Part shown: positions 1 to 64,000 of the stretch, piece by piece
How the letters are laid out: each line of letters starts with the position of its first letter
How positions within the stretch are numbered: the stretch's first letter is position 1
Assembly: GCA_021292105.1 (NCBI GenBank)
Contig: CM037874.1
Location: forward strand, 27,163,083 to 27,227,082
Length of the DNA stretch: 64,000 nucleotides
Source of the DNA: Anadara kagoshimensis
Lineage: Eukaryota > Mollusca > Bivalvia > Arcoida > Arcidae
Direction of reading: 5' to 3'
The notes under the pieces: generated by a model
What the model was told of the DNA's origin: nothing
What the model saw: the letters and a program-made list of their open reading frames with translations, nothing else
Databases searched by the model: none
Translations under genes and position numbers: made by a program

Positions 1-334
1 ATGACTCCATACATGACATAATTATTTTTCAATTTATGTAAGTTTTTATGTATGTGATGTTTTATTATTAATGCCCTTCAAACTTATTTTTAGTATGTTG
101 ACAAATTGTAGTGTATGCTTTATGTACGTGATAGGAATGAATACCTACTTATTAAAGTGGGATATGTATGCAGACAATACGCACTGATAACTGCATAAGT
201 ATATCATTAAAAGATTATTTTGTTAACATAAATAAAAACTTGAAGATGAAACATCGTGGAGTCTTCACTTTGTATTTTATTGATGATTTATTTATAAAAT
301 TCTCACTACAGAAACTTAAAAAACGAAGAAACTT

Positions 335-540
335 CTGATAAATAAATTGTTGACTCAGGAATACTACAAGCTTAGGCTTATCAATGCTTTTCTTAATTTT
401 TATGCCATCACAATATAGTTTATCTGTATACAAAATTACCCTGTGTAAATTTGGCGTCCCATAGTTCCATGTTCTTTCATTTTTAATTTTTTGTTGCACG
501 CGTGGCGGGTGTAGCTAGCTAAAGAAGACTTAATCCCCTG
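335..540 (-). repeat. Interspersed repeat family A, copy
   Basis: This is a diverged copy of an unclassified repeat found more than ten times in the window. Landmarks on the plus strand are a CTTAGGCTTATCAA block, a 'CCATAGTTCCATGTTC' block and the GTAGCTAGCTAAA block. Strand is given as the sense of the short reading frame shared by several copies. No terminal inverted repeats or coding domain were recognised. Confidence 0.7.
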
Positions 541-717
541 TGGAATTTCACATTTTACTGCCCAGCCAACATTCTAAATTAAAAGACCGTCTTAAACAAA
601 TTATTCATTTGTCATTCTTTTACAAAAACGGTAAACAAAGACACAAATATTTAGTGCTGAACATGGATTCTGGTTATTTTGTCAAGCATCATACGGATTC
701 CAATCAAAGATTATAAG

Positions 718-868
718 AGTCCATTATGAGTATCCATGTGAGGTAGGGAAATTTCACCCGAGGGGTTGAACATTTCAGTCAGAGACGAGGCTTGCTGAGT
801 CTTTGACCAGAAATATTCAACCCTGAGGGCGAGGTTTCCCTATCCTACACGGATAAACTCATAATGTA
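718..868. repeat. Foldback (hairpin) element arm pair
   Basis: About 55 bp around 723-777 reappear inverted at 810-865: the ATTATGAGT..GTAGGGAAA..GGTTGAA arm faces TTCAACC..TTTCCCTA..ACTCATAAT. The apex carries a GAGGC/GCTGAGTC box. The same organisation is seen near 25985 and 38409. Confidence 0.7.
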
Positions 869-1140
869 TAGTTTTCTCCCATTTTAATGCCAATATTTGG
901 CTTCAAATTTGATTTACATAGACATCGACGCCATGATGGAAAAAATAAACTTTGTTATTCAACATTCTACTTTAAAATAAATATTACCATCGGAATGAAT
1001 GAACCTGATTTTTGGTTTATATAGATTGTAAAAACTACAAAACAAAATTATTTATTCTAAACTCCCAGAATGGAATGAACATTTGAAACGCACACAAAAT
1101 GTCTAAATTTTGAAGACTTTGGTGTCCTTTTTCCGCAAAG

Positions 1141-1197
1141 TGACGTCATGTTCCCCACGTGATGACGTCATGCAATTTGCTTTTGATTATGACGTCA
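1141..1197. promoter_or_regulatory. Cluster of three palindromic TGACGTCA (CRE-like) sites
   Basis: Perfect TGACGTCA octamers lie at 1141-1148, 1163-1170 and 1190-1197. The octamer is the consensus for CREB/ATF-type bZIP factors. No gene is seen directly downstream and the cluster lies in repeat-like sequence, so a regulatory role is only possible. Confidence 0.4.
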
Positions 1198-1649
1198 CTA
1201 GCGCTAATTTGCACGCGCGACCCATAGAGAATAGAAATATCCACCATGAGTATCTTCAATGGAATATTTCTATATTACATGACTTGTCATGGGAGAAATA
1301 CTGAATATACCATCAACAAAATGTTGGAGTTTTTGATAGACAACATATTTGTTGTTATGTAATATAATTATCCTGCAAACAATCGGTATGCTAATAGATG
1401 CAACCTGTGCACAATTGATTGTTGATTTGTTCCTTTATTCTTAAGAAACAGAATGTATGCAAAAAACCTGGAGAGAAGGGTGTCACTGAATCATATAATT
1501 CCACATACAGATATATAGATGACGTTGTGTCTCTTACCAATCCTAAATTTGGAGACATTTATCCTAGTGCGCTTGAATTAGAAGACACGACTGATTGCTC
1601 AGATTTGCTTTATGTTTAGACCTGTGCCTCAATTATCGCGCCCACGAAA

Positions 1650-2095
1650 GGCTACATTTGAAACTGTATGACAAACGTGATGACTTCAATTTTCCTATTG
1701 TAAACTACTGGTATTTTTTGTATGCAGCAATATACCTGCTTCTCCTGCTTATGGTGTTTATGATGGCCAATCAATACGCTATAGTAGAGCTTGTTTCAAC
1801 TACAAAAACTAAATAGAACGAAGCGGGCTGCTTACAAATGAATTGTTGACCCGGGGATATTGCAACCGTAGGCTTATCAGGGCCCTCTAAAAGTTTTATG
1901 GCAGTCATCACAGTATTGTTGATAAGTTTAATGGTTTTGTGTCCGGTATTGCCTTGGATATATTGACGTTAGTTCTATGTTCTTTTCACTCATTTTGGAT
2001 TAGTAGGTTTGTTTTTGATTTGTTCAATTTCAAAGATTTTATTTTGTTTTGGACTTTTATTTATTTTGACATGGATTAATATGGTTGTCTTTTAT
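1650..2095 (-). repeat. Interspersed repeat family A, long copy
   Basis: This copy contains the GGCTTATCA..GGCC..CAGTCATCACAGTATTGTTGATAAG blocks and, on its left, the extension also present at 5030-5230 (inverse of TTGACAATAG..CATACGTTTGTC). It shows that the family extends at least about 450 bp. Confidence 0.7.
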
Positions 2096-2624
2096 TTATT
2101 TAAATTACTTCACTACATTCATGACCTGACCAGGAAATGGAATAATGCAAATAAATTTTTAGCCTCACACTATATTAAATTACGCTGACACTTTTGTAAA
2201 AACAATGCTGTTACTAGTAGTAATGCAACCAAACACAAACTTGCCAATAAAACACGTGAACTTTCAATATTGAAATGAGGACGAGGGTTCCGGAAGGGTG
2301 AGCTGTACCTGTTTATCTAGCTACATCCGCTTATAAAATCAAAATTGAGAATGTAAATTAGTCTGTCTCTTAGCAAATAAATCCATGTAAAACGATATCT
2401 ATATAAAACTTTCCAAAACAAAATAAGAACCACTCGATTTTGGACAGGCACTGCAGGAACAGGCATTAATATTAAAAGACTGTATTTTTTCCCGAGTTCA
2501 GTAAACTATAGTTTGTAAGTGTTTGTCAGTCAGACAGTAATTTCGGACAAATTTTACTTTAATATTAACGATATTTATACTAACTTGAATAAATTTGGCA
2601 GTAAGTTAAATGATCATCAATAAG

Positions 2625-3110
2625 AACATACTGATTCATGTCCAAATCCCACTCCGAAAGCAAAGTAAAAACTCTGAAACTGACAAATTAGAGTTGTGAA
2701 TTTTTACAAGGAAGGGAGAATTGGTAAGAACCAAATGTTTAGCCAGCAACATCCGTTAGCAATGAGAATAAAAGTACCATGTAACTTTGGGACGTCAAAT
2801 ATATCTAGCGTAATTTTGGATACAGAGACATCATACTTATCCAGAATGTTGTGATGACGACAATGAAACTTTTGTGGGTGCCTTGATAAGCATAGGCTTA
2901 TAATACCCTTGCGTCATCTTTATTTGTAAGCAGCTTGCCTTGTTGTATAAAGTTAGCGTAGTGGCAACAAGATCTACCATAGCATGTTAATTGTGAAAAC
3001 TAACACCATAAGCAAGAGAAGCAGGTATTTTACTGCACAGAAAAGGAAAGTTGACAATAAAAAAAATCATAATGTTTGTCATACAGCTTTAAATTGTGCC
3101 TTCCGTTGGC
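2625..3110 (+). repeat. Interspersed repeat family A, long copy
   Basis: This is a plus-oriented copy starting near AAGAACATACTGATTCATG and running through the AAGCAAAGTAAAAAC, GACGTCAAATATATC, TGATGACG and TTGATAAGCATAGGCTTA blocks to the TTGACAATAA extension. A shorter plus-oriented fragment sits at about 2275-2345. Confidence 0.65.
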
Positions 3111-4650
3111 GTCATAATTTAGGTAAGTAATGGTTTGTACTTTTTGGCACTCGGCAATATTTTACGGGTATCTTTACCGCAATTTACAATATATTTATAT
3201 ATACTTACATGACTTTTCACGTTATCATCGGTAATTTGTTGGGGTTTTTTAAAATTAATTGTTGGTCAACTAAAAACGCAGTTTTTCAATTTCAAGCTTT
3301 AAATATCTAACCTTTGCTTTAGTGAACAGTATTTTGTATATTTATTCCGCCAAATGCCTGTTCTCCAAAAACTACTTCATGAATATTTATTCGCGAGTAT
3401 AGCCAAACAACATTGACCGTACGCTTGATCTTTAATTTAAATATTTATTGTGGACCAGTACATTTATGCATAGAGAAAACAGGTGTTTATTCCTGTACCT
3501 GGGAGCCATGTATGTTAAATGTATTGACTACGAAGGCTTATTATACCCATGTATTGGGTTTATTTTCATATATGAATATTCCTAATAAACGATCCAGCGG
3601 ACAGGTCAATGATGTTAGCCTATAGTGTAAGTATTATCTAATATTATATTAACATCATAATATATGCAAGATAACGCAGTTCTGTATAACCATGTATAGG
3701 CAAACAACATTACCTGTCCGCTTCACCTTTAATCTAAATATTTCATATGGATTTAATTTGTAATTTGTTTACATACCTACTTTGGTGTTTTGGTTTATGT
3801 TATATACCTTATACTGCAATATATTGCCATCAACATATCAAACATTCGTTTTCGTGTTTCAACTTTTCACAATTGGGTTATGGCTCTTTGCATCAGGTGT
3901 TTTAGTGTTTAGTTTGTGTTGATCATTTGGATAGGAAGTGAAAATATAACACAAGTAGTCTTTGTGTAGAATAAAATACATTGGGGTAAACACAGTTTAC
4001 ATTACCTTGAATAATGTATAATATTTTAGCTGATTTAGATTTTTTATAACAAAGATGTAAATTAAAATTAATGAATTTCTCAGATTAAAATCCGAACACA
4101 TGGACGGTTAACTTATATAACACAATAACCAGAAGACAATATGTTGGATGTACTTGGCCACAGTTTAATGTTAATGTCATATATAACTACAGAAATCAAT
4201 ATATAACTAGATAAATTAATATATATATTGTATAATATATAACTAGGTAAATTATTCAACTGAATAAAATGGTCGCCGCATCAAGTAAGTGGACATTTTA
4301 CATACGTAACGTATTTTCTACTCGGGTAATTTAATGTGCAAAATATGCAATTTTTCATTCTTCCATAAAATAAACACCTCATTTTTATATAATAATATAT
4401 ATAACAATAACTAAAAAGAGATGCGTTTCTGAGAACAATGCACCTATTACGTATGGAGATTCTTTGTTGTAGTAAAATAATAATCATTCTGACAAATTGC
4501 TGACGATAAATAACCAACTCTGTCTGCAATCTCTATAACTTGTTAAATGCAGTGTACATTAAATATTTTTATCTTTTCTATTTTTGGTAAGACCAGTATT
4601 ATTAGACACTAGGACATTTAGAAATACAATTCCTTAACAAGATCACACAC
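3111..4650. other. No gene seen; AT-rich intergenic sequence
   Basis: No splice-supported exon or family motif was found on either strand. A short AT-rich tandem block (ATATATAACTAG-like) lies at about 4180-4250. Short open frames here show no recognisable protein. Confidence 0.5.
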
Positions 4651-4659
4651 AAATACACC

Positions 4660-4915
4660 GGTCTCTGCCCTAACTGCGAATCCAAAACAGCAAACTAAAA
4701 ATTGGAACACTGGCAAATTAAGTTTAACATGTGAACGTCCACCAGGAAGTGACGTTGATTGGAAGCGTAAACAACTTCTGTCTAGCAAGCTGCATCCGCC
4801 ATATGTGAAATCAAAAATGATAATAGAAAGAAAATAGGAAACTATTGAAGACGTCAAATATATTCAATTTATTTTGGGTACACAGGAATCCATACCTGCA
4901 AGATGCCACTGAGAG
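4660..4915 (+). repeat. Interspersed repeat family A, diverged copy
   Basis: The order of blocks (AACACTGGCAAATTAAG, GTGAACGTCCACCAGGAAGTG, GACGTCAAATATATTC) matches the family, with more substitutions than other copies. Confidence 0.55.
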
Positions 4916-5029
4916 TTAACCCTTTTATGAAAAACAAATTTAAAATTACCAATCCAAATACTTCAAAGAAAGGAAAGTTTGATTATTAAGGAGGCAAGAG
5001 TAAAAAAAATAACATCGTTATGAATTTTA

Positions 5030-5565
5030 TATATTCTATAGAGATGTTATTTAAACGTTTCTGACAAACGTATTGACTTCAATTTTTCTATTGTCAACTT
5101 TCCTTTTTTATGCAGCAATATACCCGCTTCTCCTGCTTATGGTGTATTTGTTTTCCAATTAATACGCTATGGTAGAGCTTATTCCCACTACGGGGACTTT
5201 GTACAACGAAGTAGGCTGCTTGCAAATAAATTGTTGACTCGGGGATATTGCAAGCCTAGGCTTATCAAGGCCCTCAAAAAGTTTTATGGCCGTCATCACA
5301 ATATTGTTGATAAGTTTGATGTCTCTGTGTCCAGGATTGCCCTGGATATATTTGGCGTCTGATAGTTCCATGTTCCTTTCACACAATTTTGATTACACAC
5401 GTGGGGGGTGTAGCTAGCTAAACAGGCGGTGCTTACCCTTCCGGACCACCCGGCCTCACTTCCCTGGTCTAAACTAACTTGTCAGTTCCAAAGTTTTTAC
5501 TTTGCTTCTGGATTGTATTCGGACATGTCGGACATGGGTTAGTGTGTTTGTTCTAGCTTCCTTAA
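5030..5565 (-). repeat. Interspersed repeat family A, near-complete copy with 75-codon frame
   Basis: This is the most complete copy. On the minus strand a frame of 75 codons (5159-5386) contains NPGHRDIKLINN and GLDKPRLAISPSQQFICKQ. Related peptides can be read from other copies (for example 47018-47145). The function, if any, is unknown. The right end carries the GTAGCTAGCTAAACAGG and CCTTCCGGA blocks. Confidence 0.7.
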
Positions 5566-6431
5566 TTTCATATAATTACATATAATACCAGTTTTAATTT
5601 TACAGCACTAGACGGCCGTTTCGGAGTATAATTCCTCATCAGTAGTGCTTGGACCAAAATTATGAAACCAAAGATGTTGAAAATAAACCTAAAGGACAAG
5701 ATCAAAATATATTTTACCATAACCAGCTAAGAAAATACTTTGCATGAGGGAGTATACCTTAGTTTTGAGGAATTTCGAATTTTCACTAGCAGCAAATTAA
5801 GACAATTGTATATTCCTGACAATAATACACCATTATCGACTACTGATTTTGTGATATCCTCGGGCCACCAGCCACCAGCAGAGATACCGGCACATGGGTT
5901 TAAATTACATATACTAGTGTTAATTAATAAGAAAATAATAAGGAAAAGTTGATAACAATTAATATTGCGATTATAAGCCTAAAACGTTTCGTGGTTCTGT
6001 GTTTAATTTTTCAAGAGAACTGCTTCCACACTTCACGCCATTGATGATACAAACAGGAAAAATGTATAAATAACTATCAATCTGTCATCTCGAATGCCAT
6101 GGATTGATGAAAACTAAATAAAAGTATAACATCTTTATATAATAACTGTAAAATCGTATTAAAATTTTCTCACATCTTCAACTTACATTTTTATCTGAAA
6201 ATTTGAACGATTTTTTTTTTTTTTTTTTTTTTTTTTTTGAAAAGGTCTAATATCGACTTTTCAGAGTTTAATTTCGGATCAAAAAATTATTTCAGGAGAG
6301 AAGTATCACCCTCGTTTTATAATGTAACTGCCAAGTCATCAACATTTGCATTTTAATTTCAATTAAAGGGTGTTAATCTACTTGGAAAATACAAGTAAAA
6401 TTATTACAAATTATATGTATTTGTTCCGCAT
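5566..6431. other. No gene seen; contains a 28-bp poly-T tract
   Basis: Nothing coding is supported here. A T run occupies 6211-6238. The stretch just before 6432 is the probable 3' UTR of the minus-strand PAN/Gly-rich gene. Confidence 0.5.
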
Positions 6432-7288
6432 CTACTCAGAAACGAATTGTACATAAACGAAGCCATGTCCTTGATTACTGCCTGTTATTTTTACTGGGTT
6501 TGTACCACCGTTATAAGACCCTCCGCCCCCACCTCCACGGTACGGATTGTCTGTATTACTTAGACCTCCAGCGCCAGTATAACCGCCACCGCCACCACCA
6601 CCCTTACTATTACATCCACTTCCTCCACCACCGAATCCACCATCTCCACCTTTATTTCCAATGCCACCATACCATCTTTGACCAGCACTACATTCAGTTG
6701 AATCAATAGTTACACCGTTACTCTTCCAGCCAGCACCTGCCGTTTCTGATGTACCACCAGCTCCTCCATAACCCAATCCACCATTACTGTAAATATAAGA
6801 TGCTCCAGTAAATCCATTAGCGTTTAATCCTCGTTCACCACCTTGACCGTCATATCCAGCTCTTGTGTTTTCTTCCCCACCCCCACCGCCTCCAGCAGCT
6901 GCAATCAGTAGTCCACTACCACCTTTGTCATCAGTGTATACAAATGTTCCACCACCGCCACCGCCTGCCTCACTTAGCTTTGGCGCATCCATTCCTTTTT
7001 GGCCACAAATAATTCTTAAAATAGTCCCTATATTTAGGAAAAACACACCACTTATTTCTGCTCCCTTTCCACCCGGCTGGTTTTGTCCACTTGTGTCACC
7101 CAGCCCCCCTGCCGCACCAAATGCCTGAATAAAGTAATGTCCAGTTCTTGGAACCATCCATACTTGAAGTCCATTTACAACATTGAAATAATCTGTATTC
7201 GTTGACCAATCTGCGTTATAAGATAACAGGCAGGAACTTAAAGTTGGACCTGTCCTTCCCGAGTTTCCACATGTCGTGAAGTGTGATA
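6432..7288 (-). CDS. Exon 3 of PAN/Gly-rich gene: glycine-rich domain and stop
   Basis: The exon has 284 codons plus TAG at 6434-6432. The frame is open upstream to 7307, just after the first AG. Only the acceptor ending at 7289 keeps phase with exon 2, giving an Ile at the junction. The domain is dominated by Gly with short aromatic/aliphatic strands and the FTTCG..GPT signature at its start. Confidence 0.85.
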
Positions 7289-10200
7289 CTGAATTCATAT
7301 ACAAAATCTAAAATGAGGAAAAGATGAAGAGTTAAGTTTCAATACAATGATTGATAATTCAAAAACAAAAATATACCAATCCATGTCCAAATACATTTTA
7401 ATTATAAAATTACCTGTGATTTTCTTCACAAAGGATAAAAAGAAACCAAACCATAATAATTACATGTATATTATTAAATAATGTATACTATGTACCACTC
7501 TGTTTGTGACAGTGAATACTCTTTATTTCCATAGAAAATCTAACAAAAACATTAAAAAGTTTGTTATTTTCCATCGACTTGTACCTAGTCGTAACTAAAA
7601 ATCTGTATGCACATCTGCAATTGTCATGAAGTATTTATGTTGAAAGAAAATGTTGGCGCTATGGGGATTTCAAATGGTGAACATGGCGATGTTTACTCCG
7701 GAAGTGATGTCCTTGGTGACGTTTTACGTCATATGCGCAACAGAATCCGCCATTTGCCTGGTATTTCTACATGTTAAATCCCTATAACGCCAACGTTTTA
7801 CCTCGTATTGATATATATTCTAGGCTAATCGCGGATGCACTTACAGATTTCCTGTTACGACTTGATACAAGTAAGTAAAAAAATACAAATCGTTATTCAA
7901 GTTTATTTGATTTTCTATGGAAATAAAGAATATTTCACTGCCACAAACAGAGTGGTCCCAATAGTAGTAACCGTTCTATTGCTTCATTTTATTCTCGATG
8001 ACGTCAATGCTATTTCAGTCAGTGATTTCGTTTTGCACTCAAAAGATGGTGTATATACATACAATATAACATTAATAATATGGTAAAATATTTATTTCAT
8101 TGGGTGCTTAATCCTTTGAAGTAAGATTTAATTGGCAAAGTTTACAAAATGACAAAAAACCTATTATTATTAAGTAAGTTTCAGTAAACCGTTATCAGGA
8201 AGGGTATCCAGGGAAACTTGTTGTTCAATTTTAAGGGCATAAACAAAGGCGAAATAGACATTCGGTATGAAATGGGTATGTCATTGAATTTCTGTTGGAG
8301 TCTGATTATCATTCTCCATATACCGTTTACATAAAAAAGTTTGGGCATAAGTTTCTTTGGTAAGTTCGCGCTTATTCAAGCATAACTTGCGTTTTCCTTC
8401 GTATCAAACATGAGGGAAGCCAACCGTGGTAAAACGAACGATATACCATGGCTTTTCCATTTTAATGACATACTCCCTCATTCACGTTATTACGTCATGC
8501 TATGTTTCGAGAATAATAATTGAGGCCGTCATCACAGTATTGTTGATAAGTTTGATGTCTCTGTGTCCAGGATTGCCTTGGATATATTTGACGTCTCATA
8601 GTTCCATGTTCCTTTCACACAATTTTGATTACACACGTGACGGGTGTAGCTAGCTAAACAGGAGGTGCTTACCCTTCCGGAGCACCCGGCCTCACTTCCC
8701 TGGTGGAAGTTAACGTGTCTAACCTAACTTGTCAGTTCCAAAGTTTTTACTTTGCTTCTGGATTGTGATTCGGAAATGGATAAGTATGTTTGTTTTTGAT
8801 TGTTTAGTAATAAAAGCACATATTTAAATGGAGGTAATCTCAACAGCCGAATTGTTTCAATTGAACTTTTTTGCAAATAAATAAAATTATTTATTTATTT
8901 AAATTATTTTGATTTAGATCATGTTTTAATTGAAATAATTAACATTTACCCGTGGCATATTTATGATATTGTAGATAAATACACGGGCCAGAGTTAACAT
9001 GCGGCCCGTGTAGTGTTATACGATATACCGAGAGTAAATGTTGATTATTTCTGAAATCTACTGTTCTTATATTAGTACAGATCTTTCGAAAGTTTAATAC
9101 TGAGCTTCCGAATTATTACCGAATCATCAGCTCATTTCCACCCCTATATCTCGACAGTTTTTCAGCAACTGTTTTCTGTTCTTGGCAGCTTTTTTGGTCA
9201 ATATCTGCCCACATTTCCGCCACTTAACAACCGAGATTCCCCTACTTATCTGTAGCTCACTGATAAACTTTCAACAGGTCTGGTCCCAGTTTCACAATCA
9301 TTCCTTAGCTAAGATTTTCCTTAACTTAAATTTAACAAATTTTGGTGATCTCTTTTTGGAATTACTGATGAATATTTTTGTCAAAACTGAATGCAGATGT
9401 TTTAATCTTGAATTAATCTGAAAATTGACATCTTTAACTCCTGAATATCTTAGAAATTAATAAAATTATAAAGATTTGAATTTTCCATTATTTAAGTTAA
9501 TGAAAACCTTAGCTAAGGAATGATTGTAAAACCGGGGCCTGAACTGTAGTTCTCAGAAAAGAGAACATTTTGTGGTGTTAATTACAAAATGTTTCAAAAT
9601 TGTTTTAACACTTTAAAGCAATTTATACTTACTTGTTCGGCGTTGGTAATAAGCCATATTAAATAAGTTTACAGAAGACAAGGTTTGTTCTGATGAGAAC
9701 CCGTGACAAATCCGAGAAGATCTGTCGATGGAGAATGAATAACAGTCGGGAGTATTATCACAATATCCAGCACAAACTGAAGGCGATGCTCTTTGTAAAT
9801 AGAAAAGTTGCTTTAGGAATATTTCTGAAGTACTGACAGCGATGGTCCAGTTGGAACTTTTAAACTCTTTAGCTTGAACTACAATGTAAAATTTAAAGTA
9901 TTGATAATATTATAAAAACAATAAAATCAGTCAATAATATCGTAACATCACAGATACGGGTGGAAATACCAATAATCAATTATTTGAAATTCACTTGCAA
10001 CAAACTGTTGCCGTTTTCATTTTTATCAAAGGGAAAGGTTTCGTGCGTTTTCTCGACGTTTGGCTTCAAATGATTCATTCACGGTCCATGTGAAAATCAT
10101 AAATCCAAAATCAAAGATAAAACTTTGGAAACTGAAAAATTAAGTTAAAGTCATTTAACGGTTTCTGTAAAACAAATTGTAGTGTCAAATATACTCAAAA

Positions 10201-10970
10201 AAAGTTAAGGACCACATCAAAAACATTATTTAATTTTGTAGAACGTAAATCTTATCATTTCATATTCACACTTCTCATCATTTCATTAAGGAGATTTAAT
10301 TCCATACAAAAAAATTAATTCATAACATCATTTAAAACAAGAATACAATAAGAACTATAAAAACTGTGAGCCACAAGCTCACAAAAAATACCCCCCGCTC
10401 CCCCCACATTAAAAAAAATCCATCGGATCAAATTTTTAAGTAGGAGGTCCATCTACATTATATCACAAAGATTATGTGAAAGTTTCATGAAAATCCATTG
10501 AAGGGTTTAGGAGGAGTTGCGGATAAGAGATAGGTACCCTAAGGTGTAACGAAAGGACGGACGGAAACACGGATGGACACCCCTATCACTATATACCCCC
10601 ACTTTTAAGCTGGGGGTATAACAAAATACAGATGGATTTTACATTTTTCAGTTGTTGTATTCTTATTTCAAATTTTACAATGGTCCCTAACTTTTTGTGA
10701 AGTATATTTAGTGAAGTAAGGGTGTATATTATGTAACACATTCAGTTTCTGTTTCTTTATTCACTGTAGTCTAAAAATAAAAGACCTGTTACTTTTAAAA
10801 GAAGCAAATCTATGGTATGTTTTAATAGATTTGAAGTATACTTAAACTAACATATGTGATAAAGTACATTGGCGATAACTTGAAAAACAATTGAAACATT
10901 GCGATCTATTTATTAAGCATTTTTTTCGCTAATTTGAAAAAAAACAAACAAAAAACATGTGTTTCTGTTT

Positions 10971-11013
<43 letters not shown>

Positions 11014-11051
11014 TTTTATTTTATTTTATTTTTTATTTTATTTATTTTATT

Positions 11052-11086
<35 letters not shown>

Positions 11087-11336
11087 TTTTATTTTATTTT
11101 ATTTTATTTATTTATTTTATTTCTTTAATTATTTTTTTTTGACTAATCTTGCCAAAACTATTCGAATAATACGGAATAGTCATATTTAATTTTGATATAT
11201 TAAAGTTTCTAAGTTTTCAATAGTTATCTATTAAAACGGCATTTTAATGAAGTCGTTATAACTTGTTAATATAAAATCCAAACTTACCGGTTAAAATCCT
11301 GAAAAACACAACATTTAGTCCGAGTAGAGATTCCAT
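6432..11336 (-). CDS. Secreted PAN/apple plus glycine-rich (ALK-type) domain protein, 3 exons
   Basis: Three minus-strand exons form one frame: 11336-11288, 9878-9633 and 7288-6432, about 383 residues. Exon 1 gives a hydrophobic start (MESLLGLNVVFFRILT) read as a signal peptide. Exon 2 encodes a cysteine-patterned domain with CAGYCDNTPDCYSF and a later Cys (SRICHGFSS), typical of PAN/apple modules. Exon 3 opens with FTTCGNSGRTGPT, then GHYFIQAFGAAGGLG, ILRIICGQKG and long Gly runs, ending in GHGFVYVQFVSE. That is the layout of the Gly_rich domain of ALK/LTK receptors. No transmembrane segment or kinase follows, so a secreted protein is inferred. Exon 1/2 phase fits exactly (G|TT). Exon 2 to 3 fits only if the second AG (7290-7289) is used rather than the first (7309-7308). 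Ligand and function are unknown. Confidence 0.82.
7494..7956. mobile_element. MITE-like element with about 44-bp terminal inverted repeats
   Basis: The left end CCACTCTGTTTGTGACAGTG and the right end CACTGCCACAAACAGAGTGG are inverted copies. The similarity continues inward through the TTTATTTCCATAGAAAATC block at both ends. The interior carries TGACG/TACGTCA motifs (about 7710-7735). It lies in intron 2 of the PAN/Gly-rich gene. Confidence 0.75.
8522..8815 (-). repeat. Interspersed repeat family A, copy
   Basis: A well-preserved copy with GCCGTCATCACAGTATTGTT, GTAGCTAGCTAAACAGGAGG, CCTTCCGGAGCACCCGG and TTTTTACTTTGCTTCTGG blocks. It lies in intron 2 of the PAN/Gly-rich gene. Confidence 0.8.
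9068..9280. mobile_element. MITE family Q (GACCTGTCGAAAG ends), diverged copy
   Basis: The left end CAGATCTTTCGAAAGTTTAA and the right end AAACTTTCAACAGGTC are inverted copies. The interior has repeated CTCGACAG..TTTTC..AGC motifs. Better copies lie at 17446 and 49354. Confidence 0.6.
9284..9540. mobile_element. Palindromic MITE family P, copy
   Basis: The left half TTTCACAATCATTCCTTAGC..TTTTCCTTAACTTAAAT is mirrored by ..AAGTTAATGAAAACCTTAGC TAAGGAATGATTG. The element is almost entirely an imperfect hairpin. It directly abuts the family Q element. Confidence 0.75.
9633..9878 (-). CDS. Exon 2 of PAN/Gly-rich gene: PAN/apple-like domain
   Basis: The acceptor is TTTACATTGTAG and the donor is AA|GTAAGT. 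Exon 2 has 81 whole codons, flanked by two bases at the start and one at the end. It encodes a short N-linked-type stretch (SSNWT) and the Cys-rich PAN core with four Cys in a C-x3-C-x5-C-x10-C spacing. Confidence 0.85.
10366..10621. repeat. Dispersed element ending in GGGGGTATA
   Basis: The block runs from the CCACAAGCTCAC region to AAGCTGGGGGTATAAC, with GGACGGACGGAAACACGGATG inside. Related pieces occur at 20258-20520 and 62265-62345. It is probably the end region of a non-coding retroposon; classification is uncertain. Confidence 0.55.
10969..11140. repeat. (ATTT)n / (ATTTT)n microsatellite
   Basis: The tetra- and pentanucleotide run gives meaningless open frames in all three plus frames. 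It lies in intron 1 of the PAN/Gly-rich gene. Confidence 0.95.
11288..11336 (-). CDS. Exon 1 of PAN/Gly-rich gene: signal peptide
   Basis: The ATG at 11336 starts 16 codons with a hydrophobic core (LLGLNVVFF) before the donor ACCG|GTAAGTT. The phase matches exon 2, giving Val at the junction and then QAKEFKSSNW. The start is the only ATG in this short exon. Confidence 0.78.
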
Positions 11337-11344
11337 TTTAAACC

Positions 11345-13442
11345 TTCATATGTCTATGGTTCCATTTCTTAACTAGAAACGTCTTGGCTTCTTTACTTAG
11401 GAACCGCAATTACATAAAAGATGGAGAATTTAGGATCGGTACATTGATTTGAATAATTAATTAATCATAATTCTTTATTTTTGTTTATTTTATTGATTTT
11501 AGTTATTTAATTTAGGCGATTAGAAAATTAATGACCATTGTAAAATATCGACTGGCATAAAATCGTGACGATTGTACTGAAATGGTCAAGGTTGCATTTG
11601 CTGTAAGCCCTTGTTCAGTGTTTCATAAGATTTCCCTAATTAAATATTTATGTTCACAAGCTTTTAATGGAATGGTCAGGTGTGAATACATGCGTAAACT
11701 TCACTTTTCTCCTTTGACACCGGCACAATTTGGTATGGTGGCTTATTTGTGCAATTTCTCTTTTCGTTTGTTCGCCTTCAAAACGGAAAAGTGCAAACTT
11801 TAACTTGAAATAAAGCTTAATTCAAACACAAAAAGCACCAATCAAACAAGAAAACGTGAGTTTGGTGCCACGCAACATCGGATGTTGAATGAAAATTTCG
11901 CGTTGGCTCTTTTTCGCGAAATGACACAAATCATCCACCATATTTTGGTGATGAAGACATCTGGTTGATGTCGATTAAACATTGTGTCTGGTATGGTCGT
12001 TCGTAATCCGAAAGGGAATATGAAATTGAAGTACATTATTATAAACAATTTATTTCACTCTCTCTGCACTGCATGTATTAGATGATGACTGTCCTCATTC
12101 TGAAGGTCTTTTGATGAAAATGTCAAAACTGAAAACGCTATGTGTTAATGTTTACCTTTTTTTATTTAGTGAAGATATAACCATTTGAAGCAATTTTAAG
12201 ATATTTTGAAAATTATACGCAACAAAAACGCGTAACCCAATTTGCGACAAAATACTCACGAAATGTTTATGAATATCTATGGCCTTAGTTACAAAATTTG
12301 GTCTGGCCTAAAAGCGTACATATTGCAAAATTCTGACGCTGCTTGATTATCTAATAGATTTATGTCCCTTTTAACGTAGATATCTTTATTCAATATTGGG
12401 CAGAATTTAACTTAAATTTTACGTGCATTTGTTATGAGTTGTTATTGTATTGTCACCTCGATAGAGGATTGTTTGCCGAGGTGATAGCCGATACTGACAT
12501 TGCTTATCGAGATATTGATAGTCAAACCTACCTATCAAGGCCACCCTATGGAGTTATTAAAAGTGTCCTTTATAGCCAGGTCCTCTTATATACAGGTTAA
12601 AAAAATATGAATACAGAGCATTTGGGGTAAAATGTTACCGACCTCTATAAGCAGTTTGTCCTTATATAGAGGTGGCAAATAATTTTTTGTTTTAATTTAA
12701 TAAAATTCTAAATTTTAACTCGGGTAATAACGGTTATTATCTGAAAAAAACCGAATCAGACGATTCCATTGGGCTCGGGATACCTTAACACAGGTTTGAC
12801 TGTAATAATTTGGTATTTAGCACTTGCAAACTAAACGTGAACTCTGGTTAGGTGAAGTACATGTACTATAGTTTTAGATATAACCCACCGTGCTGATCAA
12901 TTAGTAACTGAGTAAATATCTTATTTGAATTGTTTAACAAAGTCATTGATTATTTTACCATTTATTTGATTTACAAGATTTAATTGTGGACTGTGTCTCT
13001 GATTATTTCTAATCATAATTAATGAGTATTGGAGATTTGGGGATGAAAAACACAAGACCCAATAATAGTTTTTTTTTCTATGTTCATCCATATTTGGAGT
13101 AGAATAGCTATGAAACTAAACAGAAAAATTATTTTAGAATCGATGTATATGCTTCAGAACTCTTAAAAGCATTTAGTGCTGGGGAATACGTGTATAATAT
13201 ATATAGCCCTAGTTTGACATTTATTTCGTAACTTAAATTTCCCTAAGTTAAATTTAACAACTTTAGGACAACATATTTTGGAAGTACAATATACAAATAT
13301 TATAAACTTGAAGTCTTCATAATGACATCATAAAATCTAGGAAATTTTGTAAGATTTCAAATTTGCCAGAGTTTGGAAAGTTGTGGAAAATCTTAGTTAA
13401 GAAATGATTGTGAAACCTTGCAACGGACCGAGCTTGAGCTTG

Positions 13443-13476
<34 letters not shown>

Positions 13477-13701
13477 TACACAGTATCAAATTGGGACTAA
13501 GCATGTTCTACACCTGATATAATGTCTCGATACAAAGAATCATAAAGTTAAAACAATATATGTACAACAAAACAACATTTTACAAATTATGTTCTTTGTG
13601 GTTAAGAAGTATTCGGAAGTTCCAGTTGTATCTTACGGCGGTAATAATCTCCAAGTTGAATTTGTAGCTGTTGTAATGCGTTAATTAAGCGCAATATGCC
13701 A

Positions 13702-13752
<51 letters not shown>

Positions 13753-13840
13753 CTTTATTGCAAAAAAGCTATATGTAGCTTGTAGCACAAAACGAAATAT
13801 TTTACTATGATAGCGGTAGAATACAATAACATAATATCTA
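11345..13840. other. No gene seen between PAN/Gly-rich gene and mariner
   Basis: Short frames near 11582-11803 and 11842-12048 have no supporting splice sites or family motifs. The stretch holds a truncated family P MITE (about 13216-13420), a (GT)n run at 13445-13474 and an (AAT)n run at 13706-13752. Confidence 0.5.
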
Positions 13841-13842
13841 TA

Positions 13843-15138
13843 CGAGGGGAGGTCAAAAAGTTCATAGAACGACATATATATATTGCCGAAACAAACCATA
13901 CATTTTATTATTATTTTTCAATATAGTCCCCATTTACCCCAATGCACTTAGCCCACTTTTCTTTCAGACTGTCTATACCTTTGAAATAGAAGTCTTCGGT
14001 TTGGTCCTGAAACCATGCCTCTGTGGCAGCCTTAAGTCCATTATCCTCAGGAAATCTGATTCCCCGTAAATGGGATTTCAAATTTCTAAATGGGAAATAA
14101 TCACTGGGTGTCAAATCGGGACTATAGGATGGGTGATTAAGTTGTTCGGACTTGCATACACGAATCGCTACTTGTGCAATGCTTGACTTGTGCACAGGAG
14201 CATTGTCGTAAAGAAGCAATACCCCTCGGCTCAATTGCAACTCCCCCTCCTTTTTAATTTAATAGTAGCTTTCAGCTGCTTCATTAGATCAGCATAGTAA
14301 GCCCCAGTGATAGAGATTCCAGCAGGTTTATAATTGATTGACAGAACGCCCTTAGAATCCCAAAACACAGTGGCCATGACTTTGCCAGCTGATGGTTGGG
14401 TTTTGAGTTTCTTTGGTGGGGGTGAGCCAGGGTGCTTCTAATGCATGGACTCTTTTTTTGGTTTCTGGGTCCCAATGATGATCCATGTTTCATCACCAGT
14501 TACTTAACGTAAATGGAAGCTCTCCGGGTTATCATTATAAATGGCAAGAAGCTCCCGACTTGATTGGAGTCTTTTGAAGCGATCCTGCACATTAAGGTTT
14601 CTTGGGACCCATCTTGCGGATACTTTTGACATCCCAAGATGCCCGTAGATAACCGTGTATACACTTCCATTTGAAATGTCACACTCCCTAACTATGTCAT
14701 CAATCGACGATCATTCATGATAAGTGTCTCCACAGACGTCACAATTTCCTTTGTGATGGCAACAGCTGACCGACTTGACCGTGGGTCATCCTTCAGTGAG
14801 GTGCGCCCACGTTTAAATTCAGCTGACCATTTTGCAAGTGTGGAATAGGCAGGACCAGTGTCACCGTACACCTCGGCCATTCGTCGGCGAATTTCTTTGG
14901 CATTTGATACCTCTACTGTGAGGAACTTTATTACTGCCCTAAACTCAACATTTTGATTTTCCATCATTGCTTGATGGTCATCAACTTTGAATGCTTTTGA
15001 GAATTACACAAATAGGTTGTGACAAATAAACTTGATATGTTTAAATTGGCGGAATGTTGTGTTGTCTAAATAAGTAAAGAAAATGTGTGTTACGCTTGAC
15101 TGAATACGCTGTTCTATTAACTTTCTGACTTCCCCTCG
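13843..15138 (-). mobile_element. mariner transposon (Tc1/mariner superfamily), full-length but decayed
   Basis: The ends are inverted copies: CGAGGGGAGGTCAAAAAGTT on the left and the reverse complement of CGAGGGGAAGTCAGAAAGTT on the right. Each is bounded by TA (13841-13842 and 15139-15140), the expected target duplication. The length of about 1.3 kb and a single minus-strand transposase are typical of the family. Confidence 0.92.
13911..14967 (-). pseudogene. mariner transposase, frameshifted
   Basis: The coding region is read in four pieces in different frames (14967-14692, 14682-14500, 14496-14284, 14240-13911). The start MMENQNVEFRAVIKFL and the helix-turn-helix part (AEVYGDTGPAYSTLAKW) are intact. 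The C-terminal piece has the second and third catalytic Asp in YDNAPVHKS and YSPDLTPSDY, separated by 34 residues, the D34D spacing of mariner. Frame breaks make it inactive as written. The element lies between the PAN/Gly-rich gene and the FABP gene. Confidence 0.9.
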
Positions 15139-15177
15139 TACGTAGGCAATGGACAATATACCGGTACCGTGTATTAA

Positions 15178-16157
15178 GGGTCATTTAAGTAGGAAAATTC
15201 AAGTGAAAACCATTTGGTTGAAAAGCGTGAAAGAGGGGTATAATTATGAAATTACCTACACAAGTGTGAAGATTTATAAATAAAAATAAAATAGGAATTG
15301 ATAATTTAAGAGTTTATAAAATATTTATTGCATTTTTTAAAGAAAATTGTGCAAAAATACACGTGTTGGGGAAAAAAGCTTACACCTTGTATAATGAATT
15401 AATTTAAAAAAATGAAAAGATATTAAGATAGTCAACGTCATAGAGCAGTGCAAAGGGGGCAGAGTTTGTTAAAGAAATACGAGGTTTTTGAAAACTCGAC
15501 AATTTATGGTGGAGGTTTTCTATGATTTGTTTGTCTTTCAAAAATGCGTGTACCAGGCGTGATAGTTCATATTCTAAGGCTACCAACGATCCAAGGGAAG
15601 ATTATAAAAGCTAAGCTTGTATATTACTTGATTATTGTTGAGGCATATTCGGCTTTATATAGTTCACTATTGTTGAAACAAAACAATATTCACCTCAATT
15701 CAAATAGAACAGTATTGTGTGACCGTGCACTTTTAGTGACTTGCTTTATTTTGGATTATCAGTGGCCTTAGAATATTAATATCACGCCTAGTACACGCAT
15801 TTTTTAAAGGAAAATAAATCGTAGATAACCTCAACCGTAAATTGTCGAGTTTTCAAAAACCTCGTATATCTTTAACAAACTTTGCACTGCTCTATGACGT
15901 TGACTATCTTAATATCCTTTCATTTTTTAAAATTAATTCGTTATACAAGGTGTAAGCTTTTTCCCCCAACACGTGTATTTTTGCACAATTTTCTTTAAAA
16001 AATGCAATAAATATTTTATAAACTCTTAAATTATCAATTTCTATTTTATTTTTATTTATAAATCTTCACACTTGTGTAGGTAATTTCATAATTATACCCC
16101 TCTTTCACGCTTTTTAAACAAATGGTTTTTATTTTAATTTTCCTACTTAGATGACCC
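15178..16157. mobile_element. Long-armed foldback element, TTAA at both ends
   Basis: The arms at 15174-15580 and 15765-16162 are inverted copies for about 400 bp. The outer ends read GGGTCATTTAAGTAGGAAAA and the reverse complement of GGGTCATCTAAGTAGGAAAA. The inner ends are TTCTAAGGC and GCCTTAGAA. A unique loop of about 184 bp lies between. TTAA flanks both ends (15174-15177, 16158-16161). No transposase is visible; it is probably a non-autonomous DNA transposon. Confidence 0.85.
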
Positions 16158-16499
16158 TTAAATATATAACAGTAGCCTGTTGCATAGTAATCTACTATAA
16201 AGTGTTCAAATCAATGTTACTCAGTACCTGTTTCGTTATGTTCTTTGTATCAATTACGTGACGTACTTATATAGATCAATTTGTGTACTTTTCACAAGTA
16301 TATGATATTATATATGGCTTAGAGGTAAGAACAACAACTTTCTCAAAACTTTAAAATTCACACATTTTCTTAGCACCAAAGGTCACTGCTTTTTCATATA
16401 CTCCGGTTTCACCTTAAATGGGAGTAGAAAATATTCACTCGGGGTTAAAGTACTGTTCTGTATACAAAAATACCATTCCAATATTTGGTATTCTTGTTT

Positions 16500-16850
16500 C
16501 GCATAGAAATTAAACAATAAATCCCGAGGTGTTAGCGTGCAATAAGTGCCCATATTTGCACGCTAACAATGTTCCAGTCTGAGGTTTCCCGAATCATTTT
16601 TGATATTGCACACTTTGTCACATGACGCTGTCATTTATGACGTCATACGATTTTTGTCGACGTCATCACTGCGTTGTTGTCATATTGCAGAACTAGTGTA
16701 ATATTTATGTATTATACGAAAAAATTGTATTTTAGATGAAATACTTGACGGAAGTAAACAAAATTTATTTTGCTAATAAAAGGGTTATTGAACTGATATT
16801 GTGAAATATCAGTTCATAACCCTATACAAATGAATAACAAAACTTTGTCA
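16500..16850. repeat. Hairpin and CRE-bearing repeat module
   Basis: A perfect 12-bp stem GTTAGCGTGCAA / TTGCACGCTAAC lies at about 16532-16568. It is followed by TGACGTCA at 16638-16645 and a second ACGTCAT, then the inverted pair GGGTTATTGAACTGATATT / AATATCAGTTCATAACCC (about 16782-16823). No gene is seen. Confidence 0.55.
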
Positions 16851-16957
16851 GATTTAGATCAATCATTGAAGGTTAGAAATCGATAGTACACACGTAGTAT
16901 TATTGATTATAACAAGGACTTCGCCGAACAATAATCTGCAAGCTTGAAAGCGATTTG

Positions 16958-17218
16958 AGGTCGGTTTCACAATCATTCCTTATATTAACTAAGATTTTCC
17001 TTAACTTAAATGTAACAAATTTTGTCAATCTTTTTTAGAACTATGAATAAATATTTTGTCGGAACTAAATGCAGATGTCATAAGCTTGATAGAATTTTTA
17101 AAATGACACCTTAAATTCCCAATATAATATATTAACAATTAACAAAATTATAAAGGTTTTAAGGCTAAATTTAATTTAAGGAAAACTTTAGTTAAGAAAT
17201 GATTGTGAAACTGGGGTC
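16958..17218. mobile_element. Palindromic MITE family P, copy
   Basis: GGTTTCACAATCATTCCTTA on the left faces TAAGAAATGATTGTGAAACT on the right. Most of the element folds on itself. Confidence 0.8.
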
Positions 17219-17445
17219 TGTTGGTATAAATTAGTGCTATTTTAGGAATGTCCGAAGTTCAAATCACGATTTGGTCGATGCTATATAATGTATACTTGGC
17301 TTTATGAAGAACAACTGCGCCAGGAAATTAGAACGCACAACATGCGATTCACACGCGCTTATGAACTAAATAAGGAAACAAAACAAAAATCTTATTAACA
17401 ATAAATAATGTCAAATAGACGTTATTATGCCGTACAGACCTGTCA

Positions 17446-17644
17446 AAAGTTTACAACTGAAGATGAATCGAAGCTCGGTAGCCGCGTGGTGGACGAGATC
17501 TTGTTAGCTAGCAGGGGAAAAATTGCCCAGAGATAGACAGCTGCTGATGAAAAGCAGACGAGATATAGCTAATATAACTAGAAGCTGAAAGGAGCAGCCG
17601 ATTCAGCACTAATTTATTGGCTGGGTGTTAAACTTTCGACAGGT
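17446..17644. mobile_element. MITE family Q (GACCTGTCGAAAG ends)
   Basis: Ends GACCTGTCAAAAGTTTA and TAAACTTTCGACAGGTC are inverted. Length is about 200 bp and no coding capacity is seen. The element lies about 320 bp upstream of the FABP TATA box. Confidence 0.75.
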
Positions 17645-17962
17645 CCGTAATGTACGTTTCAAAGACCACTCGAATAAATCTGTCTTTGCTATATGCAGGT
17701 GTCCACTGAATCACAGCTTCGGACTTAAAATTACAGTTAAAATGTAAGAGCTTCACTGTCAGTAATTAGGACTGTTTGATCATGAATAAATTATGTATAT
17801 GCAACCGAGGCTTACGTTGCTAACACACATATCGATGAATGAAAACCTAACAGCATATTATCGATTTTATATAGAACTTGTTTTTCAAAAAACGAAAAAA
17901 ACTGAATACAGAGTCAATAAGAAATATATTTGGTGTCAATAAATGGACCGGATCAATAAACC

Positions 17963-17970
17963 TTTATATA
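17963..17970 (+). promoter_or_regulatory. Probable TATA box of the FABP gene
   Basis: TTTATATA begins 76 bp upstream of the FABP start codon, a plausible place for a core promoter with a 5' UTR of about 40-50 nt. The same box and spacing recur at 19500, which supports it as a real promoter module. Confidence 0.6.
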
Positions 17971-18038
17971 GGAAGGTCGAGACTGAATAGTGCATCACTT
18001 GAAGGTTTATTTGAGGCAGTAACACTAAAAAAATCATC

Positions 18039-18123
18039 ATGTCTGAATCCGATCTGAAACCGTTTGAAGGAAAATGGGAGAATTATAAAGACGAGAACCT
18101 TGTCGACACTCTAGAAGCAATGG
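18039..18123 (+). CDS. FABP exon 1
   Basis: ATG plus 27 codons and one base, donor G|GTTTGT. It starts MSESDLKPFEGKW; the F-x-G-x-W motif is diagnostic of the family. Confidence 0.9.
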
Positions 18124-21100
18124 GTTTGTATTATAAAGCATAATAATTTGTTCTGTTTTTCAGGTCGGTTTTGCTGTACATTTGTTACAGTATCAATATA
18201 TAAGAGACCTCTATTACGGTTCTGTTGTAATGGTCTGCTAAGTGACCTACAGGCCACATATAGATGTCACCCTGACAATCATCATTCTGCGTTTATGGGT
18301 CAGTTTGTATTACATATATTTTTTGTTGTTCCAGCTCGTTATTGACCATACTTGATCAAGTTGTCATGTTATAATCTTTGAATATTTCTTATATTGGAAA
18401 TTTTAGAATTTTTCATTCTGAAAATTAAAAAGAAATAATACGAAAAAATTCGAAACCAATTGAGACATTAAAATCTATTGTATGTTTAAATATGGACGAT
18501 AAAGGATAGGGACAACGGTTTTTGTCTTGTTATTTCAAACGGGGTTATAATAAATCGGTTAGTTGTAGAGTATTCGCTTCACATGTGAGATGTCGGGAGT
18601 TTGAATCCTGGACGGGTCTGAACAAGTCAGGCAGTATTTTTTCACCAATCATTCGACATTTTGAAAAAAAAGTCACGGGTTCTACGGATGAGATCATAAA
18701 ACCCGATAAAATCCTCCCTGAATTGTTCTGAGCACACTGCAACGTGTGAATTGTGAAATGATTTCTTGCTTTGACGTAAAATCATTTCAATCGATCAACG
18801 GATCCTTTTGTATTAATAAGAAAATGGAGTGAAGTAATTCTGTTAACACTCTAGTCAAATAATTTTACTTATAGAGAGGCGGTCAGCTCTTGAATGATAC
18901 TGGAAACCAGAACTTGTACGACTGGGGCTATCTTTATTTTCCACATTTTAGCTAAACATCGGTCTTTAATGATATCAAGCTTTTTGAGGGACCTTCATGA
19001 TCAAATGTTCTAAAGCGCACATTTATGGAATACAGCGATTTAATGCGACTAGTCCGAATCTCTACCGTAGACTCTTGTGTGAGACAGTTTTTGTCAGTTG
19101 GCGATATTTTTATTTTTATTTGTATACTAAATTACACAAAGTTCAACACAAAAAATATACACCATGTATATGTACACATGTACACTATATATTTTTTATA
19201 ATTAATTCTAACAGTAATTGTAATAATGTATAAAAGTTTCAAATTGTAAGGCGCATTTTAAATATGTTAAACCATGTATTGTTAACACTTGCAGAAAATT
19301 AAATATAGATTGAATTGTAAATATACGCATAGTACTTTGAATATAATCGTTATTTGACGTCTGACTCTAATGCTATAACGGGAAAACTGGATACAATGCC
19401 ACAAAGAAAGAAAATCTGTGTCAAAATATGGAACTCTATTATAATGGAAAAACTGAATACAGATAGTCTGTGTCAAAATATGGAACGAATTAGTCTGCTT
19501 TTATATAGGAAAGTCGGGACTGAACAATACATAACTTCAAGTTAGGTTTGTTTTAAGGAGTAACACACAAAAAACATGATTTCTAAATTTTCATTTTGTC
19601 AGTTCGCTTTCTGAATGTCAGTGATTTTTCTGGGCATTCTGTCTCCCTCCACCGTTCGGAATTGCCTGAACTGACCGCCTCGATATAAGTGAAAAATTAT
19701 TGACTGGGCCGTTAAGCACCAGTTAAAACAATAATAATCTAGATGACGTAGTTGGGGTGACATATAATGTTTACGCCACTACGCAACGTTTTTGACATGA
19801 CAACTATTTAACAATTTTTTTATGAAATTCCACAGGAACAGTCTTTGAGTGAAATAGATGCGATTGGCTTTTTGTGGTTTAATCATGCACATACATGTAG
19901 TGAGGGCTACATAGGTTTATATAAGGTGTCCAAAGCCCAGAAAGTGACTTTTTTGTTTTTAATCTGCCAAGTTTTATCATGCACAAAGTTTGAAATCAAA
20001 TAGCAATAAAAAGTGTCCAAACCTAGAAAATGACATCTTTTGTTTTTATCCTGCCAATTTTCATCATGCAGAAAGTTTGAACTCAATTGGCAATAAAAGG
20101 TGTCCAAACCTAGAAAATAACTTCTTTTGTTTTTATCCTGCCAATTTTCGTCATGCACAAAGTTTGAACTCAAATGGCAACAAAAATTGTCTTATGTTCT
20201 TAAATCTTTACTATACAAATTTCAAACTAAGTATGTGAATAGTACTGGCTAGTGTCAAGTAGTTTGAGGGGGGTATAGGAATCACCATGTCTGTCTGCCC
20301 ATCTGTCCGTGTAAAATCGTGTCCGGGCCATATCTCACCAATGCTTTGGAGGACTCTCATGAAACTTTACATGAATAATTTTCATGGTCCAAAGGTGTGT
20401 CATGACCTTGAACCAACATCATATCAAAAAGGTCAAGGTCGCAGGAAAAGTTTAAATGTTGGGGTGGGGGTATTTGGCTCTCAAGAGACAGTTCTAGTTA
20501 ATTTAAGCACATCTTTGCATTATACATTTCAGGTATAGGGTTGATTAAGAGACAAGCTGCGTCAAAAATGAAACCGACACTGATAATTAAGGTAAATGGA
20601 ACCACCATTACAATTACAAGGAAACTTCCGGTGAAGGAATTTACACAATCAACAACGCTTGGTGAAACTGCGGAGAAAGAAACAGCGGAAGGTGACAAGG
20701 TTCAGGTAAAAATAATTAATATAAATATTCTTACCAAAATCATAAGTGATCAGGGAATTGATTTTTAAGCATTATATATATATATATATATATATACATG
20801 TGTATGTAAAAAGAGTAAAGGTTGGGCACTTCATATTTTAATGAAATTTCACCCGGCTAGGGAATTCCTTCCGAAAAAATAACATAAACCAGACCGACCA
20901 GTTAAAATTGCTCATACTCCTTCAGAAAAATGTTTATTTTCAATGAAAAATCACCCTTCAACCCATCCGACCTATTCTTCGGGAGTACTCCATTGTTGAA
21001 AGTTCACATGTTTAACTAAATATTTCATGTCATATACTCGGATTGTAATTTGAATATGGTCTGGTGCGTTTGTTTTTGATTATCCCATAAATATTTTTGC

Positions 21101-23315
21101 TGTGTGTTTGAACTGAGTAGCGCAGTTTTAAAATGTACAGGGGATTGCAGCATGGTCATATATGCCTGTAATCTCTAGTGGCTAATTGGTTCAGGGTTCA
21201 GTTTGGGTTTTGTAAATCATTGAGCCCAAGATTCCTCGCTGGTGCTGATTTATTTTATCCACCTCCATTGACGAGTTCAATTTCATTATAACTCGAAACA
21301 CCCTTTGGCTCTTTAAGTGTTTCTTACTTTCCTAGGGGTAGTCTAGGTGTTAAACTTAATTTGCCAGTTTTCAGTTTTTTGCTTTGCTTTTTTAAATGTG
21401 ATTTGTGTTAAATAATGACAACCAGTTTACTATATGGCATGTAGGACGTCAACCTTTTATTTCAACATACAAATAGAAACCGATACGGGCTATGCAAATC
21501 CGGAATGTATACACAATTTGCTTGATTTAAACATGGTCAATTTCGACATTGGTACAAACATTTTATCATCACATTTACATTTGATCATTGTCGGTTTGTT
21601 ACATTTTGTTCCCACCATGATTAACAATACATGTTTCTTTTTTGACATTTCAGAATACCACAACGTTTGAAGGAGGGAAGTTGGTAGCGAAAAATAAGCC
21701 ATTGGGTGGAGACCGTAAACCGTTCACTGTCACACAAGAGGTTAAAGGTGACCAACTGATAATGGTAATTGTTTCAATCCGATAGCATCGGATTATTAGA
21801 GATAGTTTTCCTAACAGAAAAACAACAGCTACTTTTAATTAACGACCTTGAACTAACATTACAAACTAAAACACAAAACGGACGCGGAATCCGGAAAGAA
21901 TACGAACACGATTACTAAACAGTAATACATAATAAAGTGCTTATTTAGAGTGGAACGGTTGAACGATGATAATTCGCGCCTCGGTCAAGATCATTTCACT
22001 TTTACGGTTGTCATCACAATATCGTTGTCTGTATTCAAAATTATGCTGAATATCTTTGACGTCCTATAGTTCCATGTCTCTTTTATTCTTAATTTTGTTG
22101 TCAAACGCTGTGGATGTAGCTAGCTAGAGAGAAGGTTCTTATCCTTTCGGATCACCCAGTCTCACTTACCCGTTTTAGTGCACGTTTCAGTTGGCTGTTT
22201 CTGCTATCGCTTTGTTATTTTGTCTTACAAGATAAATGTAAACACTAGTTCCTGCAATTATTTAATCAAAAACAAACATACTAATCCATGTTCAAATCAC
22301 AATAATCCAGAAGCAAAGTAAAAACAAACATACTAACCCATGTCCAAATCACAATCCAGAAGCAAAGTAAAGACTTTGAAACTGACAAGAAAGGTTAAAC
22401 ACGTAAAGTTCCACCAAGGAAGTGAGGCCGGGTACTCCGGAAAGGTAAGCACCTCATGTTTAGCTAGCTGCACCCGTCACGTGTGTAATCAATTGTTCAA
22501 GACATTCGACTAAAATTTGTCAGTTCGTTGCCGACAGTAGGTGGTTTTAGGGTACTCCGGTTTCCTTCACCATCCCAGAAGGGTCTTGACTGAGACGTAC
22601 AATCATTACTCTACTTCAGTCTTACAATCTCCGGGACCACTCCGGTAGCTCAGTTGGTAGATTGCTCTCTCCGTATGAAGGAGGTCATGGGTTCGAACCC
22701 CGACCGGGTCTGACCCAAGACTTGAGAGTGGGTAGTGCCTGATTTTGGCCAGTTGGCATTGTGAAATAAAAGCCTTGGTTCTTTCAGATGTGAACTAAAA
22801 CTAAAGGAGGTCCCGTGTCACGCGGTAGGCTTAGCACGAAAAAGAACACTGTTGCAGAATGCAATCAGCGGAACGATCAGCACCTTCGCCTATAGCTGGC
22901 GATGTCTCGATATAAGTGAAATATTCTTGACTTGGTTGTTGAATATTATTGCTCTATTCCACACATACAGTTTCTGTTTTTATTGATACTGCAATCTTCT
23001 ATAGTAGTGTATAAAATCAAGAAAAGCCGAATTTCTTCGTAATCTTAACAAAGCACTGTAACTTTGGAACTAACCTAGTATGCAAAATTGCTCTGTTGCA
23101 TACAATACGATCTCCCATAAACTATGTTAACTTTATCTATTGGATTTCAAAACCAGAAAGAGTTTGAAGTCTTGAGGGTGATGACAAGTGTCTGCCAAAC
23201 CGTCAGCCGGTATCATTTTTACAAACGCAAAACTAAAGATTTTGAATGCATTATTTCATTATCATTCAAATCATTCAAGGGTAGCACATGACAAAACAGT
23301 ACAAACTTAATATAA

Positions 23316-23354
<39 letters not shown>

Positions 23355-23357
23355 ACA

Positions 23358-23451
<94 letters not shown>

Positions 23452-23541
23452 CCGTGATTTCCTATGTTTCAGACCATGTCGGGGATGGTACAGACAAGAA
23501 AGCAACAAGATACTTTAAGAAAGCATAGAGATACACTATGA
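18039..23541 (+). CDS. Fatty-acid-binding protein (intracellular lipid-binding family), 4 exons, last exon frame-broken
   Basis: Exons 18039-18123, 20533-20705, 21654-21764 and 23473-23541 (or -23528) form a cytosolic lipid carrier of about 140 residues. Exon 1 gives KPFEGKWENYKDENLVDTLE, the family N-terminal signature. Exon 2 starts GIGLIKRQAASKMKPTLIIK and is 173 nt, the usual length of exon 2 in this family. Exon 3 has FEGGKLVAK and GDQLIM. Exon 4 follows ATG|GTAATT with ACCATGTCGGGGAT. In the spliced frame it reads TMSGMVQTRKQQ to a stop at 539-541 of 23 kb. One base out of frame it reads GDGTDKKATRYFKKA and a stop at 23526, which fits the family C-terminus. A single-base loss in the GGGG run is the simplest reading: allele, gene decay or consensus error. 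Confidence 0.88.
18520..18745 (+). repeat. Diverged tRNA-derived SINE fragment
   Basis: A tRNA-like head is visible: TTAGTTGTAGAGTATTCGC as A-box region and GAGTTTGAATCCTGG as B-box region. The GTCACGGGTTCT and AAAACC blocks of the SINE body follow. It lies in FABP intron 1. Confidence 0.6.
19500..19578 (+). promoter_or_regulatory. Duplicated FABP-type promoter and start codon
   Basis: TTTATATAGGAAAGTCGGGACTGAA matches TTTATATAGGAAGGTCGAG at 17963. The TATA to ATG distance is 76 bp in both. Shared landmarks between are CTTGAAGG/CTTCAAG, GGTTTRTTT and AGTAACAC before the ATG (19576-19578). The sequence after this ATG is not FABP exon 1. It is read as the relic of a tandem duplication, or an alternative promoter of unknown product. 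Confidence 0.65.
19923..20190. repeat. Tandem repeat, about 87 bp x 3
   Basis: The unit with GTGTCCAAACCTAGAAAAT..TTTTGTTTTTATCCTGCCAA recurs at about 19925, 20011 and 20099. Because 87 is a multiple of three, the minus strand keeps an 88-codon frame with a 29-residue repeat (HDENWQDKNKR). It lies inside FABP intron 1 and coding is doubtful. Confidence 0.8.
20258..20520. repeat. Dispersed GGGGGTATA-type element
   Basis: It begins GGGGGGTATAGGAATCACC and includes the CTGTCTGCCCATCTGTCCG and AAAGGTCAAGGTCGCAGG blocks. It ends just before FABP exon 2, so it has inserted close to the acceptor of intron 1. Confidence 0.6.
20533..20705 (+). CDS. FABP exon 2
   Basis: Acceptor CATTTCAG|GTATAGGG, donor CAG|GTAAAA; 173 nt, phase 1 to 0. 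It encodes GIGLIKRQAASKMKPTLIIK, TITITRKLPV and FTQSTTLGETAEKETAEGDK. The upstream acceptor was preferred over the later TATAG because it restores the conserved G-x-G. Confidence 0.92.
20771..20798. repeat. (TA)n microsatellite
   Basis: Short pure TA run in FABP intron 2. Confidence 0.9.
21654..21764 (+). CDS. FABP exon 3
   Basis: Acceptor TTTTTGACATTTCAG, donor ATG|GTAATT; 37 codons, phase 0. NTTTFEGGKLVAK and TVTQEVKGDQLIM are beta-strands F to I of the barrel. Confidence 0.9.
22005..22235 (-). repeat. Interspersed repeat family A, copy
   Basis: Contains CCTATAGTTCCATGTC, GTAGCTAGCTAGAGAG and CCTTTCGGATCACCC. It is arranged head to head with the next copy. Confidence 0.7.
22255..22490 (+). 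repeat. Interspersed repeat family A, copy with duplicated start
   Basis: AACAAACATACTAA..AAATCACAAT..CAGAAGCAAAGTAAA occurs twice in tandem (about 22269 and 22325). It is followed by GAGGCCGGGTACTCCGGAAA and TTTAGCTAGCTGCACCCG. Confidence 0.75.
22635..22943 (+). mobile_element. tRNA-derived SINE, full-length
   Basis: The head has an A box (TAGCTCAGTTGGTAGA) and a B box (GGTTCGAACCC), as in a tRNA gene. A non-tRNA body follows (GTCCCGTGTCACGCGGTAGG), then a tail with the GATATAAGTGAAATATTCTT motif shared by all copies here. The layout resembles the bivalve RUDI-type SINEs. It lies in FABP intron 3. Confidence 0.85.
23319..23452. repeat. (AC)n(TA)n..(TA)n(TG)n palindromic microsatellite
   Basis: An AC run, a TA run, a short TTATAGA interruption, a second TA run and a GT run form one large inverted repeat that ends about 20 bp before FABP exon 4. 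It occupies the place of the branch point and polypyrimidine tract. Confidence 0.9.
23473..23541 (+). CDS. FABP exon 4, frame shifted by one base
   Basis: Acceptor CCTATGTTTCAG|ACCATG. The phase-0 frame from exon 3 runs to TGA at 23539-23541 without family resemblance. The +1-shifted frame ends KKATRYFKKA at TAG 23526-23528 and matches FABP C-termini. The break falls in or before GGGG (23481-23484). Confidence 0.7.
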   Translation, partial: TMSGMVQTRKQQDTLRKHRDTL

Positions 23542-23737
23542 GACCATTGAAATTCTCATGAAAGAACCCGATATTAGGAATACTACGCATAACGTTAACA
23601 CAGTAGAAAAGATGTAACGTTGTTTTTAGTGCAGAGCTTAGAACGATTCTTACTTTTTAGATTCTTCAAAAAAAAACCCAAAAAAAAAACCCATGTAATT
23701 GTTGTAATGTTTTAATGAATGGGTTGTACTTAGCTTG

Positions 23738-23992
23738 TCACTGGCTTATGACTCTGCCCTTGTCTTTCAAAAATGGCATATTATTATTATTATTATTATT
23801 ATTATATTATTATCTACAATTCTATTATTCTTTATATTATTATTATTGAGAATTGTTACTCAACTCTTACCAATTTCAATCAGGACTTGAGATGGTAAGG
23901 TTTTAGGTTACATATTTGCAATCAGAAATTTTCAACACTGACGTTATTACTCTGCCTTGTCTGTAAAAAGCAATTATTATTATTATTATTAA

Positions 23993-24030
<38 letters not shown>

Positions 24031-24190
24031 TTATTATTATCTACATTCTACAATTATTATTCATTATTATTATTATTATTATTAGATTATTATTATTATT
24101 AGTTTTTACTCAACTCTTACCAATTTCCATCAAACTTGAGATGGTAAGGTTTCAGGTTTACATTATTTGCAATCAGAAATTTTCAGCATC
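23738..24190. repeat. Tandem duplication of about 245 bp with (ATT)n cores
   Basis: ACTCTGCCYTTGTCT..(ATT)n..ACTCAACTCTTACCAATTTC..GAGATGGTAAGGTTT..CAATCAGAAATTTTCA occurs twice, at 23738-23940 and 23941-24190. Confidence 0.8.
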
Positions 24191-24579
24191 TTCATTCTTT
24201 ATTACATGTTCGTTAACGCCATATACACGTGCTCATGTGCTCGACTGAGAGAATGGGCGTCATTATTTTGTAAGAGAGGCTGTAGCAATAGTGACTTTAG
24301 AATTATTTTTTATTTATATTTCAGAATGAATAAAACTTTTACTTTGAAATAATGATTTATATTTTCATTTTATTCATAACTTGGGTGATTTTGCCCTACA
24401 TTTAACATTGATGGATATTGTTTTGTCGATATAAACATAGTACCGTTCAAATTTTGGAAGTTGTATAATAAGATACCAACATAGTACAATGTACTTACAC
24501 CATACTACTGAATACCATTATGTCGGTATACCCAACATCCATGAGAAATTTATATTATGATGGATACAAAGTACATAAT

Positions 24580-24728
24580 TAAAAACAAACATACTAATCA
24601 CAATCCAGAAGCAAAGTAAAAACTTTTGAACTGACAAGTTAGGTTAGACACGTGAACTTCCACCAGGGAAGTGAGGCCGGGTGCTCCGGAAGGGTAAGCA
24701 CCTCCTGTTTAGCTAGCTACACCCGCCA
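24580..24728 (+). repeat. Interspersed repeat family A, 5' half copy
   Basis: AAACAAACATACTAATCAC to GTTTAGCTAGCTACACCCGC, with CCACCAGGGAAGTGAGGCCG and CTCCGGAAGGGTAAGCACC; the best-preserved 5' half. Confidence 0.8.
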
Positions 24729-24855
24729 ACCACACCACTGAATACCATTTCGAAATTGTACCCAGTACCCGTCAAAAATTGAAATTAGCATAATAAGAGG
24801 TATCAATGTGTGTTTACTTAGCTGGTTTTCTTATTAAATTCATTTGTTGTACACA

Positions 24856-25770
24856 CCTCTAAGGTAACTCATTTGGTAGGGTTGCTCGCTGTGTATGTTG
24901 TATGTTGGGAGTTCGTGGATTCGAATCATGCACAGGGTCTCACCAAGACTTTGAAATAGTTTGCCAAGAAGTCAGCATTAAGAAATGAAAGTCACGGGTT
25001 CTTCGGAAAAGACCTTAAAAACCAATGTCGAAAAAAAGTCGAGGGTTCTTCGGAAAAGATCTTAAAAACCAATGTCCCGTGTCATGGCAGGCGTGACAGG
25101 TTAAAGCCCCCCCCCCCCCCCCAGCATTAAGAAATAGAAGTCACGTGTTCTTCAGGAAAGACCTTAAAAACCAATGTCAAATTAAAGTCACGGGTTCTTC
25201 GGAAAAGACCTTAAAAACCAATGTCGAAAAAAAGTCGAGGGTTCTTCGGAAAAGATCTTAAAAACCAATGTCCCGTGTCATGGCAGGCGTGACAGGTTAA
25301 AGCCCCCCCCCCCCCCCCCCCCCCAGCATTAAGAAATAGAAGTCACGTGTTCTTCAGGAAAGACCTTAAAAACCAATGTCAAATTAAAGTCACGGGTTCT
25401 TCGGAAAAGACCTTAAAAACCAATGTCGAAAAAAAGTCGAGGGTTCTTCGGAAAAGATCTTAAAAACCAATGTCCCGTGTCATGGCAGGCGTGACAGGTT
25501 AAAGCCCCCCCCCCCCAGCATTAAGAAATAGAAGTCACGTGTTCTTCAGGAAAGACCTTAAAAACCAATGTCAAATTAAAGTCACGGGTTCTTCGGAAAA
25601 GACCTTAAAAATCAATGTCCCGTGTCACGACAGGCGTGACAGGTTAAAGACCCCCCCCACCCGAACATTGTTCCGATGACACTGCAAAGGTCAAAATTTC
25701 TGTCACTCCAGTTGTAGCTGGTGATGTCTCGATATAAGTGAAATATTCTTGACTGATACGTAAAACCCCC
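24856..25770 (+). mobile_element. tRNA-derived SINE with internal tandem expansion and poly-C tracts
   Basis: The tRNA-like head is at about 24862-24945 (GGATTCGAATC B box) and the GATATAAGTGAAATATTCTT tail at about 25733. Between them a unit of about 190-200 bp is repeated about 3.5 times. Each unit has several GTTCTTCGGAAAAGACCTTA and CAATGTCCCGTGTCATGGC blocks and ends in a poly-C run of 12-24 bases. Confidence 0.85.
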
Positions 25771-25984
25771 ATTCAATAAGTAAATCAATCAATAAATCTA
25801 TTCGCTGTACAACTAAATTAACTAAATTAATGCTTTCTGACGGTTTTGCTATTACTAAATACCTGTTTCCCAGCTAACAATTTCCAAATAATTATTAAAA
25901 TTATCAAGTTCATACATTCATAGGAATTTTGTTTAACGTTAAGACAATTTAATGTATAAAGTACTATACTATATAAATATTACA

Positions 25985-26107
25985 TTTCTGATAGGGTGAC
26001 AGTCCATATTGTCACCCCGAGAAATTTAATTGTCAAACGAGGCGAAGCCGAGGTTGACAATGAATTTCGAGGGGTGACAATATGGACTGTCACCCTATCA
26101 GAAATGC
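25985..26107. repeat. Near-perfect hairpin, GGGTGACAAT type
   Basis: ATTTCTGATAGGGTGACAGT..ATTGTCACCCC faces GGGGTGACAAT..ACTGTCACCCTATCAGAAAT. The apex reads GAGGCGAAGCCGAGG. The module continues to about 26465 with TGACGTCA and repeated GTAATGTCA motifs. Confidence 0.85.
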
Positions 26108-26733
26108 AATATTTATTTTATTATACCGATTGTTGATGTTAATTATACTGTGCAACCAAAGTATACTGGATTGAAAATTATGACAGACAGCTGTCGTCCG
26201 TAAGCAACTTGTGAGACGCTTGTAGGATTTATCTATCATATTTCACATTACTTTAGAAAAGCGTTTTACTGATTAAGAAGACGAATGCAATCGAACCGCA
26301 TACGCAGTTTTTCTGCGCATGTGACATTTTTCGTAATGTCAACCGCTCACGTAATGTCACCCTGTGACGTCAGATTTTCTGAAAATCGAGGGTGACATTA
26401 AATTTACCCAAACGCGTATTAACCAATCAGATTTCGAGAAACTTACAAAAGGTATAATAATAAACATTTAAAACCATTAAACAAAAGTGAACTAACTGCT
26501 AACAATTACATTTGCTCTTTATGGAAGCAGTTACGAAATCATGGTACCCAAAAGTCACAAAATAACATACCCATCCCCACCCCACCCCACTTCCGAATAC
26601 TGTGAAACATTTATTATCGTGATATCGAGTTTCCGTGGTTTTAAGCAAAAACAACCATTTTGCAGTGTAGTGATTTCGCTGTTCGAGTATTCCATTGTAG
26701 GCGAGTTTGTAATTAATATATTTCGTTGACGTG

Positions 26734-27012
26734 TACTGTAAATCACTTTAATTCGCGGCACCGTTTTTCGCGATCCCGTGATGAAAACAATTTCGCGACA
26801 TGAAATATCCCTTGTGGAACCCTAAAATTAAAGAAGGTTTTTCTTACAGCAACTGGTTTCAATGTAAACATGATGTTCATGAATCTAGTTACTTGGCCTT
26901 TACCCAATGCATAAATATTTATTTTCGCGCACTTTATTTTCCCGCAAAATATCGCATATCGCACCCGAATATCGCAAAAATAAAGTGCTCGCTAAAAATG
27001 TGATTTACAGTA
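26734..27012. mobile_element. MITE family R (TACTGTAAATC ends)
   Basis: TACTGTAAATCAC at the left faces GTGATTTACAGTA at the right. The interior is rich in TTCGCG/CGCGAA and 'gcaaaataa' motifs. Related copies are at 37675-37951, about 50400-50616 and a fragment at 55387. Confidence 0.8.
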
Positions 27013-27656
27013 TATTCGCGAGTAACGATATCCACAAAAACAACGAAAAATTGTGACACCACAGAAATTAATGATTTCACAGTATGACATTTGATTTACA
27101 TATAGAAAAAAGAAACAACAAAGTACAAATGAAAATTTATTGTATAAATAGCACTGTTTATATAAATCAAAGGTGATAATCATGACAGTGATACAGGATG
27201 CTGAACCAATATAAATGATACCTTCAATACTAAAATAACTGAAAGTGGATATTGCAAATGCTGCGACAAACTTTTGTGTAAGCATTGCTTTTATCAAAAT
27301 TCCTCTTAAGTACTCTCTTATATACTATACACTTTTTATATTTTTTTCAAAATATGGTTATTTTCTTATTGAAAAAAAACACAGAAATTGATGTCGTGTC
27401 TCACCAATGATAATCATTTTCAAAATTTGGAATTCTTAGATCCGTATAGAATATACATGTATACATATTGTCTGTACATTTATTTTTTTCTTACTAATGA
27501 TACTTATTGGAAAAAATGGATTTTTTGTTTATGAAAATGGAATACCCATTATGTCGGCATGTAAAGATGTTTTCACAATGAAACCCACATCGAACTTGAA
27601 AAAAGAAAATGCAAAAAATATTATGCATTTGTATGACAAATTGAACAAATGGTGCA

Positions 27657-27662
27657 TTTATT
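27657..27662 (-). terminator. Candidate poly(A) signal of the carbonic anhydrase gene
   Basis: AATAAA on the minus strand lies 111 bp past the stop codon. No other good hexamer is closer. Confidence 0.4.
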
Positions 27663-27772
27663 TCACATATCATGTTTAAGAAATAATCAACATGAATTGT
27701 GAAAAATATGGTATATCGGCTTACGTGTAAATATGAAAAGTTTCATGAATATTTGATGACAATGGGTTGTAT

Positions 27773-28003
27773 CTAAGCGGTACGATATATGGAATATAAG
27801 GACGACACGAGTAATGGCACTATAGTAAGACTGTTGACATTTTGTATATTGGCACTGTTATTGTTATCAAAATATATCTTCTCTGGTTTGCTGGAATAAA
27901 CAACTCTGTCATTGATTGGTTGAGGTGGCCGGAAATCGTCTGACAAATCTTTTTCCGGTTCTCCGTTCGCCGTTTTCTTCACTTTATGACGAAAAGCATT
28001 GAT
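27773..28003 (-). CDS. Carbonic anhydrase exon 7 (C-terminus)
   Basis: Acceptor TTTGTTTCCAG, 76 codons, then TAG at 27775-27773. FRPPQP is the conserved C-terminal motif. The last 20 residues are fairly hydrophobic after an Asn/Ser-rich linker (NNNSANIQNVN), suggesting GPI anchoring; the final YRTA is less typical. Confidence 0.93.
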   Translation of the reverse strand: MNAFRHKVKKTANGEPEKDLSDDFRPPQPINDRVVYSSKPEKIYFDNNNSANIQNVNSLTIVPLLVSSLYSIYRTA

Positions 28004-31000
28004 CTGGAAACAAAACAAAACTATCAACAACGCATATTTAAAAGGCTGAAAAACAAATACAAGCATGAAACAATGAGCAACTGTGTCTCTTTACCTAATT
28101 GTAGATCTTGGTAACTGATTATAATACATCACTGCAAACTAAGACAACAGATCTATTTCATTTCCTTTTGGTTTTGTTTCGTATGTTGTTTCGTAAAACG
28201 GTAGGACAACTTAATTCCAACAAATAACTAGCACAAAAATGACTTTGCTGGTTCAAGACATCCAGACAGTGCATTCAGTTCCCTCACTCGCTGTATTTAA
28301 AAACGGTCTATATTAAAGGTACAATAGATACATCTTGATGTCTAAATACAATACATGAGGAACCGTAGCTCACTTACACATTTAGCTCCTTAAAACTTAT
28401 CGAAATTGTGCCATAGCCGACATGCAGTGCTTTTTGGTTATTTATGAAATAATACAATTTAAAAACAAAGGACATGTGCTATTTTTGTATTATTCCATAA
28501 ACATTCAAAAGTAGCATATGGCATACTAATGTTCTGTCTGTCCGCTGTGTGGAATAACCTTCTCTGCACTTTGTAACAGTGAGCTAAAACCTAGAATACA
28601 AAATGTCATCTCACCTGTGTTTGGGTAACTCTGATGGTTTTCTTGAAAACTGTCCATACAACACTTTCAAAACAAGGCGGGGTAGTTAGGCTGCCATCAT
28701 ACCGGTAGTAATGGTCCAGGGAGGATACATCCGGTATTAATGAAGACAGTGGTACACTGGGTATATTCACGTGATCATCTACAAGTAAAATTGTTCTGGG
28801 TGAATAATATGTAGTTGACAGTAATAGAACCAACAGAAAAGGAAGCAACAACAAAGAAACAATATAAACTGCTCTGGACGGACATCGGGCAATACGGTTC
28901 TTCGTCGGGTGGTGTGGTTAAATCAGGCGTCTTACAATGTCCATACAAAAACAACTGCAGCTGATTTTATAAATTGTTATATAGGTATTCATAAATCACA
29001 AATTATAACAGGTATATATATTTTTAAATCAAACACAGACATACCAATCCATATCCAAATCACCATGACACGGCTCGGTGTGTACTTTCCCATTTATCAA
29101 GTTCAAAGTTTACCAACTACTTGTCATATGGCAACAAAGTTTGGTTTGTCTTTATGGTTTCGAGAATGTTAGATAGTTGCCACTAAAATATTAAGTGGCA
29201 ACAAAGTTTGGTATGTCCTTATGCTTTCGGGAATGTTAGAAAGTTGCCACCAAAATATTAAGTGGCAACAAAGTTTGGTATGTCCTTATGGTTTCGGGAA
29301 TGTAAGACAGTTGCTACCAAATTATTAAGTGGCACCAAGGTTTGGTGTGTCCTTATGCTTTCGGGAATGTTAGATAGTTGCCACCAAAATATTAAGTGGC
29401 AACAAAGTTTGGTATGTCCTTATGGTTTCGGGAATGTAAGACAGTTGCCACCAAATTATTAAGTGGCAACAAAGTTTGGTGTGTCCTTATGCTTTCGGGA
29501 ATGTTAGAAAGTTGCCACCAAAATATTAAGTGGCAACAAAGTTTGGTATGTCCTTATGGTTTCGGGAATGTAAGACAGTTGCCACCAAAATATTAAGTGA
29601 CAACAAAGTTTGGTATGTCCTTATGCTTTTGGGAATGTAAGATAGTTGCTACCAAAATATTAAGTGGTAACACAGTTTGGTATGTCCTTATGTTTTCGGG
29701 AATGTAAGACAGTTGCCGCCAAAATATTAAGTGGTAACAAAGTTTGGTATGTCCTTATGCTTTTGGGAATGTTAGACAGTTGCCACCAAAATATTAAGTG
29801 GTAACAAAGTTTGGTATGTCCTTATGCTTTCGGGAATGTTAGAAAGTTGCCACCAAAATATTAAGTGGTAACAAAGTTTGGTATGTCCTTATGCTTTTGG
29901 GAATGTTAGACAGTTGCCACCAAAATATTAAGTGGTAACAAAGTTTGGTATGCCCTTATGCTTTCGGGAATGTTAGATAGTTGCCACCAAATTATTAAGT
30001 GGCACCAAGGTTTGGTGTGTCCTTATGCTTTCGGGAATGTTAGATAGTTGCCACCAAAATATTAAGTGGCAACAAAGTTTGGTATGTCCTTATGGTTTCG
30101 GGAATGTAAGACAGTTGCCACCAAATTATTAAGTGGCAACAAAGTTTGGTGTGTCCTTATGCTTTCGGGAATGTTAGAAAGTTGCCACCAAAATATTAAG
30201 TGACAACAAAGTTTGGTATGTCCTTATGCTTTTGGGAATGTAAGATAGTTGCTACCAAAATATTAAGTGGTAACACAGTTTGGTATGTCCTTATGTTTTC
30301 GGGAATGTGAGATAGTTGCCGCCAAATATTAAGTGGTAACAAAGTTTGGTATGTCCTTATGCTTTTGGGAATGTTAGACAGTTGCCACCAAAATATTAAG
30401 TGGTAACAAAGTTTGGTATGTCCTTATGCTTTCGGGAATGTTAGAAAGTTGCCACCAAAATATTAAGTGGTAACAAAGTTTGGTATGTCCTTATGCTTTT
30501 GGGAATGTTAGACAGTTGCCACCAAAATATTAAGTGGTAACAAAGTTTGGTATGCCCTTATGCTTTCGGGAATGTTAGATAGTTGCCACCAAATTATTAA
30601 GTGGCACCAAGGTTTGGTGTGTCCTTATGCTTTCGGGAATGTTAGATAGTTGCCACCAAAATATTAAGTGGCAACAAAGTTTGGTATGTCCTTATGGTTT
30701 CGGGAATGTAAGACAGTTGCCACCAAATTATTAAGTGGCAACAAAGTTTGGTGTGTCCTTATGCTTTCGGGAATGTTAGAAAGTTGCCACCAAAATATTA
30801 AGTGGCAACAAAGTTTGGTATGTCCTTATGGTTTCGGGAATGTAAGACAGTTGCCACCAAATATTAAGTGACAACAAAGTTTGGTATGTCCTTATGCTTT
30901 TGGGAATGTAAGATAGTTGCTACCAAAATATTAAGTGGTAACACAGTTTGGTATGTCCTTATGTTTTCGGGAATGTGAGATAGTTGCCGCCAAAATATTA

Positions 31001-34000
31001 AGTGGTAACAAAGTTTGGTATGTCCTTATGCTTTTGGGAATGTTAGACAGTTGCCACCAAAATATTAAGTGGTAACAAAGTTTGGTATGTCCTTATGCTT
31101 TCGGGAATGTTAGAAAGTTGCCACCAAAATATTAAGTGGTAACAAAGTTTGGTATGTCCTTATGCTTTTGGGAATGTTAGACAGTTGCCACCAAAATATT
31201 AAGTGGTAACAAAGTTTGGTATGCCCTTATGCTTTCGGGAATGTTAGATAGTTGCCACCAAAATATTAAGTGGCAACAAAGTTTGGTATTACCCTATGCA
31301 TTCAAAATGTTAGACAGTCTGCCACTAAATTGTCAAGCGGAAACAAAAGTACTGTAAGTCCTTACGCATTCAGAATAGTTATGGTCAACTGAGATCATAT
31401 GGCGCAACGAAATATTTCAATATAAAGGTAGTAAAATGGTTTACCTTTGTGAGCTATTTCATCAAAATGTGAGATTATTTCATTAAAATGATCGTTGTGG
31501 TACTCCTCTGATCCAATCTACAAATAAATCAAGAAATTTGTATAAAAACATTACGTATAACCAACATTTATACAATATTTGTAGGTTTTTAGTTGAGTAC
31601 TGGTGTTTAACGTCCCAGTAAAGATTATTTCACTTATATGGAGACGTCGGCAGTTATAGGTGAAGATGCAGAAATTTTTCCTGAGCGTTGCACTGATAAC
31701 GTTATACAGCAGGGTTTATCGTGCCACGCTGACCGTGATACGGGACCTCGCTTAAGTTCCCATTCGAAAGAACCATGACTTTTATTTCGTAATGCCGAGT
31801 GCTTGGCGAAAAAACATCACTACACACTTTCAAGTCTTGGGTGAGCCCCGGTAGAAGTTCGGTCCCATGACCTCCCACTTGGTTCTTAGAGAAGTATGAG
31901 CTTAAACACATCTAGATCTAATTCATATTTTGCTGTCTATAGTATATCTTAATAATGGCAATGTCTAGTTTAATACTAAATACGTCTTGATGCTTCCTAT
32001 GGGATACACTTATACTCATTGAAGATCCCGTATATTGACCGACTAGATAGGCAACTCCAATCATACCGGTCATTGTAATATTTTTGGAATGTACGGTTCT
32101 GGTCCATCATAAAAACCTTAACATAAATGTACCTGTATGATCTATGAAGAAAACACTATACTAATCATTATTCATACACGCGGCAAACAATTTTTTTCGT
32201 TGAGTTGCCTCGCTTTAAACTTAAAAACCAATATATGTAAAACGGATAATAATATAATTTTCCAATGTCATTGTCCTTAACCATTGCCACCATTACTCAA
32301 CTCAACCCTCTCAGAACCTGTATTGAAACACATCGACAAGGGTCAATTAACAAGAATCATACCACAAGTGATAGCATCAATTAACCAAACATGCATCAAA
32401 CGACTGTATAACTAATAAAAAGAAAATATTGTAAGGAACTTTTTGTCGCACCCAAAATATTTCACTTATATCGAGACGTCACATTCTATAGGAGAAGTGG
32501 CAGAAATTTTATTTTTGCAGTGAGCATAGGGCAATGTGCAGGAAGGGATTTTTATCGTGACACAGGCGGGCATCAGTTTCGGGATTTTGAGTTCTCCTAA
32601 TCTTGCGAAGGATCCCGTGTTTATTTCCTTGGGAAAAAATGACCGCTGCCAATTTCATGTCATTGCCATACCCATTTGGGATTACGCTTCAACAGATTGG
32701 ATAATAAGCAATTTGAAAAATCTAAAAACAGCATACAATCCTTACCTCAAACATAAATGCCAGAACCATTAACCCATGTTCTTTGTCCATTGCTTCTGTC
32801 AGGTTTCCGTAAATGTCTAAATAATGTACAATGTGCATCTAAAATAACAAAACAAAACATAGCATAAACAAACAAAAATAGATATAAAGTATTATGTTAT
32901 CATAGGGAGCTGGTTCGAATCTAAGCGGCGACAGTTACTGTAAATCATCATTAAGTTGAATTTTCATTATATACTACTTATATTTCCTGTTTCACATAAA
33001 AAACACTGTAACAACTCCTAATGAAGTATAACGCCTAATAAAGTCCAACGTCTAAGGAATTCCAGAGTTCATTAGACGTTGACAATTTTATTGTTAGCAC
33101 GGTTTATTCTAAAACATGTATGTAATACGTTTTTTTTTCCTTTTTCACTTTAATTCCTTCGCGTTTGATATATTAAGTGATAGTCCTTTGCGTATCGATG
33201 GTTATTTTGATTATTTTGAGTTCACTTCGAGAAGTTTTTCATATGTTAAAAAAAACATTGTTTCATTCATTGAACAAGCTGTTACAATTACTATCCCACT
33301 TGTGAGTTCAATGTCAGTTCCCTTGACGATGTTAGGAGATTTCCTCCGGCTGACACTCGGGTTTCCTCCACCATCCCTGAACTGATCATGGTCGCCTATA
33401 CATTGTATACAAGTGAAATATTCTTGACTGGGGCGTAAAACCCCATTACCCTTCTTGTGGGTCCGCAATGAGCCTACACTGCACCACTGACAGACACATC
33501 GAGTGAGTTTCCAGATCCTAAAACTGATACGATTGTATACTTAGATGCGTTCTTACCTCCATTGGATAATGGACGCCATTAAAATCGTGTTCTGAACCTC
33601 TTCTGTCTATAGATCCCCAATGAAAATGGAACTGCTGAGCCCTATATCTACCGGGTAAACCACCGCCGGTAACTGTCATATTCTGATCGTTAAGGTCTAC
33701 CTGAACTGTAACATAAATGCAGTAACTTAAGTTTGATTTTAATTAGACTTCACTGAATACAGGAAGTACCTAACGAAAATATGCCCACCGTAAGCTATCA
33801 ATAAAAAAGAGCAATTGTATGTGGTACGTCGTCTAAATCAGAAAAGTTTTATGGCCATCATCACAGTATTGATGTGTGGTGTTTCTGTGTCCATGATTCC
33901 ATGGATATATTTGACGTCCCATACTTCAATGTTTCTTTCACTCTCGGCAATTTTGATAACACAGGTTGTGGGTGTAGATAGCTAAACAGGAGGTGTTTAC

Positions 34001-37000
34001 CATTCCAGAGCACTCTGCCTCACTTTCCTGGTTGAAATTCATGTTGTTTACCTAATTTGTCAGTTTCAAAGGTTTACTTTGCTTTGGGATTTTGATTTAG
34101 ATGTATTTTATCATGACAATAATAATACCATGGAGATACTCGTATGAGATTACCAAAAAGGTAGGATTAGTAGCAAAAATGTATGAATTTTTATCCTTTA
34201 TTCTAACACGACCTGCGTTTTCCTTCATATGAAACATGAAGAAGCCAGCCGTTGTACCCATCGCTGTTCCGTTTATTATTTATGACGTACTCCCTTGCCT
34301 ATCTTATGACGTCAAGATATGTGTCGCAAACAATGGTTGTGACGTAATTTTCATTCATAAAATCATTTATTTCAATGGAGGTAATCTCATCAGCCACATT
34401 GTTTCAATGGACTTTTTTGCAAAAAGATAGTAAAATGTTCTTCCGAAGAAGAGTTCGCAATGTTTATTTCATTCCTTTTTATCTAAGTCATGTTAGAATT
34501 GAAATGAAAAGCCACCGAGTGATATATTCTTCCGCATTTGAACTCCGGCCCGTGTATTATTCGACGATATATCACGGGTAATTGTTGATTATTTCTTAAA
34601 TAACGCATGCCAATTGCATTCTAGCAATATATAATTCTACAATATAGATTTAGCATTTTCTTTGTTTATATATAATAATTATTTTGAGCAAACTGAAAAC
34701 GATGACAACGATATCGCTAAAACTCCATATGTGAATGCTGATAATGAAGCATGTGTTAACTTAAAGTGATGCGATAACTAGCCTGCACATTTTGACCATC
34801 AAAATACTTGATACAGAAGCCGCCAATATCCATTTCGGTGGTATTTGTTTAGCAGAGCTAAAAACGAAACACTTAATATTTTGATTTCGACCATTTTCGT
34901 CCGAGCACTACAGACGACAATTTTATTCTGAAACGACCGTCTAGTGCTGTAAAATTAAAACAGTATTGTAAACAAAATTCTAACTGGTATGAAGCTAGCC
35001 CGCCATTCAATTCGATTATCTTTCAGAATTCAAACATTGCAAAATTAATTCAGGTTTAGTAATAAATATAAGTACCTGTATGTCCGTTATTAGTTAGGCT
35101 CATATTGACGTTAAACACGTTGTCAAAGTCGTGTAGCTTTATGTTCTGTAGCTTAGAGTCGTACTTGACCTGGTTAGTTCTAATACTGATCGGGGACTGG
35201 TGGGTTCCGGCACATTTTGGAAAGTCTAAATACCAACGATCAGGACCATGTTCTCCTTCGTAGTCCCATTCATTTCCTGAAAATAAAAAAAATGCCATTT
35301 AGAATTGACGTTAGTTTTTAATTGTTCATCGCGGTTTGTGGTTGATTTGCCCTGTTGATCCTTTAACATGTAAAATTCATATATACCTTAATGAACGATT
35401 TAAAACATGTTTACAATCATGCAAGTTTTATTTTTGCGAATGGTTGATGTTTGAAAATACAAGATTAAAAGAATACATCGAATTAGTTATATAAATTTGG
35501 ACTATTTGATGAATGTCATCCAAGAAACACCTGGCGGAGAAACCTGCAATCAGAAATGGACAGAGAGGGATACAAATGGCAAGATCTGGTCAGATTAGCA
35601 CAGAATAGAACCAGATGGAGGAGTGTTGTCAGTGGCCAATGCACCTCCCTGGTACCACATGCATAAGTAAGTAAGTATTCGCCATTGCGGAACTATTATA
35701 AAAGTTAATAGAAAAACCGTTAGAAAAATAAGGGAGTAATAATAGTTGAATAAGTAATAGTTACTTATTCAATGTTGAACGCTGCAAAGTTGAATAAGTA
35801 ACGTACTTCGGGTATCTGTGATAATACGAGCAATGACTGATTAAATATTCTTGATCAGTACAAACCGTTTTAGTCTTATTTTTTAAAAGTTTTTTCCCTA
35901 CTTTTCTGTTTAAACAATGATGTTTAAACAAGTTTGATCTTTCATAGCGCAATATATCTCGAATACACATTACCATTCTTTTCAAGCTTATATATATAAT
36001 GTGTATTCGAAATCATATTGCGCTTTGAAAACTCATGTTGTCTGTATATTGGCTGACAGACGGCATGCAGACGTTAAACTCGGACAATCACCATGCTGTC
36101 GGTTTTTTTTGTTTTTTGTTTTTTTTTAATCTATGAAATCCCCTACAATACTAGAAGAATGTTCATAATAGTTTCACGGTGAGCATGTTGCAGTACGCGA
36201 TAAATAATTTCAGTTTAGTTTAATTCAGGACATTACTCGCTGCATGATCTTTGCAATGAGGATGAAACTGTTATCTCTACAAATTTCCAATATCTATTAT
36301 CAAAATCAGTGGAAATTTCATTTAGAAAATTCAAAACATTACAATATGATTGTAGATTGTTTAAGTGCCATATTATAATTTGTTTTAATTTTCAGAATGA
36401 AATATTCAAAAATTTACAAACTGACAACTCACGTATAATTTTTAATTTTGTAATTAAATTGGTTCGATGTTTTAAGCAGTGCCTACGTGACAGTTCCAAC
36501 GTTCTACATAATGATGTCATCTCTGAGACAATTAAGATGGTGATTATATGCCTGCAGCCATGACCATATGTGACCATCAAGGGTCATTATTAGGGTCATT
36601 TTTAAAAATGTCCTCGTTAACGGACAACTCTTCACGCCCCTGAACGCCAACTCAAGTGCGACTAGACACGCGATTCTCTTTTTTGTTAGTAATTTTATTT
36701 CTACGGTATTGTTTTATCTAATTATTATCTTATTTCAATATTATTTATTTATTGCAAAATGTTGCCGTAGTTGGAGAAAACTTGTTTTTGTTTTTTATGC
36801 GTTAGTCTTATATTAGAAGGTTTATTGATAATGAAGACAAAAATACTTCAAAAATAAAAATAATTTGTTTTTATGGTTTTCAGGACAATGGGAATTCATT
36901 CTAACTTCTTTTTATAAATGATTGTAAGGATACATTTAAAAAAAATTGTAACGCCGATTTCTGTAGACATCCCGCCATCGTGGTTTCTCGATACCATGAC

Positions 37001-40000
37001 TAACGCCAATGATAGAACTGGAAAATTACCATATTCGCAAATTACTTGTTGGAAGTTCATAATTTAAATGGAGTCATCATAATTATTAAATGCATTGCCA
37101 ATTCCCTACTAGTGATATTCATTTTATGAATAATTTTCCAATGCCTACGTTTGAATAATACTGATGGTACCAGGGAAAGACGAATCTGCTAGCATATTTG
37201 TCCTTTTAATTAATATCAAAATATCAAATGGATGGTAAAGGAAACCGGAGTATTGTCTGGAAGAAAAGCACCGTTTGGGAAGCGAACAAACTTTTTTACA
37301 AGTGGGACCTTAGTGGTGAGAGGCAATGTGATCCGTATGCGCAAGCTTTAAGCTAAAATATCAAACGCGTTCACCCCTGTGATCCCGGGGTATGACATAA
37401 GTTTTTTTCCGTATTTTAACATTATCAATTGAAATTCGTTCACATGCACGCGTGTATGTTGTTCTTTAAAGTTATTTAACACTAAGCTGATTTACCTTTA
37501 GTCATCATTAGTCAGACACCCAAAGGGAACATGTAGTCATGCTTCTTTATGAATTATTTATCAGAATATTTTAATTATAGAACATGCATGACTTTTTATA
37601 AGGATTGTGTGAAATAATTCTAAAAATGTAAATAAAAGATGTAACCTCGTCAACTCCATCAGTGACATATGCCATACTGTACATCGAATAACAAGTTCGT
37701 GTTCTTTTTATTTTCGCAGAAATGCGCGAGATAAACAACATGCGAAAATAAAACGTTTGCGAATATTTTATATTGAGATAATAGTCGGCAAGTTATATCA
37801 CAATAACATATTCCCGAAAATAATTTAAAATGTTCGGATGTTGTTACTCTCGCGCATTTGATATTCGGCGCGAAAATAAAAGTACACGAATAGCTCGAAA
37901 AGACAATCCTTGCGAAAATAACCTGGCGCGAAAATTCCACGATTTACAGTAATGCATTTTATTATATAATTAATAAATTCCATCTTTATGATTGGCTAAA
38001 ACGGTAACACGTGACCATTGGATCTCACATCATATACCACGGATTTTCCGGTGAATATCAAATTCGGTGTACGTCATCGATTTTTGTCGACTTTCTCCGT
38101 AAAATGATTAGAACGTCATCAATTAAGTGTACGCAAGTGATTGTGTCTTGTTATTTTTTTTTTCATAGAACGTTGACGTTATGGCATTATCAATTTACAA
38201 TGTAGTGTGAAATTTATTGTGTCTCATCCGGAATGTCATTTATTTTTTCATAGAATCAGACTTAAAAAGTCAGATTGAGCTAACTTATGCGGGATAATTT
38301 TAGTGTGCTCAACCAGGGTTGACAGGGAAATCTAACATCGGTAAAATAGTTAGATTGCCTGGTCAAGGTTTGAGAAAACATTGTCAACCGGAGTGCCACA
38401 GTGGCTAAATTATATAATAAAACAGTTATGGACTTTTTAGTGGTTGTATATGGTGTAATATTCACCGGAAAAATAAATATTGACCTCGGCTGTCGCCTCG
38501 ATCAATGTTTATTTTTCCGGTGAATATCACACCATATACAACCACTAAAAAGTCCATAATTATATAGTATTTGTAAATATGAAAACTAATAACTTGTCTT
38601 ACCCAAGCTTGCATTCGAAAGGTTTACCAGAAATGCGGAAAGGAATGCCAAAGCACCAAATCTGTCCGGGGTGATCATTTCCAGCCAGACACTAAGATTA
38701 ATGTTTGAAAAATAATTATTTTTCTTTATTCGATACAGTTTATATACCATAATTTTACATAAACTCAAGTTTTAAGAATATTGTAAACATGATATTATTA
38801 AATGTGACAAAATTTATTTATACGTCGATTTCATTAAAGTTATATTTTTATTGACCATACTTTTGATCTTTGTATCAGTGCATGGTTTTATCTAATAAAA
38901 ACGAATTGTGACTTTATAGAAGAAAGGAGTTCTATCGATGGTCCTTTAATAATATTTCTTATATTTCGTGGTATGTATGAAACTTGATAAAATGACCAAT
39001 CACGTGGGCTGACCTCATATTAAGAGTTTATTAGGCGTTTTATCTATTTTTATTTCGTTTTCATATTATATTTAATATTCATTTTTGTTTATATTAAAAA
39101 TATGAATTTTGACTACATAGTGACATTACATCAATAACTTGAATAGGTTAACATTGATATGAACCCTTTTATTTTTTGTCATAGATGCTTTTTTTCTGAA
39201 ATTCAATTGAATTATTTAATTAAAGAAAGCGTACAGTTCTTGGTTACTCAAGACAAAATAAATTATATGGTGGCATAATAATACAAGTGTATGACAACAA
39301 GTGTATCATTATAACAATGAAATGAATATCCAAAACTTTAAAATTTCTCATATTACAATTTGTTAATATTATTCAAGCACCACCATGCGCTAAACCGCTT
39401 TCCAAATTATTTTCAGCTGTAAACACTTCAAAATTATCTTCAAAAGGTTAAAGATATTAATGTAGAAAGAGTGCACAGTGTTACCGATACAACAAACGTA
39501 TGGTCGATCGTATGAAGCAGAGATGGGTGAAACATGAGATGTAATATTCTTTTAGAATCAAGGAAAATCATCAGTAAACGCTAGACGCATTCTTCGAAAA
39601 ATAGCACAGTTCGACTAGTTTTTTTTAACATAGTCCAAAAATTTCAATACAATATCCATAAAACAAAACAAAAGTGTACGACAGTGACATTTGGCGTTCA
39701 CTTTTACATTGAGATATGACAAAAACAAAATGTATTTCTTTCTATAATCCATAAAATGTAAAGCAATAGTGTTTTACATAAGTCATGTGCGGTTTTTGAA
39801 TTTCTATTAAATAATGCATTCAAAAACAGCACATGACACATGTGGTGAGATGGCCAGTCCGGAGATGACGAAGTAAATCGTTCTGGAAGAAAACTACTGA
39901 CCACCAACAAGCCCAAACTGACCACAAACTATCCATATTAGAATTCTACTAAATGGATTTGAAAAATAAAATTATTTTAAGTAAATTTAGGACAAGCAAC

Positions 40001-41643
40001 CATAGATTACCAATTGAAACTGGACGTTGGCAAAATATAGATAGGAATGAAAGACTTTGTAGTTTATGTCGGGATGAAATTGGGGATGAATATCATTATT
40101 TATTGAAATGTACTTCTTTAACTAGTGATCAAAACAAATATATTCCCTTTGTATTCTCTAAAAATCCAAATATTGTGAAATTGTATGGCTTATTTTCTTA
40201 AAAAAAGATGTCTGTTTCAAACAATTTATGTAAATTTATTAGTATTATCAATGAGAGAGTCAGTCCTCCTGGTTAAATTATACGTTTGATTATGTATAAC
40301 TCACGTATGCTTATGCAATTAAGTATATTATAATGTAGTATATGTTCTCTATATTGTAAATGTACAATTTATGAGAAATAAAGAACTTGAACTTGATTTC
40401 GGACTCTTGGTGGCAAAGGGAGCGACCGATAATTATATATCGATATTGCTAAAAAAAAATACGCACCTAGATGTCCAACACCGCCGTACACAGAATTTGG
40501 TAATAGAACTTGATATATAACAAAAAGTAACATACTTTATCCTCCCTCCCGAATTTATAAAACACGCAGCACGAAATAAACAAAAAGAAATAAATTCAAA
40601 TATTCAATTCGTTTTATATCTTAAACACACGTTATCTTCTGAATATCTCGAATCTGATGCTTAAGGTGTAAATTGTAACAATAACCCGATGGCGTGAATT
40701 TACCTGTGTTTTTATCTAATTATGTTTCAATTTTTATGTAACAACGCATAGATTTGTTCTACCCCATAAATGGTTTACATCAAGTACAGAAGAAAACCAT
40801 TTTGATTTTCATCACAATAATCCATAAATGTATAAGATCTTAAATGATTATAATTAGTAATAGTAAAAGTCAAGACGTTGCCATTGCAGTGCTTTTGTTC
40901 ACCGTCGCTGAGTTTAGGGCTATCATTGCATTGTTGCTATGAACCCTTTGAGTATGAACAACTTAATCCGTCCTTTGTGGTCGATCCAATCGCTAATCCA
41001 ATATGCCATATACCATTTTGAATTTTTTTTTTTAAAATACATTCAAAAATGACATATACCATTGTTGAATGTATTTTATTATTAAATACAAACATGGTAT
41101 ATGGCAAATAAATTAATTTAAAAAAAAACATAAAAGGAGAAAACGAAGAAAAGAAAAAAACGCGGTTTTGAAACAGATTATCTTTAAAATAAAAGAATTC
41201 TATATTTATGTCTTTTGAATTGAAAAAATCTGAAACAAATTTTAAATCGCTACAAAGGTTTCTCTTAACATGACCAGCGCCAAATTTACATTTGTTGATG
41301 CTGTTTTATACTGACTGTTGAAAATATAATAATTGCTGCCCAACTTTAGCTCTCATTAAACGAAAACATAACTACTTGGTCTGGACGGTTTACAGATTTC
41401 TATAAAATCAATCGAAAGCTGATCTTACTCTTACACCGAATAATTAAAGAACCCGATATGAAAATAATTTTTATTTAGTTACTAGCGATTAAAAGTTAAA
41501 ACGGTTTGAACACGAATTAATTTCAAAAAGGCAAAAAATGTTATGCGAAAAATGACAATTCCCCAATTTAAAATATGCGATTTCAATCTGTTTAAAACAT
41601 TAAGCTATTTAAATATGTCTTAAAATATTTGTAAATGCAAAAT

Positions 41644-41688
<45 letters not shown>

Positions 41689-44600
41689 AAAAAAATTAAA
41701 GTAATAGTTTTAATTTTAATAATTATTAATGAATTAAGATTTAAATAGAAATACATTCAATTTGAGGCATATTATACATGGACTAAAAACAGCAGACCCC
41801 AGTTTCAGAGTCATTCCTTAACTAAGACTTTTCTTTTATAATGTATTGCCAATAGACGCATTTAAGTTTTAATTGAAAAAGTACATTTTGAAATACAGTA
41901 AAAATTAACAAAACTTACTTTAAATCGGATTTAAAGTAAGTTTTGTTAATTTTTTCTGTATTTCAAAATGTACTTCAATTAAAAACTTAAATGCGTCTAT
42001 CAAAATCTAACAAAACCATTTTAACTGAAAATCAAATTTAGGATCATGAGGAGTAATTTGGTTTTTACATCTAGAACATTTCTGAAACTGTGACAACATA
42101 TACAATGACTTACCGTGATTTTCAGGCTTTTTAGTGATGGTGCCAGCAAAGGTCAAACCTACCACCTCTAACACAATTATAATACTTATAATCATGCTGT
42201 AACCACCCGACAACAGGAAAGGACAGACCAACGACCGGAGAAACAAAAAGTGAAAATAAAACCTAAGTGACAAACATTATATACCATGGCCGGCTTTATC
42301 AACCTGACGCATCTACCCCGTATCGGTCACGTGGATCGAAAATGATCACCGGAATTTTAGGACCATTTTATAAATATTATTTTACATGGTTATTTTAAGA
42401 AATTTATTCCTATTTTTAGAAAAAAGTTAATCTTAAAAGCCGCCCAGACAAAATTTTACTATTCCTGTTTAGGTTTTGTTGCTATTTCTGGGAACTATTT
42501 AATTTTTATGTCTACATGTCCAATAGTTCATTGGGTGAAAAAATCCATAAGTTACAGTTCAATGTTTCTTAATATTTTTGATAAAGCTAGATGCTTCAGA
42601 TATTTGAGTTAGTCGGTGTGTTATTATTTTGTGTGGTTTTTTTAGATTCATATTCAAATTCATGCAACATTTGTGATTTTTTTTCACAGAAAGGTTCGAA
42701 ATGGCTTTGATTCCGTAAATTTTAGACGTTCTATGTCAAAATTTAAAAACAAAATATACTCAAACATTTTAACAAATGCCAAACAGCTCTCCTCACATTA
42801 ACTTAAGTAAAATCATTTAGTTCGTGTAACTAAGCTATAGGTCCGCTGCAAAATATGGTTTAAACTGAACCAGTGAAACACGTAAACATCTTCCAAACGC
42901 TTGCATGTTACTGTCTTTTGAACGATGGCTTTTATTTACTAGTAAAAAAACAAAATTCGGGGTCTCAGAAATTTTTCAATGTAATAGAATTACAAAGAAG
43001 ATGAATCAGTTCCATTGTACCTGGTAATGTTCAGATCAACCCAACATTTCCAATGAGCCTAGAATACAACAGAGTCCCAACGCTAGTTTGCCTTATACTA
43101 AAAGTATCGAATTATAGAGGAACTGTCATACTAAAAAAATTTGAACTTTCTAAATAATAAAAAAAAATAATATGATAGAACTCTCATTCCCCTATTCGTC
43201 ACTTTTAATTTCATGTGATATTTCCTTCAGTTATATAGCAAGCGCATGTTTTCTTCAGTAACGTATTATTATCATTATGAATATTCACATCGCAGTGATA
43301 TTATCTGGCATACACAAGATGCTGTGGGCTAAAACAACGAACTGGGGAGACCTTTTCCTCATCATTGTCACATGATTTGATGAATATATTATTTGAGAAA
43401 ATACCTTGACACTTAAAATACTTTCAAGCATTGTTCAATTTCTTTATCCACTTCAATGGTCAGTTTGATAGGGTCATCATCATTATTATCACATGAATTT
43501 GTGAATACATTATTTGAGAAAAAACCTTGACACTTAAAAAGACTTTCAAGCATTGGTCAATTTCTTTATCCACTTCAATGGGCAGTTTGATAGGGTTATC
43601 ATCATTATTATCACATGAATTTGTGAATACATTATTTCAGAAAAACCTTGACACTGAAGGGACTTTCAAGCATTGGTCAATTTCTTTATCTATATAAACA
43701 CTTCAATATTCAGTTTGATGGGGTCACCATCCACACCTGCTTCATTTAATAGTACTGGTAAACCATAAAATGACCGCTGGCCAAAGTTTTCTTTATCACC
43801 ACATTCTTGGTCCATGATACATAATAGGTATCTATGTTATAAATAGAGCGGTATAGAACGTGTTCTGACACGCTGTAGTTACAAAACGGTGGATCCGGGA
43901 AATAATGACATTTATCATTCCAATAGTCCGGGAAAGATTGCTATCGGTTTTTATTTCTAATGTTCTTAATATAGAAATGAAGCCGTTTGTTAAATCAGCT
44001 CAAAAACAATTTCAACCATAAACAATTTTGCTGCTGAAAATATTCTCTTCAATACCCCTCGATTCTAGACTAACAACAATCTTTCAATGTTCCGGTACAA
44101 ATGCTCTTTGTACAATGTCTGTGTCTCATATTGTTTGCACAATGCCACAATGCTCGAACCGTTCACATCATGCGTGTGGCCCATACTGTTTTCACGGTTT
44201 GTGGCTCACATTCTTTACACCATGCTTGTGGTTCATACCTGTGACCCATACTGTTTGCACTATGTTTGTGTCCAACACTTTTTACACCATGCTTGTGGTT
44301 CATACCGTTCACACAATGATTGTGGTCCACGCTGTTTTCACCATTCTTGTGAGCTATGTTGTTAATTTGCCCCATGCTTATGGATCATACTGTTTGCACC
44401 ATGCTTGTGGCTCGTACTGCTTGCACCATGCTTGTGTACCTCATACCCTATACACTATGCTTGTGACTCATATTGTTCACAACAGGTAAGCAGCCGATGC
44501 TGTTTGTATATAATGTTTGTGGTCCACACTGTTTGCACCATGCTGGTGGCTCATACTGTTTGCACCGTGTTTATGGCCCATACCCTTTACAATATGCTTG

Positions 44601-47600
44601 TGGTCCATATTGTTGACACCATGTTTGTGCCTCAAACTGTTTGCACACTCTTGTTTCCATGATGTTTTACCATGTTTGTGGCTCATATTAGTTGCGCCAT
44701 GATGGTGCCCTGTACTGTTTGTACAATATTTAACAACGCGAAGATGCATGTATACTTGTAAAGGAAACCGTGCTGTTTTAAAATAAACCAAAATGCCACA
44801 TGTCGTTTTCCACACACTAAGTAAAGTTTTGCAAAATGTTCAACAACCTGGGCCTTTTTACCACAATTTAAAATGATAGCAATTTATGTAAACGTGTTGT
44901 TTGATTAAAATTAGCCCTAACACCGTATTTTAATATAAAAATGACAGTTTTACTGGTCAACACACTTTTTTTCTAGCGATATTCTTCAAATTTTACGATG
45001 GAATTCATTGTTTTTTCAACATGGCATACTTTCAAGTGGCACTAAAAATGATATTTTTTTATTACCAGCTCGAATATTCAGTAATTTATTCATTGATGCT
45101 TTCTTTTTTTTCATTTTTGGGTATTTGATGTAATTATCTGGTGAATCTGATTATTTTTCCTTATTTTTTTAAAAAACTTTTTAAATTTTTATTCTTATTA
45201 CTTTTTTGTCTCTTTTCTGTTGAACTAGCAGTAACTATGTTGTTTTTATCCCTTTAGATTTTCTTGATCAGATTATACAATTGATGAGAAATTATATACT
45301 AAAACCCGGTATACATGCGATATGTTATGAAGTGACACATGTGTATGTTGAGTTAATTTATTTGCGATTTTGTTTTTACAGCTGTTATTCTGCTTGTGCC
45401 CAATGTACTACGTGATTTTTGGAAGTCTGGCTATGGCAATTCCGGTCATAGTGTACGTGATTTTTGGAAGTCTGGCTATGGCAATTCCGGTCATAGTGTA
45501 CGTGATTTTTGGAAGTCTGGCTATGGCAAACCCGATAATAGTGTACGTGATTTTTTGGCAGTTTGACTCTGGCGGAAAGCCGACGGCATTTTACACGCGT
45601 TTACACGAAATATGGCGATTTGATACAAGATAACAGATAAAAGAATAATCGTAATTTAAAAATAAATATTATATCCCTAAGGGTTTGGGTCACTGGTACT
45701 CGACGGTGTACTTTTTCCGGGACATGTTTTATTTTATACCATGCAGTTAAATATAATGGATACAAACCATCGCAAATAAAATGATTGTACTCATTTAGCG
45801 ACATTTATGACAAAATCGTCCAGAAATAAGGCCAATTTTATTATTGCAAAGTTTATATGGCAGTGTAGTGTATTGATTGGAGAAATGTGCAACCACGTAA
45901 TTCATGATAAAATGTAAAACTTTTGGCTTATCAAGACCCTCAATTTTTTATGACTGTTATCACAATATTATGGAAAAGATATATTTGACGTGCCATAGTT
46001 CTATGTTCCTCTCATTCCCAATTTTGACTCGAATGTGGCGGGTGTAGCTAGCTATTAAACAAGGGGTAATTGACCTTTAGGATCACCCGGTCTCACTTCT
46101 CTCGTTTAACTTTATTTGCCAGTTTTAAAGTATTTACTTTGTTCTTAGATAGAAATTTGGACATGGATTGGTATGTTTGTTTTTGAGATACGACCCATAA
46201 ATGGCGCCATTTTTAAAATGTTCATGTAACATTTTCTGTACATAAAGGCTCTGTAAATTTTAAAAGTTGATTTGAATCCAAAAAGATTTAGGGAAACCTA
46301 AGTCGTTGCTAAATCTTTATTCTACCAAGCAATTCTACATAAGCTATATATAAGCTTACAAGCCGTTCGGTATTCGTATTGCAGTGCAAAGATATTCCTC
46401 TTTGGAGCATCTGTAACCACTCGGTAAATGAAATATCAAAGGAAACCGGGTATGTTCTGAAGCAATGGCTGTAGTTTGTAATCAAAAACAAACATACTTA
46501 ACCATGTCCGACTCACAACCCAGAAGCAAAGTAAAAAAGAACTTTGAAACTGAAATGATGGAACTAAACTATCAATTATAAGTTTGGGGAAACCTTTACC
46601 AAAACTTGTTCTCCAATATGTTTAACGACGATATCGATGTCCACAAGACTTTTAAGTCTCGCAAGTGCAAAGCATAAATCGCATCACGTAGCGACAGTGT
46701 TAGTATATATTTATTATGTTCCCAAATGAAATGGGCGACACATTGGTTTTTATGCGATCTAATCCTTCGTCTTCTTTTTGTAACACTAGCTTTAATCTTA
46801 ATCCGTAAAACCCTTCCAAAATAATCGTTACATCGCGTATATTTTAATAATCAAAAACAAACATACTAATCCAACCCAGAAGCAAAGTAAAAAAAAACAA
46901 CTTTGAAACTGACAAGTTAGGTTAAACACCGGAACCTCCAGCAGGGAAGGACGGGTATTCCGGAAGGGAAAGCATATCCTGTTTAGCTAGCTACACCCTC
47001 CACGTATGTAATCAATATTGAATGACAGGAACTTGAAAGTATCAGACGTCAACTATATCCAGGGTAATCATGGACACAGAGACATCAAATTTATCAACAA
47101 TACTGTGATGACGCCCATAAAAAATCTCAAGTTCCCCGATAAGTGGTATTTTTTAAATGTATTTTATGATCAAATTCAAAAAGTGGTATGTGACAAATAG
47201 ATAGATCCTAAACTTGCTAAGTGATAGTTTACATACAAACGTTTGAAATATGGAAAAATAACTCGATTACATGGGGATTGGTATTAACTTCAAAATATTT
47301 TTATAATCTGTTTATATACGGTAGTAAAGGGTCATATATAAACCAAAACCAATAAACAGATTCTATATGTAGCTATAATTATTATAATACACTTCAAAAT
47401 AAATAATATGTTTATGTACTTCTCCGCGAAACATTTACGACTAAAAATGTATCATGAAAAGTTAAAATGGCTTAACCCTGCATTTTTATTGCTCATTATT
47501 TGGTAAAAACTGGCACATGCCGCTCTAAATCGTACCTCCCACTTTATCACTTTGCACTTTGTTCATATTGGAGACACTGTATATCTTTTATGGAGATTTT

Positions 47601-49916
47601 TATTATTGCAGTCAGTCTGTCCGCTATCTTAATGCTGATCCCATTGATGTCAATCTGGGTCTGGCCCCAGTTTCACAATCATTCCTTAACTTACATTTAG
47701 TCATGTTTTATCTATGGATGTACATTTTTTACGAAATAAAAAGCAGATGTTTTAAGCTTTAAGTGGTCTGCAAAATGACACATTAAATTCCTAAATATCT
47801 TAACAATTCACAACATTATTAAGATTTCAAATTTGTCATATTTAAGTTGAAGAAAATGTTTAGTTAAGGAATGATTGCGAATCTGGAGCCAGCTGGTTCT
47901 TTAAAGTTCCTTTGACTTAACCAGTTGGTTAGCCAAAATTTGTATTCTGTGTTATATAGGCGACATATTCAAATTGTGTACACATTTGTTGTTACTAATT
48001 AGAAGCAGTAAAAGCCAATACTGTATTTTTTACAGTGTATTAAATATTTATTGGTTAAATAATATTTGAATTTCATTTACCAACCATTTAGTTAAACTAA
48101 CGGAGCATCTTTGAACATCCATCTCCTAATGGTTAGTACATTTCAGAAATCATTTCATAAAATAAAGCAATTTCAAGTTACAAAACATGTACTTTGTAAT
48201 AGTCGAACGAGTAATGCGAGTAGGTAACTGGTTATTAAACTACAGTATAGCATATGAAGAAACAATGTAAATCGACAACTGTACATCACTCAATTTAAAT
48301 ATAATCCTAAACAAGTCAATACATTTCTGTGTAGTTGAAATGCAAAGTATATTGTTTTGTGCTAAAAAAAAGAAGTGGACTTTACAAAGACGAAACGAGA
48401 CTGAATGCATTAATTGCTACACAATCTTGCACATTATGCAATGCATGCGCAAATTGTTTGTCATAATAATAATAATTTAAAATTGTGATGAAGTATAAAA
48501 TTTCTTACAAAAAATTTGAATTTTCTACCTTTCATATCCATACTTCAAAACCATTCGAGTATTAACATTATGCAAATAGGCAAAATCAAACATACGCAAT
48601 TCATTGTAAAGGCATCTCTGAAGATCAAAAACAAATACTAGGATGTTTTTTAACTTTAAAACATTTTAAATACGTGATATCACGATTACCCGGCGTTATC
48701 TACCGTTAAAAAACTCTCTTGTTTTAATTTTGCTAACAACCATGAAATTCAGATATCATGCATTCATTTTAGCATCAGTATGCACAAATAGGATGGGCAT
48801 TTTTTAATTTCAAACATTCAAACATTCAAAATTTAAAAAAATCATGAAATTCAAATATTATGCATTCATTTTTAAAATTTGCATGCATGTATTGTCTTCA
48901 ATTGAGAGAAGAGAAGTTAAAACCAGTCATGACTTACCTGCACTCCCAAATACCAAACGAGGAAACAAATGGATACACAACACAAACTGAATAGCACTGC
49001 CTTTCTTTACCCAAATCCCCATCTTACATGTTACAAAAAATTCTAACTCCAACATAAGCGTGTATATTATTACTTATATATAAGTATATTAACTAAATTC
49101 CGAGGAATTGTTTCCATTCCGATGAAAATTGATGAACACAAAGATCATTATAGGTTAAGTAAGTTTGACGTTTTTTCATGGCATGACGATAAGTTTTTTT
49201 TTTAAATGTACCATGCCAAGTGTAAAAACTCAAGTTATATGTTCAATTTAGTGATAATAATGGGTCATAGTAGTTCGAGAAAAATACAAATATTCATGTT
49301 AATGTTCTCCAATTTCATTGTTACAAACCGTTTGTTCTTTGACCTTTACAGTACTGACCTGTCGAAAGTTTAACACTTAGCAAAAGAACTAGTGCCAGAA
49401 TCGACAATTTATCTCAATACCTCGTTCGCTTTACCTCGACAACTTTTCGGTAGCTGTTATCTATTTCTCGCCCGCTTTCCGGTCGCTAGCTATAAATATC
49501 TGTCACCCAGTAGCCGAACTTTTCGTTAGCTCAGTGTTAAACTTTCGACAGGTCTGACCTTTATGCTAAGATATGAAGAAACATCTCATAAACCCGCCTT
49601 GGATGTTCTTCGGCTGAGCGGAAAGTTTATCCATTAAACAAGAGTTATACGGGGGTTATACGGGAGTTATACGGACCTTTGGACTACATATATTAATTTT
49701 ATGATTGCTAGTTTGAATTTACTTCAATTTTAATCCTTCTACAATGATAGAAATATTTATAACTTAATAAAGATACTGGTTTTATTGACACTTCATATAA
49801 CATTTTTTTACTAGACTATTGGCATGAAAGAAGTTCTTATTTATTTTATTATTGATATAATAGAGAATTGAGTCTTATTATTATTATCATTATTATTATC
49901 ATCATCATCATTATTA

Positions 49917-49952
<36 letters not shown>

Positions 49953-52038
49953 TTTCACGATTCTTTATAAGTAAATGAGCTGTTACACAAATCTTGAATA
50001 ACAATCGGGGTATTTTGTAGGTTCCCCGTACCATGGTCTTCACTAATGCGATGTTAAAAAATATCACAAGATTTGACAAAAATGGTGTTTCCGCCACTAG
50101 TTATCGGCATGTGTGCTATTTTCGTGTATTTTTGGTATGGGGATAATTTCGGGTTTTCAAGTTTTCTGTTTATTTTCTGGAAAGTGTGAGAATCGGTCCA
50201 TTTCAAGTAGAAACGATCAACAAAGAGTGCAAAAATCACTGCATTTGTGTCGATATTTGCTGTATCAATGCTATTAGTGAAATGTTCAACTGTTAATGGT
50301 GTAAAAATTTGAAAGTAGCCAAGTACTAAAAATGTCATATTATTTCGTAAAGAATTAATTGTTCAGCCTCCTATAAAATCTACATGTACCTTCTCTTAGA
50401 TCACATCTCAAACGTAATTTATGTTCGCGGTGTACTAATTTTTGCTTATTTCGGGGGCGTTTGTTTTGCGCCAAAATTAATACAAAGCGAAAATTATATT
50501 TTACCTTTTATGCTATAGAGCATATTTCAAAAACGCGAAAATTTAACTACGCAGATATGTCTAAATACCCTATACCGCGAAAATAAATACATGCGAAATT
50601 AAATATTTACAGTATTTCAATACAAAGGTAAAGGTTTTTTTTTTTTAGAACTCCACAAATTTTGATGCTCTTGGCAGTCAATATTACTGGCATCGATGTG
50701 TAAATGTGCACGGCGAAAATCATTTTTCGGGGCTAATTTTTATTGTAAAAAACTTCAAAAATAAAATGTAGCACTTTTGTTGACCGAGATCCTAAGTTAT
50801 AACTAAATAAAATGAGTTTCTCTAAAGGCTCTACGAAAAACAAGTAACAAAATTTATAATACTGGTATAACACAAGAACCTTTGCTTTAATTATATTGAC
50901 CAAAACATTTATCATCTCCGGTTTCATTGGAGGTGTTCATTTATTCTGTTATGATGTCGTTTTCTATATGGCAAAACGTGCCTTTAACAGCCAATGACTA
51001 CACGCCCCTTGCATTATAATCTCAATGGCATTATAAAAGATAAAATAAAATTTGTAGACCGAATCGTTTTCTGAACACCATCGATATATACCATGGCCAG
51101 TTGTCGGTTAGAGAGAGAGGGGTGTGACATTTTGTCCCGCGTCTGTCCGTAGTCGATACTTCTATTCTCATCTGTTATCTTGTTCCTTATTTCGTTACCT
51201 GTAGCATGTCCCAGGTTGCTATGGCATTGCCACAAGTACGCGCAATTCAAAATACATGTAAGTACAAATACACGTCTAAACTTCAAGTTCAAGAGTGATA
51301 AATAAAACTATATTTAATTTTGAATAACTACAATAGATACATTTGTAAATCAGCCTTATGATACACATTACGTATTCCTCCCTCGTTCATTTTATTACAG
51401 TTCATCTAAAGCCACACACAAAATAAAGATTTAAAATAACATCATAATGAGAAACAAATTACATTCCGTTTTCTTGTAATCTTTATCTTTCTCGATCAAT
51501 TGAACTTTATTTGAGAGTATACTAACCTTGTGTCATAACAGAAAGTCAAAGTTTACAAATGTGACTACACTTACGGTGCCTTTATTTAATATTTTCTTCA
51601 TAAAAACAGACATATAAAATTTTTAAACTCATTGATCGAGACCTCTAAATAACAAGGTGTTATTAGTTTTTTGCAATTTTATTAACTCAAAATATTTATA
51701 TGTGTATGATACTTACATGTCGAGGAGAAATTTTTATACAACCTTTTTTTAATTTCGAGAAAATGAAACCATCTTAAGAGTCGCTAGATTAATTGCCATT
51801 TTTTCAATAAATTCGGATTACGGTGCATATTTTCATTATTGACCAGAATTGAGGACACCTACAGTGTAGAAACAGTACTCAATGCACCCAATTTTCGGGA
51901 AATGATTCAATATATAAAAAAACTCTCAACATTAAATGATTCTAGTGTCAAATGATTAAAATTTAACCACAAACTACAATTTTAATTCCATAGCAGTAAA
52001 ACACGTCCCTGAGGAGAGAGAGAGAGGAGAGAGAGAGA

Positions 52039-52086
<48 letters not shown>

Positions 52087-52492
52087 GGAGTGTCTTGAAG
52101 AAAACCACCGAAATTCGGCATGTAAATTGAAGAACTTTCTCATATTAGAATCTTTTTTGACTGGACAGTGAGATGAGAGGCTGTGATCAGTAAGCGCGTT
52201 TTGTACCAATCTGCCACCGAGGCCCAGAGAGAGAGAGAGAGAGAGTTGAAGAAACCAGTAAATAAAATTTTAATTTCATAGAGATAAAACACATCCCTAA
52301 GAGAGGGGGGAAACCGGAGTGTCTTGAAAAATCTCCTTGAGTGGGCAATGAGATGAGAGGCTTTGATCCGTAAGGCCTCCGAGGCCTAGAGAGAGAGAGG
52401 GGGGGAGGGGTGGATTTACGCTTACTATACAAGTTGTTCCTGAGCTTGAAGAGGTTGTTGGTTTAATCACTGGTTTGTTCTTTTACTTATGT

Positions 52493-52529
<37 letters not shown>

Positions 52530-52984
52530 TGATGGACCAGTGACGCACAAGTAATTATGTTATCTAAATAGTTTATTATTCTATTGGAGATGTCCATCTA
52601 ATTGGTCATTATGAAAGCTTCAATAAGCACACGCCTTTGCATATGACTAGACATCCCATATGACAACATGCAGAAGTATAGCTGTAAATATGTTATCGAA
52701 ATGTTCACTGGCTTATTATTACGTATTTAGTAATTTGTATCTTGCAAATATAATATTTTGCATTGTAAATATGTACATGTGTACTTAAGTGAGGACGAAA
52801 CGTTCCGTAGACATTTCGTACGGAAGTAACTCTGGTATAGTGAGTGACCTAGATACAAGTAAAAAGGCAAGTAAAACAAAAGTGCACATGTCATATGAAT
52901 GCTTGCTTCAGTCTAAAACAAGTGTGGACGGTACTGGTCTAGACGTATTTATAGACAGATGTTCTCTCTCTCGCGCGCGCGCTT

Positions 52985-53037
<53 letters not shown>

Positions 53038-53215
53038 TTTAATATTTAAATACGATTAAGATTTAACCAAAGAGGAACAACTCGCACGTATCCCTTTAAA
53101 ATACCAGTCCACATATTGCTCACGATATGTGTTATACATCTTTTTTTTTAAATATTTATTTTTTTAACATATTATTCAGTAAAAATTATACATGACACGT
53201 ATATTGTATTCCAAA

Positions 53216-53249
<34 letters not shown>

Positions 53250-53819
53250 TGATGTATGCTTTTATTTTGCGTTGCATGCTACAATTTCGAAAATTAAGAA
53301 AACCATGACGCGAGCACTTGTTAGTTTAAACAATATTTATTTGAAAATCAAATCAATAACATAATGAAACAATTTAACAAATCAGGATCCTGGAACAAGA
53401 GTAAAACTCTTATATTAACCAGTTTCCTGTGCATCTATAATATAATATAACAATTTATACAACATGGCATTATATACAAGCAATTAAGTAAAGCATTCTG
53501 TAGAACATTATGAATGAGAGAGAGAGAGAGAGAGATACACATAAAACAATGGAGTATGAATAGTTTTCAGTGAAATCGAGCACTTGTTCTTATTAGCAAG
53601 AATTTACTGAGCAGTACTCGACTACTTCTTGAAAAATAAATATACCCCAAAAAATATACAATAAAACGGTTCAATTATTAAAAAATATGACTTACCAAGC
53701 TGGAATGGTTCATAGATGATGTTGATGCTGTCATTAATATCAGTATGTGGATAATATCTATGTAGTAACAGAACAATTACCCAGGGGAGATACAACCCTA
53801 AAACCGACTTCATCTCCAT
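27773..53819 (-). CDS. Extracellular alpha carbonic anhydrase with four candidate alternative first exons
   Basis: Body exons 2-7 are 35276-35076, 33705-33557, 32838-32746, 31517-31445, 28778-28615 and 28003-27773. All have canonical sites and matching phases. The enzyme hydrates CO2. Visible family residues are GPDRWYLDFPKCAGTHQSPI, the proton-shuttle context NNGH, two zinc His in QFHFHWG, Glu and the third zinc His in MEMHIVHYLD, and SLTTPPC with the active-site Thr. The Cys in FPKC and TTPPC are the pair that forms the disulphide of secreted forms. The C-terminus has LSDDFRPPQPIND, then a tail with a hydrophobic stretch (LTIVPLLVSSLYSIY) that could be a GPI signal. Upstream, four signal-peptide exons (38678-38603, 42195-42114, 49022-48938, 53819-53696) all end with one extra G and can join exon 2 as Gly-Asn-Glu-Trp. 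With the 42.1-kb leader the protein is 330 residues. Confidence 0.93.
28420..28515. repeat. Small imperfect hairpin element
   Basis: GCAGTGCTTTT..AATAATAC faces GTATTATT..AAAAGTAGC. It is similar in style to the elements at 39775, 40995 and 54000. It lies in carbonic anhydrase intron 6. Confidence 0.45.
28615..28778 (-). CDS. Carbonic anhydrase exon 6
   Basis: Acceptor TTTTACTTGTAG, donor CAG|GTGAGA. Encodes IPDVSSLDHYYRYDGSLTTP and the PCFESVVWTVF core with active-site Thr and disulphide Cys. Confidence 0.97.
29128..31300. repeat. 67-bp minisatellite, about 32 copies, inside carbonic anhydrase intron 5
   Basis: The monomer carries GGCAACAAAGTTTGGTATGT, CCTTATGCTTTCGGGAATGT and AGTTGCCACCAAAATATTAA. 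At each junction GTTGCCAC and GTGGCAAC can pair across CAAAATATTAA. Copies with a 'GGCACCAAGG' variant recur about 670 and 600 bp apart, showing a higher-order unit of 9-10 monomers. Since 67 is not a multiple of three, frames are open only for two monomers, so coding is unlikely. Confidence 0.97.
31445..31517 (-). CDS. Carbonic anhydrase exon 5
   Basis: Acceptor ATTTATTTGTAG, donor AAAG|GTAAAC; phase 0 to 1. Encodes IGSEEYHNDHFNEIISHFDE. A short exon of the kind found in this part of animal alpha carbonic anhydrases. Confidence 0.93.
31591..31905 (-). mobile_element. tRNA-derived SINE
   Basis: On the minus strand the tail (AAATAATCTT with TATAAGTG) is at the left and the diverged tRNA head at the right. 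Body blocks GTGCCACGCTGACCGTGATA and CAAGCACTCGGCA (complement) are shared with copies at 56053, 56579 and 59975. Confidence 0.75.
32440..32690 (-). mobile_element. tRNA-derived SINE, truncated and diverged
   Basis: AAATATTTCACTTATATCGA at the left matches the SINE tail in reverse. The body resemblance fades after about 32690, just before exon 4. Confidence 0.6.
32746..32838 (-). CDS. Carbonic anhydrase exon 4
   Basis: Acceptor TTGTTATTTTAG, donor GAG|GTAAGG; 31 codons, phase 0. Starts MHIVHYLDIYGN: the first His is the third zinc ligand. Continues EHGLMVLAFMFE, a core beta-strand. Confidence 0.97.
33325..33450 (+). repeat. SINE tail fragment
   Basis: TTTCCTCCACCATCCCTGAA and ACAAGTGAAATATTCTTGAC followed by GGGGCGTAAAACC match the tails of the SINEs here. 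No tRNA head is present. Similar tail-only pieces are at about 19620-19725 and 54130-54275. Confidence 0.6.
33557..33705 (-). CDS. Carbonic anhydrase exon 3
   Basis: Acceptor TTTATGTTACAG, donor GAG|GTAAGA. Encodes LPGRYRAQQFHFHWGSIDRR (two zinc His) and GSEHDFNGVHYPME. The last Glu and exon 4 Met-His rebuild the E-x-H-x-V-H motif. Confidence 0.98.
33843..34095 (-). repeat. Interspersed repeat family A, copy
   Basis: Blocks GCCATCATCACAGTATTG, GTAGATAGCTAAACAGGAGG and GGTTTACTTTGCTTTGGG; lies in carbonic anhydrase intron 2. Confidence 0.75.
34200..34600. repeat. CRE-bearing repeat module related to 8400-9050
   Basis: The TGCGTTTTCCTTC..AACATGA..GAAGCCA start and the CCCGTGTATTATTCGACGAT / ACGGGTAATTGTTGATTATT end are shared with 8390-8530 and 8940-9050. 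TGACGTCA lies near 34309. Confidence 0.55.
35076..35276 (-). CDS. Carbonic anhydrase exon 2 (start of catalytic domain)
   Basis: Acceptor TTTTATTTTCAG, donor ACAG|GTACTT; starts and ends in phase 1. Encodes NEWDYEGEHGPDRWYLDFP, KCAGTHQSPISIRTNQ and LTNNGHT. It needs an upstream exon ending in one base; a G gives Gly before Asn. Confidence 0.98.
35514..35666 (+). pseudogene. Non-LTR retrotransposon ORF2 C-terminal fragment
   Basis: The open frame CHPRNTWRRNLQSEMDREGY then WQDLVRLAQNRTRWRSVV, with a stop at 35664, is the conserved C-terminal tail of RTE-like LINE polymerases. It is followed by TAAGTAAGTAAGT, a typical short-repeat 3' end. It is truncated 5' and lies in the intron upstream of carbonic anhydrase exon 2. 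Confidence 0.75.
35938..36030. repeat. Small hairpin
   Basis: CATAGCGCAATATATCTCGA..TACACATTA faces TAATGTGTATTCGAAATC..ATTGCGC. No TSD was identified. Confidence 0.55.
36031..37670. other. No gene seen; intronic AT-rich sequence
   Basis: This is part of the long intron between exon 2 and the first leader exon. Short frames on both strands (for example 36309-36563) show no family motif. Confidence 0.5.
37675..37951. mobile_element. MITE family R copy
   Basis: TACTGTACATC on the left, GATTTACAGTA on the right, with GCGAAAATAA motifs inside. The resulting minus-strand open frame is a by-product. Confidence 0.75.
38409..38571. repeat. Large near-perfect hairpin
   Basis: GGACTTTTTAGTGGTTGTAT..ATTCACCGGAAAAATAAA faces TTTATTTTTCCGGTGAATAT..ATACAACCACTAAAAAGTCC. 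The apex is CCTCGGCTGTCGCCTCG. The surrounding module (37960-38280) has several ACGTCAT/GACGTTA motifs. It ends about 30 bp from the 38.6-kb leader exon donor. Confidence 0.9.
38603..38678 (-). CDS. Carbonic anhydrase alternative first exon a (signal peptide)
   Basis: ATG at 38678, then MITPDRFGALAFLSAFLVNL followed by SNASL, and donor TTGG|GTAAGA, ending in phase 1 with G. The hydrophobic core GALAFLSAFLV and the small residues before the junction (SNAS) make a good cleavable signal peptide. It joins exon 2 in frame as SLG-NEWDYEG. It is the leader exon closest to the body and has the best TATA box. Confidence 0.8.
38739..38746 (-). promoter_or_regulatory. TATA box for leader exon a
   Basis: TATATAAA on the minus strand, 61-68 bp upstream of the ATG at 38678, within ATGGTATATAA. 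The same 11 bases precede leader exon b. Confidence 0.6.
39775..39842. repeat. Small hairpin element
   Basis: GTCATGTGCGGTTTTTGAAT faces ATTCAAAAACAGCACATGAC. Same style as 40995 and 54000. Confidence 0.6.
39940..40400 (+). mobile_element. LINE 3' end fragment with zinc-knuckle-like motif
   Basis: The 82-codon frame (39953-40201) has FRTSNHRLPIETGRW and RLCSLCRDEIGDEYHYLLKC, the C-x2-C-x8-H-x4-C motif seen downstream of reverse transcriptase in several non-LTR elements. The 3' end AATAAAGAACTTGAACTTGA is a typical LINE tail. It is 5' truncated and has no catalytic domain. Confidence 0.75.
40995..41110. repeat. Small hairpin element, ATGGTATATGGCA type
   Basis: TGCCATATACCATTTTGAAT recurs inverted at ATGGTATATGGCA, and internally as TGACATATACCATTGTTGAA. 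Confidence 0.6.
41650..41687. repeat. Poly-T tract
   Basis: An uninterrupted T run of about 38 bases. Confidence 0.95.
41797..42000. mobile_element. Palindromic MITE family P relative with perfect internal hairpin
   Basis: The left end CCAGTTTCAGAGTCATTCCT belongs to family P. The rest (41852-42000) is a hairpin with arms of about 65-70 bp from ATAGACGCATTTAAG to CTTAAATGCGTCTAT, apex TTTAAATCGGATTTAAA. It lies about 110 bp downstream of leader exon b. Confidence 0.8.
42114..42195 (-). CDS. Carbonic anhydrase alternative first exon b (signal peptide)
   Basis: ATG at 42195, MIISIIIVLEVVGLTFAGT then ITKKPENH, donor CACG|GTAAGT, phase 1. The core IISIIIVLEVVGLTF and the small residues AGT fit a signal peptide with cleavage near Ala/Gly. 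The mature leader would add a short basic-polar stretch before NEWDY. Confidence 0.85.
42276..42283 (-). promoter_or_regulatory. TATA-like box for leader exon b
   Basis: TATATAAT on the minus strand, 81-88 bp upstream of the ATG at 42195, in the context ATGGTATATAATG. Confidence 0.5.
42290..43360. other. No gene seen; intronic sequence
   Basis: AT-rich sequence without supported exons on either strand; upstream region of leader exon b. Confidence 0.5.
43361..43720. repeat. Tandem repeat of about 120 bp x 3
   Basis: The block CACATGAATTTGTGAATACA..CCTTGACACTTAAAA..CTTTCAAGCATTGGTCAATT..CACTTCAATGGKCAGTTTGA repeats three times. Confidence 0.85.
44100..44760. repeat. Degenerate 30-bp minisatellite, His-rich on the minus strand
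   Basis: Units such as CCATGCTTGTGGTTCATACT recur every 30 bp or multiples. Being a multiple of three, the array keeps frames open on both strands. The minus strand reads decapeptides like HKHGANSMSH and HQHGANSVDH over 44477-44815 and 44163-44375. No signal peptide or clear splice link is seen. Confidence 0.85.
45395..45633 (+). repeat. 45-bp tandem repeat x 3 with open frame
   Basis: TACGTGATTTTTGGAAGTCT..CTATGGCAATTCCGGTCATA repeats almost exactly three times, with a fourth diverged unit. From an ATG at about 45403 the frame encodes a hydrophobic 15-residue repeat (VIFGSLAMAIPVIVY) and ends GGKPTAFYTRLHEIWRFDTR with a stop near 45633. A splice-acceptor-like TTTTTACAG lies just upstream. 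Product unknown; it may be a chance open repeat. Confidence 0.55.
45900..46190 (-). repeat. Interspersed repeat family A, copy
   Basis: GTGCCATAGTTCTATGTTCC, GTGTAGCTAGCT and AGGATCACCCGGTCTCACTT blocks. Confidence 0.7.
46848..47130 (+). repeat. Interspersed repeat family A, copy (plus 46480-46560 fragment)
   Basis: Plus-oriented copy from AAAAACAAACATACTAATCC through TTTAGCTAGCTACACCC to CAATACTGTGATGACGCCC. It carries the frame NHGHRDIKFINNTVMTPIK, matching the frame at 5159-5386. Confidence 0.75.
47663..47890. mobile_element. Palindromic MITE family P, copy
   Basis: GGCCCCAGTTTCACAATCAT on the left, TTAAGGAATGATTGCGAATC on the right. Confidence 0.75.
47900..48900. other. No gene seen; intronic sequence
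   Basis: No exon is supported. Near 48770-48870 a short internal duplication is visible (CATGAAATTCARATATYATG CATTCATTTT twice). Confidence 0.5.
48938..49022 (-). CDS. Carbonic anhydrase alternative first exon c (signal peptide)
   Basis: ATG at 49022, MGIWVKKGSAIQFVLCIHLF then PRLVFGSA, donor GCAG|GTAAGT, phase 1. A basic n-region (KK), hydrophobic core and VFGSA before the junction fit a signal peptide cleaved right at the exon border. It joins exon 2 as GSAG-NEWDY. Confidence 0.82.
49024..49029 (-). promoter_or_regulatory. Minimal start-stop upstream ORF (ATGTAA)
   Basis: On the minus strand ATG-TAA ends one base before the leader exon c start codon (ATGTAAGATG). If transcribed it could reduce initiation at the downstream ATG. 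Confidence 0.4.
49073..49080 (-). promoter_or_regulatory. TATA box for leader exon c
   Basis: TATATAAG on the minus strand, 51-58 bp upstream of the ATG at 49022: a consensus-quality match implying a short 5' UTR. Confidence 0.6.
49354..49560. mobile_element. MITE family Q, well-preserved copy
   Basis: GACCTGTCGAAAGTTTAACA on the left and TGTTAAACTTTCGACAGGTC on the right. Confidence 0.85.
49876..49951. repeat. (ATT)n microsatellite
   Basis: Imperfect ATT/ATC run. Confidence 0.95.
50054..50338 (-). CDS. Unassigned 94-codon open frame, doubtful
   Basis: ATG to TAA frame with mixed composition (NSIDTANIDTNAVIFALF, LKWTDSHTFQKINRKL). No family was recognised and no splice link, promoter or paralogue was seen in the window. 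It lies inside a carbonic anhydrase intron and could be a chance frame or a repeat fragment. Confidence 0.15.
   Translation of the reverse strand: MTFLVLGYFQIFTPLTVEHFTNSIDTANIDTNAVIFALFVDRFYLKWTDSHTFQKINRKLENPKLSPYQKYTKIAHMPITSGGNTIFVKSCDIF
50400..50616. mobile_element. MITE family R, truncated copy
   Basis: TTCGCG and GCGAAAATAAATACATGCGA motifs, right end ATATTTACAGTA; the left end is degraded. Confidence 0.55.
51195..51292 (-). pseudogene. Possible degenerate leader exon of the carbonic anhydrase gene
   Basis: The frame reads KFRRVFVLTCILNCAYLWQC then HSNLGHAT and ends at ACAG|GTAACG in phase 1, like the four leader exons. It lacks an in-frame ATG, and a stop lies upstream. It could be a dead leader, use a TTG start, or be a coincidence. 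Confidence 0.3.
51300..51980. other. No gene seen; intronic AT-rich sequence
   Basis: No supported exon; only short frames. Confidence 0.5.
52011..52410. repeat. GA-rich microsatellites with duplicated flanks
   Basis: GA runs at 52011-52081, 52225-52244 and 52388-52400. The AAACCGGAGTGTCTTGAA and AGATGAGAGGCT blocks occur twice, showing a local duplication of about 230 bp. Confidence 0.85.
52495..52524. repeat. (TA)n microsatellite
   Basis: Pure TA run. Confidence 0.9.
52986..53032. repeat. (CT)n microsatellite
   Basis: CT run preceded by CGCGCGCGC. The plus-strand frame ending in Ser-Leu repeats is a by-product. Confidence 0.95.
53216..53248. repeat. (ATT)n microsatellite
   Basis: Pure ATT run; a short GA run follows at 53516-53534. 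Confidence 0.9.
53696..53819 (-). CDS. Carbonic anhydrase alternative first exon d (signal peptide, longest)
   Basis: ATG at 53819, MEMKSVLGLYLPWVIVLLLH then RYYPHTDINDSIN and IIYEPFQL, donor CTTG|GTAAGT, phase 1. The core VLGLYLPWVIVLLL is strongly hydrophobic. About 20 polar residues follow, so this isoform would have a longer mature N-terminus. An AAATATAC box at about 53898-53906 is a weak TATA candidate. It would need to splice over 18 kb to exon 2. Confidence 0.72.
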
Positions 53820-53999
53820 CTTGAGCACTATTAAACTGGAAAAAACATTCCTAGGATTGACCGTCCCGGATTAACATATCATTTGTTCATAGATTAGTAT
53901 ATTTTTGGCGCGAAAGGAAAGTAGTATTGTACCCAGTAATAGACATGTAAAATGTTCCAAAAGTTGATATCGGTACCCTATTTAGGGCTTAGTGGCAAT

Positions 54000-54060
54000 G
54001 TCATATACCTTTTTTTTAATTTAATCATAAAATACATTCAAAAAATGGTATATGACAGCA
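54000..54060. repeat. Small hairpin element
   Basis: TGTCATATACCTTTTTTTTA faces AAAAATGGTATATGACA, as at 40995. Confidence 0.6.
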
Positions 54061-54444
54061 ACGAGTGGTCTAAACCGCGCAATTACTGTAACAGGCTTCC
54101 ATTTAATCGCCTAGTTTCGAAACCCACTCCGAGCATATCTTGGTATAAGAAAATTTTCGGTTCGCTTACCGAAGGTGGGTGGTTTTTTCCGAACACTTCA
54201 ATTTTCCTCCACCATTTCAAAAATTTGCCTTGATATACTTCAAAGAATCTTGACTGGGACGTTAAACACTATTAGTCCACTCCACCTCTCCAACAGTATA
54301 TTTTAGCTCTAGAATTCAATTTCAAATCATTAAATTAAAAACTGGAATAAGTTACTTTTTTGTTTCAATTTCATCTTTTTTATAATACATGTTTCGTGTT
54401 TGCTTGAAACTTTATAGAAATGTAGATATACCGGATAGATCGTG

Positions 54445-54447
<3 letters not shown>

Positions 54448-54528
<81 letters not shown>

Positions 54529-54529
54529 T
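54448..54529. repeat. (TA)n(GA)n microsatellite
   Basis: TA run then GA run, about 90 bp before the CENP-V-like start codon. Confidence 0.9.
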
Positions 54530-54619
54530 TTTGAATTTAAAATATGAGGTTATATTTAAGAAATGTCACCAGTAAAGTTAGAACATATTTATTGTAATTT
54601 CATATTGTATCTTGACAGA

Positions 54620-54721
54620 ATGGCGGAATCAGGAGACATGGTGAAACACTCTGGAGGTTGTCATTGTGGTTCTGTACGATTTGAAGTTATGGCACCTACA
54701 TCTCCAAGTGTACGATTGCAA
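54620..54721 (+). CDS. CENP-V-like exon 1 with 2-base frame break
   Basis: ATG at 54620 is preceded by an acceptor. MAESGDMVKHSGGCHCGSVR holds the first C-x-C zinc motif. Donor CAA|GTAAGA. The break lies in TCTCC at about 54699-54705. Confidence 0.8.
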
Positions 54722-54824
54722 GTAAGAACATATGATAAAGTTGTTTGGTGGTTAGAAAGAAAAAAAAATTGTAGACTTGCGATACAAGGTTATGACATTA
54801 TGTGGCCGGGCTAAAATATGTCCT

Positions 54825-54872
<48 letters not shown>

Positions 54873-57800
54873 CCCAGATACAGTACCTGAGATCTGTCAA
54901 TGCTACTGAGGATAACCGATTAGTGTGGAACTGGCAGTTCGTTCTCTATCTCTCGGCAGCTTTTCAGCAGCTGCTATCTCGACAGATTTTCGGTCACCAG
55001 CTGTTCATATCTCGGCCAATCAAGAGCCGATCTTCGACTCCTTTTTCGTTAGATTAGTTTAAAAGCAACACTTTGTCAAGTAGACACTTAATAAATTTAG
55101 ATACTGTTACTAGAGCTAGAGCCAACATTGTTTCATGAACAGAAAAATGCCGCTTCCGGAGCACCAGGTCTTATTCCAAGAACTGACGATTCATGTTTTA
55201 ATTGTTTATTTTGAAAATTGTATTAGACAAGTTTTTAACTGTACAATGTTATTCAATTACATTTATTTATTGTTTTTGTTGCAGTTGCAGTGTATGTGAA
55301 AAGAAACAGAACAGACATTTTGTTGTACCTGCCTCAAAATTCAAACTTTTACAGGTATGTAAATAAATCGTATATAAATGTTTCTACTGTAAATCAAATT
55401 TCGCGAGCACTCTGTCTTCGTGAGCACTCTAATTTCCTGGAATTATGATTTACTTAATTCTAGAACTATTGATTGCTTTGGAACACAAGCTCATATTGGT
55501 AAATTGAAATAAATTCACCTTGGATTGTAAACCGTGTTCAGTCGCGTACCTAGACTTGCACAAGTCCCTATATTAAATTATTAATTTTAGTATCTTGCCC
55601 CTTTAAAACTATTACAGAGATCGACTGACAAAAGTCAATTTACTAATTTAATATAGGGACTTGTGCAAGTCTATCGCGTACCTAACACTGACGCAAAAAC
55701 ACAGTTGCGTGTACATGTATTTTGCTGCCATTCTGTTCACATTCTCTTAGACAAAATCCACCTCTTTCTTTTGAAATATTATTCCGGGCCCAATTAGAGA
55801 ACGTATTTCAGGTGTCACATACGTCCATTATACTCCGTTCTCAATGAATGAGTTTTCAGGTGCAAAACATAACGCAAAACGATGATGTCAAATAAAAATT
55901 ATTAAGAAGTATGTTAACCAGCAAAATTGTGGAGATCACTGTATTGTTTTGTTCATACTTTTTAGAAAGATTCAAAGAAAGGCTTCAGAACAAATATTTG
56001 TTTTGTGTGTGATTTGATTGTTGTACACATTATCCATGTATATCTCTATCACAGAGTTGAGTTGAATAATTGTGTTTAATGTCCCAGTCAAGAATATTTC
56101 ACTTATATCAAGACGTCGCCAGCTATAGGTGAAGGTAAAGAAATTTTGCCTTTGCGTTGCGCTGATGGCCTTATATAACAGGGTTCTTTATTATGCCACG
56201 CGCACCTTGACACGGGACCTCGTTTAAGAACTGACTTTCATTTCGTAATGCTGAGTGCTTGGCGAAAGAACATTCACTACCCACTTTCAAGTGGGATCAG
56301 ATTCGGGGTTCGAACCCATGACTTCCCACTTACGGAGTGAGCACTCTGTCAACTGAGCTATCTTAGTGGTCTCTAACATAGACGGACTTAATAAAGAATG
56401 AATGAATAAATGGACTACTTTTTATATTATATTTTCATAGGGTCAGGAAAGTTTAACAACATACACTTTTAACACACATAAAGCAAAGCATATGTTCTGT
56501 AAGATTTGTGGCGTCCAGAGTTTTTATATCCCGAGATCAAACCCGGACGGATACGGTGAGTACAAACTGATGGTATGTCGAGTTGAGTTGTGTAATTGTG
56601 TTTAGCGTCCTAGTCAAGGATATTTCGCTTATATCGAGACGTCGCCAGCTATAAGCGAAAGTAGAAAATTTGCCTGTGCGTTCCGCTGATGGCAATATAC
56701 AGCCGGGTTCTTTATCGTGCCACGCCTACCGTGACACGGGACCTCGTTTATTTTAAGTTCCCATTCGAAAGATTTCGTTATGCCTAGTGCTTGACGAAAG
56801 AACAGTCACTACCCACTTTCAAGTCTTGGATCAGACCCGACCGGGGATCGAACCTACAATCTACACTCTACAAACTGATCTACCGGGTAGTGCTGATGGT
56901 TTGTCGACATTAAATCTCTAAAATATTGGTATTTCATGTGTGTGTTATATTTTGCAAATATGCTTTATTTTTTTTCAATATGTGTGGGGGTAACATTTTT
57001 AAATGTTGTTACGTCCTATTAAGAAGATCCTAACTGTTTTGTATTATATATTTAATCTAATATATCATGTGATACATTTCATCCACGTTATTGAATAAAA
57101 TTGTGAATTATTGTAAAAAAAATAATAAACAGAAAAAAAATATTAAAAAGAAAAAACGAAATTGTAGACAAAGTTTTACTATCCTTTACTTTATCTATGT
57201 GTTCATCTTTTCTGTGTATTGTCCTGTGTGGCTGCTTAATTATTATCTTGTATAAGTACACCTTTTCAGTTGAACATCCTCGATTTGATGTCACACTGTC
57301 AAGATCTGGATGGCTGCATGTTCAAAATCATTTTTAGCTCACCTGACCAAAGGTCATGTTAGCTTATGGTATGGTGCAGCGTGTGTATGTGCGTGCGTGC
57401 ATGCGTGTGTCGTTAACACACATTTTCGACTTCTCCTCTGAAAGTACTCGGCAGGTTTCAACGAGACTTGGTCAGAAGCATGTATGGGTCGGTGCAATTT
57501 AGATTTGTTCATGGCGTTGCCATGGCTACCAAAACTAGGTCACAGTGACCTAGGGGTGCAAAAATCTTGAAAAATCTTCTTCTCTGAAACCGATGATGGG
57601 AGAAAAAATCTGATGTGATATTTGGCTTCTCTAGGGTCTTAAGCCTGCAGTTTGTTCATTTCGTGAAATTCGGTCGAAAAATGGGTTACCCGTTTTTGCG
57701 TTTAATTTTGAAAAAATCGTAAAATAGTTTCAAATTGTTATAACTTGACTATTTGACCAGATAATGACATGGGGTTTTCAGTTATGACATCTCCTTGTTA

Positions 57801-58959
57801 ATATCTTCAAAATGAGGTCAAGGTCAATTGTGAAGGTCGTGACCTAATTTTTTTTCCTCTGATTATAATTATTATCTCAAAAACTATAAACTTTTTGTAT
57901 AGGCATGTATATTAGAATGTTGTAGGTAATGATACAACGATCATTTTGATGTATAGAAAAAGGTCATGGGTTCAAAGGTCAAGGTCACAGATGCGAAACA
58001 ATACCGAAATGGTTAATTATCTCGAAAACTATAAACTTTTTGTATACGCATGTATATAAGAATGTTGTAGGTATTGATACAACGATCATTCAAGTTAATG
58101 TATAGAAAAAAGTCATGGGTTCAAAGGTCAAGGTCACAGATGCGAAACAATACCAAAATGGTTAATTATCTCGAAAACTATAAACTTTTTGTATAGGCAT
58201 GTATATTAGAATGTTGTAGGTATTGATACAACGATCATTTTAATGTATAGAAAAAGGTCATGGGTTCAAAGGTCAAGGTCACAGATGCGAAACAATACCG
58301 AAATGGCTTATTATCTCGAAAACTATAAACTTTTTGTATACGCATGTATATTAGAATGTTGTATGTATTGATACAACGATCATTTTGATGTATAGAAAAG
58401 GTTATGGGTTCAAAGGTCAAGGTCACAGATGCGAAACAATACCAAAATGGTTAATTATCTCAAAAACTATAAACTTTTTGTATAGGTGTATATTAGAATG
58501 TTGTAGGTATTGATACAACGATCATTTTGATGTATAGAAAAAGGTCATGGGTTCAAAGGTCAAGGTCACAGATGCGAAACAATACCGAAATGGTTAATTA
58601 TCTCGAAAACTATAAACTTTTTGTATTCGCATATATATTAGAATGATGTAGGTATTGATACAACGATCATTTTGATGTATAGAAAAAGGTCATGGGTTCA
58701 AAGGTCGAGGTCACAGATGCTAAACAATACCGAAATAGTTAATTATCTCGAAAACTATAAACTTTTTCTATAGGCATGTATATTAGAATATTGTAGGTAT
58801 TGATACAACGGTCATTATGATGTAAAGAAAAAAGTCATTGCGGTTTAGTATTTATGTTTTCTTTAAATCTATCAGCTAGCCATTAGTTATCAGGTGAGCG
58901 TATCAGGCCTATGGGCCTCTTGTTTTAAATTGCCACACATTGACCCACGGTTTTTGTTT

Positions 58960-59010
<51 letters not shown>

Positions 59011-59175
59011 TTCAATAATTTTATCCAGATTTCCGTTTTTTTTGCAGGTGTGATGCCACACTGCCTTGACAAAGGTACAGTTGAGAGTTCCGATGTAAAA
59101 TATTTCGATGGTCAGAATTGGGAGGATTTTATCGAGAAATCAGACATTAGACAAAAATCAGTGGATTTTTCATGA
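54620..59175 (+). CDS. CENP-V / GFA-family zinc protein, 4 exons, exon 1 frame-broken
   Basis: Exons 54620-54721, 55285-55354, 56441-56555 and 59048-59175 encode about 138 residues of the CENP-V-like branch of the glutathione-dependent formaldehyde-activating fold. The zinc Cys are visible in HSGGCHCGSVRFEV, in the exon 1/2 junction CNCSVC and in MFCKICGVQSFYIPRSNPDG; VMPHCLDKGTVESSD follows. The frame from the ATG runs APTSPSVRLQ to the donor, which cannot join exon 2. Two bases out of frame, the same DNA reads LQVYDCN with two spare bases and joins exon 2 perfectly as CNCSVCEKKQ. Loss of one TC in ACATCTCCAAG explains this. It is either a polymorphism, gene decay or a consensus error. Molecular role in molluscs is not known; vertebrate CENP-V binds chromatin and microtubules. 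A splice acceptor (TATCTTGACAG) just before the ATG implies a 5' UTR exon upstream. Confidence 0.87.
54829..54872. repeat. Poly-T tract
   Basis: T run of about 44 bases in CENP-V-like intron 1. Confidence 0.95.
54878..55075. mobile_element. MITE family Q, diverged copy
   Basis: CTCGGCAGCTTTTCAGCAGC and ATCTCGACAGATTTTCGGTC interior motifs match family Q. The ends (GATCTGTCAATG, CACTTTGTCAAGTAG) are degraded. Confidence 0.5.
55285..55354 (+). CDS. CENP-V-like exon 2
   Basis: Acceptor TTTTTGTTGCAG, donor CAG|GTATGT; one base plus 23 codons: CSVCEKKQNRHFVVPASKFK. It needs two bases from exon 1; AA gives Asn. Confidence 0.9.
55551..55673. mobile_element. MITE with 30-bp perfect TIRs and 9-bp target duplication
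   Basis: TAGACTTGCACAAGTCCCTA and the inverse end TAGGGACTTGTGCAAGTCTA bound a 123-bp element. TCGCGTACC directly repeats on both sides (55542-55550, 55674-55682). A 9-bp duplication suggests the Mutator group. Confidence 0.9.
56053..56372 (-). mobile_element. tRNA-derived SINE
   Basis: The minus-strand head has TAGCTCAGTTGACAGAGTGC and GGTTCGAACCCCGA (B box). The tail is at the left (AATATTTCACTTATATCAAG in reverse). It lies in CENP-V-like intron 2. Confidence 0.85.
56441..56555 (+). CDS. CENP-V-like exon 3
   Basis: Acceptor ATTTTCATAG, donor TACG|GTGAGT; encodes GQESLTTYTFNTHKAKHMFC and KICGVQSFYIPRSNPDGY with a zinc Cys pair. Confidence 0.95.
56579..56900 (-). mobile_element. tRNA-derived SINE
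   Basis: Same layout as 56053-56372, 24 bp after exon 3 and in the same orientation. The tail reads GGATATTTCGCTTATATCGA in reverse; the head is diverged. Confidence 0.8.
57328..58922 (+). mobile_element. Non-autonomous Helitron-like element with central tandem repeats
   Basis: Starts TCATTTTTAGCTCACCTG and ends with the hairpin AGGCCTATGGGCCT followed by CTTG, next to T: the 5'-TC / 3'-hairpin-CTRR pattern of Helitrons. Between lie about seven copies of a 143-bp unit (57830-58840) with CAAAGGTCAAGGTCACAGAT and AAAACTATAAACTTTTTGTA. This layout matches the tandem-repeat-bearing Helitron relatives known from bivalves. No Rep/helicase gene is present. It occupies CENP-V-like intron 3. Confidence 0.78.
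58962..59012. repeat. (TTTA)n microsatellite
   Basis: Tetranucleotide run about 35 bp before the CENP-V-like exon 4 acceptor. Confidence 0.95.
59048..59175 (+). CDS. CENP-V-like exon 4 and stop
   Basis: Acceptor TTTTTTTGCAG; GVMPHCLDKGTVESSDVKYF then DGQNWEDFIEKSDIRQKSVD and TGA at 59173-59175. Matches the family C-terminus. Confidence 0.95.
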
Positions 59176-59271
59176 ACATTTAACGATATTTTATGTTCCA
59201 AAAAGCAAATTAAAAAATTCACTTGGTTGTGTTTATAGTGAACATTTTGCTTCTTAAAACCTTAAACCCAG

Positions 59272-59527
59272 GCCCCGGTTTCACAATCATTCCTTAGCTA
59301 AGATTTTCCTTAACTTAAATCTTGCAAAATTTCAAATCTTCATAATTTTGTTAATTTTCAAGATATTCAGGAATTTAAGGTGTTATTTTTAAGATGACCT
59401 CAAGATTAACATTTGCATTTAGTTTTGACAAAAATTTCATCAATAGTTCCAAAAAGAGAATATCAAAATTTGCTAAATTTAAGTTAAGGAAAATCTTAGC
59501 TAAGGAATGATTGTGAAACCGGGGTCT
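59272..59527. mobile_element. Palindromic MITE family P, best-preserved copy
   Basis: CCGGTTTCACAATCATTCCT..AGCTAAGATTTTCCTTAACTTA faces TAAGTTAAGGAAAATCTTAG..AGGAATGATTGTGAAACCGG; nearly perfect ends. Confidence 0.9.
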
Positions 59528-59974
59528 GGTATATACCAATACGTTACGTTACCGCCATTGGTATGACGTTTTTACCGCAATTGGTAGGACGTTACATCTT
59601 ACATCTTATCTTCCTTATTGCTATTTTAATCCCTATGAAATGGATTATATTAGGCTAAATCACCCTTGATAAACCACCAAAGTTTGTATGCTTTGGATCG
59701 TGCCAACGTTATTGTTAACAGAGCCACAACAGTAGTACATATGAATTAAGTTCTCCAATGCTAGACATGTACATGTCTCGTGATAAAAAGTAAAATGTTG
59801 TGCGAGTGATAGGGCATACAATCATTGGAAGCAAGTAGCAAGGTGTTCATAAATACATGCATTTCTTCACATTTAGTCTTGTTTCTCTCCCAAGCAAACC
59901 AGTTAAATCCCAACTTGCTGCTTGTTTGCAAATAATATACATGTCCATTTACATTTGTACGCATTTCCTTTAAA

Positions 59975-60312
59975 GGTTGAGTACTGGTGTTTAACCTCCC
60001 AGCAAAGAATATTTCACTTATACCAAGAAGTCGCCACATATAGGCGAAGGTGCAAAAACTATGCTTGTGCGTTGCGCCGATGGTATTATACAAAAGGGTT
60101 CTTTACCGTGCAATGCCTATCGTGACACCGTGCCTCGTTTATTTTAAGTTCCCGTCCCAAAGAACTGTGACTTTCATTTTCATAATGCGGAGTGCTTGGC
60201 GAAAGAACAGTCACTACCAAATTTAAAGTACTGAGTCAGACTCAGCCTGGGTTCAAATCCACAATCTCCCATTTACGGGGCGAGCACTCTACCAACTGAG
60301 CTACCGAAGTCA
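59975..60312 (-). mobile_element. tRNA-derived SINE
   Basis: Minus-strand head TAGCTCAGTTGGTAGAGTGC (A box) and GGATTTGAACCCAGG (B box); tail TGGTATAAGTGAAATATTCT at the left end. Confidence 0.85.
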
Positions 60313-61420
60313 TTACTTCCTTAAATGGGGCTCATCTCCAAAGCAATCTAATGAAAACCAAACATAGTGCTTATTAGATTGACATGTATAGCAAGGTGTC
60401 AATTTCATTTTTCCAGTCAAGATAACCCTTAACATTCATTTTTATTTTAGCAGTTTCATAATCTCTAACCCAAATTGAAAAACCGAGGTAATACCACATA
60501 ACGTTTGTGCAAACTATTATTCTCATCAGATAGGGAATCGCATAAAATGGTCTTTTCCCATAAAACAAGATTATTCCATGAAATTTGATAAACTTTCTTT
60601 ATATTACTTCACGTGCACATCATTCATCAACCAGTGATCACAATATCTGTTGTATATGTGTTGTTGGTGTGTTTTCTAGTTCTATGGACATGAATTCCCC
60701 AAAGAACAAGTGTTTTGTAATATCATTAAGCCTCTTAAAACAATGAATCCAGGCAGTGTCGGATAAAAGTACTTAAAAATATTTACATAAATAATATTAG
60801 AATGACTAAGTTCTTGAAGTCAAATCAGCATCACTGTCTTGCAGCTGAAAAACATCACACATCTGCATATACATACTGTACCATAGCACACAATTATGAA
60901 TAAATCAAAATTCTATAATTCTTAAGTGATTTTTATTTTCTTTAATTTTTACATTTATACATGTTTCATATCTTTCATGGTTTTTACAACTCAATAATGA
61001 AATAGCATTTATATTAGGAAAATATATACATCACCAATTTTATCATATAAACAGCCGTAGACATATATATAAATATTATGTATATATACAATTAAATGTA
61101 CAGAACTGTGACATCATAAGTCATGATAATTTTGGAATTTCCCTATACTACATAATCTTTGTAAACTATTGTTTCTTTTAAAAACATATCCTTCATCTAC
61201 AGTGAAACTTTGATCACTCAAGATGCAATCAACTTTAATTATGACTTGGGGTTTTAGAGTGTTCTTGGCTGTGTTGGCTATTACAATGAACTTCATCGGT
61301 TACAAATGATATGAAACTCAAAATTTCAATTGTTGAACCAAATGCAGACTTTGGTGCTTTTCAATATTTAAGAAATGATGTTGAGTTATGAAAGTTTCAC
61401 AGTAAATTCAGAATAATTTC
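60313..61420. other. No gene supported; AT-rich sequence
   Basis: A 60-codon minus-strand frame (61296-61114) starts MKFIVIANTAKNTLKPQVII. It has no recognised family and no clear splice sites. The composition is even and largely repeat-free, so this could be a 3' UTR or an unrecognised exon. Confidence 0.4.
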
Positions 61421-61421
61421 C

Positions 61422-61557
61422 TTACCCTTCTGGGGCACCAAGCCTCATTGTCCTGGTGGAGATTAAATGTCAAGTTTAACTTAATTTACTAGTTTCAAAG
61501 TTTTTACTTCGACTTGGGATTAATTTGGACATGAATTGGTATGTTTGTTTTTGATTT
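61422..61557 (-). repeat. Interspersed repeat family A, partial copy
   Basis: CTTACCCTTCTGGGGCACCA..GTTTCAAAGTTTTTACTT..GGTATGTTTGTTTTTGATT. Confidence 0.75.
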
Positions 61558-61559
61558 AC

Positions 61560-63560
61560 AAAGAGTTATAGAGAACATTTTAAAAAACAAAAGGTTTGAC
61601 ACAGCTCTGTACAAGTGCCTTGTTTTTATCAGCGACATTTAATACAGAATTCCCAGTATTATCTGTATTAAATATCACTGTTTCTATATAAATCATGATG
61701 AAAGACGGGTCCCTTATGTACATAACTACCAAATACATGTATATACACATTCACAAATATTGTTTATAACAAGTTCCCATAGAAAACAAAAAATATGCAT
61801 GAAATATTTAATATCAAGATTCTGAGAAAAATTAATTGAGGATATAAGATGTCTTCAAATGAAACAAATGATAAAATGGAACACCACAACACTTTTGTAA
61901 AATGAGCAATCAGTTTATCATGGTTCATGATGCTTGCAGATTAGATTAAATTTCCTAACAAATGAAAAACATACCTTCCTGCATTGAACAGTAAATAAAA
62001 GTTAGACATACAAGTGCCAAAGACAGTATGAAGGACATGTGTGCCAAATATGAAACCTGTAACAACACTAAGAGAAAATATCTGACAAGAGTCAAAGAAA
62101 CAAAAGGAATTAGTAAATTCAATGAATTTAGATCCCCTACTAGTAGGTTCTCTCTTACGTTCAAAGGGCAATAACTCTACAGAAAATGAGCAAACCAACT
62201 CAGGTAACGATATGCACATCTCCTATCAATGCTGTTGTTTCATGAAATAGTACTTCATAGCTTAGAAGAATTTGTGCAGACAAGCATTTTCAGCGGAAAG
62301 ACGGACAGACGGAAACTTGATTTAATATCCCCCTCTTTCTTTGAAAAGTGAGAGATAATAAAATATTATGTGCCAAGTCTGCCTGTGAAAAATAACAAAA
62401 TTGCTATACAAATGTTGATATCATTTCACTACATTCTACATCTTTATTTCTACTGCATAAGCAACTATTGTCTTCTTCTTTAAGTATAATTTTCTTTTAT
62501 CATAAACTTAGCAAACCTAAATACTATGACAGTAGTTATGGTATTTAAGATTTTCATATTTTCATTTTGTTATGCAATGAAAGAAATGAACATTTTGCAA
62601 ACTGCTATAAGAAAAATTCAAATGTCTTTATGCACCTTCCATATAACATGACGTCACTGAGGGTCAATTTTTTTATGCAAAAAATAACAGAAAAGGTGTG
62701 ACCAATCAAAATGCTTGAAACAAAGAAGAATTGTATTATACAAGAATAATTGTTATAACATATTTTAAGAGTGAGTGCAGAAATATCATTCATTAGTATA
62801 TATAATTGTCAATTAATTGAAAGGATTTCTATAAATAAAGAAAATAAATACATGTACAATGTATACGTGCTAGTAAAATGAACATAAAAAGGTTTGTTTT
62901 GTTACAAAACTGTAGAACACAAATCCCTGGGTAATGAACAAACAAAAAGTAAATAAATCTGATATGATTATCTATGAATTCTATTTTACATCTTTTCAGA
63001 TTTTCAATTTTACCAAAAGAAAACTTAGCTCACACACCTATAAATGTATCTATCTTACTAACATCCTCAAAACTAGTACATGTACATCTTAATTTAAGCA
63101 AACAAACTTATAAAATTGAGCCAAAAATGGTTATTATTGAATATGGAAATATCCTCTTCTCCGATTTGTCTAGAAAAGACTAGGACAGTTTTCTACCATG
63201 TAATAATATTCCAATATAAATACTAAAATATAATAATAGATGCATGACAGAGTTTGTCAACATTGTTTAAGATGATATCACATAAAAGTATGATATGCTG
63301 TTTTGATGATGCATGGTAGTGCCGCGAGTGGAGTAATGAAGTTTTTCATCCAGTCAATTCTTTTACTTATTTTGCAGTGTGGAGGAGGAAACTAGAGTGC
63401 CTGGAGAAAACCACCAACATTTGGCAAGCAAACTGACAAACATTCTCACACTAGGATCAGTGTGACTCGAACCTAAAAAGTGAGAGAGGTACAGTGATTG
63501 TAAGTGGGTGCTTTAGACCACCTAGACACTGAGGCCTAAGTAGTGCAATTATGTGTACTG
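61560..63560. other. No gene seen
   Basis: AT-rich with short frames only. A GGACAGACGGAAACTTGATT..ATATCCCCC fragment (62290-62340) belongs to the GGGGGTATA element family. A GGAAACTAGAGTGCCTGGAG block (63388-63407) is shared with other repeats. Confidence 0.5.
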
Positions 63561-63571
63561 GTTCATATTAA

Positions 63572-63937
63572 CACTTTCACTGCCAATCACGACTCTAGTC
63601 AAATTTACCATTCAGTGCCAATGGCGACTTCAGTCAAGTTTACCATTTAATGCCATGAGCGACTCTAGTCGAAATTGATTAGTGTGTTCGTTTACATTGT
63701 CAATACAGTATTCAAAGAGCGACAACTCCTAAGTTTTTAATTGCATCTTATAGCTGATAACGTAAGCGACATTTTGATATATAATATGTGGGGGTTTCCC
63801 TATGTAAATCAAGGCATGGATTGAAAATGAAAGTAGAAATTATAGGGAAACAAAGGAATGTTTGGCACTGGGGAGTTATGTTCTTGAGGGAGCTGGCATA
63901 TATAGACCCTTTTTTGAGGTATGTGGCAGCGAAAGTG
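63572..63937. mobile_element. piggyBac-like MITE between TTAA sites
   Basis: CACTTTCACTGCCA at the left and its inverse GGCAGCGAAAGTG at the right, each flanked by TTAA (63568-63571, 63938-63941). TTAA target sites are the hallmark of piggyBac. Inside, a unit of about 40 bp with GCGACTCTAGTC repeats three times near the left end. Confidence 0.75.
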
Positions 63938-64000
63938 TTAAAGTTGTGTTACAAAGCAGTATACATGTATTGTTATTTAATGTAGTTTTGTATAACTGTA

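Follow-up and report, generated by a model that had tools for sequence, protein, structure and literature searches.

A candidate row of alternative promoter-plus-leader first exons upstream of one carbonic anhydrase body in the bivalve Anadara kagoshimensis

Leader exons that are phase-matched to one carbonic anhydrase body occur far above chance on the minus strand of the 64,000-nucleotide stretch of Anadara kagoshimensis DNA analysed here (hereafter the window; contig CM037874.1, with positions counted from its first letter). Our preferred reading, to which we give a probability of about 0.7, is that the window holds one carbonic anhydrase gene of the GPI-anchor type with a row of alternative promoter-plus-leader first exons that would all run onto one acceptor. 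Each first exon would bring its own promoter (TATA matches precede four of the five), a short 5′ UTR, a start codon and a secretion signal, and the phase-1 donor of each leader would be spliced to the common acceptor at 35276. Leader splicing to 35276, promoter activity and separate regulation are what we infer from the sequence of the window.

A single carbonic anhydrase body

The alpha carbonic anhydrase body downstream of the leaders is complete (PF00194, 310.3 bits versus a cut-off of 27, E 1.5e-92, profile positions 1-253 of 254) and consists of six minus-strand exons of 201, 149, 93, 73, 164 and 231 bases. Body exon 1 (35076..35276; coordinates and Pfam) follows the phase-1 acceptor TTTTATTTTCAG, exon 2 (33557..33705; Pfam and structure alignment) contains the HFHW zinc ligands, and exon 3 (32746..32838; structure alignment) contains MHIVHY with the third zinc ligand. 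Exon 4 (31445..31517) was assigned by reading frame, exon 5 (28615..28778; structure alignment) contains SLTTPPCFESV, and exon 6 (27773..28003) ends with the stop and a hydrophobic C-terminal tail that was read by eye. The intron between body exons 4 and 5 holds an array of ~33 copies of a 67-base unit (29129-31347).

The first-pass annotation had proposed that only one body, starting at 35276 and needing exactly one base, lies downstream of the leaders. This proved correct, as a G followed by the six exons gives 303 residues that are open up to the stop, and there was no second body in the 64-kb window (best tblastn E 1.4 outside the gene's own exons). The best blastn match to the body elsewhere in the window was 18 bases long (E 0.004) and lay inside a 145-base tandem array. 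Searches for relatives gave 31 pattern matches in genome contigs and five in viral contigs, none of which was confirmed in either collection; this is expected, given that the gene is an animal one.

The motifs FHFHWG, GSEH, MHIVHY, SLTTPP and NNGHT aligned with CA XIV and CA II chains in three alignments, and we take the aligned residues to be the three zinc-binding histidines, the gate Glu and Thr, and the proton-shuttle His. The closest solved structure for the isoform with leader 1 was CA XIV (1rj5, E 1.8e-61). At the stop, the hydrophobic tail SLTIVPLLVSSLYSIYRTA resembles a GPI-anchor signal by eye, and the body is probably that of a secretory, GPI-anchored alpha carbonic anhydrase. It has neither an early in-frame start codon nor a signal of its own. 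Since it nevertheless resembles the extracellular group, every transcript would have to supply both the start and the signal.

Five candidate leader exons

Four leaders had been described in the first-pass annotation (38678-38603, 42195-42114, 49022-48938 and 53819-53696, all minus strand), and each of them begins with ATG, is open, has a length of 3n+1, closes with G and stops at a GTAAG donor, as claimed. Those four are present, but a fifth at 40533-40467 had been missed. This fifth leader, with the reading MLLFVIYQVLLPNSVYGGVGHL + G, was first spotted by reading the strand and was then returned by an unprompted scan of the window.

Cleavage was scored with a von Heijne matrix, for which the usual cut-off is 3.5 (carets mark predicted cleavage sites). 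Leader 1 (38603..38678) reads MITPDRFGALAFLSAFLVNLSNA^SL + G and ends at GTAAGA (donor score 3.25, signal score 6.51), and leader 5 (40467..40533) reads MLLFVIYQVLLPNSVYG^GVGHL + G and ends at GTGCGT (donor 3.64, signal 3.79). The other three end at GTAAGT: leader 2 (42114..42195) with MIISIIIVLEVVGLTFA^GTITKKPENH + G (donor 6.35, signal 6.46), leader 3 (48938..49022) with MGIWVKKGSAIQFVLCIHLFPRLVFG^SA + G (donor 8.75, signal 7.16), and leader 4 (53696..53819) with MEMKSVLGLYLPWVIVLLLHRYYPHTDINDSINIIYEPFQL + G. Leader 4 is the weakest. All four leaders of the first-pass annotation are hydrophobic as it had stated, and cleavage scores are 3.8-7.2 in four of the five leaders, but leader 4 (1.68) is without a good cleavage site and is doubtful as a cleavable signal.

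All five leaders close with a G and would give the common junction GNEWDYEGEHG. The predicted stubs ahead of NEWDYEGEHG are SLG (leader 1), SAG (leader 3), GVGHLG (leader 5) and GTITKKPENHG (leader 2), a predicted range of 3-11 residues with leader 4 set aside. The earlier suggestion of different mature N-termini holds for these predicted stubs but not beyond them, as the proteins would be identical from the shared NEWDYEGEHG onward. With mature differences confined to short predicted stubs, the enzyme domain would be identical in all forms.

In GC content the five leaders exceed the region only marginally (combined p 0.057), and introns reaching 18.4 kb would be needed to join the distal leader to the body. 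Leader 5 is overlapped in another frame by a 56-residue frame with six cysteines (40436-40603, minus strand).

Excess over chance

The scan called for an ATG, 15-55 codons, a cleavage score no lower than 3.5, a hydrophobic stretch and a donor in phase 1 scoring 3.0 or more; these thresholds were fixed after the sequence had been read and before scores were seen. Five exons passed over the whole window, each of them minus-strand: the leaders at 38678, 40533, 42195 and 49022, plus an outsider at 62038. Leader 4 (53819) was not among them. Within the 19,324-base region that lies upstream of the body, four exons passed on the minus strand and none on the plus strand. Markov copies of the region (200 each of order 2, 3 and 5) gave means of 0.05, 0.085 and 0.085, and the highest copy reached 2.

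The excess was present across 24 threshold settings, where the region gave 2-6 passing exons and its opposite strand always 0, compared with means of 0.05-0.33 and a highest copy of 2 in 60 order-3 copies. Elsewhere in the window, the same settings gave 1-3 minus-strand exons and no plus-strand exon. A sixth candidate at 36577 appeared at the loosest setting and was poor (donor 2.05, final base C).

At the main setting, only the outsider passed outside the region on the minus strand and nothing passed on the entire plus strand. The outsider (61975-62038, minus strand; MSFILSLALVCLTFIYCSMQE + G) has a donor score of 5.6 and a signal score of 7.06, is without a TATA box, and sits past the neighbouring plus-strand gene. 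It may be due to chance or be part of another gene. Its passing the scan means that the background of real DNA is not zero; one such exon per ~109 kb corresponds to ~0.18 expected in the region, for which the probability of four or more is near 4e-5 (calculated by hand).

No minus-strand exon passed the scan in phase 0 or phase 2, and three plus-strand exons that passed in phase 0 all lay within the 67-base tandem array. That the passing minus-strand exons are all in phase 1, the phase that the body requires, argues for a shared body. However, signal-peptide exons of animals are often in phase 1, so this fit is not specific to the present body.

Candidate promoters

TATA matches were scored at -100 to -45 against all 431 ATGs of the region. 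Leader 3 has the best match, TATATAAG at -58 from the ATG (49073..49080, minus strand as are all of these; score 8.79, equalled by 2.8% of ATGs), followed by TATAAAAC of leader 5 at -85 (40611..40618; 8.18, 5.3%) and TATATAAA of leader 1 at -68 (38739..38746; 7.81, 8.1%). The match of leader 2, TATATAAT at -88 (42276..42283), scores 5.66 and is equalled by 20% of ATGs (0.202). Leader 4 has no TATA box, its best score of 3.03 being matched by 56% of ATGs (0.557).

Thus four of the five leaders have TATA boxes at -58 to -88, with a combined p of 0.013 over all five. Boxes 51-88 bp upstream of three leaders had been claimed before; good matches do exist for the three (-68, -88 and -58), but the range differs and the one at -88 is the weakest. 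In a wider search from -200 to -20, leader 1 had a slightly better match at -144 and leader 2 a better one at -177. We regard the promoter support from the TATA boxes, themselves predictions, as modest.

The implied 5′ UTRs would be 30-60 bases long and free of upstream ATGs except in leader 3. There, a start-stop ATGTAA (49024-49029, minus strand) lies one base ahead of the start codon and could damp translation of this leader. The upstream regions of the leaders have no more k-mers in common than random places do.

Neighbouring genes and other features

A plus-strand gene at 54620-59172 (exons MAESGDMVKHSGGCHCGSVRFEV...) runs divergently to the carbonic anhydrase gene, starting ~800 bases from leader 4. 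We take it to be of the CENPV / GFA type from how it reads; two of its ORFs were without a Pfam match and a third had only a sub-threshold match to another family. The ~6.7 copies of the 145-base unit (57871-58838) lie in what appears to be an intron of this gene. The plus-strand exons at 18035-21750 (MSESDLKPFEGKWENYKDENLVDTLEAMG) presumably belong to a fatty-acid-binding protein gene. A minus-strand open frame of 120 codons (44480-44839), rich in HKHG-type repeats, lies over a 27-base tandem repeat, has no Pfam match, and is probably a by-product of the repeat. Scans of the window for tRNAs and Rfam families returned nothing.

Alternative explanations

The serious rival among three alternatives is a row of independent small genes for secreted peptides, to which the leaders would belong, with the nearest leader alone serving the enzyme. 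Small secreted-peptide genes typically have a TATA box, a signal exon and a phase-1 intron, and the leaders fit this pattern. Cysteine-rich frames are also present, namely the 56-residue frame with six cysteines (40603-40436) and a 94-residue frame with seven (37943-37662). We listed 75 ORFs of at least 45 residues and ran 16 minus-strand ORFs against Pfam (12 between the leaders and four between leader 1 and the body), a set that, of the two cysteine-rich frames, included the 94-residue one. No family was found above the cut-off among these 16 of 75, the only match having 13.8 bits versus 27. This counts against separate genes, although the second exons of secreted-peptide genes are short and often without a Pfam family. 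A codon-bias test, with a coding-potential model trained on exons of the two neighbouring genes, scored three of the six true carbonic anhydrase exons as negative; having failed its own control, the model decides nothing on other genes and leaves room for small secreted-peptide genes. On the other hand, the final G on all five leaders suits the carbonic anhydrase body. Weakened in this way, separate secreted-peptide genes are an improbable explanation, yet they deserve more weight than either of the other two.

The extra leaders could also be left over from tandem duplicates of the carbonic anhydrase gene that have lost their bodies, and several features look as duplication would leave them. 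The word GGTAAGTCAT has three occurrences in the 64 kb, and each coincides with the donor of a leader (2, 3 and 4; 0.17 expected for a word picked post hoc), which also counts for the one-gene reading. Leaders 1 and 2 have ATGGTATATAA in common, in line with the earlier claim that the two nearest leaders of that annotation share this sequence. In addition, ATGGTATATA has three copies in the window, all on the minus strand and two of them at the TATA boxes of leaders 1 and 2 (0.32 expected for a word picked post hoc). Donor positions +7 to +20 are alike beyond random strong donors (p 0.002, with four stretches tested and T-rich intron starts uncontrolled). The two words and the likeness just past the donor speak for a common ancestry of the leaders.

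Against common ancestry, comparison of the leaders together with flanks of 250 bases upstream and 150 bases downstream gave no in-register similarity, and random donors resemble one another as much over the last 15 exon bases as the leaders do (p 0.36). Identity around the three copies of ATGGTATATA is at random level, and so are the upstream k-mers described above. The best matches between leader flanks were 33-44 AT-rich bases (E 0.001-0.004) in which upstream sequence aligned to downstream sequence. The third copy of ATGGTATATA (51085-51094, minus strand) lies within the longer GGCCATGGTATATA, a stretch that leader 2 also has at its TATA box, and no recognisable leader follows this third copy. 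An origin of the leaders by duplication is thus possible. Relics of whole lost copies are nonetheless quite unlikely, as the window contains no body fragments beyond noise, the leaders and flanks are without in-register similarity, and unselected relics of such age should have decayed, whereas ATG, frame, hydrophobic core and donor are retained.

Finally, chance in AT-rich introns full of hydrophobic readings, with one or two real leaders and some lucky ones, could draw on the outsider at 62038, which is as good as the leaders but lies outside the gene, on the poor leader 4, and on leader 5 with its modest scores for donor (3.64) and signal (3.79), but it is the least likely account of all, given 0.05-0.09 exons per region in Markov copies and, on the real-DNA background, ~0.18 expected with a probability near 4e-5 (by hand) for four or more.

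Meaning of the array

If one gene does have a row of alternative promoter-plus-leader first exons, the enzymes would be almost alike after cleavage, and it is most likely that the array would serve several transcriptional controls rather than different enzymes. Carbonic anhydrases are linked to bivalve shell mineralisation. One mineralisation or ion-transport enzyme would then come under several regulatory inputs with no need to duplicate its gene and could be turned on separately in different tissues. The array would also be a clean example of free divergence among signal peptides that retain their function. A fuller version of this reading is tentative, and we would sooner doubt it than adopt it: at least five independently controlled promoter-leader units may have become unrecognisable as relatives, with start, signal, phase and donor conserved, and would form a modular array that lends the one enzyme several separate programmes of expression and mature ends that differ slightly, as an alternative to the duplication reported for carbonic anhydrases of bivalves.

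Comparison with known systems

CA XIV, the best solved match, and CA XII are membrane-bound extracellular carbonic anhydrases, to which the present enzyme is similar. It differs from both in that its hydrophobic tail has no cytoplasmic part and is nearer to a GPI signal; GPI-anchored carbonic anhydrase is the CA IV type. For carbonic anhydrase VI, a stress-inducible form whose transcript begins at a second site under different regulation was reportedly described by Sok et al. in 1999, and this alternative form is said to be without a signal peptide and intracellular. There the alternative start reportedly drops the signal peptide, whereas in the present gene a signal seems to come with every start.

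Bivalve carbonic anhydrases have been reported as expanded by duplication (PMC6639325). The words 'exon' and 'splice' are absent from the main texts of PMC6639325 and another bivalve carbonic anhydrase study. The latter study names oyster isoforms X1 and X3, and automatic annotation may therefore already contain such variants. Among the matches listed for carbonic anhydrase and alternative first exons in the open-licence literature, no title or opening of an abstract named a carbonic anhydrase that has several signal-peptide first exons.

Alternative signal-peptide exons are already known elsewhere. The IgLON genes Lsamp, Ntm and Opcml have twin promoters (1a/1b) and alternative first exons with alternative signal peptides for a GPI-anchored product; the processed N-termini are identical and the arrangement is considered regulatory (PMC5288359). 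The candidate array is like the IgLON genes in having several first exons with an ATG and a signal, in the same phase and facing one acceptor, a likeness that holds for four of the five leaders and at the level of sequence. IgLON genes have two promoters, an adhesion protein and known transcripts, whereas here there are four or five leaders and an enzyme, all read from DNA. The IgLON N-termini are described as identical, while the predicted stubs differ here, which lowers the strict identity of the two systems but not that of their mode of working.

Microsomal triglyceride transfer protein (MTP) is a lipid transfer protein retained in the ER. Its mouse isoforms MTP-A and MTP-B arise through alternative first exons, and the likeness to our case lies in several promoters or first exons for one protein, which also applies to salmon louse LsMTP-A versus B/C (PMC5538283). 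MTP has two kinds of N-terminus, whereas the carbonic anhydrase gene would have four or five leaders.
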